Notes under the pieces: generated by a model
Databases searched by the model: none
What the model saw: only the letters and a program-made list of their open reading frames with translations
What the model was told of the DNA's origin: nothing
Part shown: positions 1-64,000 of the stretch, one piece after another
How positions within the stretch are numbered: position 1 is the first letter of the stretch
Layout: every line of letters starts with the position of its first letter
Assembly: GCA_014526335.1 (NCBI GenBank)
Contig: JACTAT010000060.1
Coordinates: 8,473,686 to 8,537,685 of the forward strand
DNA length: 64,000 bases
Direction of reading: 5' to 3'
Source: Chrysaora quinquecirrha
Taxonomy: Eukaryota; Cnidaria; Scyphozoa; Semaeostomeae; Pelagiidae
Position numbers and translations under genes: made by a program

Positions 1-712
1 CTATTTTGCGCAGCAGCCATCTGAGCGGGCGAAACTTTACAACATGGTGCAGGACAATCCGACGTACATTTATCAATACAAGGCCTTTGACAGATAACAG
101 TTGATTGACCGCCATTTTGACCAACATTTATTCGCTTGTGCATCGCAGCATTCTTGGGGGCAATTTCCTGCGCAGCGACCAACACATGGCGCTGGGCAAA
201 TAACGATGTTTATGTGGTTATTCCATCGGATTGAGCGGCTTTCGTAGAGGTTGTTGTTTGGAAAGGCTTCAAAGTGAAATGCGGTGTAGTTGGTTTTGTG
301 TTTGCTGTCGGTAAATTCGTTGCAGAATGAAACAGTTGCAGGTGAAACAGTAGGTGAGGCGAAATTACTTGCCAAGTCTTTCTGATGCATAACCAGTACA
401 ATCTTCTGCGCCTGGGCCGCTTTTGTGGGCTTCGCAGGATGATGATGTAAAGTATGCACGATATTGTTGTCACTGTTGGTAAGAGTGGGAGCTACTAACG
501 ACGATTCATCGGCTAATAATACTTGTTCCTGCACTGGTTTAACTAGCTTCACAGGAGCACTGACTATCTTCGAAGGTTCCAATGTTAATATTTTCTGTTG
601 GTGTACTTTAGGTTCTGTTGTAACTATCAATGGTCTCCCTATGACCGGCTTGATATGGTGTGTTTGATATAAAGGAGTGCATCGTTCAATACTACTGCTG
701 CCATAGTTGTTC
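1..712 (-). CDS. Exon 16 (partial): Val/Lys/Pro-rich segment and two minicollagen-type CRDs, with a frame offset between them
   Basis: The open frame contains CRD1 at 198-145 (C-PAP-C-VGR-C-AGN-C-PQE-CC), exactly the CXXXCXXXCXXXCXXXCC minicollagen signature. CRD2 lies at 92-39 (C-QRP-C-IDK-C-TSD-C-PAP-CC), equally perfect but in a frame needing one base fewer between 144 and 93; it stays open to the window edge. The frame can be opened at an ATG at 750 with a hydrophobic start (IILLLLIFFLL), but that stretch reads at DNA level as a polypyrimidine tract plus TTACTTAG, so it is probably intron. The acceptor at 712 gives the wrong phase after exon 15; TCATAG|GG at 638 gives the right one. Confidence 0.65.
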
Positions 713-3700
713 CTAAGTAAAAAGAAGATCAAGAGCAATAAGATAATCATGTTTAGAATTTGAGTATTTTTCCATAGAAGTAGAGGGTTGTTAAGTTTCT
801 GTGCTGGGAATGGATCTTGATTTATGAAGTTAAAGACAAAGCTCTCTATATCATGATACTTAGACTTATAACAAAAGTTTCAGTTTCCAATCATAGAATC
901 TTGTTATAAAAAGCCTTAGTAAGTCTAAAATCCAATTTTTGTGCAAAGAAATCTTAGATCTACATACCTTGATCGCACCTCTCCGAAGGCCCTTTCTTGC
1001 GAGTAATTCTCGGTTCTCGGTCACCAAAAACAGTCATGTCGGCACTAGTCAGTAGGTACTCGTGTTCAGTTTGTATCTCGTGTAATTCGCTCACTGTTTT
1101 CGGAATCATCCGTTGGTTAATAATCGCGAAATATTACGCGCAAAAAATTTTAAGCATCGGTGCGAAAACTGAGTAGTGCTGACATGACGTCATGACGGGA
1201 ACGCATAAAAGAATGGGCCTTCTGAGTGGTGATCACAAGGTCGAGTTCATAGATTTACGCCATTCGTGATTCAATTGAATTAATCGTATTATTTGCTACA
1301 CGACGACGTCACAACACAACTACAGTTTCCGCACCTACGCTAATCTAATCGTTAACGTATTAATCTGATTGAGGCCCTGGTCAAATGATCAAACAATGTT
1401 TGTCAAACAATTTAATTATCAAGCAATGCTTGAATGGCAACGTCACAAAACATTGCCTAACAAGCATAAATAAGCAGAATTCATTGCGCGATGTTTTGAA
1501 AAGTTCGAAAACATTTTTGCTCAAAATGTTTGACGAGCATTGTTTTCTGACGTGACCAAACGGTAAAACCATTTTGCTTAAGAAGCAAATTTTAAATGCT
1601 TGAAAAACAATGTTTGATCGTTTGGCCAATGCCTAAGTTTATGCAACAAATAAAGCATCTCAGTTAGGCCCTGGCCAAACGATGAAACATTTCCTGTCAA
1701 ACATTTGAAATTTGCTTGTCAAGCAAAATGTTTGACCATTTGTCACGTCTCAAAAATGCTCGTCAAATATTTGTCTTGCGTCAGGCAAAAATGTGTTCTG
1801 AACTTTTTCAAAAACATCGCACAACGAATTTTGCTTATTGATGCATGCCAAGCAATGTTTTGTGACCTGGCCAAACGTTTAAACATTGCTTGAGAGGCAA
1901 ATTTCAAATATTTAACCAACGATGCTTGATCGTTTGGCCAGGGCCTTATTCAAGCATTTGAAATTTGCAATGTTTGACCGTTTGGCCACTTCTCAAACCA
2001 TTGCCTGAGAGGCTGAATTCGCAAGCCACGATTTTTCCAAATGATCAAGATCGTTTGTCAAACATTTGAAATCTGCATAGAAAGTTGAAAATGTTTTAGA
2101 GTTTGACCACGTCGCAAAACATTGCTCAACATTGCCCAAGAAATTCTGTTTGTCAGTTAATGTTTTGTAGCGGGGCCAAACGCTCAAACATTGGTTGATA
2201 AACAAATTCCAGATGTTTGACGGGAAAATTTTTGACCGTTTGATCATATCAAAAAAACAATGCCTGTCAAAAAAATCTAGCTTATCTTGGCTTGTCAAGC
2301 AATGTTTTGTGACGTAATCAAACGATCAAACATTGTTTAAAAAGTAGATCTAAATGTTTGACCAACAGGGTTTGATCATTTTGCAAGGGCCTAAGTAAGG
2401 GTTAATAAGCAGATTAAAAGTAATTAAAAGAGCAGGAAATAATGTAAACATTGATAGGTTAAATGGTAATAGGTTAAACGGTTAAAACAAACCTCCGGTT
2501 ACAATGTTAGCTGCATCATGAACACGAACAATTTTATGAGAAACAGGTCGAACGATTTTATTAACAGGAAGGTCAGCAGCCATATTTGTCACAACAATAG
2601 AATTAGCTCCACCAATTACTTTGGTAGGTCTAATCACATGATTAATAACTTTGGGGCTGTGTATTATGTTCAGCTCGCCAGTTGCATCATCAACGATTAG
2701 TTTGCCTTGTTTCTGTTCATTATCATTAAAGATTAGTTGGTCATCTGTTAATTGTGAAAAAAGAGGATTAGGATGTTGAGTGATTAAATACTGGGATGTA
2801 CTCAAATTAGTGGTGTACAATAGCAGCTGGGCTGTGGAGGGAAATTGCTATCGATCTATCACTCAGGGGCATTAGTCCCTTAGGGCTTAGAAAGGATCGT
2901 AATACAGGAAAAAGCCCGCACTTAAGAACCCAAGTATTAGAATGCAGCCCCTGTTTGAAATCTTAGGCCCTTTTGCCAAAGGATCAAACATTGTCGCTCA
3001 AACATTTGCAATTTGCTTTACAAGCAATGTTTGACCGTTTGACCACGTCGCTGAACATTGCTTGACAAGCAAAAATAATTCAAATTTGTTGCACGATGTT
3101 TTTAAAAAACTTCAAAACATTTTCCGCTTGTAACAAGCAAAAAATGTCAGACAAGCAATGTTTTGCATGTGGCCTAACGAGACAACACTTTTTTGCCAAT
3201 TAAAATTTCAGATGTTTGAGGTCCAATGCTTGAACGTTTGGCCAGAGCCATATGCAATTAGATGCTCGATGAGATGTATACCATAATCAGGACTTTCTTA
3301 AAACAGGATCTAAAACAATTGCCATAAATACACAGCATGGTTCAAGCTTTAGCAGCTTTTAGCAGTCCCTAAGGCAACGTTTTCTGGAGTCAGTGAAAGT
3401 GGTTAACTTTCACAGAAGTTGTATTAAGACCTCTAAAACTTCTAAAACCTTTCTTAGACATAAGACCGAAATGGTTCTTACTTGTTTGGTGGTATGTCTA
3501 TAATTTCAAGCTCTTGTGAATGTTCTTATGTGTGGGTTTTACTGTACTGGGTACGTACAGCAAAAGTAAGGTAAGTTCGTTATAAACAAAGTCTTTCCTT
3601 TTTTCTGTGCCTCAGGGATGCTTTGAATGGTATGCCATTTTAAAAAGCTGTTTCACACGAGTACACTATAACGGGATAGGGAATAAGCCTATGGGTATTG

Positions 3701-6700
3701 TATTACATTACTAGTTACATCATCACATTAAGTCATATGTTATCGGAATTAGCTTTCACATAGAGACGCAAAGATTATTAGTCATTTACTTACCATTATT
3801 CGTATTTTCACTGACTTTTTCAGGGACCTTTGAGCCTAGAAAAAGAATAATTCGAGTTAAAACAAAGCTCTTGTCGCAATATAGTCAGTAATCATAGCCA
3901 GTAAAACACGACAACAAGATGTATAGTCTGTTCCTCTTAGTCCTCGCTTTCGAATCAATCATAGTTGTCAAACAGTGGAAATTTGAATTTGCTTGTCAAA
4001 CAAAATGTTCTACCGTTAAAACAAGCAGCAATGCTCGTCACACTATCTCGCAAACAAACAACTTTTAATTAACATTGTTGAATAAGTTTTGCTCTTGTAT
4101 TGCTGGTCAAGCAATAAAGTTTCGCTTGGCCATCTATAAAAAAATTCTAGATAGCTATTTGATTAAATAAACAGCCAGTACCCTGACAAAACGATTAAAC
4201 ATTGTTTACTAAGCATTTAGAATTGCAGATACCTTGCCCTGCCTGCAGCCTCAAACTCTTCTTTCGTAAAATGCTGTAGTAAAGTAGTAGAAGCAGTAAA
4301 CTCCTCTTTACGAAAGAAGAGTTTGAAGCTGCGCGCAGGCAACGAATCTGCAAATCTAAATGCTTAGTAAATAATGTTATAATGGGATCGGAGATATGCC
4401 TATGGGTACTGTCTTATATTACCCGCTAGATCATCAGAATAAGTAATATAATATCGGAATAAGTATAGCGTTGAGGCTGCGCGCAGGCTACAGATTGACA
4501 ACAAACATGTTAAAATGTTTTGCAATGTTGTTGAAAGTTTCAAACGTTTTTGAAAAATTTTTTATCGCTTAACAAATGATTTCAAGGTTGTCAAACAACA
4601 AAAGGTAGTTTTTTTTGAAAACGGAAAAAGGGCCTAAGAATAAATGAGTGATTACCTTCTGGGTCAACTGAAGTGACAAAAACAGTGATGTATGTATCCC
4701 CATCCAAGACAGGTCGAAATGAAATCGATTTCTGACCATCAAATTTAACAATCCTTCCAGCACCACTGACATCGACACCTTCAAACGTCACAAGTTGAGT
4801 AAGCTTCTTCTCGTCTTTATGTCTGAAAACGATTTTCAATTTCAATGATTTTGCATTTAATGGATACTCTTTATCTGAGCCAAGGGACGAGATGATTTTC
4901 ACACAACATTGTGCGTTGTTTATGAACTTCACTGCAACATACTTAACTGAAAAATAAAGACAAATAATAGTGATGGAGAGAGGAACAACAATAGTAAAAC
5001 TAATAGTAATAAGAATAGAGATCGCGGTAGTAATAGCAATAGCTGTCGTAAAACTAAATCTTTAGACTATACACGCTTTTTTTTATAAAGAACCACTTTA
5101 TAAGGAACCTACATGTAGATGGTACGAAAATTTGAGGAACTTAGACTACTAAAGAGAAAATCATTGAGGAACTTTTCAATGTTGAATGCTTTTATCGCTG
5201 CAAATAATCAAGAATTAGAAAGCCGGTTCCATTCATTTGCAGTCGAAAATCACATAATTGTACGTTAAGCGTACGTATCCAATGTTTCCTAGACTAGTCT
5301 CGAGCTTTGCTCACATGCAAGTGTCTCTCTTTTATTTTTAAGACCACTGTATGTGCAGTTAAAATTAAGGAACTTTTAAGGAACTTTTTGAACTACAATT
5401 GCCTCAAAAGAGGTCCAAAAATAAGGAACTTTAAGAACTAGGCCTTGAGGTAGGTTCCTTATAAAAAAAGCGTGTAATGCATTCTGATCTATCTTTTTTG
5501 AATCGCAGTAAATTGACTCATAGGTATCCGAATCATGCAGGTATCCTAGGTATCCTCAAGTATGCCTTAATTAGTATACTTAAAGTGCATTCCATCAAAG
5601 TGCTTCGCAATTAACGTTTACTGCGTGAAAACACTTTACAGCAAACAAGCTCATTGTATTAAGCCTTGGCTAAACGTCGCCAGCATTACAACCCAATATT
5701 TCGCTGAACTTTTTTTTGAATGTTGGCTGCTGTTGGGAAAGAGGTGGATAAACGTTGCCAACATTTAGCCAAACATTAATGTCTAAAGTCTTACCGTTTT
5801 TCAAGAGACTTCGTTTTTTGTCTCGAATCGGAAGCCTCCAAAATCTACTTCAGAATTCAGAAGAGACCTAACGTAAAACTCCTAAAAAACCCCACACTTA
5901 ATAGCAATAAGGCTTAAGAAAACCAGTGCTTTATCATGATTACATTGATTACATACCTATCGTTGTAGCAGTAGCAGTAGCAGCTGCTGAACTTGATGCA
6001 GATGCTGATGCTGAAGAAGTAGATGACGAAGAAGCTCCAGCTGTTCCTCCGGCGGCGCCAGTTGCTCCAGTAGCTCCTGTTGCTCCAGCGGATGTTGCCC
6101 CAACGTTGGTTTGAGATTGCGCGGTCTGTTGTACCTTAGCGTCTTGTTGGATATTCAATTTTCCACTCAAAGTATTGATTGTATTAAGAGCTAAGTCAGG
6201 ATTAATTTGAGCAGCAAGACCTATAAAAGACGGTATTTTTTGATTTGATACATAACGAGCAATGCTCAGTAGAAGATTGAGGAGCTATGAGACAAAGTTG
6301 CAGAACTGAAGACCAAAACGTGGGATCTGGTTCTTCTTCGTGGTCTCGGAGGCAAGGCACATTAACCTTGATAAGAGCAGTGACTACGGTAAAATATGCA
6401 ACAGAGAGAGGGCAGCAATGCAACACCAATGTGTTTTGAGATCTTTAGTGGAATGAAAGACCTTCGACAAACGTATAGAAATTATCGAGAAAAGTATAGT
6501 ATTACTAAAGCAAATAGCTACAAACTTTACCGGTATTTAATCCAATTTTAGCAGGCAGACTCATCTGATCCGTTATTTTAGATCCATACAATCCAAGACC
6601 TAGTAGCCCAGCAGCTCCGGCGGCAGCTTGTAGGCCAGCGGTGGCTCCTGCTCCAGCGGCACTTAGACCTCCAACACTATTAGCCCCTGCAGCACCAGCT

Positions 6701-9700
6701 GCTGCAGCATGCAAGCCAGCAGTACTTAGAAGTTGCTGAATTGAATTCGAGAGAGGAGATTTATCATCGGGTTCTTCTTCAAGGTCGCCTACATCTGAAA
6801 AATATGTTAAAAATCATATACAAAGGGTCTTTCAAAGGCGCTGGCAAAACAATCATCACTGTCAAACATCTGGGACTTGTAGGAAATGTTTGGCCGTCTG
6901 GTCACGTTACAAAACATTGCTTGACAAGGAGAATTGGCTTAGCTTTAGTGAAACATTTGAAACTAGCTTCACAAGCAATGTTTGGAAATTTGGCCACGCA
7001 GCAAAATATTGCTCGACAAGCAGAATTGGCTTAGCTTCAAAACATTCTATACACCTGATAAGCAAAAAATTTTGCAGGGGGATATTTTGATATAATGCCA
7101 CACAAATATCAAACATTTTGTGTGAGAAGCCAGTCTGAAATGTTTGACCAACAGTGATTAATTGTTCGACCAGGGTCTTATTCTAGCAAATAGTATGGGG
7201 AAAGCATGTTTCTGTTCTGCAGAATATTAGTGCTGTTCATGGTTTACGTTCCACCCTGTAACTCTAGCTTAAAAAATGATCATAAGCAAAAAGAAAACAT
7301 ACCAATTTTTCCTCCTCCAGCGCTTGAGCTTGAGCTACCAGCGGCCCCACCAGCTGCAGATCCGCCAGCTTTTCCACCAGCCCCACCTGCAGCAGCCCCA
7401 CCTTCAGCACCTCCTTCAGCTCCTTCTGCTCCACCTTCAGCTGCAGCACCCCCTGCTGCTGCCCCTTCTGCTGCCCCTTCAGCTTCCCCACCTCCTTCAA
7501 GTCCAGCTTCTTCATCAGAACCGGCTTCAATCTCTTCTGATAATTTCCCGCCTTCAGCTGCAGCCGATTCTTCTTTCTTCTTCTCCTGTTCTTCGTGTTT
7601 GCAATAATTAACACATGAATGTTGATCGCTATTATGATCAAGATCAATATGAACAGCAAGGAATGTGCAATCTTTAGTATAGCCAGCAGAAACCAGGTTT
7701 GCAGTGCCGCCAGCGTGGCAAAAGTATTGACCTCCAGAGAGTTGGATTCCATAAGCATCTGGATAATCTGTGTATTTATTCTCAAACACAAATGAAGCAG
7801 AAGTTGCTAGAAAATTAAAGAAACAAGAGAAATTAGCAATAGTAAACGTAGCAATAATATCAACAACTAATAGTAGTAGTCATAGTGATATTAATAGTAA
7901 AAGTAATAATAGTAGTGAAGTTGATATCAACTCCAATGAAATAGTGACAGTAATTGTAACAGAAACAGCAATAGAACAGTAATACGTATAATTATCTTAT
8001 ATTATAGCATAATATTTGAAGTAACAGTGAAATACTACTAGCAATTTTAGTAGTTATCGTGACATAAATATTGAAGGTGATAACTGGTATAGTAATAACA
8101 ATAGTAATAGTAATAGTAATAGAAGTAGTAATAGTTATAGTGATAGAAATAGTAATAGTAGTAATAGTAATAGTAATAATTATAAGTTATAGTAACAGTA
8201 ACAGAAAAAGTAATGGTAATAGTAACAGAAATAGTAATAGAAATATTAGTAACAGTAATTGTAATACTTATAGTAATAGTTATCGTAATAGTATTACATA
8301 ATAGCAAAAGTAATAATAATAGTAATAGCAATAGAAATAGTAATAGTAATAGTAACAAAAATAGTAAGATTAGTAGTAACAGAAATAGTAACAGTAATAG
8401 TAACAAAAACAGAAATATTTATAGTTAAAGTTATAGTAATAGTAACGGAAATAGTTAAAGTACTTGCAATAGTATTATTTATGGTTATAGCAAAAGTAAT
8501 AGTAATAGCAATGGTAATAGTAATAGTAATAGTAACGGTAATAGTGACAGTAACAGTAATGGTAACAGCAATAGTAACAATAATAGTACTTAATGTAATA
8601 GTAATAGTGATAGTAATAACAAAATAAGCACAATGATAGGAATTTTACATCTCTTGCTTACCTGCAGATCCAACGTTGATAACTTGCTTTGCTGAAAAGC
8701 TCGCTCCATCTAAGTGAACATAATATCCTCTATGGTCATCAAGCTCAAGAGAGAACGAGTTAGCATCACCATTCAAAGCAGGTTTATGCACAATAAACGT
8801 AGTTGCATGTTCTCTTGATTCCAAATGCAGCGAGTAATCATCTTGGTGAACTGACAAAGCGTACTTGCATACATGTCCATAAGGTTCTGCACATGGAAAG
8901 TTGGCACTGTACAGCCTGATCTTCAGCACTGAAAAATCAAGAAAATAATAGTAGAATAATGGTTTATACCACCAGTCTTTGTACCATTCCTCAGATCTGC
9001 GAACTTAGGCCAAGCGTTTAGGCAACGTTAGGGAAACGCCTTATCAACTGTACAGCTATGCACACCACCTACCAAGGAAACAGAACTTCCCTAACTAGAG
9101 GGGGGCTTCCAAAAGCCAAAAATTGGTAGAGAGTGCAAGTGCAAGGGTATTGACACAAATTTTTCATACGAAAAAATAAGCTTATCCTGAAAAAAATAGT
9201 TAGCGGTTGTGGTAAAACGATCGATGCCTAATATTGCAAGATTTTATGCAAAAATAGGATTGACAAACATTCGTTTGCAGGTATTTGCCGGTTGAAAAGG
9301 TGGGTTTTTGAGGATAACTCACTGAAAAGGGTATGAGCGTAGTGAGAAGTCTCTTGAGACAGGACCCAAACACATTCTAAGTAGGAACATTCCCCAAAGA
9401 TATGATGAGCAATCAAGAACTCGAAGGCATATCCCGGCAAATGTAACTAACTTTTGATTACTTACTGTATTTCCTTGATTCCGCTGTTTTATCTGGAAGA
9501 AAGATATGAGATTTTAAGACAACGATATTTCGCATAGCCCGCAAAGATCAGATTAAACTTGTCTTGAAAAAACAATCAGTTGTGACTCGGATGTGTTTTC
9601 AGAGCGCCCATTTTGTAAATAAAACTTACAGACAAACATAATATATGCGAGGCCAAGTGTTATTCTTTCTTCTATTTCACTTTTTTCTAGTAATTTTCTT

Positions 9701-12700
9701 CTTAAATAAGGGAATGCTCGTTTTCCAGTGTAGCCCAGGGCTTTTGATAGTAAACAAATTTCAAAAAGGAGGCTCCTCAATCTGTTACTTGAAGTAATTG
9801 GTTTACATTTCCTCAGTTGTCACAGAGAAGAGAGAAGTTAGGATCTATTGAATATCATGATCATCGCTCGTGGCATACTGCTTCTAATTGCAAAGAAACC
9901 AAGACTACAGCACAAATAGAAGCTCTTAATATGAACCTACTTTTCTGTGCTAACAGCTCTTCAAGAGGCACTCCTAATGCATCAGCTACTGCTTGAAGAC
10001 CAGCATGCTTTCCAGCCTCTTCTCCAGCTTTCTGACCAGCTTCTCTTCCTGCATCTCGGCCTGCTGCCTGACCGGCATCAGATCCAGCTTCGTGTCCTAT
10101 AATGCAGTTACATAATGATTTCAAAAATCAGTTTCAATCCAACAAAAGTGAGCAGATTACACGCTTCTTTTTCAAAAGAACCACTTGTTAAGGAACCTAC
10201 ACGAAGAAGGCCGAAATGGCATACAAGCACGAATATGAAGCCAGTTCTATTTGATTGGACTAAATATACAATGCAGTTAAAATTAAGAAACTGTTAAAGA
10301 ACTTTTGGTACTACAATTGAATCAAAAGAGGTCCCAGAAAGGAAATTTGGAACTAGACCTTGAGCTAGGTCCGTTATAACATAAAAGGCGTGTAAAAGTG
10401 CTGCAACTTTCAAGTAACACTATGACACGGTATGATAAGGTATGGTATTTATAATAGGTATTGGCATATTATTGCATGCTTTGGTATGGTATGGTATGGT
10501 ATGGTATGGTATGGTTTGGTGTGGTATGGTATGGTATGGTATGGCACGGTATGGTATGGTATGGTATGGTATGGCACGGTATGGTATGGTATGGTTTGAT
10601 GTTTTCCGGTATGGTATGGTATGTAATGGTATGATATGGTATGGTATGGTATTGTATGGTATGATATGGTAGGGTATGGTATCGTATGGTATCGTACATA
10701 TGACGTATTCCGATATGGTATTTAATGATATGTTTTGGTATGGTGTGGTATGGATGGTATGGCTATGTACTGTATGGTTAGTATAACAAGTATTCTTTGG
10801 CATGGTATGCCATGAAACTATGTGGTATGATAAAGTATGGTATGATATGCATGGTATGATAGGCAAGGTATTGGAATAGCATGGCTTATGGTATGTCATC
10901 GTACGGTATCAGGGTATGGTGAAGCATAGTCTCTTATTTTGTGGTATGCTGTCGAATGGTATTGTATGGCAAAGTATGGTATGGCAATTTACATTATGGT
11001 ATGGTATGATTTGGTAGGGTGTGGTTTTGTATTGCATGGTATGGTATGGGGTATGGTATGGTATGGTATTGAATACTTGGCAAGAAAGTTAATGTATGCT
11101 ATGCTACTGTTTGGCATGGTAAATTATTGTATGGCATGGTATGGTATGGTTTGGTATGGTTTGGTATGGCATGGCTGGTACAGCATAATGTGCATTCCAC
11201 ACTGTAAAGATGGCATAAGAACAAGTTCAACATACCAGCTTTGCCTGCTGCTTTTTCTGCTTCTTCAATTGGAAGCTCAGTATTATTCGCTTTCGCAGAA
11301 GCAGAGGATGCTTCAGCATGAGCAGCTGTAATGAAAGAATTTAAAATGATAAAATCATAGTCGAAAATGCCTTCAATAGCTCATAATAAATATCCAACGC
11401 TGCATGTTCTCCAGTGCCAAAAAGCGGAGGGTCCTAATAAAAAGGGAGGTGAAATTTTTGAGTTGTGATTATAATCGTATCTTGTAGCAATGTAGAGTAA
11501 GGATTTGACCAGTGTCTTCCCGACGAGAGAAAGTCTTGCTCAGATTGAAAATCCGGGAGGATTAATAAACAGGGGCGTAATAAGCTCGGGGAGAAGGAAA
11601 ATTTTTGAAAAATTTATAAGCATCCCTGATGATCTTTGGTCTTTTCATAAACAACTACGTATTGATGATGATGAGCGAGAGTTCCTTAGCTTATCTGGAA
11701 TCGAAGTTTTCCTGTGTTTCTTGGACTGAAATTCGAACCCCCTGCTTATTCAAACTTCTCTGCTAATAAGATGTTGCATGAATTTCCGACCCCCTGCTTA
11801 GCTTATACCACCACCCCCAAGCAACCAAGCAATAACAAACGTAAGAATAGTTTAGCAACAAACATTTTGTCCAAATATATGACTGTGAAACAGGAAACAC
11901 TCTAGATCCACTTGGAACAACGACTCCAACTTGAAAATGATGATGTCCATAAAGTTGTTTGTGCAGTCCTTCCAAATAATACATTTTGCCTTTTTGCAGA
12001 GTGATCGGAGCTGATTTCTGGTTTGGAAATCTAGGGAAGAAAATGATGAATATTGGATTAGATCTATTACTAAACAAGGCCAGCTTAAGGAAGGTTTGGA
12101 GGTAAGGTAGGATAGGTGACAGAGTGTTTATGTTATAGAGTCAGAGGAGGGTATGGTAGGGTGTCGGAATTATACGTTTTAGGGTCGCCAAATAATTCTA
12201 TTGTTTGAAGAGCCAATCAAATTGCAAATAGACAAGACCGATACCAGGTTCGAGGTCGAATATGGACAGCGAAGTTTCACGTAGAGGCTTATTCGCCCTG
12301 GGGAAGAGGTTGACGATAACCCACTTACGTTTCAAACTCGCCAGAGTGTAATTTCTGCTGTCCAATGACTTCAGCAATTTTTACTAAATTTGTAGGAGAG
12401 TCATCAGTGCTCAATGAAAACGTGCCTTCTGCGTTGCTTGCTTGAAAAAAAGGAGAAAATAATTTCAAAATTCAAAAATAGAGATTGGTCTAAAGCCCTG
12501 ACCAACCGATCAAACATTCCACCTCCCACGTGTAATACCACTGACAGCCTGATGCCTGACGTGCAACATTGGGCTAAGTTCCTCATTCAGTCTAGCTGCA
12601 CTGATGAACCCTGAAATTGGGCGAAACCGGTTTGTAGCTGACTGTTTGAGGTGTCGGTGGTTTTCTTACACTTGGCCCCGATCAAACATTGTTGGTTAAA

Positions 12701-15700
12701 CATCTGAGATTCCTTGCCAAGCTAAATGTTTCACTTCACCATTTGGCAATGTTGCAAAACATCACAGGTCAAACATTTATTGTTTGTGATAAACATAAAA
12801 TGTTTCCGAATGTTTTCAAGAACATTGCTGGTGGATTTTTGCTTGCCAAGCGATATTTTGCACCGTGGACAAACGGTCAAACAATGCTGATCAAACATCT
12901 GAAATCTTCTTGTCAAACAAAATGTTTCCCGTTCGATTACGTCGAAAAACATAAAAGATCAAACATTTATTGCTTATGATAAACAGAGAATGTTTTTGAA
13001 GCTTTTCAAGGGCATTGCTGAGCGAATTCTGCTTGCCAAGCAATGTTTCGCATTGTGGCCAAACATGCACCATTGCTTGTAAAGCAAATTTCAAATGTTT
13101 TATCAGCAAGGTTTGATAATTTGGCCGAGGCCGAAAGAGTTATACAATTGAACAGATAAAGGTTGAATAAGCGTACTTTAAAAAACAACTAGTAAAGTTA
13201 CCCACTACAGGAAAGTTTGTTCGAATATTTTAACTTTGTTAATAACTGAAAACGGCCACTGATTCAACCTGGTGATGTCTGTGCAGTACGGGGGTGTGCA
13301 GTACAGTGGAGGGATATCATCAGTACAGTAGAAGGATTTCATCAGTACGGTGGATTTTCAGTACTGACTGTACTGTACTGATGATATCCCTCTACTGTTC
13401 TGAATAACCTCCACCGTACTGATGATATCCCTCAACTGTACTGAAAATCCTCCACCGCACTGATGATAGCCCTCCAGCGTACTGAAAATCCTCCACCGTA
13501 CTGATGATATCCCTCCACCGTACTGAAAATCCTCCACCGTACTGATGATATCCCTTCACTGCACTGAAAATCCTCCACAGTACTGATGATATCCCTCCAC
13601 CGTACGGAGGGCGTACGGAACATCCCCGACTGTATTGACGAGGTCCCTCCACTGTACTGAAAATCCTCCACCGTACTGATGATATCCCTCTACTATACTC
13701 AATATCCTCTAATTTACTGTACTTGTGTGATTCGTATAAACAACCCGTTAAGAGTTTATAAGAAGAGTGCGATTAAAAGCGAGAAATTATAGTAGCTGAA
13801 TTATTCAAGTTTTAAAGGGGGCATTTATTCGAGGGGGCGTTTATTTATAAGAAGGGGTGGGGCTTCAATCGAAAAAACACTTTAAGGGACAAAGAGTTTA
13901 AATGATAAAATATTTGTACTCACAACAATAGAATACATGCGGTCCATCCTCGTGGGGTTTGAAAAACCCGAAAATTCTGGTTCCATAACTTTCGTCAGGA
14001 ATTCCACTTCCTTGCTCTTCCAAGCTTGTTATTTGCAAAGTTTGATCGGGACTATTAGGATACTTCGGAGAGTTTGTGATGTCGCTAACCATGTAGCCAT
14101 CAAGTTTGCTGTAAATTTCTAGAGTCAGGCCAGGAACGAAGTCTGTTGGAAAGAGAAATAGAGAATATTAAACGCGTTTACGGATGTTTTGAGATGTGAA
14201 GATTGATTGTACCCAAATAAGTGGCGTACAGGAGTGGGCTGTGGAGTCCTTAGGAAATCGTTATCGATCTATTACTAAGAGGCCTTAGTCCGGGCTTAGA
14301 GGGGACCGTGATACAGTAGAAGCCCGCACATAAGAATATGGGTTAGTATACAGGCAATGTTGGAAGATTTGCAGCATATATAGCTACACAATACGTTCAG
14401 ATTTGTTATTGTTCCACATAGGCCCTTCACACCCACTTCAATATTGGACAGTTTGTTTCATTTACATCAGAAGTAACTGCTCCATGATGCAGGCGAAAAT
14501 GCGTAATGAAATCCAAGAGAAAGTGATCAACATTGAATGGGGAGGGGCCAAAGATAAAGACCCAAAATCAATATGACTGAGTATCTGTCTCAACATGTTT
14601 TGCCCATTATTGTGGCCTCGAAAGCCATTAAATTTTGCCGTATTTCTCCAAGTTGTAGTTTTAGCGTCCATAAATTCAACTTAACAGTGATACAACAAAT
14701 ATGACTCGGATACTTCTACGAAAGAAACTTCAAAAATATTACCTGGCGACCTCCTTTCTCTGACCACCACATTAGTCGCGACAACTGTATTCTTGAAGTC
14801 TGTTTTTACAAAAAATATATCATATAGCAGCGTTATATATATTATATATCTTTAATAAAAATAATATGTCGGTAGCATTGATAAACGATAAGACCGTGCA
14901 ACAAGAATGGATGAGTCTTGATCTGCCCCGACATTAGTTGGGACAGGCTTGGTTAAAGATCACTCTTTTCCTAGCCTGGCCTGATATGCTTCACTCTTTT
15001 GAACACGACATTTTGAAACCGAAATATAATGGGAAATAAACGAAGAAAGTTTCTTGTAGAAGAAATAGTTCGAGCTTTGCGCCATGAGCACGCAGTGAAA
15101 ATTTTGGCTCCAATCCAAACCTGAACAGGTCAAAATGGATCCATTCTCAGTCGCACAAGGTCTTGGGAACAAATTACAGCGATATATCAGGGATACGATA
15201 CATGCTATGCAAATATATTGTAATTTATAGAAAACTGCAAGTCATGGTCAAAAAGTCCTGTCTAGTAAAAAAGTCATGTCTGGGCAAAAAAGTCCTGTCT
15301 AGTAAAAAAGTCATGTCTGGTAAAAAAGTCATGTCTGGTAAAAGACATGTCTTGTAAAAAAGTCATGTCTGGTAAATATAAGTCGTCTCGTAAAAAGTCA
15401 TGTCTGGAATGAAAAATCGACAATTTGGCTGGTGGCTAAGCAAATCAAAGCAAAGGAAAAGCAAATAACGCCATCTTGTAGTATTCAAGTTAAGAAATTG
15501 ATCAAAAGGTCGCGATAAAGTTAGGGAAGACGGATACGACCCAGTCATGAAGTGTTCCAGAAAGTGCACTTTGTTTCTCTATGAGGTCTGTTATCATTCG
15601 CTTTTTCAACCAGAAGATTTGTATAAATATGTAAACTAAACAAGCTTGTTGCACGGTCTTGATTTGAGGTCGAACTAATTTATTCATGATCAATTGTAAA

Positions 15701-16152
15701 TAAAACAATTATCTACAATTTGCAACAAATTAAAAGATTGGTAAACTATGGTTGAAGTTTGTAGGAAAGTATGAGATTTGGAAACTATATAATAACTTTA
15801 AACTGCGAAGAAGAGTGGGAGGTAACTAGGTTTCTTAAAATGCTCCGAGGAAGTAAAAACTGAGGGACTAGTAAATACGTGTCTGGTCATGCAACTTTTA
15901 TAGGAGTGCGCCAAGGATGTGCACTAGCCTCTATGATATTGCAAAAGTAAAATAACATGAAATAGCTGTTAAAGGACTTTAGCACAAACTGCAATATAAA
16001 GATTCATGCAGTAGAAGAAGAATAAATATAAGCAAGGCAAGCTTACCATTTTGTTGCGTCTCGGCAGGTAACACTTCCGTTGCATGAGATTTTTGGAGTG
16101 CCACAAGAATCACTGCTAGTAATATTAGTGTAAGATTTGATGTTTTACTCAT
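1..16152 (-). CDS. Large secreted modular protein: signal peptide, PA14, silk-like Ala/Gly blocks, minicollagen CRDs (3' end off window)
   Basis: Exons read on the minus strand: 16152-16047, 14799-14743, 14142-13924, 12440-12329, 12030-~11864, 11325-11236, 10096-9941, 9492-9466, 8928-8662, 7806-7303, 6794-6531, 6220-5957, 4946-4656, 3835-3794, 2831-2493, then ~638 (or 712) to beyond 1. All have AG acceptors and GT donors, and phases chain without a break from the ATG at 16152 to 2493 (about 968 residues). Exon 1 encodes a signal peptide (hydrophobic core LTLILLAVILVAL, then SHA). Order: PA14 (~52-215), xxAG repeats (~250-300), possible beta-trefoil (~305-440), acidic then Ala/Gly-rich (~445-570), Ala/Gly/Ser-rich (~570-745), beta-rich domain (~745-840), Lys/Val/Pro-rich linker, CRDs. 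The CRDs suggest a nematocyst-capsule or other cnidarian extracellular structural role; this is inference. No Gly-X-Y collagen tract is seen. Weak points: the donor of exon 5 and the acceptor of exon 16. Confidence 0.8.
968..1109 (-). CDS. Candidate alternative first exon
   Basis: From an ATG at 1109, 47 codons read MIPKTVSELHEIQTEHEY... to CDQ and end CAA G|GTATGTA, a very strong phase-1 donor. There is no signal peptide and no polypyrimidine tract upstream, so it looks more like a first exon than an internal one. A perfect TGACGTCA (CRE/ATF site) lies at 1185-1192. It could splice in frame to the exon starting at 638, giving an isoform without a signal peptide, or belong to a gene continuing off the window. 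Confidence 0.3.
1185..1192. promoter_or_regulatory. CRE/ATF-type palindrome TGACGTCA
   Basis: A perfect 8-base palindrome 76 bases upstream of the ATG of the candidate exon at 1109, in a stretch unusually rich in CG dinucleotides for this window. Consistent with a promoter, but an 8-mer alone is weak evidence. Confidence 0.3.
1373..1635. mobile_element. Family M1 TIR element, copy a
   Basis: Starts GGCCCTGGTCAAATGATCAA and ends TTTGATCGTTTGGCCAATGC: terminal inverted repeats of roughly 25 bases flanking AT-rich DNA with repeated AAACATTGCTTG-like words. No transposase ORF, so non-autonomous. It lies in the last intron of the secreted modular gene. Confidence 0.7.
1670..1950. mobile_element. 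Family M1 TIR element, copy b
   Basis: Same family as 1373-1635: starts AGGCCCTGGCCAAACGAT, ends ATCGTTTGGCCAGGGCCTTA. The inner half is also palindromic in places (TTGCTTGTCAAGCAAAATG). Confidence 0.75.
1951..2394. mobile_element. Family M1 derivative, copy c (rearranged)
   Basis: A longer, degenerate member next to copy b with several internal copies of the TTTGACCGTTTGGCCA word, ending TTTTGCAAGGGCCTAAG. Probably two overlapping or nested copies. Confidence 0.5.
2493..2831 (-). CDS. Exon 15: linker rich in Val, Ile, Lys, Asn and Pro
   Basis: 339 bp, phase 1-1, with acceptor CCTCCACAG|CC and donor GGA G|GTTTGT. It encodes a polar then Val/Ile-rich stretch with spaced prolines (SPKVINHVIRPTKVIGG, KIVRPVSHKIVRV). 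The next exon begins in the same style (KPVIGRPLIVTTEPK), which links the two despite the 1.8 kb of transposon-filled intron between them. The acceptor lies within a dispersed repeat also seen near 14224-14357. Confidence 0.7.
2818..2950. repeat. Dispersed repeat overlapping the acceptor of exon 15
   Basis: The words GGGCTGTGGAG, ATCGATCTAT, AGCCCGCAC and TAAGAA occur in the same order at 14224-14357. The copy here includes the CCTCCACAG acceptor (minus strand) of exon 2831-2493. Confidence 0.6.
2967..3251. mobile_element. Family M1 TIR element, copy d
   Basis: Starts TAGGCCCTTTTGCCAAAGGA and ends GAACGTTTGGCCAGAGCC. Same internal layout (AAACATTGCTTGACAAGC). Lies in an intron of the secreted modular gene. 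Confidence 0.65.
3794..4946 (-). CDS. Exons 13-14: beta-rich domain of unknown family plus micro-exon
   Basis: Exon 4946-4656 (291 bp, phase 1-1) encodes about 97 residues with alternating hydrophobic strands (KYVAVKFINNAQCCVKI, KLKIVFRHKDEKK, TYITVFVTSVDPEG), likely a beta-sandwich; I do not recognise the family. A 42-bp micro-exon (3835-3794, phase 1-1, acceptor TTTTTCTAG, donor AAT G|GTAAGT) adds SKVPEKVSENTNN. Confidence 0.7.
4199..4378. repeat. Long hairpin (foldback) in an intron of the secreted modular gene
   Basis: Perfect 19-base arms at 4252-4270 (CAAACTCTTCTTTCGTAAA) and 4307-4325, with outer imperfect arms at 4199-4229 and 4347-4378 (ACATTATTTACTAAGCATTTAG-like). About 180 bases fold into one long stem. 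No ORF. Confidence 0.7.
5068..5478. mobile_element. Family M2 TIR element, copy a
   Basis: Starts TACACGCTTTTTTTTATAAA and ends TTATAAAAAAAGCGTGTA, with internal inverted blocks around AAGGAACCT and AGGTTCCTT. Non-autonomous; no ORF. In the intron between exons 12 and 13. Confidence 0.75.
5957..6794 (-). CDS. Exons 11-12: Ala/Gly/Ser/Thr-rich silk-like modules
   Basis: Two exons of identical length (264 bp, both phase 1-1): 6794-6531 and 6220-5957. The first starts acidic (DVGDLEEEPDD) and becomes Ala/Gly-rich (HAAAAGAAGANSVGG). The second starts with a polar helix-like segment (LAAQINPDLALNTINTLSGK) and turns into GATGATGATG, a Ser-rich run and alternating Ala/Ser and Ala/Thr pairs. Acceptors TTTTTCAG and TTTTATAG and donors ACC G|GTAAAG and ATA G|GTATGT are clean. 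Equal length suggests a tandem exon duplication, though sequence similarity is now mostly compositional. Confidence 0.75.
6836..7183. mobile_element. Family M1 TIR element, copy e (diverged)
   Basis: Internal words CAAAACATTGCTTGACAAG and TTGGCCACG-like repeats with degenerate ends (GGCGCTGGCAAAACAATC ... TTGTTCGACCAGGGTCTTA). Sits between exons 11 and 10 of the secreted modular gene. Confidence 0.55.
7303..9492 (-). CDS. Exons 8-10: possible beta-trefoil region, then acidic and Ala/Gly-rich tail
   Basis: A 27-bp micro-exon (9492-9466, phase 1-1) leads into exon 8928-8662 and exon 7806-7303. Together they encode repeated beta-rich motifs (FSLELDDHRGYYVHLDG and YGIQLSGGQYFCHAGG) with paired cysteines. 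The spacing recalls arabinose-binding AbfB-type beta-trefoils, but the match is weak and unverified. The second half of exon 10 changes abruptly to a charged stretch (EEQEKKKEES), then more than 80 residues almost entirely Gly, Ala and Glu, ending in a run of Ser and Gly. The composition resembles silk or elastic matrix proteins. Confidence 0.7.
7840..8620. repeat. Degenerate trinucleotide array (AGTAATAGT)n
   Basis: About 780 bases built from AGT and AAT triplets in the intron between exons 10 and 9 of the secreted modular gene. The long Tyr/Leu or Ser/Asn reading frames it creates are repeat artefacts. Confidence 0.85.
9941..11325 (-). CDS. Exons 6-7: Ala-rich helix and xxAG tetrapeptide repeats
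   Basis: Exon 11325-11236 encodes an Ala/Glu/Lys-rich stretch ending EEAEKAAGKA. Exon 10096-9941 then gives eight consecutive xxAG tetrapeptides (HEAG, SDAG, QAAG, RDAG, REAG, QKAG, EEAG, KHAG) followed by a possible amphipathic helix (LQAVADALGVPLEELLAQ). Both exons are phase 1-1 (acceptors TTACAG and TTATAG; donors GCT G|GTATGT and AAA A|GTAGGT). The intron between them carries the pentanucleotide array at 10424-11180. Confidence 0.75.
10157..10394. mobile_element. Family M2 TIR element, copy b
   Basis: Starts TTACACGCTTCTTTTTCAAA and ends ATAAAAGGCGTGTAA. Shares the internal CAATTGAATCAAAAGAGGTCC segment type with copy a. Just upstream of exon 7 on the minus strand. Confidence 0.7.
10424..11180. 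repeat. Pentanucleotide array (TATGG)n
   Basis: Core at 10485-10700 is almost pure TATGG, decaying on both sides. Lies in the intron between exons 7 and 6 of the secreted modular gene. Confidence 0.9.
11864..14142 (-). CDS. PA14 domain exons (3-5) of the secreted modular protein
   Basis: Exons 14142-13924, 12440-12329 and 12030-~11864 encode a full PA14 beta-barrel. Landmarks: GLTLEIYSKLDG at the start, SDITNSPKYPNSPD, YGTRIFGFFKP, FSLSTDDSPTN with VKIAEV, then SAPITLQKGKMYYLEGLHK and FQVGVVVPSGSR. PA14 domains in secreted and fibrocystin-type proteins usually bind carbohydrate or mediate adhesion; calcium-binding residues are not clear here. The phase-2 junction between exons 4 and 5 lies inside the domain, while its outer borders are phase 1. 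The last donor is uncertain: AAAT|GTTTGT at 11864 gives the phase needed by the next exon. Confidence 0.85.
12674..13134. mobile_element. Family M1 element(s), copy f
   Basis: Starts GGCCCCGATCAAACATTG and ends TTGATAATTTGGCCGAGGCC, with two internal segments of the same type, probably a tandem or nested pair. A solitary end (CCCTGACCAACCGATCAAAC) lies at 12495-12514. Confidence 0.55.
13271..13712. repeat. Minisatellite of two alternating ~21-base units
   Basis: Units TCCACCGTACTGAAAA and TCCACCGTACTGATGATATCC alternate, giving a ~42-base period. Located in the intron inside the PA14 domain. Confidence 0.85.
14224..14357. repeat. Second copy of the dispersed repeat at 2818-2950
   Basis: Same word order in an intron near the PA14 exons. 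Confidence 0.6.
15243..15410. repeat. ~17-base minisatellite (AAAAAAGTCATGTCTGGT)n
   Basis: About nine units, variants TCCTGTCTAGT and TCATGTCTGGT, in the intron between exons 2 and 1 of the secreted modular gene. Confidence 0.8.
16047..16152 (-). CDS. Exon 1: start codon and signal peptide
   Basis: The ATG at 16152 opens 35 codons: a short polar N-terminus, an uninterrupted hydrophobic core and a small-residue stretch (QKSHA) that suits signal peptidase. It ends AAT G|GTAAGC, a strong donor in phase 1. The next upstream ATG (16159) hits a stop after four codons, so 16152 is the start. A possible 5'UTR acceptor (AAATTTTCAG) lies about 30 bases upstream. Confidence 0.8.
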
Positions 16153-16896
16153 TGCACATTATAAAAGAAAACTACTCCTGAAAATTTATTCAGTTAGTAA
16201 AATTCCTTTGAAGTGATAAAGGGATTGCCAATGACTTTGCAACTCGATCGCAAGTATTGTTTGGCGAGTCCGTTCTAGGCTCATTCGCTTCGGGTGGTAC
16301 AATACAGTCTGGCCATAGGTCATGCGTCTGATTAAACCCGAAGATAATCAGATTATCACGCTGCAATGATTTTCTATTGCGCAGCTCAATAAGGATTGTC
16401 CAAAGCTAAAACATGTTTGCTACAACTAAAACGAGACAATCAAATATGTAGACGAGGCTCGGCGACATAATTTCCAGATTTCATGGATCAGTGACTCTAA
16501 TTGTTTTTTAATCGATTTAAAATATATGTGATTTAGGCCGCCAGGCGTTTGCTGGTTTTGTGTTGCTACCTGCGCATAATCGTATCGATTACCGAAAATA
16601 GGCAAAAAAGTCCATATATGGAATAGTGTACTCGTGACAGCTTTCATTATGTACAATGATGGTATTTGATGGATTCAAAACACAATTCATGAATACACAA
16701 AAACCAAATAGATTAGATTTTTGGCACAAAACAACAGATGGGGTTCGAGCAAGATTGCATGATCAGGCTCTTCTCTCACTTTGATTGTTTTGTGTTTCGG
16801 CCATGTTGAGCCTTCTTCAAAACGGGAGGAGGTCCTTGGCCAGTATGATATGGAGAGTTACCCGGCGATTTCAATGAGCCCTATAGCAGAATAAAA

Positions 16897-17073
16897 GGTG
16901 CTGTGGCGTCGTGGTGTAATCCATCTGACTCGTAGTGTCAGGAACTCAGTGTGGTCAGGGTTCCAGACCAGCCACGGTAGCGTCACAGCCAGGGTCGAGG
17001 TCTCGATTAGTTAACCTACTACTGAGATCCTAGCGACTGGTACTAAAACACCATTTCACCTTCACCTTCACCT
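16897..17073 (+). mobile_element. tRNA-derived SINE, copy 1 (full length)
   Basis: Head GGTGCTGTGGCGTCGTGGTG followed by TAATCC (box A-like), a box B-like GGGTTCCAGACC, a conserved body (CTACTGAGATCCTAGCGACT) and a tail CACCATTTCACCTTCACCTT. About 177 bp. Four more copies in this window share head, body and tail, so this is a dispersed family and not a tRNA gene. Confidence 0.8.
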
Positions 17074-17562
17074 ATAGCTCACCTAGGCTCACTACATAAG
17101 CCCCACTACTTCACTCGATGTTGTTGTTGTTGTTTTCTACAATCCCTCAGTGACAAATCAAAATAAGGGGAGCGTAAAATAGAGACTCGTGTCGTGAGTC
17201 TATAGCTCACGGTCGTTGGCCCTCTGGTCATGCAATCTTGGTTCAAATCACATCTATTGTGATGTGCCACTTATTGAAAAATCTATCCTAGTGTTCGCCA
17301 TTCATGACCATGTTCCAAATAAATTAGCAATCATATACGAAGGAGGGAAGCCAAAATCTTCGCCAAAATCTTCCGAGACAAGGCTGATGATAGCCGTTCG
17401 TTCTTGGGACGTCTTCTAAGACATGGGACATGATAGATAGGCAGGTAGCTAGTAGATAGACAGATATAAAAGGACATCGTGTGTGCAAACCCCGCAAAGG
17501 TATGGTATGAGATTCTGTAAAGGCACTGAACAGAAATCTGCAAAGGTTTGAACAATTCTGTA

Positions 17563-17837
17563 AGGCCCTGGCCAAACGATCCAACATTGGTTGTCAAACA
17601 TTTGAAGTTTGCTTGTCAATCAATGTTAAAGCGTTTGGCCACGTCGAAAACATTGCTTGCCACAGAATTCGTCGCACGATGTTTTGAAAAAGTTCAAAAA
17701 CATTTTATGCTTGATGTAAAGCAAACAATGTTTAACGAGTATTATTTGCAACATTGCCATAAGGTAAAACATTATGTTGAACAAGAAAATTTCAAATGTT
17801 TGACAAACAGTGTTTGATCGTTTGGCCAGGACCTAAG
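17563..17837. mobile_element. Family M1 TIR element, copy g (best preserved)
   Basis: Starts AAGGCCCTGGCCAAACGATC and ends GATCGTTTGGCCAGGACCTA. 275 bp, near-perfect ends of about 20 bases, flanked by TAA/TTA-like triplets that may be the target duplication. Good reference copy for the family. Lies between the secreted modular gene and the first GPCR. Confidence 0.75.
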
Positions 17838-18119
17838 AGTAGAAACAATTGTAATTGTAATTGTAATTGTAATTGTACATTGTTTAACGTTAGTAACACA
17901 ATAGTGATAAACACTAATTCAAACTAACATGAAGCAACTCCACAGATTGCATCAAAGATTCATTTAATACAGAAGGAATTCTGTAACAATAGATTCTGTA
18001 AGCTCGCAACAATTTGTGCCCAAATATCTATAAGTGCAGGAGAAATTTTGAAGATTCATACCGTTTCATTCAAGCAAAAGTATTGTCTAAATCAACATCA
18101 GATTGTAATTTGTTTCTAG

Positions 18120-18500
18120 TAGTGTTGCAATAGCATTTTTTCACGAGGGAAAATTTTTAATTTCACAAGGTGTAGAATCTCTTAAATTGTTAATCACGAT
18201 CATGAACGCTTATGCTTGATTAGGGTGCTATAACACGTTTTAATGCGTGCGTCATTCTCGATATCTCGTTGTCTTTCAGTACTCCTAAGTAATCAGAATT
18301 TTAACAGAACGTATTCACTCACAAATTGAATCAAATAATAAGGTGCTACAATGACGGAGCATGTGGGAAATTCCGAAGGTAACTTTTACACTGTTGTAAT
18401 TACTTCTCCACTTCTGTATACTTAAGTCGACGTTTAACTTAGCTTTGAACATTCGTTCCGAATTAAGTCCAATTGCTTAGAAAATTGAAATTTATTTTAA
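18120..18500 (+). promoter_or_regulatory. Duplicated upstream block of subfamily A GPCR, copy 1
   Basis: Shares ordered blocks with 24100-24470 (for example GTGGGAAATTCCGAAGG here and GTGAGAAATTTCGAAGG there). Likely promoter or 5' untranslated DNA retained after duplication; function is inferred only from co-retention. Confidence 0.5.
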
Positions 18501-18659
18501 CACTGACTGACGTATATACGCTCAGCCTATATATGCATTAGTCATTGGCCTCAGTTCTCTGTTTGCACTTTGAGTGTTGCCTTTTTATTTCATTATAGTC
18601 AACAACTAGTTTGAAGAAATAGAATGGTGCTTTACTTCTACCTAACTCAATAAGAGGAA

Positions 18660-19578
18660 ACAGAGTCCAAAGAAATAGTGTTTGAAGAAACATTGCTTGA
18701 AGAAAAAGTGTTTGAAGAAAACTGTTTGAAGAAAACTGTTTGAAGAAACAGTGTTTGAAGAAAACTGTTTGAAGAAACAGTGTTTGAAGAAACATTGTTT
18801 GAAGAAAGAGTGTTTGAAGAAAACTGTTTGAAGAAACAGTATTTGAAGTAAACTGTTTGAAGAAACAGTGTTTGAAGAAAACTGTTTGAAGAAACAGTGT
18901 TTGAAGAAAACTGTTTGAAGAAACAGTGTTTGAAGAAAACTGTTTGAAGAAAGAGTGTTTAAAGAAACTGTTTGAAGAAACAGTGTTTAAAGAAAACTGT
19001 TTGAAGCAAGAGTGTTTGAAGAAACTGTTTGAAGAAACAGTGTTTAAAGAAAACTGTTTGAAGCAAGAGTGTTTGAAGAAACAGTTTGAAGAAACAGTGT
19101 TTAAAGAAAACTGTTTGAAGCAAGAGTGTTTGAAGAAACTGTTTGAAGAAACAGTGTTTAAAGAAACAGTGTTTGAAGAAAGAGTGTTTAAAGAAACTGT
19201 TTGAAGAAACAGTGTTTAAAGAAAACTGTTTGAAGCAAGAGTGTTTGAAGAAACTGTTTGAAGAAACAGTGTTTAAAGAAAACTGTTTGAAGCAAGAGTG
19301 TTTGAAGAAACAGTTTGAAGAAACAGTGTTTGAAGAAAACTGTTTGAAGCAAGAGTGTTTGAAGAAACTGTTTGAAGAAACAGTGTTTAAAGAAACAGTG
19401 TTTGAAGAGACAGTGGTTCGAGAAACAGTGTTTGAAGAGGCAGTGTTTGAAGAAACAGTGTTTGAAGAGGCAGTGTTTGAAGAAACAGTGTTTGAAGAGG
19501 CAGTGTTTGAAGAAACAGTGTCTGAAAAAAAACAGTATTTGAAGAGACAGTGGTTCGAGAAACATTGTTTGAAGAAAC
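18660..19578. repeat. Minisatellite of ~15-base units (TGTTTGAAGAAACAG)n
   Basis: About 60 units alternating GAAACAG and GAAAAC versions, with higher-order blocks (…AAGCAAGAG…). It ends about 22 bases before the ATG of the GPCR at 19601. Its long Phe/Glu/Cys-rich frames are repeat artefacts. Confidence 0.85.
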
Positions 19579-19600
19579 AAAATATTCGTTCAAAATCAAC

Positions 19601-20592
19601 ATGTGCATTGGTCTTCTTGTACCGTTCTCAAGCTTGGCTTCCCAGGTTGTATACATTTCTTTCGACATTATAACTCTGTTATTTTCCATCCCTGCAAACT
19701 CTGTAGTAATCTACGTTATTCTAACGAGGCCAAACATGCGACAACCAACACCGATACTGATCTGTGCCTTGGCTTGTAGTGATTTAATATTGGCTCTCCC
19801 AGGACAACTAACTGTTCCGATAGCTGTTGTATTCAATCGTGCATCGATACGACGGATAGAGTGTCAAACTGAAAACTGGATATTCTTCATGCATATGATG
19901 GCCTGTGTCCAAACACTATTATTACTGTGTCTGATTGCAAAAGATCGCCACGATCATGTATCCAAAGGTCTACAGTACATTGGGAGCACCAGCTTAAAAG
20001 GGTCATCCTTAGTGTGATACTTTCTAGTATAACTGCGATGCTGCTGGCGGGACTGGCCTTTTTCAAAAAGACGGTTGTCTATTTGATAAGTACAGCGTTG
20101 TTCTCTCTACTTGGTGTCGCTTGTTTCGTGTATATTTGCATTACTAGTAGACGCATTATAGCTTTGGTAGACGCTCACAACAACTCCACGACTAGTGGCT
20201 TGGAGACAGCGGGTGCAGATGTAGCCTGCGTGCAGGCTAATGCAGATGGTAATACTGGAAACCTTTCTAGAAACAGAATGGATTTACGGGCAATAAAAAG
20301 ACGAAAAATGGAAAGAACAGTCAATTTATCAATCTTCGCTGTTATAATACTTTATGCGATTTGCTGGGCTCCTGTTATTGTCATCATGATGATTGTCACG
20401 GTGAATATGGTCAACGGAACAGAATATAGTATAGATCTTGGTTATGCGTTAGCATGGGCGTCCTTAGTTTCTTATAGCAACGGTGCGTTAAACCCTTTTA
20501 TATACGCATATCGTTGTGATTCTACAGGCAAAGCAATTAAAAAGCTGATTTATTTTTGGAAGAGGAGTACACCAGTTATGTCCATTGATTAA
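19601..20592 (+). pseudogene. Class A GPCR, subfamily A, copy 1, with one-base frameshift
   Basis: Intronless seven-helix receptor paralogous to the gene at 24569. First part (19601 to ~20000): TM1 with GNSVV-like PANSVVIYV, TM2 LACSDL, TM3 ending KDRH in place of DRY. Then the frame breaks at AAAAGGG (19996-20002), where the intact paralogue has one more base. The second part (to the stop at 20592) keeps TM4-TM7, with CWAPV in TM6 and NPFIYAYR in TM7. Short second extracellular loop and no TM5 proline are features of the MECA (melanocortin/lipid/adenosine) group. Everything else is preserved, so an assembly error in the A-run is as likely as true loss. A large minisatellite sits directly upstream. 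Confidence 0.8.
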
Positions 20593-21499
20593 TCGAAGAG
20601 AATGATTTCATTTTGTGATTAAACAGTAATGGAGCAAGAACTGGAGCAGCGTTACTTGTGGGATTTCAGCAAATGCTTCATATATATATCTATATTCATG
20701 TAATGCTTCATATCAAGCGAATGCTCCATATGTCTCGCGTTGTGAACAGCTAATCAATATCGTCCAGGTGATTAGAATGCTGCGAAAAACTTTGCCGGCA
20801 AAATGCCCTTTTCCAAGCTTCACTAGGCCTCTCTTTGCCTCTTCTTCATCCTCTAATAAACATTATTTTTGAATGGGAATCCATACCAAACGAACATGCC
20901 CTTTATCATTTTTAGACAGGTGAAGCTGTGCCAGGAACAACCAAGCTGTTTAATGTCTCTCACGGTATCCTACCAGGTTTCACATGCATAAACCAAAGAG
21001 ATGATCGTGGCTTCATAAATGCGAACTTAAGTCCTGATTTTGGGCTTCTTATATATGGCCCAATTCTCGCATGCTTCTACATGTAGAGTGAGCTTTCGCC
21101 ATCCGTCCGTCAACTTTTGAGTGTATCATTAGGACAAACTGTGCTCCCTGGATGGTCTTGGATTCCTACTGATTTATTAAATGGTGCTCTTAAGATACAA
21201 GAAGTGTGCATTTTCAGATTGCTCGACAGTTACATATGCTATAGGTTTTGATAAACTGCATTTACTGCGGCCGCTTTGGCCTAAGTCAAGTTCAGACTTA
21301 ATAAGTCCTGGCTCGAAGTTTGACTCCACGTCATGTTCGTGCTAGTCGAGCCACTGCCGCGCGGCACGGCAAAACGGGTCGTGTCAAGACTTAAGCCCCA
21401 GCGAAAATAAATGATTGTCTCAGACGTCTTTCTATATTGCCGTGTCCGGCGTTACTCCTCTAGCACGGGCGATTCTGGCGAGATGTCTGAAGTAAAGGC
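20593..21499. other. Intergenic stretch between convergent GPCR genes
   Basis: No convincing ORF, repeat array or RNA gene. The stretch at about 21270-21410 is locally GC-rich (GCCACTGCCGCGCGGCACGG) but I cannot assign it. Confidence 0.4.
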
Positions 21500-22522
21500 T
21501 TAACATAAAGACTGTGTTGTTTTGTCTGTAGTTGTTGATGTTCTTCTTGCTCCGTTGTCAATGGAATCCTCTGGACTGACAGTATTATTCCGAGTAATCT
21601 TTCTTTTGATGTTTGATAAAAAACAACGTATTTCCTTTCCGATATTGTCGCAACGGTAAGCATAGATGAACGGGTTGATAGCACCGTTCAAATACGCCAA
21701 AATTGCGGACCAAGAGAATGCTGTGAGAAAATCTGGGTGTAAAGGCTTTTTCAAAAGGTTTAGTACTGTAAACATCACCATAAGGACGATCAAAGGGAAC
21801 CATGACACGAAGTACACAATGATGACAGCCAGAATGGATCGATTTACAGAACGCTCGATTTGGATTCGCTCATTCCTCTGTCTTTCCCTGGTGCTGCTGT
21901 CCATGACTTGAGCAGTGCCTGCTTCTTGCCACACGCTCTCCATGTTATCAAAATGGCTTTGAACTATACGATTGACTCGTCGACTTAGCACGCAGATAGC
22001 AACAAAGCAAGTCAATCCTAGTAGCGAAAAGCACAGTGTGCTGGCAATCGTAAATGCCACGGTACGGAAACAGAACAGCATTGCGATGCTCATACCGATA
22101 ACGAAACAGCAACAGGAGACGATGATCGCCTTTCTTACGCTTGTGTGGTCGTTGTACCGAAGTCCTTTTGAAACGTGCAAGAAACGATCCCAAGAAATCA
22201 TTGACAACAGCATTAAACTTGCACTGCAACTTGTTGCATGTATAAAGGCAAGTATTTTGTCCATTGTGCAAGATGTAAAATCCTTGAATGCAACTTCAGT
22301 CACGTATGTTGTCTGTCCGAATAACGCCGTGATAAAATCAGAGAATGCAAGACTGAATATCAGGATGAACGTCGGCATGTGCAATCGCTGTCGAGTTAAA
22401 ACAACGTACATCACCATTAAGTTTCCAAACAGTGATAGCATCATGAGAATCGCGTTAATTAAAACGAATATGACTTTAGATACAGAATCGGTTAAGGGCA
22501 TAGTGAATTTGAAACACTCCAT
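21500..22522 (-). CDS. Class A GPCR, subfamily B, copy 1 (340 residues)
   Basis: Intact intronless receptor from the ATG at 22522. Landmarks: GNLMVMYVVLTR (TM1), LAFSDF (TM2), an extracellular Cys before TM3 (TSCTMDK), DRF instead of DRY, SWFPL in TM6, NPFIYAYRCD (TM7 NPxxY). Second extracellular loop is very short, and TM5 lacks the usual proline, as in MECA-type receptors. C-tail is Ser/Thr-rich with basic residues, fitting kinase and arrestin control. Ligand unknown. Paralogue of the gene at 26509, with similar DNA upstream but opposite orientation. Confidence 0.9.
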   Translation of the reverse strand: MECFKFTMPLTDSVSKVIFVLINAILMMLSLFGNLMVMYVVLTRQRLHMPTFILIFSLAFSDFITALFGQTTYVTEVAFKDFTSCTMDKILAFIHATSCSASLMLLSMISWDRFLHVSKGLRYNDHTSVRKAIIVSCCCFVIGMSIAMLFCFRTVAFTIASTLCFSLLGLTCFVAICVLSRRVNRIVQSHFDNMESVWQEAGTAQVMDSSTRERQRNERIQIERSVNRSILAVIIVYFVSWFPLIVLMVMFTVLNLLKKPLHPDFLTAFSWSAILAYLNGAINPFIYAYRCDNIGKEIRCFLSNIKRKITRNNTVSPEDSIDNGARRTSTTTDKTTQSLC

Positions 22523-23383
22523 CTTGATAAATATCTGTGTATGAAGTCTCCTAACTGAAAAAACTGTACATAGCAGGCAGCAATCCGGACAGTACTAAGT
22601 AGTATCAACGTTTTAAAATCACTTTTGATATTCATAATTTAGTTTATTCATAGTTTATTCACCTGCTTATGGTGGCCAAATAAAAAGTAAACATTCGGAT
22701 AATTCTTTGATCAGTTTGGCTATAGATGCATTGAATATATGATCAAATATTACCAGAAATATTGATTTTGTAGTTGATTGTTATCTATCTATCTTGAGTC
22801 TATCATAATTTCGCCAATATTTCACGGATTATTCTGTTTCGCGTTATTAACGTTCTGTTCGGAATTAATTTGTTTGTAAAGACCAATGTTTGGAAATCGA
22901 ACTTCGGAGATCTGGAGATGTAAAGACACCTTGGAGAAAGACATTCTCTGTGAAAAATTCAGCTTATGATGCAATGAAAATGGGCACGAATTCCAAATTT
23001 GTAGACAATAAACCTTTTCAAAGAGGTCTGGGTCGGCATGACATTTTCTGGAAGATGGCGGGCATCTTGAGTAAGGGAATCCTCTCCGCGTTCAATGAGC
23101 TAGATTGCAGTGGCTTCAGGAGAGGTAGTTCAGAAAAGTTTGTTTCAAATTCACGTTTTATTGGAGTAAAAGTGACAGAAAGGATTCAAGTCTCAGCTAA
23201 TCTGCTCAAGGAGCTATTTCATCAAGCATTTTCCTTTTTATGAGTTACTTGCATCTTGTTTCTTAAGTTTCTGCAGATGTTTTCAACATTTATTGTCGCA
23301 GATTCCTTTCCTCTCTTTTTCTTCAATAATTCGTGAATTTGAAGCAAAATTTAGCTGCAGTACTTCCTTTTAAGCGACCGTAA

Positions 23384-23588
23384 TCACTGGCGTATCCAGG
23401 TCTAAAGTAGTGGGGGGTCTGGGAAAAATTTCAGACTACGCCCTTCAAACTCTCGCAAATGCGGGGAAACGCCCTTTTTGCCACCCCCCCATGAGTTTTA
23501 CAATGTTTTTACACAAATCTCGAGGGCCATATTTTTGAAAAGTGGGGGGTCCGGACCCTCTTATTTCCCCCCTTGGGAACGCCACTGA
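23384..23588. mobile_element. Probable hAT-type MITE
   Basis: About 205 bases with ends TCACTGGCGTATCCAGG and CCTTGGGAACGCCACTGA (inverted match of about 15/17), enclosing G-rich and C-rich internal inverted blocks (GTGGGGGGTC ... GACCCTC). CAGTGGCG ends are common in non-autonomous hAT elements. The 8-base target duplication is not clear. Confidence 0.55.
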
Positions 23589-24099
23589 CTGCAATTCTGG
23601 TCGTTGCGTGTGGAGAGCATTCCTTTACTCAAGATGTCCACCAACTTCCAGAAAAATGTCGCGCCGACCCAAACCTCTTTGAAAAGATCTATTCGGTCAC
23701 AGAATACAGCGATAACGTAGGAGACACAACGAGCTCGACTTTCTCAATTTTCTCTTGTTATTAAGAGACAACGCTCTGTAACGTAGCAAGCCTGCTATGG
23801 TTAGGCCCGGCATTTTCGGCGCTTTTGTGTAATCCCTGAGCAGGACCGAGTCACAGAAAAGAGATGGGAAAATTCAGTGCCAGAAGGAGCGACGCGTTTT
23901 CTTACGCACGCGTGAATGGCCGAGGCCTAGGGGACATGACACTTCCACACGGACGCGCAGGGTTTTGAGCGCAACAATGAAAGACAAAGATCTTTGAATA
24001 TTTTTACATGCTGCTTGTAGAACCCACTCAGACTGAAAAAGAGTTTTCTATGTCCGTTCGATAATTCGCTTGTAATGCTCATTACTGTAAGTGTTACAA

Positions 24100-24470
24100 C
24101 AGAATTTTTTGGTGAGCAAAAATCCTTAATTTTGTGAGGCGTAAAATCTTATCAATTCTTAATCAAGCTGCTGGCTTATGCGAGGTTTTTCGCGTGTTGA
24201 AACACAGCAATGAAGCATTTCCTAATTGTCCATTGTCTTTCAAGCATTCTTAAGTAATTAGAAACCAAGGCATTTTATTCTTTCACAAATTGAAGGAAAT
24301 AAAAAGCGTTGTGGTACCAGAACACGTGAGAAATTTCGAAGGCGACTCTTACACTGAGAGTAATTACATCTTCATTTCATGCCAAGTTTGACGTCTTAAA
24401 AACAAGTTTAATCAACATTGAGCGCATCTACTTGGAATATATTCTTAATACTGAATCTCGTATTGAATCG
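24100..24470 (+). promoter_or_regulatory. Duplicated upstream block of subfamily A GPCR, copy 2
   Basis: Counterpart of 18120-18500. Here the block lies 100-470 bases from the ATG, whereas in copy 1 a ~900-base minisatellite intervenes. Confidence 0.5.
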
Positions 24471-24568
24471 ATCGGCTGAGGACTAAGTTTCGAGTGCTCG
24501 CCTTAGCAATTAGCCTCCTCTAAAAAAAAACAACCGATTTCAAAGATAACATTCGTTTTACAAGGAGC

Positions 24569-25522
24569 ATGTGTCTTGGACTACTCGCATCGTTCTCAAG
24601 CTTGGAGTCTCGTATTGTATATATCATTATTGACATCATAATTCTCTTGATTTCAATCCCTGGAAACTCAGTAGTAATCTATGTGATTCTAACAAAGCCG
24701 AACTTGCAGCAACCAACACCGATACTGATCTGTGCCTTGGCCTGCAGCGACTTGACAATGGCTCTCGCAGGACAATTAATAGTTCCAGTTGGGGTCGTGT
24801 TTAATAACCATAGAGGGGTAGGCTGTCGGACGGAAAACTGGATCTTTTTCGTGCACATGTTGTCTTGTGTACAGACGTTATTATTATTATGCCTGATAGC
24901 AAAAGACCGACATGCCCATGTGTCTAAAGGTTTACAGTATACAGAGAGTGCAAGTCTTAAGAGGGTTATTATCAGCGTGGTATTATGCGGTATTACAGCA
25001 ATTCTTGTAGCTGGGCTTGGGTTTTTCAAGAACAAATTTGTCTATATGATAAGTACACTGATTTTCTCCTTAATTGGTATTACTTGTTTTGTGTATATTT
25101 GCATCAAAAGCAGACGTATTAAAGCATTGGTCGATGCTCATAATAGCGATGCAGTGCACGGTTTGGAGAGAAGGAATGCTCAAGGGAACAATGGATGTGA
25201 ACGAATGGATATGAGGGCAATGCAAAGAAGAAAAATGGAAAGAACCGTCAATTTATCAATCTTTGCTGTTATCATGCTTTATGCGATTTGTTGGGCTCCT
25301 GTTATTGTCATCATGATGATTGTCACAGTGAATATCCTCAACGATACCCAATGGAGCATACATCTTAGTTATTCGTTAGTATGGGCGTCTTTAATTTCTT
25401 ATATCAACGGCGCTTTGAACCCCTTTATTTACGCGTATCGTTGTGATTCGACAGGAAAAGAAATTAGAAACCTGATTTATTTTTGGAGGAGGAACAACGC
25501 AGTTACGCCCTTCGAATCCTAG
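24569..25522 (+). CDS. Class A GPCR, subfamily A, copy 2 (317 residues, intact)
   Basis: Single-exon receptor with TM1 GNSVVIYVILTKPN, TM2 LACSDL, a Cys before TM3 (GCRTENW), KDRH at the end of TM3, basic third loop (MQRRKMERTVN), CWAPV in TM6 and NPFIYAYRCD in TM7. MECA-like short second extracellular loop. Start ATG at 24569 matches the start of the copy at 19601. About 400 bases upstream are recognisably similar to 18120-18500 upstream of that copy, so promoter DNA was duplicated with the gene. Confidence 0.9.
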   Translation: MCLGLLASFSSLESRIVYIIIDIIILLISIPGNSVVIYVILTKPNLQQPTPILICALACSDLTMALAGQLIVPVGVVFNNHRGVGCRTENWIFFVHMLSCVQTLLLLCLIAKDRHAHVSKGLQYTESASLKRVIISVVLCGITAILVAGLGFFKNKFVYMISTLIFSLIGITCFVYICIKSRRIKALVDAHNSDAVHGLERRNAQGNNGCERMDMRAMQRRKMERTVNLSIFAVIMLYAICWAPVIVIMMIVTVNILNDTQWSIHLSYSLVWASLISYINGALNPFIYAYRCDSTGKEIRNLIYFWRRNNAVTPFES

Positions 25523-26508
25523 CGGGAAATGCGCTTATGGACGGCGAAAGACAAGCATTATCAAGCATTATTAGAGGCCATTGAGGGAAACTGGAAAACA
25601 AGCCTGCATCAAATACAGAATGTGGAGGAGGAAATAGGAGAAAGGCTAAGTATGACTATGGGCTAAGAAAAACTCCTTTGATCAAAGCTTTATACTATAT
25701 CCGAGCGCAATGAGAAATTTGGAAGTTCAACTTGATTAAGAAACTGACTTCTGGAGTTCTTTGGAATGCTTTAGAATTCTAGATTTTTCTTCAACATGTA
25801 TCGATTGTTGAATTCAAACTTCGCACTGAGCTTTGGAATCCTTTAGCTTCAAATCTTATTTTGATTTTACGGATGGTTCGGTTCGCTTCGATCCATTTAT
25901 TCACCTCAGTGGATTTCAAGGAAAAACCCAAGCCGTTTATCTGTTTTCTTTATTCGTTTCACAGTGGGTTGCAATAGAGCACAATCACATAAACATTGGC
26001 TGTAAACTGGAGCTTATCGATCTTTCTCTTTGAATATCGTGCTTTCAAAACGATAAGTATTTCTTTGGAAAGTACAACAATAATCGTTCTAGAGCCTAAT
26101 TGAGAAATAACAACGAAGTAAGCTACATTCGGGGCATTCGAACATTGAGAATGACAAGATATGGACGTCTGTTGGACGGGCTAAAGAAATGCACTGCTCT
26201 AAAATGACAGAAACATAATTACTCAAATACTGGAGTCATTGTAATAGAGGGATGTTAGCATGTTAGACAATGGAATATCAACAATATAAAGAATATAACT
26301 GGTAATGTGTTATCACTTATTCAACATATGAATAGCAAAGCTTGATCACTGAATTATTTTAGTGTTTGCTTATATATCTGGCCACCATGAGCAGGTGAAT
26401 CAACCAGTTTTAAAGGTGACTTTAGAACCTTGACACTCATTATCCGGATTTCTGTATGATAATCATTCTCATCATCAACAAGGAGTTTTGATCAGTGAAC
26501 TGAGCAAT
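25523..26508. other. Intergenic stretch between GPCRs
   Basis: AT-rich, no convincing gene. The last ~130 bases include the block shared with the region upstream of the gene at 22522. Confidence 0.4.
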
Positions 26509-27531
26509 ATGGAATGTTTCAAATTTATCATATCGTTACCAGATCTAGCATCTAAAGTTATATTTATTTCATTAAACTCAATAATTATGTTACTTTCGTT
26601 ATTTGGAAACTTAATGGTGATGTACGTTGTTCTAACTCGCCAACGATTGCACATGCCGACTTTCATCTTGATATTCAGTCTTGCATTCTCCGATTTCATC
26701 ACGGCGTTATTCGGACAGACAACATACGTGACTGAAGTTGCATTGAAGAATGACACATCTTGCACACTTGATAAAATCATTGCATTTATTCACGCAACAA
26801 GTTGCAGTACAAGTTTAATGCTGTTGTCGATGATATCGCGAGATCGTTTCTTGCATGTTTCAAAGGGACTTCGATACAGTGATCACACAAGCGTAAAACA
26901 AGCGATCATCATATCATGTTGTTGTCTGCTCATTGGCACGAGCATCGCAACACTGTTCTGTTTTCGGACCACGTGGCTGACGATTCTGAGCACGCTATGC
27001 TTCGCTTTAGTAGGGCTGATTTGCTTCGTTGCTATCTGCGTGTTAAGCCGACGCGTCCATCGTATCGTTCAGAGCCATTTTGATGATATGGAGAACGTGT
27101 GGCAGGAGGAAGGTACTGTTCAAGTCATTGATAATGCCACGAGACAAAGACAGAAGAAAGAGCGACTCCAAATCGAGCAGTCAGTAAATCGATCGATTTT
27201 CGCCGTCATAATCGTCTACACTGTATCCTGGTTTCCTGTAATCGTCCTAATGCTAATGTTCACTATATTAAACCTACGCAATAAATCTATAGCCCCTGAT
27301 CTACGTAAAGCATTCGCATGGGCATCCACTTTTTCATATCTGAATGGTGCTATCAACCCGTTTATCTATGCGTATCGTTGTGATAATATAGGCAAAGATA
27401 TTCGTTGCTTTCTTTCGAACATTAAAAGGAAGATTAAACGTAATAATAGTGTGAGTCCAGAAAATTCGATTAATAACAGTAAAAGACGGGCTTCGCCAAC
27501 GGAAGACAGAACAACACATTTTTCGTGTTAG
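26509..27531 (+). CDS. Class A GPCR, subfamily B, copy 2 (340 residues)
   Basis: The reading frame is open from 26488, but the first ATG, aligned with the start MECFKF of the paralogue at 22522, is at 26509. Landmarks: GNLMVMYVVLTR, LAFSDF, TSCTLDK before TM3, RDRFLHVSKGLRY, SWFPV in TM6, NPFIYAYRCD in TM7. C-tail basic and Ser-rich. Upstream, CACCATGAGCAGGTGAATCA is shared, inverted, with the region upstream of the paralogue. Confidence 0.9.
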   Translation: MECFKFIISLPDLASKVIFISLNSIIMLLSLFGNLMVMYVVLTRQRLHMPTFILIFSLAFSDFITALFGQTTYVTEVALKNDTSCTLDKIIAFIHATSCSTSLMLLSMISRDRFLHVSKGLRYSDHTSVKQAIIISCCCLLIGTSIATLFCFRTTWLTILSTLCFALVGLICFVAICVLSRRVHRIVQSHFDDMENVWQEEGTVQVIDNATRQRQKKERLQIEQSVNRSIFAVIIVYTVSWFPVIVLMLMFTILNLRNKSIAPDLRKAFAWASTFSYLNGAINPFIYAYRCDNIGKDIRCFLSNIKRKIKRNNSVSPENSINNSKRRASPTEDRTTHFSC

Positions 27532-27744
27532 AGAAGAGCTGGGAAAAGAGAGAGATTAAGACCCTAAATGCATCGCTAAATGCAATATCAAACATAGACA
27601 TGTATAGAGAGCTTTGGTGTCTCAAAATCGTTGTTTGAGCAAAACGTAAAATCGAGCAACAAGAAGAAAACTCTACAACTATTAGGAGAAATGGGACAAC
27701 TGTCCTTTCAGAGACTTGGGACTTTCAAGGGTAACTCGTAGCCC

Positions 27745-27830
27745 ACATGGATATGCATGTAGGTATTAGTTTTATGCTGTAGATAACTATGTATATATTC
27801 ATGTAGGTATTAGCTTAATGCTGTAGATAT
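27745..27830. repeat. Two-copy direct repeat of ~45 bases
   Basis: ATGTAGGTATTAGTTTTATG... and ATGTAGGTATTAGCTTAATG..., both followed by CTGTAGATA. Confidence 0.6.
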
Positions 27831-27877
27831 CGAAGAATCTCTCGATTAGGTATATATCCCCTTTATACGTAGCATAA

Positions 27878-28181
27878 TTATAGCAGCTCCCTATACGGGT
27901 AGCAATCCTGATAATTTAAGTTGATTAAACAGTCTGACTTAATATCTATCGGGATAAATTTAATCCACTCCACTTCTAGAAGTTGATTGCCGTCCCGATC
28001 GGGAAAGAGAATTGCCGTGTAAATGTAAACACTACTAGGATTCATATCCAGATTATAGCAGGTGATATCCGAAGGACTATTCGATCTGCGAAACTCTATT
28101 GTCAAAAGGTGTGCCGGCTACGGATCTAACCCCGATAACAACTGACCATGTAAACGCAACCCATGCGGTAATGCTATCCAT
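27878..28181 (-). pseudogene. Possible small secreted protein, frameshifted
   Basis: From an ATG at 28181 the frame gives a signal-peptide-like start (MDSITAWVAFTWSVVIGVRS, then VAGTPFDN). After about 28 codons it must shift one base, near CCTTTTGACAATAG (28110-28125), to continue in a frame that reads like real protein (SPSDITCYNLDMNPSS, EVEWIKFIPIDIK) to a stop at 27878. The interval is too short for an intron. I do not recognise the family. Confidence 0.35.
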
Positions 28182-28227
28182 CCTGATAATTTCTTAAAGC
28201 AAATGGGATAATAGACTCATTAAGTTC

Positions 28228-29425
28228 TATTCTGCAATGTTCATATGCTTTGCAAATGTTGTTTCAGAATGTTTAAAGAGACTTTGTAATAATAGTGAGA
28301 AACAGTTATACAGTCTTTCTATACTTTAATTGTTGTATAGTTGAATAAGCCCGAAGTACCGTCTTTAAACAGTGTAGAAGTAGTTAATGACTCTTTCAGT
28401 TCTATTTAGCAATGTCTACACGCTACGCAAATGTTGCTTCAGAATGTTTAAAGAGACTTGGTTCGAATAATGAGAAACAGTTATACAGTCTTTCTATATA
28501 TTCAATGTTTGTATACTTGAATAAGCCTGAAGCACCGTCTTTAAACAGTGTAGAAGTAGTTAATGACTCTTTGTGTTCTATTAAGCAATGTCTACAGGCC
28601 TCGCAAATGTTGTTTCAGAATGTTTAGAGAGACTTGGTTCGAATAATGAGAAACAGTTATACAGTCTTTCTATATATTAAATGTTTGTATACTTGAATAA
28701 GCCCGAATATACTACACCGTTTTTAAACAGTGAAGAAGTAGTTAATGACTCTTTCAGTTCTATTAAGCAATGTCTACATGCTACGCAAAAATTGTCTCAG
28801 AATGTTTAAAGAGACTTGGTTAGAATAGTGAGAAACAGTTGTACAGTCTAACTATATATTAAATGTTTGTATACTTGAATAAGCCCGAAGCACCGTCTTT
28901 AAACAGTGTAGAAGTAGTTAATGACTCTTTATGTTCTATTAAGCAATGTCTACACGCTACGCAAATGTTGCTTCAGAATGTTTAAAGAGACTTGGTTCAA
29001 ATAATGAGAAACAGTTATACAGTCTTTCTATATATTCAATGTTTGTATACTTGAATAAGCCCGAATATACTACACCGTTTTTAAACAGTGAAGAAGTAGT
29101 TAATGACTCTTTCAGTTCTATTAAGCAATGTCTACATGCTACGCAAAAATTGTCTCAGAATGTTTAAAGAGACTTGGTTAGAATAGTGAGAAACAGTTGT
29201 ACAGTCTAACTATATATTAAATGTTTGTATACTTGAATAAGCCCGAAGCACCGTCTTTAAACAGTGTAGAAGTAGTTAATGACTCTTTATGTTCTATTAA
29301 GCAATGTCTACACGCTACGCAAATGTTTTTTCAGAATGTTTAAAGAGACTTGGTAACAATAATGAGAAACAGGTGTATGGGCTTACAAATGTTTGTATAC
29401 CTGAATAAGCCCGAAGAGCAGTAGA
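28228..29425. repeat. Satellite array, ~178-base monomers with a ~358-base dimer period
   Basis: Nearly seven monomers. The word AAGCAATGTCTACA recurs near 28584, 28766, 28941, 29124 and 29300: spacings of about 182, 175, 183 and 176. Alternating monomers differ by an insertion (ATATACTACACCG), so the array has amplified as dimers. Two monomers encode the same 40-residue opening (MSTRYANVASECLKRL...), but frames break between units, so I treat it as non-coding. Confidence 0.8.
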
Positions 29426-29949
29426 AAAATCAAGGTGAAGGCCTTAAAAACAGTGTTAAAACAACAAGTAGAAGTGGTTAATTTAAAGAATAAACGAAGC
29501 TGCAGTAAACAAACAAGAGACAAAAAATATAGGCCAGAATTTTCGACAGAACACGAGGTAGATGTATACTCAAAAGCAAGCTAATAACAGGGCACAAAAT
29601 ATCACTTATGCTAGCACGTGACACACCATATTAGGCAATGAATCCACAACGCCAATGAGAAACGCATTTCAACAGTTCAATCAAGATATTTGAGCAACAT
29701 TCACATAGGGTTTAGATATTACAGGATTAACATAAAGGGTCTTTAGTTAGTAGAGAGAGTCTCAGATGTGTAGCCTCTTCGGGATCGTTTTGTTCATTTT
29801 GTAATGCATTACTATATTACCCTTTATTTGAATAATAGTTATGGGTTTTAATTGTAATTATTTCAGTAAGGACATATGAATCTCGAGTTAACACTGAGTT
29901 CTTGTGATTTGCCTTTCTTGTGATTATGAACAGCATAAAGTTTTCCATA

Positions 29950-30127
29950 GTGAAGGTGAAGGTGAAATGGTGTTTTAGCGCCAGTCGCAAAGATCTCAGT
30001 AGTAGGATAACTAATTGAGACCTTGACTCTGGCTGTGACGCTACCGTGGCTGGGCTCGAACCCTGGCCACACTGAGCTTCTGACACCACGAGTCAGCTGG
30101 ATTACAGCACGACGCCACAGCACCTTC
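29950..30127 (-). mobile_element. tRNA-derived SINE, copy 2 (full length)
   Basis: Reverse orientation: on the minus strand it runs from GGTGCTGTGGCGTCGTGCTG through GGTTCGAGCCC (good box B) to CCATTTCACCTTCACCTTCA. Flanking CCATAG and TTCATAG may be part of the target duplication. Confidence 0.8.
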
Positions 30128-32544
30128 ATAGTTAGGACTGGTCGTGAGACCTGGAGAAGGCAAGCACGCAATCGAGAGGTCGAGCTTTGAGGAATGTGAC
30201 GTGGGCGAAGAAGTAGATACTAAGAATATGTAGCAGCATATTCCGCAAACTAATAATCTTGAATGAATGCCTGGAGTACTCACCGATAAAGAAACGATAT
30301 ATCGATCGAATGCCGATGCAGATGGATCTCGCAACGAAGAATGAAGAACATTCACAAGTCGTGACCCTAATAACCGCTTGCCCACAGCCAAATCATTTCT
30401 TTCAGATCTCCAAAGCTATTTGACAAGTGTTTCACAAAAACCCTCATCTTACAAAGCTATAAACTACAACGTAATAAATTGCAGCTCCTACTCTCTTATT
30501 ATCTTAAACTGCGATCTGCCTGAGATCTTACTCTTCAGCATAAATCTATCTCGCCTTTACTGGCGCTCGTATAAGCTCTTACGAGAATGTCTAAAGAAGA
30601 GTATAACTCGCAATCTGGGAATCAGTCAATCAATCTTATGGCCTTTCTCTAGAATCAGCTACTAGAAAAACTTGCTTTATTAATACTGAGTAGGAGGAGG
30701 GGGGTGCTTCTTTGGAAATTATATTTTGACTACATCCAGAGTTTCCCAACCTTATAGCAAGCATTGCAGACAATTCTCAATCAAATTTATCGACCAAACA
30801 AACCCTACACAACTAATGTTTGAGTCTCCATGAATTGCGATTTCACTTATCAACGAAGAATAAACCACGAAAAGCATCTTATCGTTGTTATGTTGATAGA
30901 TGAGAAGAAGGGTTTATGACATTATCTTAGGAACACAGAAGATAAAAGCACAAGCATTCGGAAGCGTTGCAGGGGCTCGCTTATTGCAGACCGATTTCAA
31001 ATATGCTCTTAATGAACATTGATTTATCTAATGTCTCGTAGGCAGATTATGTTTGCTTTTTTTAAGAATCTTGATCCGCGTGTTAGGATGTCTGATTCAT
31101 TTCTTACTCGTGAATGGCTTGTACAGTAGTATGTTGGCGTTTTGTATTTCATATGATAAAAGTACATTGCTTGGATTTAACGAGTCTTTTGATTGCAATG
31201 CGATCACCACGGGGTATTCGGAATCTAAAAATGCAGTAACTAATCGACTTAATAGAGCTGGAAAAACACAAACAAGCAAGAATGGCATTTTCAACATATG
31301 GCAGTCAAAAGGCATGATAATCAGGCTGCAGATGCTTCGCTATCTCTACTCTGTAGTCCACCATGCAAAATAGAACACTAAGGTCTTCGTCACCACACCA
31401 TAGTAAACAAACATCCTCCATTTAGGCAACGGGGATTGCCAAGCCTACCAACAAACAAATCACCATCTCCAATCTTACTATAGCTTTCTAGAGGACCCTG
31501 CGCATCGTTTCCCCTTCCGCCAATCGGGCTCCTTGCTCCAGATACACTAAGACCTCCATTTACGACAACGAGCGGTTCTTCCAAATAGAAAGCAAAACTG
31601 AAGAATATATCCATGCAAAAAACGTCCAGCTTCACTCCGCTATGCTACGCAGGGTAGCCTAGTTTAAAGAAAAGACCAGCTTTCCAGACAGCAAATATAA
31701 AGAAATCAAATAGGCTCCCTTCATTGCAATTTTTACCAAAGGCAGACTACAATATCCCTTTCACAGTAAATGCAACAAAAATACTGACTTGCCACAGTAT
31801 GGTTCGATATGACTGACCACATTAGGAGTTTAACACTAGACTTCTTTGACTACAGAGCTATGAAAAAGCAGTCCAATGAGGTGAATAAAAGTGAAATTTT
31901 CCCAACTTAAAAGCAAACAGCAGAAATAGAGCAATGAGGCAATAATGCTGCAAAGCGACGAGAAGACGAAGCAAAAAAGACGAATTTTTTAAATACGTCT
32001 GAAACAGCAGAAAGCCTGAAAACAACCAAAAAACCTGAACAACTGTTTTGCAAGTTCAACAACGCTTTTCAAAAGCAAAGAAAGGGGTCCCATCATTGTT
32101 AAAGGGTCGAGTGATGTAATTCATTGGCGATAGCTATGACTCATGTAACAAGTCTAGAACCTTCTGCACTCATTCAAGTAAATGTGACACTGAGAAATGG
32201 AAGGGAGTATGAAAAGGGCATAAGATTGTTCAAGTCTATTTCAAAAATATAGTCACCTAAATTAAGACAATTAATCGCAATGATAATTCTTTACACTATC
32301 AACATAGGTTATATGTAGGTTATATGTAGCTAACCCCTGACACTGATCTATTTTGTAGCCTATTTCAACTATTTGAGTTTCTTATCAGGGGGACATACAC
32401 ATTTCAAGTAAAGTCATGCTCGTATGATGAAAAACACTAGCTATAACTTGCCTGGAGAATCCGCTCTGCATGATCATTGCACCAAGTCATAAGTTGTTTT
32501 CGAAAACAGTTTTCTAAGAATGCAATATTGAAATTACCTCGTTT
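30128..32544. other. Intergenic stretch downstream of POLRMT
   Basis: No convincing gene. Open frames at 31053-31373 (plus) and 31390-31635 (minus) lack recognisable domains and splice context. Confidence 0.4.
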
Positions 32545-35500
32545 TCAGCTGAAGAAATAGACAGAATCTCTTACTTGATTTAGATCGAAATTTCCTGTAA
32601 ACAGAGATTTACAATTAAATTAAACTTGAATCAGAACAGAAACTTCGAATCCCTAAAAGACTACCCTACATGATGACACCCATCACTCTCAATTTAGGCA
32701 TAATGGGGAAATTTACAAATTTGCTCCAGAAAGTATGATATTAAAAAGATAAATGTTACTTAAAATGAATTGAAAAATATATAGCTTAAACATTCAATAT
32801 ATGAATTTTTTCAATGTATAGATAGAAGATTATACGGATTACCACTTTACTGAAGTGTCAAGATATTTGGTATTGCTACTACTAATTTGGGACACTATCA
32901 GCTGTAACCCCAGAAGTCTGGGTACTCATTAACCGGCCTCAAAAGGGTGGACAGTTGAGTCGACTGACGTCTTCTAGTTCATGATTCCGACCATGGTTTG
33001 ATAAGAAACCATGCATGTGTTATCATGCATGAATACGAACCTCCGCGTATTAACCATTATACTATATTGGTAATATAGTGGCTGGAGCAATAAAATTTCA
33101 AGGGCAAAGAGGAGATATAATAAAGCTAAAAGCATTCATTTTATGTTGTACATACCTGGAGCAGGTAGATTGCCGAATTTAGAAATTGCTTTGTACTGGC
33201 CTTTCAAAGGTCTAGTCATTCTGGTAAAGAGAAAATTGATAGATCATGAAAATGAGGTATGATTCAGTTCTTGAAAGTACGAAAACAATAAAGTTATCGA
33301 ATCATTTGGAATCAATGAATCATAAAGAGATCATCGAATCAAAACGAATAAATGAAACCATGAAGGAAAGAAATCAGTGAATCGTCAAATCATAGAGAAA
33401 GAAGCAACGAATCACATAGAATCAATAAATTTAATTCTTGAATCAACGGATCAAATCTTTTAGTGTGAATTATGCAAGTACATGGCTCAGATCACTTAAG
33501 GATGGCATCAGGTGCAAAGATCTTCCTGCTGAAAATGCTTCATATGCTGCTATGCGTGATCATTTATCTTTGAACAAACAGCACCATGTGTGTCCCTGTT
33601 TCCTTGGTTATCAACTCTAAGGGTACACTTACATAATGTTAACACCTGTGTAAGATGGAGAGCACATTTAGCCCTGAATAGACTTATTCAATGAAGCGCT
33701 GCAAATATGGAAATTTTTCAAAATTACCCAACAGAGAGTTTTTTTATACCCATTTCAAATTAAATAGCCAAAAATTAGTCTAAGTGCATAGTTTTACTAT
33801 TTAAACCCTTGTATCATTGATTCTAAGAGAGTACAAAATTTACGTTTTTTAGGGGTTGACCACTCAGTGTGAAAGCCCTTATAGAATAAAGAACTTTGAA
33901 TGTTCATAAAATCAAAAGTACCAGTGTTAGGACAGTGAAATTCTGCACCTAGGCTAAGTTTTAGATGCTCTATTTAATGTTTGCATTTTAACCAATGGTA
34001 AAGGTAAGGAAAAAGCTCAGTGATGTGCATGAAATCAATCAAAATAAAGCGAAGTTAAATCTATCTACCTGAGTCCTCCAAATTTCGTTTGGAAATGCTT
34101 CTGCAAATCTTCCAGAATTGGTTCTTCATGTAGTGCTACGAACTGCTCTCTACATATCTACAAGACGATAACAAACAACAAATTTAAAACCCAGATTAAA
34201 CACCGCATTTCTCATTAAACTGGCTACACTAGCACCTCCCACTTGCTGTAATTGCTGTTGTTGTTGTTCAAGGCAGCTCAGGAAGGGATAGATTTTCCTA
34301 CTACAAAACATACTACAATAGATAGGATTCAAACCTGGACTGCATGACCAAAGAGTCAACAAAGTTTCCACCGAGCTATAGAGCTCAATTAAATCGCCTA
34401 GTTGCTCTCCAAGTCATACAGCTACAGCGCAAGATTATCCAGCTCTTCTCCTATTTAACTTATGAGCCTTTTACGTTGATACTTCTTAAGAACCATGCAT
34501 ATTTATATTGTGTGTTACAAGCGACCTATCAGTTCCAAGGAGAATAACAGAGACTTGTGTAGCGAGCCTAGTGTCTTATGTGCTGAATTTCGTGCAATCA
34601 AGTTCCACAAAAGCATGATCTGAGTGAGTGCGATGGAAAATAAAATGTCGAGCCACTCCATATTGATAATGTCCAACCTAATCAAGTTAAACGTGTCATG
34701 CTACAGGACTCATTTCCTCCTTCAGCAATGAGATTTGGCACATGAGAAGCGCGGCCTTATCTCCTGAATATTCACCAGTAAAATAAGCAAAAGAATTTGA
34801 AGAGATCAAAACTTGAAATTCATTACCTTGCTCATAATTGGAACAGTAGAAGCATGTGTCCAAAAACTATCATGTACGGACGCAAACGTAAGCCCTTCTC
34901 GCTGGCAATGCAAAGCTGTCAGCATCATATGACATGAGTCAAGAGAATGGACGAAATTCGGAGCAAAACCTCCTTTCTGCTTCTTCAAATGAGGCTGTTT
35001 AGTGCTGTCGAACATTGTAGTCAAGGCAACATTTTGTACAGGGGTTGGAACTTCTTCTGTGGTTTCCCTATGGTAAGGCTGCGTCACAGGGAGACCGAGT
35101 GGAGTGATCCAGTTTACGCAATGTCCTGTTAATGATATTTGTGTAGCTGCGACTTTTAGCCAGGCCTGCAATAAAGTGATAATTTATTAAATAATACTTG
35201 CAACCCTGTGCTTGCTAACTATTGATCAAAAGATTTATAGTGTAAGGTTAGCCGAATGAAGACGAAGCCAAATGGTCGAACATTGTTTGTAAAGCAAATC
35301 TCAGATGTTTAATGAAAAATTTTTTATCGTAAGCCAAGGACCTTCATCTTACAAAGAATGAGACGATGTACGTCAAGAGCTTGGCTAAACCGAAATTCAA
35401 TTTACATTGAGACTACATCAAAATATGGATTTCTAGAAGAATTAAAGTTTCAAAGGAAACAAGCAATAACAGACCTGAATATTTCTGGCTGATCTGAACA

Positions 35501-38500
35501 GTTCTCCAATACTTTTAAACACTTGATCGGCAAGATAAGTTGAACCTTTGAACAGCAATTCATCAGCTACATTTAAATCTCTTAATTGTTTTTCAATCTG
35601 CAATCGACCACCGACAAACGTTACACCATAAACTATTGTCATCACAGTTTGTTTAACGACTTTTCTGTTTACTTTTCCTGAAAGAAAATAAGTTCATTCA
35701 GCAAGCAAATTAGCTAGCTAGTTATTTAATAAGTTAGCTAGTTAGTTAACTAATTATGTCAATCAGTCAGTCAGTCAGTCAGTCAGTCAGTCAGTCAGTC
35801 AGTCAGTCAGTCAGTCAGTCAGTCAGTCAGTCAGTCAGTCAGTCAGTCAGCCAGTCAGTCAGTCAGTCAGTCAGTCAGTCAGTCAGTCAGTCAGTCAGTC
35901 AGTCAGTCAGTCAGTCAGTCAGTCAGTCAGTCAGTCAGTCAGTCAGTCAGTCAGTCAGTCAGTCAGTCAGTCAGTCAGTCAGTCAGTCAGTCAGTCAGTC
36001 AGTCAGTCAGTCAGTCAGTCAGTCAGTCAGTCAGTCAGTCAGTCAGTCAGTCAGTCAGTCAGTCAGTCAGTCAGTCAGTCAGTCAGTCAGTCAGTCAGTC
36101 AGTCAGTCAGTCAGTCAGTCAGTCAGTCAGTCAGTCAGTCAGTTAGTTAGTTAGCTAGGCTAGTTAGTAACTTAGTTAGATAGATAGATAGTTACTAAGT
36201 TAGTTAGTCAGTTAGTTATTTAGTTAGTTAGTTAGCAAAGTAAGTAAATTACCTTCTAACTGCATCGCAACTTTGTGTCCTTCGGCTGCATCAGCGGCCC
36301 TTTTCTTTCCACCAGATTAGCAACTTCTGCGTACAAGTCTTGCGGCTTTTCGCATGGTATTAAATTCACCTGCCTATATAAAGTAAGAGAATGTGTATTG
36401 TTTATCAGTAACAATGGTAAATAATTCCAAAAAAGTTCAAAGTTGTTGAGAATGGGGAATCGTGCAGTGAAAGCATAAACTTCTCATCTGATTTCTCTTC
36501 AGTGTACACAGTTTTTCCTTGTATTAGAAAAACACACCGGCTTGGAAGAGGTTAAACACCAAGAATGTATGTAGCAGGAATATAATAATAGCATAAGCTG
36601 AATCTCATTTTATGCAGCGAATAAGAGTTTTTATGGACCTGCATTCTGTGCAGCGCTTCCTGCCTGAAATCATGTAGATAAAAAACAGTTTCCAACAATA
36701 AATCTCCATAAAGAAGTTGTTTGTGTTCTTTTTTCTAGTCCGATACAAAGGAAAGTATTGGAATAATAATATACATCATTACTTCTTTTGCAGGAGATTG
36801 CTAGTATGGTAGGGTTTCGAGCCCCAGCCAGGACAGCCTCGCAGTCTTAGGATTAAGGTCTCGTCAGTTTATCTACTACTGAGTCCCTAGCGACTGGCGC
36901 TAAATACACCATTTCATCTTTACCTTCACGAATTAGGAGTCATCGAAGTTAAGTCTACTAAAAACAGATTGGTCCAAATGAAATAAGTCCTGAATAAACA
37001 TAGAATAAGGACTAACTTACATTGCACCCTCTACATCATGACCCATTGCCGCGTAATGTTGAAGACCATTACATGAACCATCTTGATGTACTGGTAAATG
37101 TGATATGAATTCTGCTAACTTTGGTGATCTAATTGCATCAGTTATTTCCATACAACATGCGAGACATTGCCACGGTTCATCTCCTTCTTGCCACCATTTC
37201 CGACCCTGAAAAATCGAATCAAAAACATCGATAGACTTGTCTTGTTTAGTCATAAGACAAGACAGACAAGACAAAAAAAGGCAAGACACTGGGTAAGACA
37301 AGACAAGACAAGACACTAGGTAAGACAAGACAAGAAAAGACAAGACAAGACAAGACACTAGGTAAGACAAGACAAGACAAGACACTAGGCAAAACAAGAC
37401 AAGACCAAACAAGACAAGACGAGACAAGGCAAGGGAAGGCAAGATAAGGCAAGGCAAGATAAGACAAGAAAAGACAGGACAAGGCAGGACAGGGCAGGAC
37501 AATAAAGTACAAGACAAGACAAGACAAGACAAGACAAGACAAAACAAAACAAAACAAGACAAGACAAGGAAGGAGAGGGTAGGACAGGACAGGACAGGGC
37601 AGGACAATACAGTACAAGACAAGACAAGACAAGGCAAGGCAAGGCAAGACAAGACACAACATGTCTCTTACTTTCAGAGGGTTGTCAGCTGAGTCGATGA
37701 TTTCTTCCATCATTTCATTAGCATATTCTACTCTTTCCTTCAATGATGCCTTCTTCTTTGAGCCATGAAGATTGACGAGATGTATTTTCAGCCAATCTAA
37801 TCCATCTTCTCCCAAAGGTCGTCCTCTTCCAAAAACCAACATTCCTCTTGACACGTCGCTGCCTAAATATCATACAAAATTTAGCGAGTGATGAAATGTG
37901 TTTATAAACTATACAGCTGTACCGTAAATCCTTGAATAAGCCCCCTGAGGGCTTAATTATGTTTCATTATTTTTGAGGGGGCGTATTCAAATGGGGGGCT
38001 TAAACGAGGGGGCTTATAAATTATTCATATGCCCCCTGAGGGCTTAATTACAGGGTGGCCCAAAAAAAAGGGACCCCCTAACTAAATAATTTATCAATAA
38101 TTTATTCTTAAGTTGGAATTTCATGAAATTAATACTACATGATATTCAACTCAAGTGAGATATATCATGTAAATATCATTATGATATGGGTTAGTATCCC
38201 TGAATAAATAGACTTTCAAACTTTACAGTCCAAAAACGTACTGTAACAAAATATGCAACTTTATACCCTTACGTAATCCTTATGCAACAAAACAGAAAAA
38301 TCAATAACTCATTCTTTCAGTCCAATGATATTCAAAATGTCCTCAATCCTGCTCAAAACACTTCACTAATATGACTGACCATACATTAATGGTCGTGACA
38401 ATTTTACTCTGGGATCATGATTCTCCTTCACGCACGATTGCAGTACAGTACGCAATGATGGAATAAACAGCTGGTTTTTGGACATCATGAATTTCATGTC

Positions 38501-41500
38501 CAATTGCGCCGAGATGGAAGCTCTTATCACCAACATATTTCTACACGATATCGCACTTGACTTGAATATTACCTGGTATAAACTTGATAATATTACTCCT
38601 TGAGAAAATTTATTCAGAAATTATTTACCAAAGGGGGTCCCTTTTTTTTGGGCCACCCTGTATGTTTCATTATCTTTGAGGGGTCTTATTCGAGTGGGGG
38701 GCTTAAACGAGGGGGGCTTATAAATTATTCAAAAGCCCCCTGAGGGCTTAATTATGTTTCATTATCTTTGAGGGGTCTTATTCAAGTGGGGGGCTTAAAT
38801 GAGGGGGGCTTATAAATTATTCATAAGCCCCCTGTGGGCTTAATTATGTTTCACACAAGCCTGATTTATCATCGACTTAGAGAATGAATTTTTCTGTCAT
38901 AACGCGATAAAGTACTAATATGGACTCAAAAAGGCCAACACCAACATTTCAGGGATGGGGGCTAGTTAACCATATCTCACTCTAGGGTTGAAGCAAATAT
39001 GAAGGGGGGCTTATTTGAGGGAAGGCCAATTCAAGAATTTACGGCATATATGCCACAAGATCTGACAAGCAAAGACAAATAAAGACTGATATAGCAAATC
39101 AAATCAAATCTAAGAATATAAGAAACTTACCCAGATGACAGCAATGAGGTGGTACGGGATAAACTCTTCCTCTGAAATCCATGTTGCTTGGAAGCCAAAA
39201 TAACTTGTTTCTCAAATGATTTGCAACAGATAATTTATACAATAAATCCATCCTCAGTGCAAACATTTCACTGTTGAATTTTTTAACGATTCTTCTTTCT
39301 TTAATCACGGCTTGGCGCTCTTCATCTGACATATCTCTTCTGTAAAGCAAAGAAATAAATAAAATTCTAGTGCTGACGGGTACTGGTTGGAAAATATTAA
39401 GTAATTCTTCCCTAATCTCTGAAATGGAATGAAATTTATGGTGTTGAAATTGAAATTCAAAGCATTCCAACACGATTTGGCCTCCTGTCATATATAGTCA
39501 GGCTTCAGGCTTAATAAAATAGAACCAAAAAGAGGCACTTACCTCGTTTTGATTTTCGGCAACGGTGGCAAATCAGGTCCAAAAATCTCAAGCTTCGAAT
39601 TTCCTTTGTCATTGAAAATATCGATCATTAAATCAAGTATCCTTGTGTTGACTGTCCAGCAAGTTGTTCCCAAGAAATTTAATGAGTCATAAATAGCATT
39701 CAATTCTCCCTTTTCTGCTTTCTCGTTTAATTCACTCAGCTGATATCTGTCCATGATCGTACGAACAAATGGCGCTGAAAATTTAACAGAAAGATAACTT
39801 GTTATTCATGTCAAGCCAGGCTTATGTTGACGTACGATACGACTGAAGGTGCTGTGGCGTTGTGGCCTAACCCAGCTGGTTCGTGGTGTCAGAAGCTCAG
39901 CAAGGTCGGGGTTTGAGCACTAGCTACGATGCGTCACAGCCACGGTCAAGGTCTCGATAAGTTAACCTGCTACTGAGATCCTAGCGACTGGCGCTAAATA
40001 TACCATTTCACCTTCAGTTAAGATACAACTAATGCCAGCTAGTTGTAACTGCTAACCTATGTCGACATGTCAACAACTGGTCAGAACTTACAAGGATACA
40101 GTGATCGCAAGAGCGCTAAGGTTGACTGCGGGAATCAGTTGTCAACTAATTGCAGAAGAAGAGCATGTCAAACTATCTGGAGCTATGCGCCGACTAGTTC
40201 CCGTCAAAAAGGAACTAGTTCCCAGAGCGCTTATGTCGACAGGTCAGTTGCGATAAATCATTTCCAAAAATCACCGATTAACAGTGGAAAACTAGTTAAC
40301 TAGATAGTTCTGACTGTTAGCAAAGGAAATGGGTATATATAAGAGGGCGACATCCACCCTTTTGCGATCCAAAGCAAAAGCAAAAGCTAATAGAAAATTC
40401 ACAAAACTTACTAGGATGTACAAGATAGCCGCCTTCTGTAACTGATGACCAAGGGCGCGGGGGCACCAGCATCGGCACCTTCTCAGTTTCCATTGCAATT
40501 TCGCCTTGGTTTGTAAGATAACTCTTGTAGATTCTTGCCATCGCTGGATGCATCTTAAGAATACCAAATCTTCTACCTTCGTATGAACTATATCCATGCG
40601 TCAATGCTGAGACTATTTCTGGAGACTTTGACGTGAAAAGTTCGGTGTTTACTTTCGCGTTTCGAATAAGTAAATCGATCAAAACACCAGCGACCTAAAA
40701 AGATTAAAATAACATTTACGTTTTGGTCGTTCGTAACAAAAACCCAAAAAACCTGAACTATCAACAATAATTTTCACGAGTCCCGCGGAGCTGTTTAGTC
40801 TATGGTCTAAGATAATGATTAAGAACTAATTTTTGGTTGAAACTTTAATTCATGACCCGAACTAGATAGGCACTGCTTTTTGGGAAGTTGCGCGATCGTA
40901 AGCAGGCCCAATAGCCAGAATTAAAACCCAACAGTTACGGTTTGGTAAAAAAAGAACCCTGTTTTTCCTTGGGCCTGTGTACAAGGCGTGTCAAAGTTTC
41001 CGATACTCAAGCTCCTCAACCACACCGACACCCCGCTACAACTACAGTTTGAGCGATCTCATTTTAGTGTTAGCCTCAGTTTCATGAGCGATAACTGGGA
41101 CTCAGGTAATAAGTCTTCAAGTAACCTATCAAGCACACAGGAATGTGAGGGCGGGTGGACAATTTTAAAACATGATTGAGAACGTTTGCAACAAATATAA
41201 GTTTTTTTTCTCATTAAGAAACGAGCATTCACAAGGCAGGTACACAGCTGAGATGGATCTGAAACATTTTTGAAATAACACCTTAGGTACCAACTTATTA
41301 ACCTCGGAAAGACGGTTAGCTGAGTCGACTGTAGACTTTTCCTATTAAAAGGAATACTGATAAGATTCGGACCCATAATCTAACTCAAGCGTGAGCTGAG
41401 CGTTTGCCAAGCTATCTCAAAAGAAAGTAACTAGACAAGTACTAAAACAACTAGGTCACGTTTGGCCATTTGGTGAATTACCACTACCCTAGCAGTGGTC

Positions 41501-44500
41501 TTGATTCTTGAATGGCTAAATGCAGTTTTATGTCATGATTCTGTGTGTCAAGTACGCCATTGAGGAAGGAAGGAAGGTTGAAAAGCCTGGAGGAAGAATG
41601 GTTGACAAAACAAAATTTGTAAGGATTTAAAATAAAACCATGTAAAATTACTCACCAAAACTTTCACAGTGTAAGGCCAAGTGGGTGCATTAATGTTTAG
41701 TGAAACCAAATTGCTTGTTCTCTGCTCCAAGCTTCGCCATTTCTCACGAGGTATCTCTCTAGCAACGTCATTCATCGATACTGCATAGTCCACGTAATCA
41801 CTGCAAATTTCGTTAACCTAAAAAAACTCGTTATTTGAGAAAACATCTTCAATACCCAGCTACAGTAATAACAATACAAGGCAAAACGATACCAGAAACC
41901 AGACCAGAAGGCAGTGAGTAGGGATGAGATGAGAGGACTCGACAGGAGATCACACAGGGGGGGTAATTTTTTGGAACCTCCTGTTTTTGGCAGACCTTTC
42001 AAATTCTGAAAACGGTAGACTTGGCAGGAAAGTTTCCTCTCCAAAAAAACACAGCTGGCTGATCAGAACAAAGTCGAAATAAACCATTGATTTTCAAGCG
42101 AAAACAAGACTCCTCTGTGAAACATTCCAGCTTCGGGGACAGAAGGTTTAGGAGACCTTCGATATCTACCGTTTTCAGAAGACAGTTCCAAAAAAATACG
42201 TTTCCACGTCAAGGCGTCTGCTGAAAACAGAGAGCGTATTTTTTTGGCAACATCCCGTTTTTGGAAGACCTGCCGAGAATCGCAGACTGATCAGACCAGA
42301 CAAAGTCAGACCAGACCAGACAAAGTCAGGCCAGACCAGACCATGCAACGCCAGACCTGACCAGAGAAGACCAGAAAAGGCAAGGCCAGACCAAGACAAT
42401 TCAATAAAAGATAGGATTAGAGAAGGCAAGACAAAACATCCATACATACACTGAAAAATAAAAAATACAGAAGACCCATCTAAATTAAGCTGGAAAAAAC
42501 ATCATGTAAGGATTTAGACACTTTTACCTTTGAAATAACGCCGGCTTCTTTTTTACACTTCATAGAGTAACTTGCATGGACTAAACCACCCAAATAACGA
42601 CATATGTAATTCACGGATACACCCTGTGGTTGTGAGCAAAGTATAGGAACAACATCGTTGATGACGATCTCAGATAGCTTTTCAGGCTCAACAAGCTTCA
42701 GGTATGGAATGAATTTGCCCTGCAGACCTAAGGAGGGAAGGAAAAACAGTAGCATAAACATAAGACACCAATCTTGAATAGAGGCTCCGATTATTACCCA
42801 GCTCGTTACTAGTAGTATGCGTGATGTACAAATAACTGTTTTTCTTTTTATGTTTATCTGCCGCTTTGTGTTTTTCTCAAATTAATTCTTATTACAGCAT
42901 TTAAGTCTTGTTTCATCAGAAATACCCTAGTCGTCTTGTTTCCGTTAAAGATCTTAAAGATTTCGCAGCTGCCTTTAGGAGTGAATGGTCAAACACCAAC
43001 AAAGATAAAAAAATATTTTGTTTTATAAGGCACGACGTTAATAATGTTTTCGGATGTCGCAATGTTGTAATAAGATTTAATGGAAAGGAATACTAGATTT
43101 CTAGTGTGTCCCCCCCCCCCGTAACTTAAGACGACAAAGACAACAAAAGCATCGTACTTCTAACTGCTGAGTATTTCTGTGTATGATCCAGAACTCCGTT
43201 TTGTAATTCATTTTTGATAGCCTCGGTCATTTGTTGACACCAGTCTTGGCAAATCTTTAAATACAGATCCTTTCGTTTCTTCTCTTTCTCTGAGACATGA
43301 TTCTTTTTCTCAATCGAAGGAACTAAGATGAATCCTAAAAGAAACGAGCGGAATCTGAAAACAGTTTTGAAGAAAAAACGGAAAGGCTGTCTTCATTGAA
43401 GTTAGTTAAGGAAGACATTTTAGTGCAGCATGATTAACCGTATTTCCTCTAGACGCTTATTTTGCTTAACCATCTTTAGGTACGGCGCTTATTTGAGGGC
43501 GGCGCTTATTTCGTAAGTCGCTTATTAGAAGTACTTCCATTTCAAGAAAAAAAGAAAACAGAGTACCTGTGAACTCATACTGCCTTTTCAAAATCCACTT
43601 TCTACCATTGCTTCTAATAAGCATCGCATTTAGGTGCGGCACTTATTTGAGGGCGGCGCTTATTTCACTCAATCAATCCCAGGTGCGGCGCTTATTAGAC
43701 GGCGGTACTTAAAAGAGGGCGGCGCTAATAAGAAGAAATACGGTAACTCTTATCTGTACATTTGATCTATTTTACGTAATCCGTAACGTTGCTGTATTAT
43801 TTTCAGGTTCAGCACTGGCAACATCGATGTATTTCCTGAACCGGGGTAGTAAACGGGAACTCAAGGCCTTGGCGAAAGATAAGCCATTATTGGTGAAACA
43901 TTTGAGATTTGCTTTAAAAGGTAACCAATAGAATTTTGACAAGAGAGTCCACGTGAGAAGATAAACTCTTTATGGCCGTACAATACTTGAAGCATTTGGT
44001 TTTGATAAAGACAGATTCCCATTCTGAACCCCTTAGTGAAACAATGAGCTTCCTCTGCTAATTTTTACGAACCAATTTTGCTGTAATTTCTTAAGCCGCG
44101 GCTACACGTGCGACAGTTTGCTAGAAACGGCGACAGAACATGTTCAAAAAACTGTCCACGCGACCGGAAAAACTAAGAGTTGCACGTGTAGCCAGGGATA
44201 TATTTTTGAACAAAATGTTCTGCAACCTTAGGAAATACGGTCGCAGAATATTGCTTTAGTTGAACTTTTCGCGACATGTTTCTGCTTGTCGCCTGTAATG
44301 TCGCAGCCAGCGTGTAGCCGGTTTTTTTTTTTTAATTGGTGCCGCAACACATTGCATTGTTTTCGCGCCTTTTCCTCGAAATTTTCTAGGACTCATTCTT
44401 TTTATCGGGCAAGTTGATTGTTGCAGAACGTCTGTCGCAGCATTTTTGTCGCAGTGTGTAATCACCTCAAGATTTCTCAGAACAGGACATTTTTCAAGTG

Positions 44501-46806
44501 TGTCGCATGGCCAGAACAGGTGAAAAGTTGCACGTGTAGCCGGGGCTTTATGCAGCAAGATTGGTTAAGTAAACGTTTTGTTCTAGGGGAGAGTCATGAT
44601 TTAGCGTAGCTAAGCTTGCAGAATGAAAGCATAATAAATAAGTAAATTCAAAATAAAATTAAGAAAAAACATACCTTTGATTTCATTCTCAATCTGCTCT
44701 TTGCACAGACCCTGCAATTCATCAATACTCAATCCAGGCAAAACAGAGTCATCATCAATGGTAGGACTTCCTACTTCTGCTAACTTTTTCAAGATATTTG
44801 ATGTTGGCTCTGGGCTTCTTATCATATCTGGAGGTATTTCAACCTTGAAATCATGATCAAGGCTTTTCAATGCTGACATGATTGCATCTACTTGCAAATT
44901 GGTTAGGTTACATTTGTGAAATATATGAGCAGAAGGAAAGCCCTGAAAAGTAATCAGAAGCAAATAAGCAAATAGTGGAAAAAATTAAAGCTTTAAGATA
45001 CCTAACAAAGAAAATAGTTGCACATGCCCTCTTTTTTGGCCACGCTATTAGTCTCCTTTTTTCCATAGCCTTTAAGGACAAAAACTTGGCTGATGAGGTA
45101 CCATGCTATTGTTAATAGCCTTTGAGGACAAAAACAATGCAAAATTCTATCTTTTTGTGGCATATTTTGCCTGCTGATTCATTGGCTGATGACATACCAT
45201 GCCATTCATTTATGAAAGTTAACAGTGTTGGGCAGTCAAATTTTGTTTCAAAACTGACAAGTGAACTCACGTAAAATAAGTTAGGTCCAAACACTGAAAA
45301 AATGAGTTTGGCTGTGTCAAGGTTTCTGGGACTGTAAGGTTGGGTCTTTGAGTCTTTAAAAATTGCTTTCCATTCTATGAACTCAAATGAATTTAAACCC
45401 AAAGACGTAAAGGGCATGGTCCTAAAAAAATTCTGTACCCCCCTAATAGGAAATCAATCAAGCTCCGTGCTGCCCCTGGCTGGTAGATTAACTTTTGAAT
45501 ACGCCCCCCTCTTGAACAAGCCACCCCTTTCCTTCTTTTAAATTGAAATTTGAAGAAGCCTCCACCCCATAGGTTTGACCAAAATAAGATTTTTGCCATA
45601 TTGAAGAACAGCTGCTACTTACGTTGCTTTCCATTTGTTGAACAATTTGTGCCAACTTCCCCTGTTCTCCTTGATGCCAGCATGCTTCAATGAGAGCAGC
45701 ATAAGTCTGGAAGTTTGGTATTACTCCTTGTGACTTCATACTGTAGAGCAAGATGTGCACTTGAGGCCAATGTCCATGATTTGCAATGCCATGAAGTAGT
45801 TGATTGTAAGCATTTATTGTGAATTTATGACCTTTCCTTCTTTTATTGTTGAAAGACTGGAATGCTTCATTAGGCTACAAAAGAGAGGAGGCAATTTAAT
45901 TGCACATCAGAAAAAGTACCTTTCTTTTCTCTCATAATGCTTTTCTTGGAGTGACCCTAAAATTCCATTCAGGTTGCTGACTATGATACACTTCAAGCAA
46001 CACTGATGTTGTGTCATCCTTTTTTAATTTGATATAATAATTCTAGCTTCTGCAGAAACTAATCTAAATCAAATAACTAAATCTAAATCTGATAGCTTTC
46101 ATTTTGCAAACAGTTAACAAAGGCAGGTCAGGGGTTCTTGCAGCTTTACATCTGATGTTGACAGGTGGCCTGTCCCCAGATTAATACTGAATTCTAGAAT
46201 GGGCACCCTTGTTACTCATTTACCAACCAGAGAAGGTTAAGATTCTTATAATAGCAGAGTTGGATGAAATAAAACTTTGAGAGCCTGTGGGATCTGAAAT
46301 CCAGCCCCACATTATGCCAAGCTTAATCACAGCTTTCCAAATCTCTTGAAAGTTTGAGACTTGGGTTCCACAAAAGTATGAGCTTACCCGCCCGTGCTTT
46401 AGTAATGCATCCATTTCAGCAAAAACTTTTGTTTCTTCAACAAACGTCAATTGTTTTCCATCAATTGTTTGTGATGGAACTGGATTCTTTGTTCTTCTTT
46501 TCTTTTTCTTATCAACACTTCCTTTCTCATCCTTTGCATCTTTTTCTGCTTCTGCTAACTCATCCACAGTCTCTTGTAATGGCTCTTCAATTTCAAAACT
46601 TTCCAAGAATGTTGGGTTCTCTAATGAATCACTTGCTAAGTCTGCATGCTCCTGAAACTTCTCTTGAGTCTGTGTACTCTCAAATCTCTGTATCTTGTAT
46701 GGAAAGCTTTTCAATGAGTTTGACCTCTCAAAGCATAACTTTCTTGACATTTGTGGGCTTGATCTGATCCTTGGACTTTTACAAAATAACCCATTAGTGT
46801 TTAATC
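32545..46806 (-). CDS. POLRMT: Mitochondrial DNA-directed RNA polymerase (POLRMT)
   Basis: Single-subunit, T7-like polymerase that transcribes mitochondrial DNA and primes its replication. Exons (minus): 46806-46388, 45874-45623, 44942-44675, 43334-43158, 42727-42528, 41817-41656, 40694-40412, 39774-39543, 39339-39131, 37862-37672, 37205-37021, 36373-36253, 35677-35475, 35165-34827, 34157-34069, 33220-33156, 32594-32545. Phases agree throughout. The second listed exon carries pentatricopeptide (PPR) repeats. Catalytic marks: MLVPPRPW; SNMDFRGRVYPVPPH; motif A HQDGSCNGLQHYAA; motif B VKQTVMTIVYGVT; motif C SVHDSFWTHA; C-terminal VYFFS then stop. Total about 1,150 residues without exon 1, near the family's ~1,200. 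Exon 36373-36253 lacks one base. Introns hold long tetra- and pentanucleotide arrays, three transposon families and two SINEs. Confidence 0.95.
35763..36143. repeat. Very long tetranucleotide microsatellite (CAGT)~95
   Basis: About 380 bases of CAGT with a single interruption (CAGCCAGT at ~35850), flanked by degenerate GTTA units. In a POLRMT intron. The Ser-Gln-Ser-Val frame it creates is an artefact. Confidence 0.95.
36253..36373 (-). CDS. POLRMT: POLRMT exon with a one-base deletion
   Basis: Acceptor TATATAG|G and donor GAA G|GTAATT fit both neighbours, but 121 bp is one base short. The first half reads VNLIPCEKPQDLYAEVANLV, the second AADAAEGHKVAMQLEG in another frame; they meet at AAAAGGG (minus strand; TTTT at 36301-36304). 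One more A in the run would restore the frame. In a conserved essential enzyme this points to a sequence error or a recent null allele. Confidence 0.8.
36808..36930 (+). mobile_element. tRNA-derived SINE, copy 3 (5' truncated)
   Basis: Begins near box B (GGGTTTCGAGCCCC) and keeps the body and the tail CATTTCATCTTTACCTTCAC. In a POLRMT intron, antisense to the gene. Confidence 0.75.
37252..37660. repeat. Pentanucleotide array (AAGAC)n with higher-order structure
   Basis: About 80 units, punctuated by CACTAGGTAAG and AAGGCAGGACAGG variants that recur at intervals. In a POLRMT intron, ending about 10 bases from the donor of exon 37862-37672. Confidence 0.9.
37920..39047. mobile_element. TIR element with GTAAATCCTTGAATAAGCC ends, containing ~100-base tandem units
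   Basis: Ends ACCGTAAATCCTTGAATAAG and CCAATTCAAGAATTTACGGC are inverted. Inside are three copies of a ~100-base unit (GGGCTTAATTATGTTTCATT ... GGGGGCTTATAAATTATTCA). A mariner-type MITE (38051-38660) is inserted in one unit. A related element with CCGTATTT and CGGCGCTTATT words is at 43437-43747. Confidence 0.6.
38051..38660. mobile_element. Mariner-type MITE, 610 bp, with perfect TIRs and TA target duplication
   Basis: The first 29 bases (from CAGGGTGGCCCAAAAAAAAG) match the reverse complement of the last 29 exactly. Flanked by TA on both sides. Neighbouring tandem units show the uninterrupted site (CTTAATTATGTTTC), so insertion at TA is visible in the sequence. No transposase ORF. Confidence 0.85.
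39847..40016 (+). mobile_element. tRNA-derived SINE, copy 4
   Basis: Head GGTGCTGTGGCGTTGTGG, body CTACTGAGATCCTAGCGACT, tail CCATTTCACCTTCA. In a POLRMT intron, antisense to the gene. Confidence 0.8.
42288..42400. repeat. Short array of CAGACCAGACCAGACAAAGT units
   Basis: Imperfect array of AGACC pentamers with an AAAGT spacer in a POLRMT intron. Confidence 0.6.
43437..43747. mobile_element. TIR element with CCGTATTT ends and GGCGCTTATT repeats
   Basis: Ends AACCGTATTTCCTCTAGACG and AAGAAGAAATACGGTAAC. Internal words GGCGCTTATTTGAGGGCGGC occur several times in direct orientation. In a POLRMT intron. Confidence 0.55.
44091..44550. mobile_element. Family M3 TIR element, copy a
   Basis: Starts TTAAGCCGCGGCTACACGTG and ends CACGTGTAGCCGGGGCTTTA, with an additional internal GCACGTGTAGCC. 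460 bp, non-autonomous. In a POLRMT intron. Confidence 0.75.
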
Positions 46807-46924
46807 CTGTAAATAGAGAAAACAAATAAAGTTAATTTCAAAATGAACCATCATCATCATGGCAAGACAACATGACGTCATCATCTTGATAAAGTTCATA
46901 TTAAACGCAAAGGAATATATATAC

Positions 46925-47116
46925 CTGAATAACTTGAGGTTGCAAAGAATCTTGACCTTTCCTCCTAAGCGAAGACTGCAGAGAGCTACATTGACGGCAA
47001 GTGGTGATGATATCTCTGATGGGAAAAACGTGAGGCTTGATCCCGCCGGGCCTAAGCTTATTAGGCCAGCCATTCGGCGCCACTTTGCTGCTCAAATACT
47101 GCATGGCAGTAAACAT
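46925..47116 (-). CDS. Candidate POLRMT exon 1
   Basis: ATG at 47116 opens 64 codons rich in Arg, Lys and Ser with few acidic residues (SLQSSLRRKGQ), plausible as a mitochondrial targeting region, ending ATT CAG|GTATAT. That donor gives phase 0, but the next exon (46806) needs phase 1. A weaker donor AAA G|GTCAAG just upstream gives the right phase. So the exon is likely but its end is unresolved. Confidence 0.35.
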
Positions 47117-47780
47117 CAGGCAACCAGATAATGCTTTATTCGCTTCAGCATGGGTTCATCATGTTGTGATTGTCTTGGCAGAATTCTGAGGGCATACATT
47201 TATATGCAAAATCAAAGTTTGAGGACCACGCGTGAAGAAACCGCCATTACTTCTCCCCAAATTTCATAATTTCACTTTCTCTCGAATGCTCGCATCAGTT
47301 CCTCCAGACGAGGTTATTTTGTCACGAAACAGAAAAGAGGCTCTGCATATCATCATAATCATTTAATCATTTAATCATCGCAATCATAATCATAATAACT
47401 CAAAACGAACAACTTTCGGAGATTCGGAGAGTGGGGGGGGGTATTTTCAAAACTAAAGAGTATGCTTACGCTTATTGGGGGTTCCTACGGAGACCTACTC
47501 TTTCCTAATCTTTATTGCTCTGTTATGATTGCTTCGCGACATTATGAAGCATGATAGCACTATGGCACTAACCGATTTTACGGTGTTAACAACCCAACTA
47601 ATAAATTTTATTTGCAAAAAATATACTAGACTATAAGCATCTTTTTTGTGATACTATAAGTTTTTTGTTAATTTCTAACGTTGCAAACACTGAGCGAAAT
47701 TCACTACTTTTTCTAAAAACTTTGATTGTATGGCGAAACTTGTACGGACTATAAACTAATCCATCTCAATTAACATTAGT
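47117..47780. other. Upstream region of POLRMT
   Basis: Gene-free; probably the POLRMT promoter. It holds a short ATCATAATC microsatellite (47350-47400) and a G-run (about 47433). No specific factor site is clear. Confidence 0.4.
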
Positions 47781-48080
47781 CTAATTACAATTTTGTCCTC
47801 TCAAATTTTGTCTTTGCGAAAGATGTCTCTCTCCAGTTGAAGCTTTCGCGCTTTTAGCGATCTCAGGATTCTCATATTTAACGATAACAAGTTTGCGAAA
47901 TCTCGTCCCCTTGTTGCAAAAATTTAGACCATAGATGATAGTTTGCCGATGTTCGATTGCTTTGATGGAGTTTTTAAAATCATTTTCCAGATGCTTGATA
48001 CGACGCTGCAAAATTCTATTCTCATATCGGTTTCTAACTTCTGCTTTCCTCTCTGATGGAGATGGGGAACGATAGTTCAT
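47781..48080 (-). CDS. Small coiled-coil protein, RKAEVRN family member 1
   Basis: 99-residue ORF from the ATG at 48080. The N-terminus SERKAEVRNRYENRILQRRI followed by a heptad-like helix resembles the start of the protein at 50480 (MRKAEVRNCNESKVMQKSI). Intracellular, basic, no membrane segment. The rest (NKGTRFRKLVIVKYENPE) is unlike the neighbour. Could be one exon of a longer gene. Function unknown. Confidence 0.45.
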   Translation of the reverse strand: MNYRSPSPSERKAEVRNRYENRILQRRIKHLENDFKNSIKAIEHRQTIIYGLNFCNKGTRFRKLVIVKYENPEIAKSAKASTGERHLSQRQNLRGQNCN

Positions 48081-49265
48081 GATGATGATCAGATCTGATA
48101 ACCAGAGGTAGAATCCTTACTTATTTGTCTTGGAGAAATCGTAGACGTTTCCTGAAGCTTACAAGTACCAAACACGACGTTTGAAAGAAATATATTTCAG
48201 TTAAATCTGCTGAGCAAAAATAACAGCCTTTTCATTCCTGAACCTTGCAGTATCTGGGCCTTCATTATGCATTTCCAGAAACATTCTCTCATTTTCTTAA
48301 GACAAAATAGAGATCCCTTATTTGGAGACGAAGAGAGCTATCACTTTTTTTGCACATAAGCTAAGCAAGCGTTGTTTCTTAGTTTCTGAATTCAAAAGTT
48401 ACCAGTGACAAACTGTGGGAATTAGATAAAATTTGAATAAAGCACGGAAATTCTATGAAACTAAAAGATACTGTAATCATATAATTGTAAGTTGCAAGGC
48501 AACCAATCCTTGTTGTTGGCAGCAACAGATCAACATGCGTGGGAGATCCTAAAATTGGATTATTTTGAGATTGTTCTGTACTATTATACAACGTATGCAA
48601 GTATGCAAAGATGGCAAGGATACTTTTATAAGCTTGTTGGGGACGGCCATAAACAATGTAAAGTACCTGCAAAGGTTAGCCCCTGGCCCTGCCTTTCCCC
48701 TTCCTTCCAAAGAACGTATCCTTCATGATCTTTCCACGACTGTCCTTCTTGTTGACCATGAAGTTTCCTGGAGGGACCCCAAGGGACCCCAATCCTTAAC
48801 AAGTCTAGCCAGGGCTCTTTTAACGTACTAACTGGAAGGCCATTTGCCCCTCCAGTCCCCCTAACTTCCTACTGTTTAAAACAATAGCTTTTGATCATTT
48901 TATTTGAACAACAGTAGAATGCCCATCCAATAAAATTCCCTTAAAAAAGACACCCCCTAAGTCCTGGACCTCCTTTTATACGTTTTCAAAAGTTAAAGGC
49001 TTTTATGGATCTTTATCCCTATCTTTATCCCCATCCACGATCCACGATTCTGATTGATAGGGAATTTTGAGGTAGAAGTGCGTATCTTTTGGGAGAAACC
49101 TACTAACTTTAAGCTTTACCCTAATATTAGAGCAAAAGAAAGGTAACTGATAGTTTTTGAATTTGACTGACAAAATTTTTATAAGAAACAAATTAAATCT
49201 TAACTCTAACTGTACACTTAAATTCCTGTTATAAATAAATACAATATAATAAGACATCCAACGAC
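48081..49265. other. Intergenic stretch
   Basis: No convincing gene or repeat array. Short direct repeats such as GGGACCCCAAGGGACCCCAA near 48775. Confidence 0.35.
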
Positions 49266-49670
49266 ACGTTTTTTTATAAGGAAAACCTTTATAAGGGACT
49301 CGAGGCTGAAAATTCCCAAAAAATCAAGGAACTTTAAGGAACTGTCGAGACTCGGATGAAAAACAAAGAAACTCTTTTTTAAAGAAGAAGACGGTTTGTA
49401 CGAAAAGGAACAGAAGTAAAACATATCGTTCTTCCCCAAAAGGCTCTATTTATACTTAAAGTAAGAAATGAAGAATAGTTTCTATGAATTTGCTATAAAA
49501 ATTAGTATTTATACATATCCCACGACAAGGAACAGTATAAGGAACTTTCAGCCTCATTTTGTTGAAAAATTAAGGAAGTCTACCCTGGGTGCCAGAGAGT
49601 CTGGCACCCAGGGTAAAGGAACTCGAGCCTCAACTCAGACAAAAGGTTCCTTTTAAAAAGAAACGTGTAT
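49266..49670. mobile_element. Family M2 TIR element, copy c, carrying a perfect palindrome
   Basis: Starts ACACGTTTTTTTATAAGGA and ends TTCCTTTTAAAAAGAAACGTGT. It contains a 35-base near-perfect palindrome at 49581-49615. Confidence 0.6.
49581..49615. repeat. Perfect 16-base hairpin with a 3-base loop
   Basis: TACCCTGGGTGCCAGA, GAG, TCTGGCACCCAGGGTA. Inserted within family M2 copy c. Confidence 0.9.
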
Positions 49671-49709
49671 TCAATCTTCAGCGTAACTTATAGGCTTATA
49701 GCGTTACAA

Positions 49710-50480
49710 CTAAGATCGATAACTACGATCAATAGGAGGGGCTAAATTAGAGTTACTTAGTTGCTGTATACCGTCAACTGAAAACTGCGTCCTAAGATAT
49801 CTTGGTGCTTCTAAATTTCCATGATGGTTATTATTTTTAAGATTAGATTCATATGAAATCGAGCGAGTTAGCTTTTGTTCAACTAACGTTTCATTGAACG
49901 ATGGTAGCTTTACAGACAAATCCGAAATCGACTCTGTGCTCACGTGTCTCTGACGCTGTTGCAAGGACTGAAACCGAGGCTGAATTGCAGTGAGGCTATC
50001 GAGATTTCCGAGAGAGCGAGACAAATTCTTATCCAGTAAATATGAATTTGCCCCATCGTATTTCTTCTTGGCAAATTTAGGTGAGGCTAAGTAATGAAGT
50101 AGAGCTTGATTCTTCGGTATAACATCAGAATTTATCACCAGTTTGGGCAATTGACCGGATACTTCGTTCTTACCATGAAGGAAAGAGAAATTTGAGTGAT
50201 AATTCCTTAACTTTGGGTGCTCTTTTGTATTGTTTAGTGTATGTGACCTCTCTTTTTTGCCTTTAGTTATTCTCTTTGACGTCGCATTATTATTAGTCAG
50301 TCTCCGCATTATAGATCGTTGAATAAGTTGTGTTTTTTCTTTTTCAATATTCTTTATTGTCTGTTGATGCTGTTTATAACATTTTTCTATTGATTTTTGC
50401 ATCACCTTCGATTCGTTACAATTCCTCACTTCTGCCTTTCTCATTGACATCGTTAATTGGTTGTCTCTTTTTCCCAGCAT
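49710..50480 (-). CDS. Ser-rich coiled-coil protein, RKAEVRN family member 2 (256 residues)
   Basis: The ORF is open from 50570, but a good acceptor (TTCTATGTTACAG) ends at 50513, so the upstream hydrophobic codons are probably intron; the first ATG after it is at 50480 (MLGKRDNQLTMSMRKAEV). Residues ~12-60 form a charged coiled coil ending QRSIMRRL; the rest is disordered, with Ser-rich motifs such as RSLGNLDS, STESISDLS and RSISYESN that look like basophilic-kinase sites. No known domain recognised. Likely a 5'UTR or short-exon intron upstream. Confidence 0.6.
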   Translation of the reverse strand: MLGKRDNQLTMSMRKAEVRNCNESKVMQKSIEKCYKQHQQTIKNIEKEKTQLIQRSIMRRLTNNNATSKRITKGKKERSHTLNNTKEHPKLRNYHSNFSFLHGKNEVSGQLPKLVINSDVIPKNQALLHYLASPKFAKKKYDGANSYLLDKNLSRSLGNLDSLTAIQPRFQSLQQRQRHVSTESISDLSVKLPSFNETLVEQKLTRSISYESNLKNNNHHGNLEAPRYLRTQFSVDGIQQLSNSNLAPPIDRSYRS

Positions 50481-50659
50481 CCTTTGCAGGAGACTCGTGA
50501 TCGAAACAGCAACTGTAACATAGAACAAAATAAATAAACACAGATTCTGTATTACTTCGAATAAGAGCACCCCTTTCTTCTAAATGCCCTTTGATTCACC
50601 CCCCCCCCATCGTCGCCAAGATAGCTTTGGTCTCGATACATGTTTTTATTTCTTATACT

Positions 50660-50886
50660 CTAGCTCAAGGCCAAGTTCCTAAAGTTCCTTATATTTGGAC
50701 CTCTTTTGATCAAATTATAGTACCAAATTTCTTTAAAAGTTCCTTAATTTTAACTGCATATTTGCATATTAAGTGACTTAATATGCAGTTAAAATGAAGG
50801 AACTCTTAAATAAGTGTCATGACCAACGTGAACAGACACTCTTAATTGAGCAAAGCTGGTTCTTTATAGAATTAAAAGCGTGTAAT
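50660..50886. mobile_element. Family M2 fragment, copy d
   Basis: Contains the AGCTCAAGGCCAAGTTCC and GGACCTCTTTTGATCAAA blocks in inverse order to copy a, and ends AATTAAAAGCGTGTAA. The left end is missing. It abuts a LINE 3' fragment. Confidence 0.55.
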
Positions 50887-51105
50887 GATTTAAATACTCG
50901 TGGCCTTCACAAGTTATCCAAAGATCGCAGTAACTCGAGATTTAGAAGAGAGTTCTTTACTGAAAAATTCGTGAATAGCTGGAACAGTCTACCAGATGAA
51001 GTAGTCACTGCAAAGTCAGTGAAAGAGTTTCAAAAACTTTATGACCCTGCTGATAAAACGATGCTTTATGACTGTGTTTTTGATAAAACTCTCAGGGCTT
51101 TATAG
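50886..51105 (+). mobile_element. 3' fragment of a non-LTR retrotransposon (reverse transcriptase C-terminus)
   Basis: Encodes about 70 residues typical of the very end of LINE reverse-transcriptase ORFs: NTRGLHKL, SRFRREFFTEKFVNSWNSLP, then VKEFQKLYD, to a stop at 51105. 5' truncated as usual for LINE insertions. Confidence 0.65.
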
Positions 51106-54100
51106 GCTTGAGGCCTCCCCCCTTACTTGTTAGCTTTTTACATTACAGTATTACATAAGTGCCTGTGCATCCCTCTTTTATGCCTTGCTTAGAAATGGCA
51201 GCTACTGTAATCGACTTTTAGTTCAATGCTTTTGGGTCAGTTTAATAAGACAGAAAATAAGATGCTTCAACGCATACAGATAATATTTTTCTTATGTATT
51301 ACCTTTAAGACGGCTTTTAATCTTTTAATATTCTTGTTGCTGACTGTATCGATTGACTGAAGAAAGACAAGGCTTGTTTTCTGTGTTTCTGCCGTTTTCT
51401 GCATCTACAACTTTCCGTCGAACGCTAAAGCATAGAAATAAGTCTTGTTAAACTTTCGTTTACACGCAGAAATTGCAAGTATGAAAATAAGAAAATCAGC
51501 TTATAAATTCTAATGTCTTTTTGATGCTATCGTAGGTCAACGTATTCTTACCGTACAGTCGATTTGTTGTTTATGTAAACGAAGACTCAGCGCAAATCGG
51601 ATCTTCGATTGAATATTTTATGAATCTTAAACCTTAATCATAAGAACCTTTCACAGAATATTCATGTTTTCTTTATCGCATTAAGTTCTTTCTTCTTTAC
51701 AGTTCCATCATTTGCTTTGTTAGCCTTAGAAAGAAATGAAGAAACCTAAAATGAAGCAATTTTACATACAAGTTAAGTTAATAAAAAACAATAACCACCA
51801 TTTTGAACACAAAATAGCCACCAGAATGTAGAAAAACATTCCTTATGCTAAAAGTACGTAATTTTTTCTCCTAGGAGAAAATTCTTGTCACAAAGAGAAA
51901 CCGAAAAGAGAAGCGCTTACATCAGACGAATGTTGCTATAGTAGCTTTGTAAGACGATTTAATACACAATTTTTCATCTATACCGGTTTTATGAATCCTC
52001 AACAAAGACTAGGAAGCTTTATAAGGCTTTATACTACACCAAAACAAAGTTCAATCGCTAAAGAGATTTTTCAAGATATTTGTGGTCTTTGTATACCAAA
52101 ATAGGAGGAGGAAATAAAAGCGAGGGAAATTTTTTAAGAAGTCGGTGACGTCGGTGAGAAGAGAATGCAAATAGAAAAAACCAATTGCTATTCCGAGAGA
52201 AACATACTGCGATTCACGCTCCTCCACAGCGTCCTTATTTGACCTCGGCAGTCATTATTGTTATCAGTCATTATTGTTATCTTTCTTCCTCCTGTTTCCT
52301 TCACTCATTTCTAGAAATGCGCTGTGGAGGAGCGTGTACTGCGTTTGAAAGAACTTGGACTTACCCTTCTATATGTGCTGCATTGTACACTTATATTATA
52401 AAGCATTCGATTTTCTTCCCATTAGCAAGAATTGGCATATAACTTTTTCTTATGCCAGATACTCAATCTTTAATTACGAGATCCTTTGATCTGAACACGT
52501 CATAAGCATGTATCTTCTACGTAAATATGCTTACTTTTGAACTGTCTGATGAATACCTAATCATGCAGTAAAGTCGTGATGCTTATACATGCAAAAGAGT
52601 GGCATGAATGGAATGGCATGAGTCTCAGAAGGTTGCTCGATGCCAGCTGTTGCAATCAAATACCAGATCTTACTACAAGAAGATGTCTTCCTTGAAACCA
52701 CTCAAGGAAGCTCTGCATTCGTTCATGATGCACAGTTTATAAAACGACAGAATTCTTATACGTACATTCTCAAAAACCACAAACCAGCATATCGTCTGGG
52801 TGAGATGCTGTGTCTTATTATAAACCCCTGGGCTTAAAAACCATAGCAATAATAACTCAATTATGAGAAAAGATTAGGCTACCTTTTCAGAATTTTCATT
52901 CAACTTTATAACACATATACAATGCGCGACAGGCATGCTTCAAGCGCCAGAAAAACCTCAAATATAATGAAAATTGCGCTTATTTTTCTAAGAATGTTCT
53001 AAGCCATGTATTGACGCAAATAACACGTAAGAAATCGTATCAAAATTTTAATTTGCAAGTTTCGTCTTTTCTTTATTCCTATCTTGGTATAGATAAAACC
53101 CAGAAAGATATGATCGCAACAAAGATCTGGCTTAGAATTCCTATTGATTGAAATTTCTTGCGTCTTTTGGCGGTTAGCTTTTTGTCTGACAGTCTTCATG
53201 GTAGACTTTCTACCTTTCTTCTCCTTTCATTTCTATACAGAGAGCAGTTTGCTCAACAACAACCTTAGTAAGTACTGTTCCCTCACTGTCCCTCAGTGTC
53301 TTGTGGCTCGAGTGGATACAGAGGGCATTGAATCTTTTTGGGGCCCCGGGCCAAAAAGTTTTCTAATATTTTTTAGTCACAGTCACACATGTCGTACCAT
53401 GTGTTACATTTAGACTTACTACCTGAGTCTCTGAGTCCAAGTGATAGCTCATGAAATCGAGAATAACACCAAAGTGAGATTGCTTCAAGCATCTAGCAAT
53501 TCAATTCAATAGCTATAACTATGACTCGGGTAATTATTCTAATTTGCCCAGCTTACTGGCTACGAGTCTACCTTTTCGGATATTTTGCTGCCCTTGGTGG
53601 GTATAATTCCAGGTCTCAGTTTAAAGTTTAAACAGCAGAAAGCATATTGAATTCCTGCAATGCCTTGCCTACAGTAAGAGAGAGGCTTCCGAAAGGTAAG
53701 AGATGGTACACGGTAAACATTAATGAGACATTTTTGCCTGGATTTTGGGTTGAGAGTCCAGAAAAGTGTCCTACCTTCCTCCAGACGAAAATACCCCTAG
53801 CAGAAAACCTTGCTCACTTGGCAATGAAAAATAGCCGTGTTTCGGGTGTGGCAAAATATTTTCCTTTGTTCTAACTGACCTTCCTCCGGTCAATGACCTG
53901 ACCGTGTGACCGTAACTTTTTCCTAACTCTAAATTTTCCATGTCCTGGCATTCCTTGGCATTAAATATAAATGGGGTAACAATTCCAGAATTATGCCTCC
54001 TTCCCCCTTCATCCTTTTCACCCCCGTGCCAGATTCTCCCAAAGCACATGTGCTGTACATATATAACACCCCCCCCTCGCATAAGTAAATCTCAAAAAAA

Positions 54101-54227
54101 CATTGCTTTTTACCTGAAAAAACAATTTTTTCAGAAGGAATATCTTCTACGTCGTATTTACTAGTTAATCAAATTGTAAACAGCTAAATGTAAAATACAC
54201 CCAATGTATATCTAAACAAGTTTTCAT
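51106..54227. other. Intergenic stretch
   Basis: AT-rich, no convincing gene. Contains a 17-base inverted repeat (52215-52231 and 52320-52336, CACGCTCCTCCACAGCG) enclosing ~90 bases. Confidence 0.4.
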
Positions 54228-55860
54228 CTAATTCCCTAGTTTAGAGACAAATGCAAACGGTCGTTTATTAAGTTGTTCTATTCTTTTAGATAGTCGTCTC
54301 TTCAAGTCTGTCTCAAGATTAGGATCAAATTCGTCATATTCTTCGAGTATTTTCTTTGGCATTTCGCCAAAACATTTTGATCTCGACTGACTGATTTCGA
54401 GCTCATGTATTCCAGCACTGCTTATACTCCTGAAGACAGGGCTTTTGCTTTCGTTGGCAGATGAAAATGTCGACCGACGGTTAAGCTTGGGCGGGGTTGA
54501 AGCTTCTTTAGGTTCAAGTTTTCGATCATTGAATTCTGTATCTAATGACGATGTTCGAATTAATGCCTTTTGGGTAAATTTGGGGCTATTAGGTAGTGAA
54601 AGCGACAAATTAGGCGAAGAGAGATGGTGTGATATGCCCATTCTTTTAGGTAGAACTCTCCTTTTGTTTATTGATGTCATTACCCTGTGTTGTGAGTGAC
54701 TCGCAGGAACTGCTTTCCGTAGAATTGTCAATTGACGATGTACTGCCATATGACTCGACGTCTGAGCTCAAGCTTTTGAGAAGAGTATTTTTATACATGT
54801 TTTTCGCACAGTCCTTAGTTTCAATGAGATCTGAAATTGGATGACGAATAAGGTTAGGCGAATTTCTTGCGCTTCTGGCGCTTCTTGGGGATCCGAGGAG
54901 CAGCGATGGTGAGGACGCTGATTTTGGAGTTTCGGCATCGCCGTCGATTGACGGTAGCATGGAATTGCTGCTCTTAAATCCCAACTTCGACGCAGGACGA
55001 TTTGGAGATGGTGACCAGCAGAGATGCTCAAGCGCCCTGAAGTCCTCCTCGCTGTGTGACTGGTTCGAGTTATCGGACATTTTTTGATCTTTATAATTGT
55101 GCAGGCCTCGCTTTGTCACTCCTGTCTTCGAAGCAGGACGATTTGGTTTTGGGGACATGCACAGACGTTCTAGCTCAAGAGCGCTGAAGTCTTCTTCGCC
55201 GTGTGACTGATTAAAAGTATCGGAATGCTTGTGATCTTCATAATTCTGTAGCCTTTCTCTTCTCTGTCCTACCTTTGAAGAAGGACGATTTGGTTTTGGA
55301 GACATGCAGAGACGTTCAAGAGCTTCGAAATCCTCATCACTGTGTGACTGGATCAAAGTATTGGGACCCTTATGATCTTTACAATTCTGCAACGTTCGAT
55401 CTGTCACTCCCATCTTTGAAGCAGGACGATTTGGTTTTGGAGACAGGCAAAGACGCTCGAGAGCTATGAAGTCCACATCGCTGTGTGACTGGATCAAAGT
55501 ATTGGGATGCATAAGATCTTTACAATTCTGTGACAATCGACCTGTCTCTCCCAACTTTGAAGTAGGTCGATTCGGTCTAGGAGACAGGCATTGACGTTCG
55601 AGAGCTCGAAAGTCCTGTTCACTGTGCGATTGATTAATTTTGTCAATATTTATATGATTCATGTAATGTTTTAGTCTTCGCTGTGTCTGCAGGCGTAAAC
55701 TTTCCTTTTCGAGCCTTTGCTTTTGGAGAAAAGACTGATAATCAAGGTCGTGTTTGTAGTTGATAAGTTTCAACTCTTTAGTAACGTTCTTCTGTTTGAC
55801 AATCCATCTACGCTTCCAGCTTTCAGAGGCTAGTTGTGACTCGCAATTTATCGGAAGCAT
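54228..55860 (-). CDS. Repeat protein with five ~46-residue QSHSxxDFxALE / SPxPNRP units
   Basis: ATG at 55860 (earlier in-frame codons start from GTG). Residues ~20-70 are a charged coiled coil (TKELKLINYKHDLDYQSFLQ). From ~76 to ~310 come five tandem repeats, each with QSHSxxDFxALExLC, SPxPNRPxSKxG and a KD/NT-rich spacer. Then a Ser/Arg-rich tail (LLLGSPRSARSARNSPN). The frame stops at 54646 (404 residues). An overlapping second frame (54749-54228) continues in the same Ser-rich, basic style (NKRRVLPKRMGI, SSPNLSLSLPNSPKF), so the true protein probably shifts frame once between ~54750 and 54650, by indel or a small splice. Function unknown; cytoplasmic or cytoskeletal role is only a guess. 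Confidence 0.6.
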
Positions 55861-57490
55861 GTTTGCAAAATGACCTGAGCTGGAAGCGTACAGTGTTTGA
55901 GAACAGCAATGAAATCTGGACACTTTGTCCTTCCCCAGAGCAATTAAAAGTAATTAAAATGAAAAAGCTTCTATGATAGGTCTATAGAGTTATTTTAAGC
56001 CAAGATTATAGAAGGTAATATTAGATAATATTAGAGTTAATTGAAAATATATCACCTCGAACAGTTACTGTCGATTAGCAAAACCCAATTACTGCGCACA
56101 TATGGAGGTATCCAAAACATGGACTACACTCTGTGGAATGGAATGATTCAAAGTCGTGGAATATCGGCGTTTATCATGGATCAAAAAGGTCCGAATGCAA
56201 TTTAATGACGCTTTTTTCTCACAATTGCCCTCCAATTTGATATCCAAAACCTTCTGCTATGCTTCAGCATAGTGTTCTCAAATCTTATTAGTGCCATTCC
56301 ACGTCATTCGACCGTTCCACATTCCATGTATTAGACGTCGAAGCCCCATGTGATTACAATCGAGGTTGATGTTTAATGGATGTTAGTTGCTACAGCAAAT
56401 ACGGGACCTCGAGAGGGTAGTTTGTTTGGTATGGTTTCGCTTTATACGTCAACAGCGTCCGAAGTTCAAGTCTGGAAACTTTGATTAGTTGATTACATGC
56501 TTTCTGTGCTCTTGCCAGAGAAATGATGCAGAGGGTTGCAAGACCAGCTCTGGTTATACGTCATGTCACACCCAGACTCGTGCAATACCAGTTTGATATA
56601 GTATGAGTCTATCGGATATGAAAATCAAGGCAAAAATTAAGGCGCTCTGAAATCATTCCAAAACCTACCCTTTCAAACGTGGCCCCAGTCGAGGGGCAGT
56701 TCACTCCTTGAAGTCCTTTTGTTTTAATGGAAATCTCGTACACCTTTGGTGGAAGTCCTATTGGAAATCCCTTGAAAGTCCTTTTGTTTTAATGGAAATC
56801 TCGTACGCCTTTGGTGGAAGTCCTATTGGAAATCCCTTGAAAGTCCTTTTGTTTTAATGGAAATCTCGTACACCTTTGGTGGAAGTCCTATTGGCAATCC
56901 CTTGAAAGTCCTTTTGTTTTAATGGAAATCTCGTACGCCTTTGGTGGAAGTCCTATTGGAAATCCCTTGAAAGTCCTTTTGTTTTAATGGAAATCTCGTA
57001 CGCCTTTGGTAGAAGTCCTATTGGAAATCCCTTGAAAGTCCTTTTGTTTTAATGGAAATCTCGTACGCCTTTTTGCAGAGTGAAATGCCCCTCGGCCTAA
57101 GTTATATTGTATGCAATGATATAAGTTATATGTCATTATTCTCAGTGAATTATGGCGCTGCGCAGACCTCGTATCAAGCAGCACGCTAAGAGATTTCTAT
57201 AAATCGTTCATTTTTAAGCTTGAGTTTCGTAAACCTTTCAAGAGCAGATTGCCCTTATCTTGTGTAAATTCTAGGCAGATGACGACCCTTTTGCAACCAT
57301 AAAGTACAAAAGGCCTAAAGCCCAAAGCACATGTCGAAAGCATATATTATAACCGCTTAAGTTATGGAAGGCTTTGACAAAAACAAAGAAAATGTATACA
57401 ACACCATTTACAACATCTTTAATATTAATATTCATTACTATTTACAAATGTCAGTTACATACACTATGCATCACGGAGTTTTCGAGCCAG
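55861..57490. other. Intergenic stretch upstream of the repeat-protein gene
   Basis: No convincing gene. Holds the ~65-base minisatellite at 56707-57075. Confidence 0.4.
56707..57075. repeat. ~65-base tandem repeat, six units
   Basis: Units start CCTTGAAAGTCCTTTTGTTT and contain AAATCTCGTACGCCTTTGG. Units alternate CGTACACC and CGTACGCC, suggesting dimer amplification; copies are nearly identical. Confidence 0.85.
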
Positions 57491-57494
57491 TCTT

Positions 57495-57757
57495 TGGCCC
57501 TGGCCAAAAGATCAAACATTGTTTGTCAAACATTTGAAATTTACTCATCAAGCAATGTTTGAATGCCTTTGGCCACGTCGCAAAACATCGGTTGACAAGC
57601 AGGATTTGCTATGAAATGTTTTTGAAAAAGTTAAAAAGCATTTGCTGCTTGACGCAAGAAAAATGTTTGATGAGCAATGTTTCGCAACGTGGCCAAACAT
57701 TTTGCTTGACATGAGAATTTCAAATGTTTGATAAAAAATGTTTGGCCAGGGTCTAAG
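57495..57757. mobile_element. Family M1 TIR element, copy h
   Basis: Starts TGGCCCTGGCCAAAAGATCA and ends AATGTTTGGCCAGGGTCTAA; 263 bp. Lies just downstream of CDC7. A fragment of the same family is at 35265-35343 in a POLRMT intron. Confidence 0.7.
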
Positions 57758-57920
57758 ACCGGTTTGATAGATAAGCCAACACATTTCAGTTGACAATACT
57801 GATTCAGTTTTTAAAAAGACACTGTTCTCCACAGGAAAAGACGGTTTAGTGATAGGCTTTGTTAGAGCACGCGTTTAACTGTTTTATACAGATTCTGTTC
57901 TGCAATTGAAACAGTCCCTA

Positions 57921-63310
<5,390 letters not shown>

Positions 63311-63319
63311 CTGTAGGAA

Positions 63320-63491
63320 GGTAAAGGTGAAATGGTTTATTAGCAACAGCTGCTAGGATCTCAGTAGTAGGATAACTAAATACAACCTCAACTCTGGCTG
63401 TGGGTATCCTACCATTAGCTGGGGCTCAAACCCTGACCTTGCTAAGCTTTTGACACCAGGACCCAGCTGGATTGGACCACAATGCCACAAC
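63320..63491 (-). mobile_element. tRNA-derived SINE, copy 5, abutting a CDC7 splice acceptor
   Basis: Runs on the minus strand from the GTGGCATTGTGG-like head to the tail CCATTTCACCTTTACC, immediately followed by TTCCTACAG and the CDC7 exon at 63310. The CT-rich SINE tail therefore forms the polypyrimidine tract of that acceptor. Confidence 0.75.
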
Positions 63492-64000
63492 AACAGCAAT
63501 TTTGAAAGTATTCCATTGATTACGTTAGACTGGAGAAACTCATTTCCATGAAAGGGGAATCCCCCATGGAATATGTTGGTTTAGTCAAATAGCATGGATC
63601 CTATCTTAGGAATGAGTTGAAGCTACTAGTGTTGTAATGCAAGTAACTCTGTAATAACAGCAGCTAAGCATGCATTGGACTATTATCTCTTCTGCAGAGT
63701 ATGGCAGTTCTCAATGAGCTCTCGTGCATGAAGAAACAAGCACTTGTCCAGTGTGCTCTTCTATTGTTCTATTGCTCATCTTGTGCCTGCATGCACTACA
63801 CTCCACAGACTGGTCTGTTATTGTAATAAGTAATTTAAAGAAGATTTCCAGGCACACATTACAATTTGGTGAATCTTGAATAAAAACGAAAACTGCACAG
63901 ACACCCCCTACTGATTGTCATGCTTTTCTAAGCAATCAGCATTCCAGATGGGAATGCCAAAGCTTAAACTTGCGAACCAGACTGAAATTTTTGGGCACTG
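63492..64000. other. Probable CDC7 intron to the window edge
   Basis: No exon recognised; the CDC7 start codon and N-terminus should lie beyond 64000 or in an exon too short to identify. Confidence 0.4.

What the first reader, a model, noticed from the sequence alone, without database searches (positions are those of the whole stretch)
1..16152. A secreted PA14 / silk-like / minicollagen-CRD fusion protein
Seen: one gene with signal peptide, PA14, xxAG repeats, long Ala/Gly/Ser blocks and C-terminal minicollagen-type CRDs, with phases that chain over 15 exons. Known: CRDs crosslink minicollagens in the nematocyst capsule wall; PA14 often binds glycans. Inference: a non-collagen structural protein joining silk-like elasticity to CRD disulfide crosslinking, perhaps for nematocyst walls or tubules or another cnidarian matrix. 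I know of no described protein with this architecture.
Basis: partly seen in the sequence, partly recalled or inferred. Interest (0 to 1): 0.92.

Follow-up and report, generated by a model that had tools for sequence, protein, structure and literature searches.

The report
Giant PA14-silk protein with minicollagen crosslinkers
This stretch of what is likely a cnidarian (jellyfish, coral or anemone) genome holds exons that likely form one gene for a giant, predicted secreted protein joining two predicted sugar-binding domains and silk-like blocks to the cysteine motifs that crosslink the walls of stinging capsules; Hydra has a relative with a matching front and tail end but without those motifs, so the pair would let one test how such a protein came to be wired into the sting capsule.

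Summary
On the minus strand, window 16152 to 1, twelve exons splice into signal peptide, PA14, xxAG repeats, an AbfB-type domain and Ala/Gly/Ser blocks; a thirteenth carries two minicollagen CRDs with the exact CX3CX3CX3CX3CC spacing. An uncharacterised Hydra protein, LOC100213554, confirms the exon model (37% identity over 450 alignment columns, E 5e-81). The protein does not end at the CRDs: exon 13 runs about 7.5 kb past the window edge into a very long acid-rich tail. Hydra has the same front end and a matching C-terminal block in one protein, but no CRD and no long Ala/Gly/Ser blocks. A second relative (P0010, species unknown) has both CRDs and the tail in one frame. Together they favour one gene, but the exon 12 to 13 join is unresolved, and a signal-peptide-like ATG at 750 keeps a two-gene reading open (about 25%). 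The protein is no minicollagen, cnidoin or NOWA by the tests run; it would work most like NOWA (lectin plus CRDs). Location in nematocysts is inferred, not shown. New variant of a known kind.

The parts
16047..16152 (-). Exon 1: start ATG and predicted signal peptide (MSKTSNLTLILLAVILVALQKSHA...)
   Evidence: Hydrophobic run 3.64, one of only two signal-peptide-like ATGs on this strand in 16.2 kb; donor ATG|GTAAGC, phase 1
13924..14142 (-). Exon 2: PA14 domain, first part
   Evidence: tblastn of Hydra P0008 E 2e-11; blastp
12329..12440 (-). Exon 3: PA14 domain, middle
   Evidence: No tblastn hit of its own at E 1e-3, but inside the collinear blastp alignment to Hydra
11864..12030 (-). Exon 4: PA14 domain, end
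   Evidence: tblastn of P0008 E 4e-10; PA14 segment 22.6 bits in Pfam, cut-off 24
11236..11325 (-). Exon 5: Ala/Ser linker, start of xxAG repeats
   Evidence: In frame, phase 1
9941..10096 (-). Exon 6: xxAG repeats
   Evidence: 52% identical to Hydra P0008 301-348, E 6e-9
8662..8928 (-). Exon 7: AbfB-type domain, first part
   Evidence: 50% identical to Hydra P0008 351-423, E 7e-16; Hydra segment is AbfB in Pfam, 33.1 bits, cut-off 22.8; own sequence gives no AbfB hit
7303..7806 (-). Exon 8: AbfB-type domain, end, then the Glu/Ala/Gly/Ser-rich silk-like block
   Evidence: 41% identical to Hydra P0008 437-512, E 7e-11; block 75% A+G+S over 79 residues
6531..6794 (-). Exon 9: Ala/Gly-rich block
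   Evidence: In frame, phase 1; no counterpart aligned in Hydra
5957..6220 (-). Exon 10: Gly/Ala/Thr and Ser/Ala blocks
   Evidence: In frame, phase 1; no counterpart aligned in Hydra
4656..4946 (-). Exon 11: conserved domain without a Pfam name, strands predicted
   Evidence: blastp to Hydra E 3.5e-7; no Pfam family above its cut-off; single-sequence model poor, pLDDT 52.6
2489..2831 (-). Exon 12: Lys/Ile/Val/Pro-rich linker; 3' end uncertain (2493 with the better donor)
   Evidence: Acceptor phase 1; donor for joining to 712 scores 2 of 9, alternative donor 6 of 9 but phase 1
979..1093 (-). Possible bridging exon between exons 12 and 13 (phase 1 in, phase 2 out); unsupported
   Evidence: Splice sites only; no similarity to the Hydra stretch tested
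712..750 (-). Signal-peptide-like stretch (MIILLLLIFFLL) in the CRD frame, directly before the acceptor at 712: polypyrimidine tract or start of a second gene
   Evidence: Hydrophobicity 3.65; the other 11 acceptors reach at most 1.77
1..712 (-). Exon 13, part inside the window; continues to about -7507 in the flanking loci L002 and L003
   Evidence: tblastn of P0010; long frames
145..198 (-). CRD1, CPAPCVGRCAGNCPQECC
   Evidence: Exact spacing; the 4 PDB matches up to E 10 are all minicollagen or NOWA, but weak, E 2.8-5.1; one residue different in P0010
39..92 (-). CRD2, CQRPCIDKCTSDCPAPCC, in another frame than CRD1 in this assembly
   Evidence: Exact spacing; no PDB match up to E 10; counterpart CERPCIDRCSKSCPSACC in P0010

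Best explanation
The exons likely form one gene for a giant predicted secreted protein that would tie carbohydrate to the disulfide network of a stinging capsule, in the manner of NOWA. Shown: exons 1-12 splice into signal peptide, PA14, xxAG repeats, an AbfB-type domain, Ala/Gly/Ser blocks and a conserved unnamed domain, collinear with a Hydra protein where it has counterparts; exon 13 carries two minicollagen-type CRDs, a basic stretch with a six-cysteine cluster, and a long acid-rich tail. Inferred: exons 1-12 and 13 are one transcript; the protein enters the nematocyst vesicle; PA14 and AbfB hold glycans; the CRD pair forms disulfides with minicollagens and other CRD proteins as the capsule matures; the Ala/Gly/Ser blocks are flexible or elastic spacers; the charged tail holds water and cations. 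Whether the CRDs were gained here or lost in Hydra is open.
For: Spliced protein against Hydra P0008: 37% identity over 450 columns, E 5e-81, and exon 11 E 3.5e-7. All six cysteines of the AbfB-type domain are shared (positions, alignment). Hydra holds the front end and a 54-residue C-terminal block of the tail in one protein (hhalign E 2.8e-6, probability 88%; local score 87 against at most 77 in 500 shuffles). P0010 holds CRD1, CRD2, the six-cysteine cluster and the tail in one frame. CRDs: exact spacing; a profile of six CRDs finds NOWA and minicollagen first in the PDB (E 0.012-0.47 for the top four of eight matches). CRDs drive disulfide polymerisation (PMC4863159, passages); NOWA joins a lectin to CRDs (PMC10014300, passages).
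Against: No transcript, protein or expression data. Exon 12's better donor does not fit the strong acceptor at 712, and an in-frame signal-peptide-like ATG lies at 750. Exon 12 resembles neither P0010 1-100 nor Hydra 690-860. Hydra has no CRD, so its single gene says nothing direct about the CRDs. P0010 starts inside exon 13, so its front end is unseen. CRD2 alone has no PDB match. PA14 stays below Pfam's cut-off (22.6 against 24 bits), and AbfB is found in Hydra but not in the window's own sequence. Whether this genome holds canonical minicollagens did not complete. AbfB proteins also occur in Hydra's basal-disc glue (PMC5080974, passages).
Confidence: 0.55

Rival explanations
1. Two adjacent genes on one strand: a PA14-silk gene that ends in or near exon 12, and a separate CRD-plus-acidic-tail gene that starts at the ATG at 750 with its own signal peptide.
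For: MIILLLLIFFLL at 750 is in the CRD frame and much more hydrophobic (3.65) than the sequence before the other 11 acceptors (at most 1.77); it and the ATG at 16152 are the only such starts on this strand in 16.2 kb. Exon 12 runs to a stop (NIVTGGLF*) and its better donor is out of phase with 712.
Against: In Hydra the PA14 front end and the C-terminal tail block are in one protein. P0010 shows no signal peptide before its CRDs, though its start may be a calling artefact. A polypyrimidine tract reads as hydrophobic residues by nature. Between 2495 and 740 there is one ATTAAA and no AATAAA, weak evidence.
Confidence: 0.25
2. One gene, but the protein belongs to another secretion (underwater glue, mesoglea or another matrix), and the CRDs serve as general disulfide crosslinkers there.
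For: Two AbfB-domain transcripts are among Hydra's basal-disc adhesive candidates (PMC5080974); the Hydra relative has no CRD, so the ancestral role need not be in the capsule; silk-like and charged low-complexity proteins are common in matrices (PMC4944945, passages).
Against: The CRD proteins named in the passages I read (minicollagens, NOWA, cnidoin, CPP-1) are nematocyst proteins; the Hydra glue proteins named there carry other identifiers than LOC100213554.
Confidence: 0.25
3. A decaying gene: the frame switches in exon 13 are real mutations, so the CRD2 and tail parts are no longer made.
For: Six frame switches in about 8.2 kb of exon 13; a receptor at 19526-20589 also looks frame-broken.
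Against: Between switches the frames stay open for up to 1,173 codons; CRD2 beyond the first switch keeps all six cysteines; five of the six stretches examined hold a run of five or more equal bases, as with long-read errors, though such runs are common and this is weak; P0010 is intact. Only one copy of window 1-900 was found in the assembly.
Confidence: 0.08

Closest known systems
Hydra vulgaris LOC100213554 (uncharacterised protein, isoform X7, 3,542 aa; P0008)
   Same: Signal peptide, PA14, xxAG repeats, AbfB-type domain with the same six cysteines, exon-11 domain and a C-terminal block, collinear
   Different: No CRD; no long Ala/Gly/Ser blocks between the AbfB-type domain and the exon-11 domain; the middle of the tail is not alignable with confidence
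P0010 (3,048 aa, ENA source, species not given)
   Same: CRD1, CRD2, six-cysteine cluster, acid-rich tail and end point
   Different: Only the exon-13 part is present in the record; front end unseen
NOWA (nematocyst outer wall antigen, Hydra)
   Same: Predicted sugar-binding domain plus minicollagen CRDs; the nearest functional model (PMC10014300, passages)
   Different: C-type lectin and eight CRDs; no C-type lectin found in the 1,117 residues scanned here
Cnidoin (Hydra)
   Same: Silk-like sequence combined with minicollagen CRDs (PMC4321713, first part of the text and passages)
   Different: Gly/Gln repeat between two terminal CRDs, 403-residue mature protein; GxGQQ does not occur in the frames checked here; the passages and the term count show no PA14 in that paper
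CPP-1 (cnidarian proline-rich protein 1, Hydra)
   Same: CRD-polyproline-CRD, like the neighbouring segment at about -9700 to -10380 (PMC6910907, passages)
   Different: No flanking fibronectin type II domains are mentioned in the passages read
Minicollagens
   Same: CRD spacing CX3CX3CX3CX3CC (PMC4863159, PMC3145756, passages)
   Different: Short Gly-X-Y collagen flanked by polyproline; none here
Hydra mega-thrombospondin
   Same: A cnidarian secreted protein with a PA14 domain (PMC6526912, one passage)
   Different: Thrombospondin superfamily protein with cadherin domains; no CRD mentioned in the passage

Membership tests
Minicollagen | CRD with spacing CX3CX3CX3CX3CC | tested here: met
   Two in the window, both exact
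Minicollagen | Short Gly-X-Y collagen domain | tested here: not met
   No run of 8 or more Gly-X-Y on the gene strand of the 114 kb read nor in the spliced protein
Minicollagen | Propeptide ending in Lys-Arg | tested here: not met
   No KR in the spliced protein up to the stop after CRD1
Cnidoin | Gly/Gln-rich repeat with GxGQQ between CRDs | tested here: not met
   No GxGQQ or QMQG in the spliced protein, no GxGQQ in four long frames of exon 13; two shorter frames were not checked
Cnidoin | Silk-like elasticity and fibre formation | not testable with these tools
   Only composition was measured
NOWA | C-type lectin domain with multiple CRDs | tested here: not met
   Pfam scan of 1,117 residues finds no C-type lectin; two CRDs rather than eight
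PA14 domain | Pfam PA14 at the curated cut-off | tested here: inconclusive
   22.6 bits against 24, E 1e-4; Hydra 23.9; phmmer E 2.3e-25 to a PA14-annotated bacterial protein
AbfB domain | Pfam AbfB at the curated cut-off | tested here: inconclusive
   Hydra counterpart 33.1 bits against 22.8; own sequence no AbfB hit up to E 10, but aligned to Hydra with all six cysteines
Family of Hydra LOC100213554 | Collinear SP-PA14-xxAG-AbfB front end | tested here: met
   E 5e-81 over 450 columns
Family of Hydra LOC100213554 | Same gene continues into the tail with the C-terminal block | tested here: inconclusive
   Block is there on the same strand, but the exon 12/13 join is unresolved
Nematocyst structural protein | Expression in cnidocytes and presence in capsules | not testable with these tools
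   No expression or proteome data at hand

The most novel reading that the evidence does not exclude
An old cnidarian secreted protein (PA14, xxAG, AbfB, giant charged tail) took up a pair of minicollagen CRDs and silk-like spacers and so became a giant crosslinker that couples capsule carbohydrate and a polyelectrolyte of more than two thousand residues to the disulfide-linked nematocyst wall: a class of capsule component that I found in no paper searched, with Hydra's CRD-free relative as the natural comparison.
Probability: 0.35. Interest if true: 0.75.

Novelty: new variant of a known kind. Interest (0 to 1): 0.6.

Why it matters
CRDs are the module that links secreted proteins into a wall that holds about 150 bar. 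The carriers described in the papers I read are small (minicollagens, cnidoin, CPP-1) or lectin-based (NOWA). A giant protein with two candidate sugar-binding domains, elastic-looking spacers and a very long charged tail, with CRDs in two species and without them in Hydra, makes a question directly testable: does adding a CRD pair move an existing matrix protein into the capsule wall? It also suggests a design for disulfide-curing, glycan-binding materials.

Tried and rejected
Relatives: one search (words from residues 1-480; candidates 614-1,955 aa; only the 7,995 sharing most words were scored) gave 3 proteins: two with PA14 and a glycosyltransferase. One search (1,145-3,643 aa; 1,996 candidates) gave 3 PA14 proteins. 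One search (5,560 candidates) gave 18, of which 16 carry PA14 in their precomputed domains and the other two are P0008 and P0010. Hydra's 3,542 aa lay inside search 2's length range and was still missed, so absence in these searches is weak evidence.

CRDs against the PDB: CRD2 no match up to E 10. CRD3 (neighbouring segment) has kalata B1 and B7 first (E 0.013, 0.05), then NOWA and minicollagen (E 0.13-0.94); I take the plant peptides as chance. P0010's CRD pair: minicollagen only, E 0.33 and 0.58. PA14 against the PDB: vinexin at E 0.26 only, rejected.

Exon-11 structure from a single sequence: mean pLDDT 52.6; Foldseek 855 matches up to E 10, 0 up to 0.001; no fold claimed. Exon 12 against exon 13: score 44, reached by 38 of 1,000 shuffles; too weak to argue for one gene. 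A bridging exon 1093-979 is possible but the joined peptide is no more like Hydra than shuffles. A signal-peptide exon for the downstream FN2-CRD-polyproline-CRD-FN2 segment: none convincing. Rfam: 0 matches in the window.

The own-genome search for other CRD genes did not complete, so whether this genome holds canonical minicollagens is untested; 'cnidarian' rests on the CRDs and the Hydra relative.

Full report
What the sequence shows. On the minus strand, from an ATG at 16152, twelve exons with GT-AG borders read as one frame: predicted signal peptide; PA14 over exons 2-4; an Ala/Ser linker; nine xxAG units in exons 5-6; a domain over exons 7-8; Ala/Gly/Ser blocks in exons 8-10 (75, 49 and 51% A+G+S in the stretches measured); an unnamed domain in exon 11; a linker in exon 12. 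The introns are phase 1 except 3/4 (phase 2) and the unsettled 12/13. Exon 13 (from 712) holds two CRDs with the exact minicollagen spacing. A six-frame scan of the window finds these two only, and 100 first-order Markov sequences of 64 kb give none.

The window cuts the gene. The window is G000:C424:8473686-8537685 of a 328-Mb assembly of 740 contigs. In the 20 kb to its left the CRD2 frame runs on without a stop for 217 codons, and a chain of overlapping long frames, the last of 1,173 codons, continues to a stop at about -7507 in window coordinates. Exons 1-12 give 927 residues and exon 13 spans 8,220 bases, so the protein has roughly 3,650 residues. The exon codes for the CRD pair, a basic stretch (45 K+R+H in 110 residues), a six-cysteine cluster (CECQTVCKK...CTGCP), and an acid-rich tail (last 1,173 residues: 23.8% D+E, 14.6% K+R, no cysteine). 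In this assembly the frame switches six times along the exon.

Relatives. The third protein search found 18 proteins. Two matter: P0008, Hydra vulgaris LOC100213554 isoform X7 (3,542 aa, uncharacterised, Pfam AbfB), and P0010 (3,048 aa, ENA source, species not given). The other 16 all carry PA14 in their precomputed domains and I did not read them; of the PA14 proteins of the three searches I aligned 11, and Hydra's PA14 is nearer to ours (score 326) than any of them. tblastn of P0008 to window plus flanks lands in order on exons 2, 4, 6, 7, 8 and 11 (E 1.5e-5 to 6.6e-16) and on the tail (E 1e-23, inflated because composition correction was off). With composition correction the spliced protein aligns over residues 30-446 at 37% identity, E 5e-81, and over exon 11 at E 3.5e-7. 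This confirms the exon model and shows that exons 7-8 match the Hydra segment that is AbfB in Pfam (33.1 bits, cut-off 22.8), with all six cysteines shared. The window's own segment reaches no AbfB hit by itself, and PA14 stays just below its cut-off in both species. The tails share a 54-residue block: hhalign E 2.8e-6, probability 88%; local score 87 against at most 77 in 500 shuffles. Hydra has eight cysteines in all and no CRD. P0010 covers exon 13: CRD1 (one residue different), CRD2, the cysteine cluster and the tail to the same end, in one frame; the low-complexity middle is not aligned with confidence.

One gene or two. Hydra ties the front end to the tail; P0010 ties the CRDs to the tail; so the simplest reading is one gene with all of them. 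Against it: exon 12's better donor (GAG|GTTTGT, 6 of 9 consensus positions) has phase 1, but the strong acceptor at 712 needs phase 2, and the donor that fits (TTT|GTTTTA) scores 2 of 9, the lowest class. An ATG at 750, in the CRD frame, opens a stretch (MIILLLLIFFLL) far more hydrophobic (3.65) than the sequence before the other 11 acceptors (at most 1.77); it and the ATG at 16152 are the only signal-peptide-like starts on this strand in 16.2 kb. It may be a polypyrimidine tract read as protein, or a second signal peptide. I give one gene about 0.7 and two genes about 0.25. A transcript would settle it.

How it would work. CRDs polymerise proteins by disulfide exchange (PMC4863159, passages), and minicollagens with this CRD spacing build the capsule (PMC3145756, passages). 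NOWA pairs a C-type lectin with eight CRDs, and its authors propose that lectin domains of its oligomers crosslink surfaces of the incoming tube (PMC10014300, passages). PA14 and AbfB bind carbohydrate in other proteins (recalled, not from a call). So the protein would act as an outsized NOWA-like adaptor: sugar-binding front, flexible spacers, CRD pair locked into the wall, charged tail in the matrix. None of this was tested here. Two AbfB-domain transcripts are Hydra glue candidates (PMC5080974, passages), so a glue or matrix role is a live rival.

Against known kinds. Not a minicollagen: no run of eight Gly-X-Y. Not cnidoin: no GxGQQ in the frames checked. Not NOWA: no C-type lectin in the 1,117 residues scanned. 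Closest by descent: Hydra LOC100213554, named by no paper in the library. Paper searches: cnidoin with nematocyst 11; PA14 with minicollagen 0; PA14 domain with nematocyst 0; PA14 domain with cnidaria 1, on thrombospondins; arabinofuranosidase with nematocyst 1, the glue paper; none of the 20 papers listed of 379 held PA14. The library holds open-licence papers only, so this does not prove absence. Of the papers cited I saw passages, and of PMC4321713 also the first of eight parts.

Neighbour. From about -8840 to -11150 lie, on the same strand, a fibronectin type II exon, an exon CRD3-polyproline-CRD4 and a final fibronectin type II exon ending in a stop; both fn2 domains pass Pfam's cut-off (E 1.8e-16, 8.2e-17), and CRD4 matches NOWA CRDs in the PDB (best E 7.5e-4). 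The tail of the main gene ends in a similar acid-rich end in all three proteins, so this is more likely a separate CPP-1-like gene, but no signal-peptide exon was found for it, and alternative 3' exons of the main gene cannot be excluded.

Verdict.

Noticed in passing
L002:1-1200 and L003:8800-10000, minus strand (about -8840 to -11150 in window coordinates): FN2, CRD-polyproline-CRD, FN2: a CPP-1-like segment with fibronectin type II domains at both ends, 1.3 kb downstream of the main gene's stop on the same strand; separate gene or alternative 3' exons; a frame switch lies in its polyproline part.
   Followed up: partly
L002, window-relative about -690 to -780, minus strand: Six-cysteine cluster CECQTVCKK...GC...CTGCP in the basic stretch after the CRDs, kept in P0010 and without a Pfam match.
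   Followed up: partly
window 21503-27528 and 19526-20589: Cluster of single-exon rhodopsin-type receptors: three open frames pass Pfam 7tm_1 (E 7.6e-24 to 2.2e-29); a fourth at 19526-20589 looks frame-broken.
   Followed up: partly
window 34809-35183, minus strand: Exon of a single-subunit DNA-dependent RNA polymerase (Pfam RNA_pol E 7.9e-42), probably the mitochondrial one; further likely exons lie up to about 46.8 kb.
   Followed up: partly
window 57924-59565, minus strand: Protein kinase exons, below the Pfam cut-off one by one (E 3.1e-5 and 1.5e-4).
   Followed up: no
window 1373-2380, 2964-3260, 6830-7180, 12480-13140, 17560-17840: A recurring interspersed sequence (aaacattgcttg... and its complement), seen by eye, in introns and between genes; looks like a short mobile element.
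   Followed up: no
P0001, P0004, P0013 and other hits: After Hydra, the nearest PA14 domains found are in bacterial or metagenome proteins such as Verrucomicrobia; whether this reflects old transfer or only the search method is open.
   Followed up: partly
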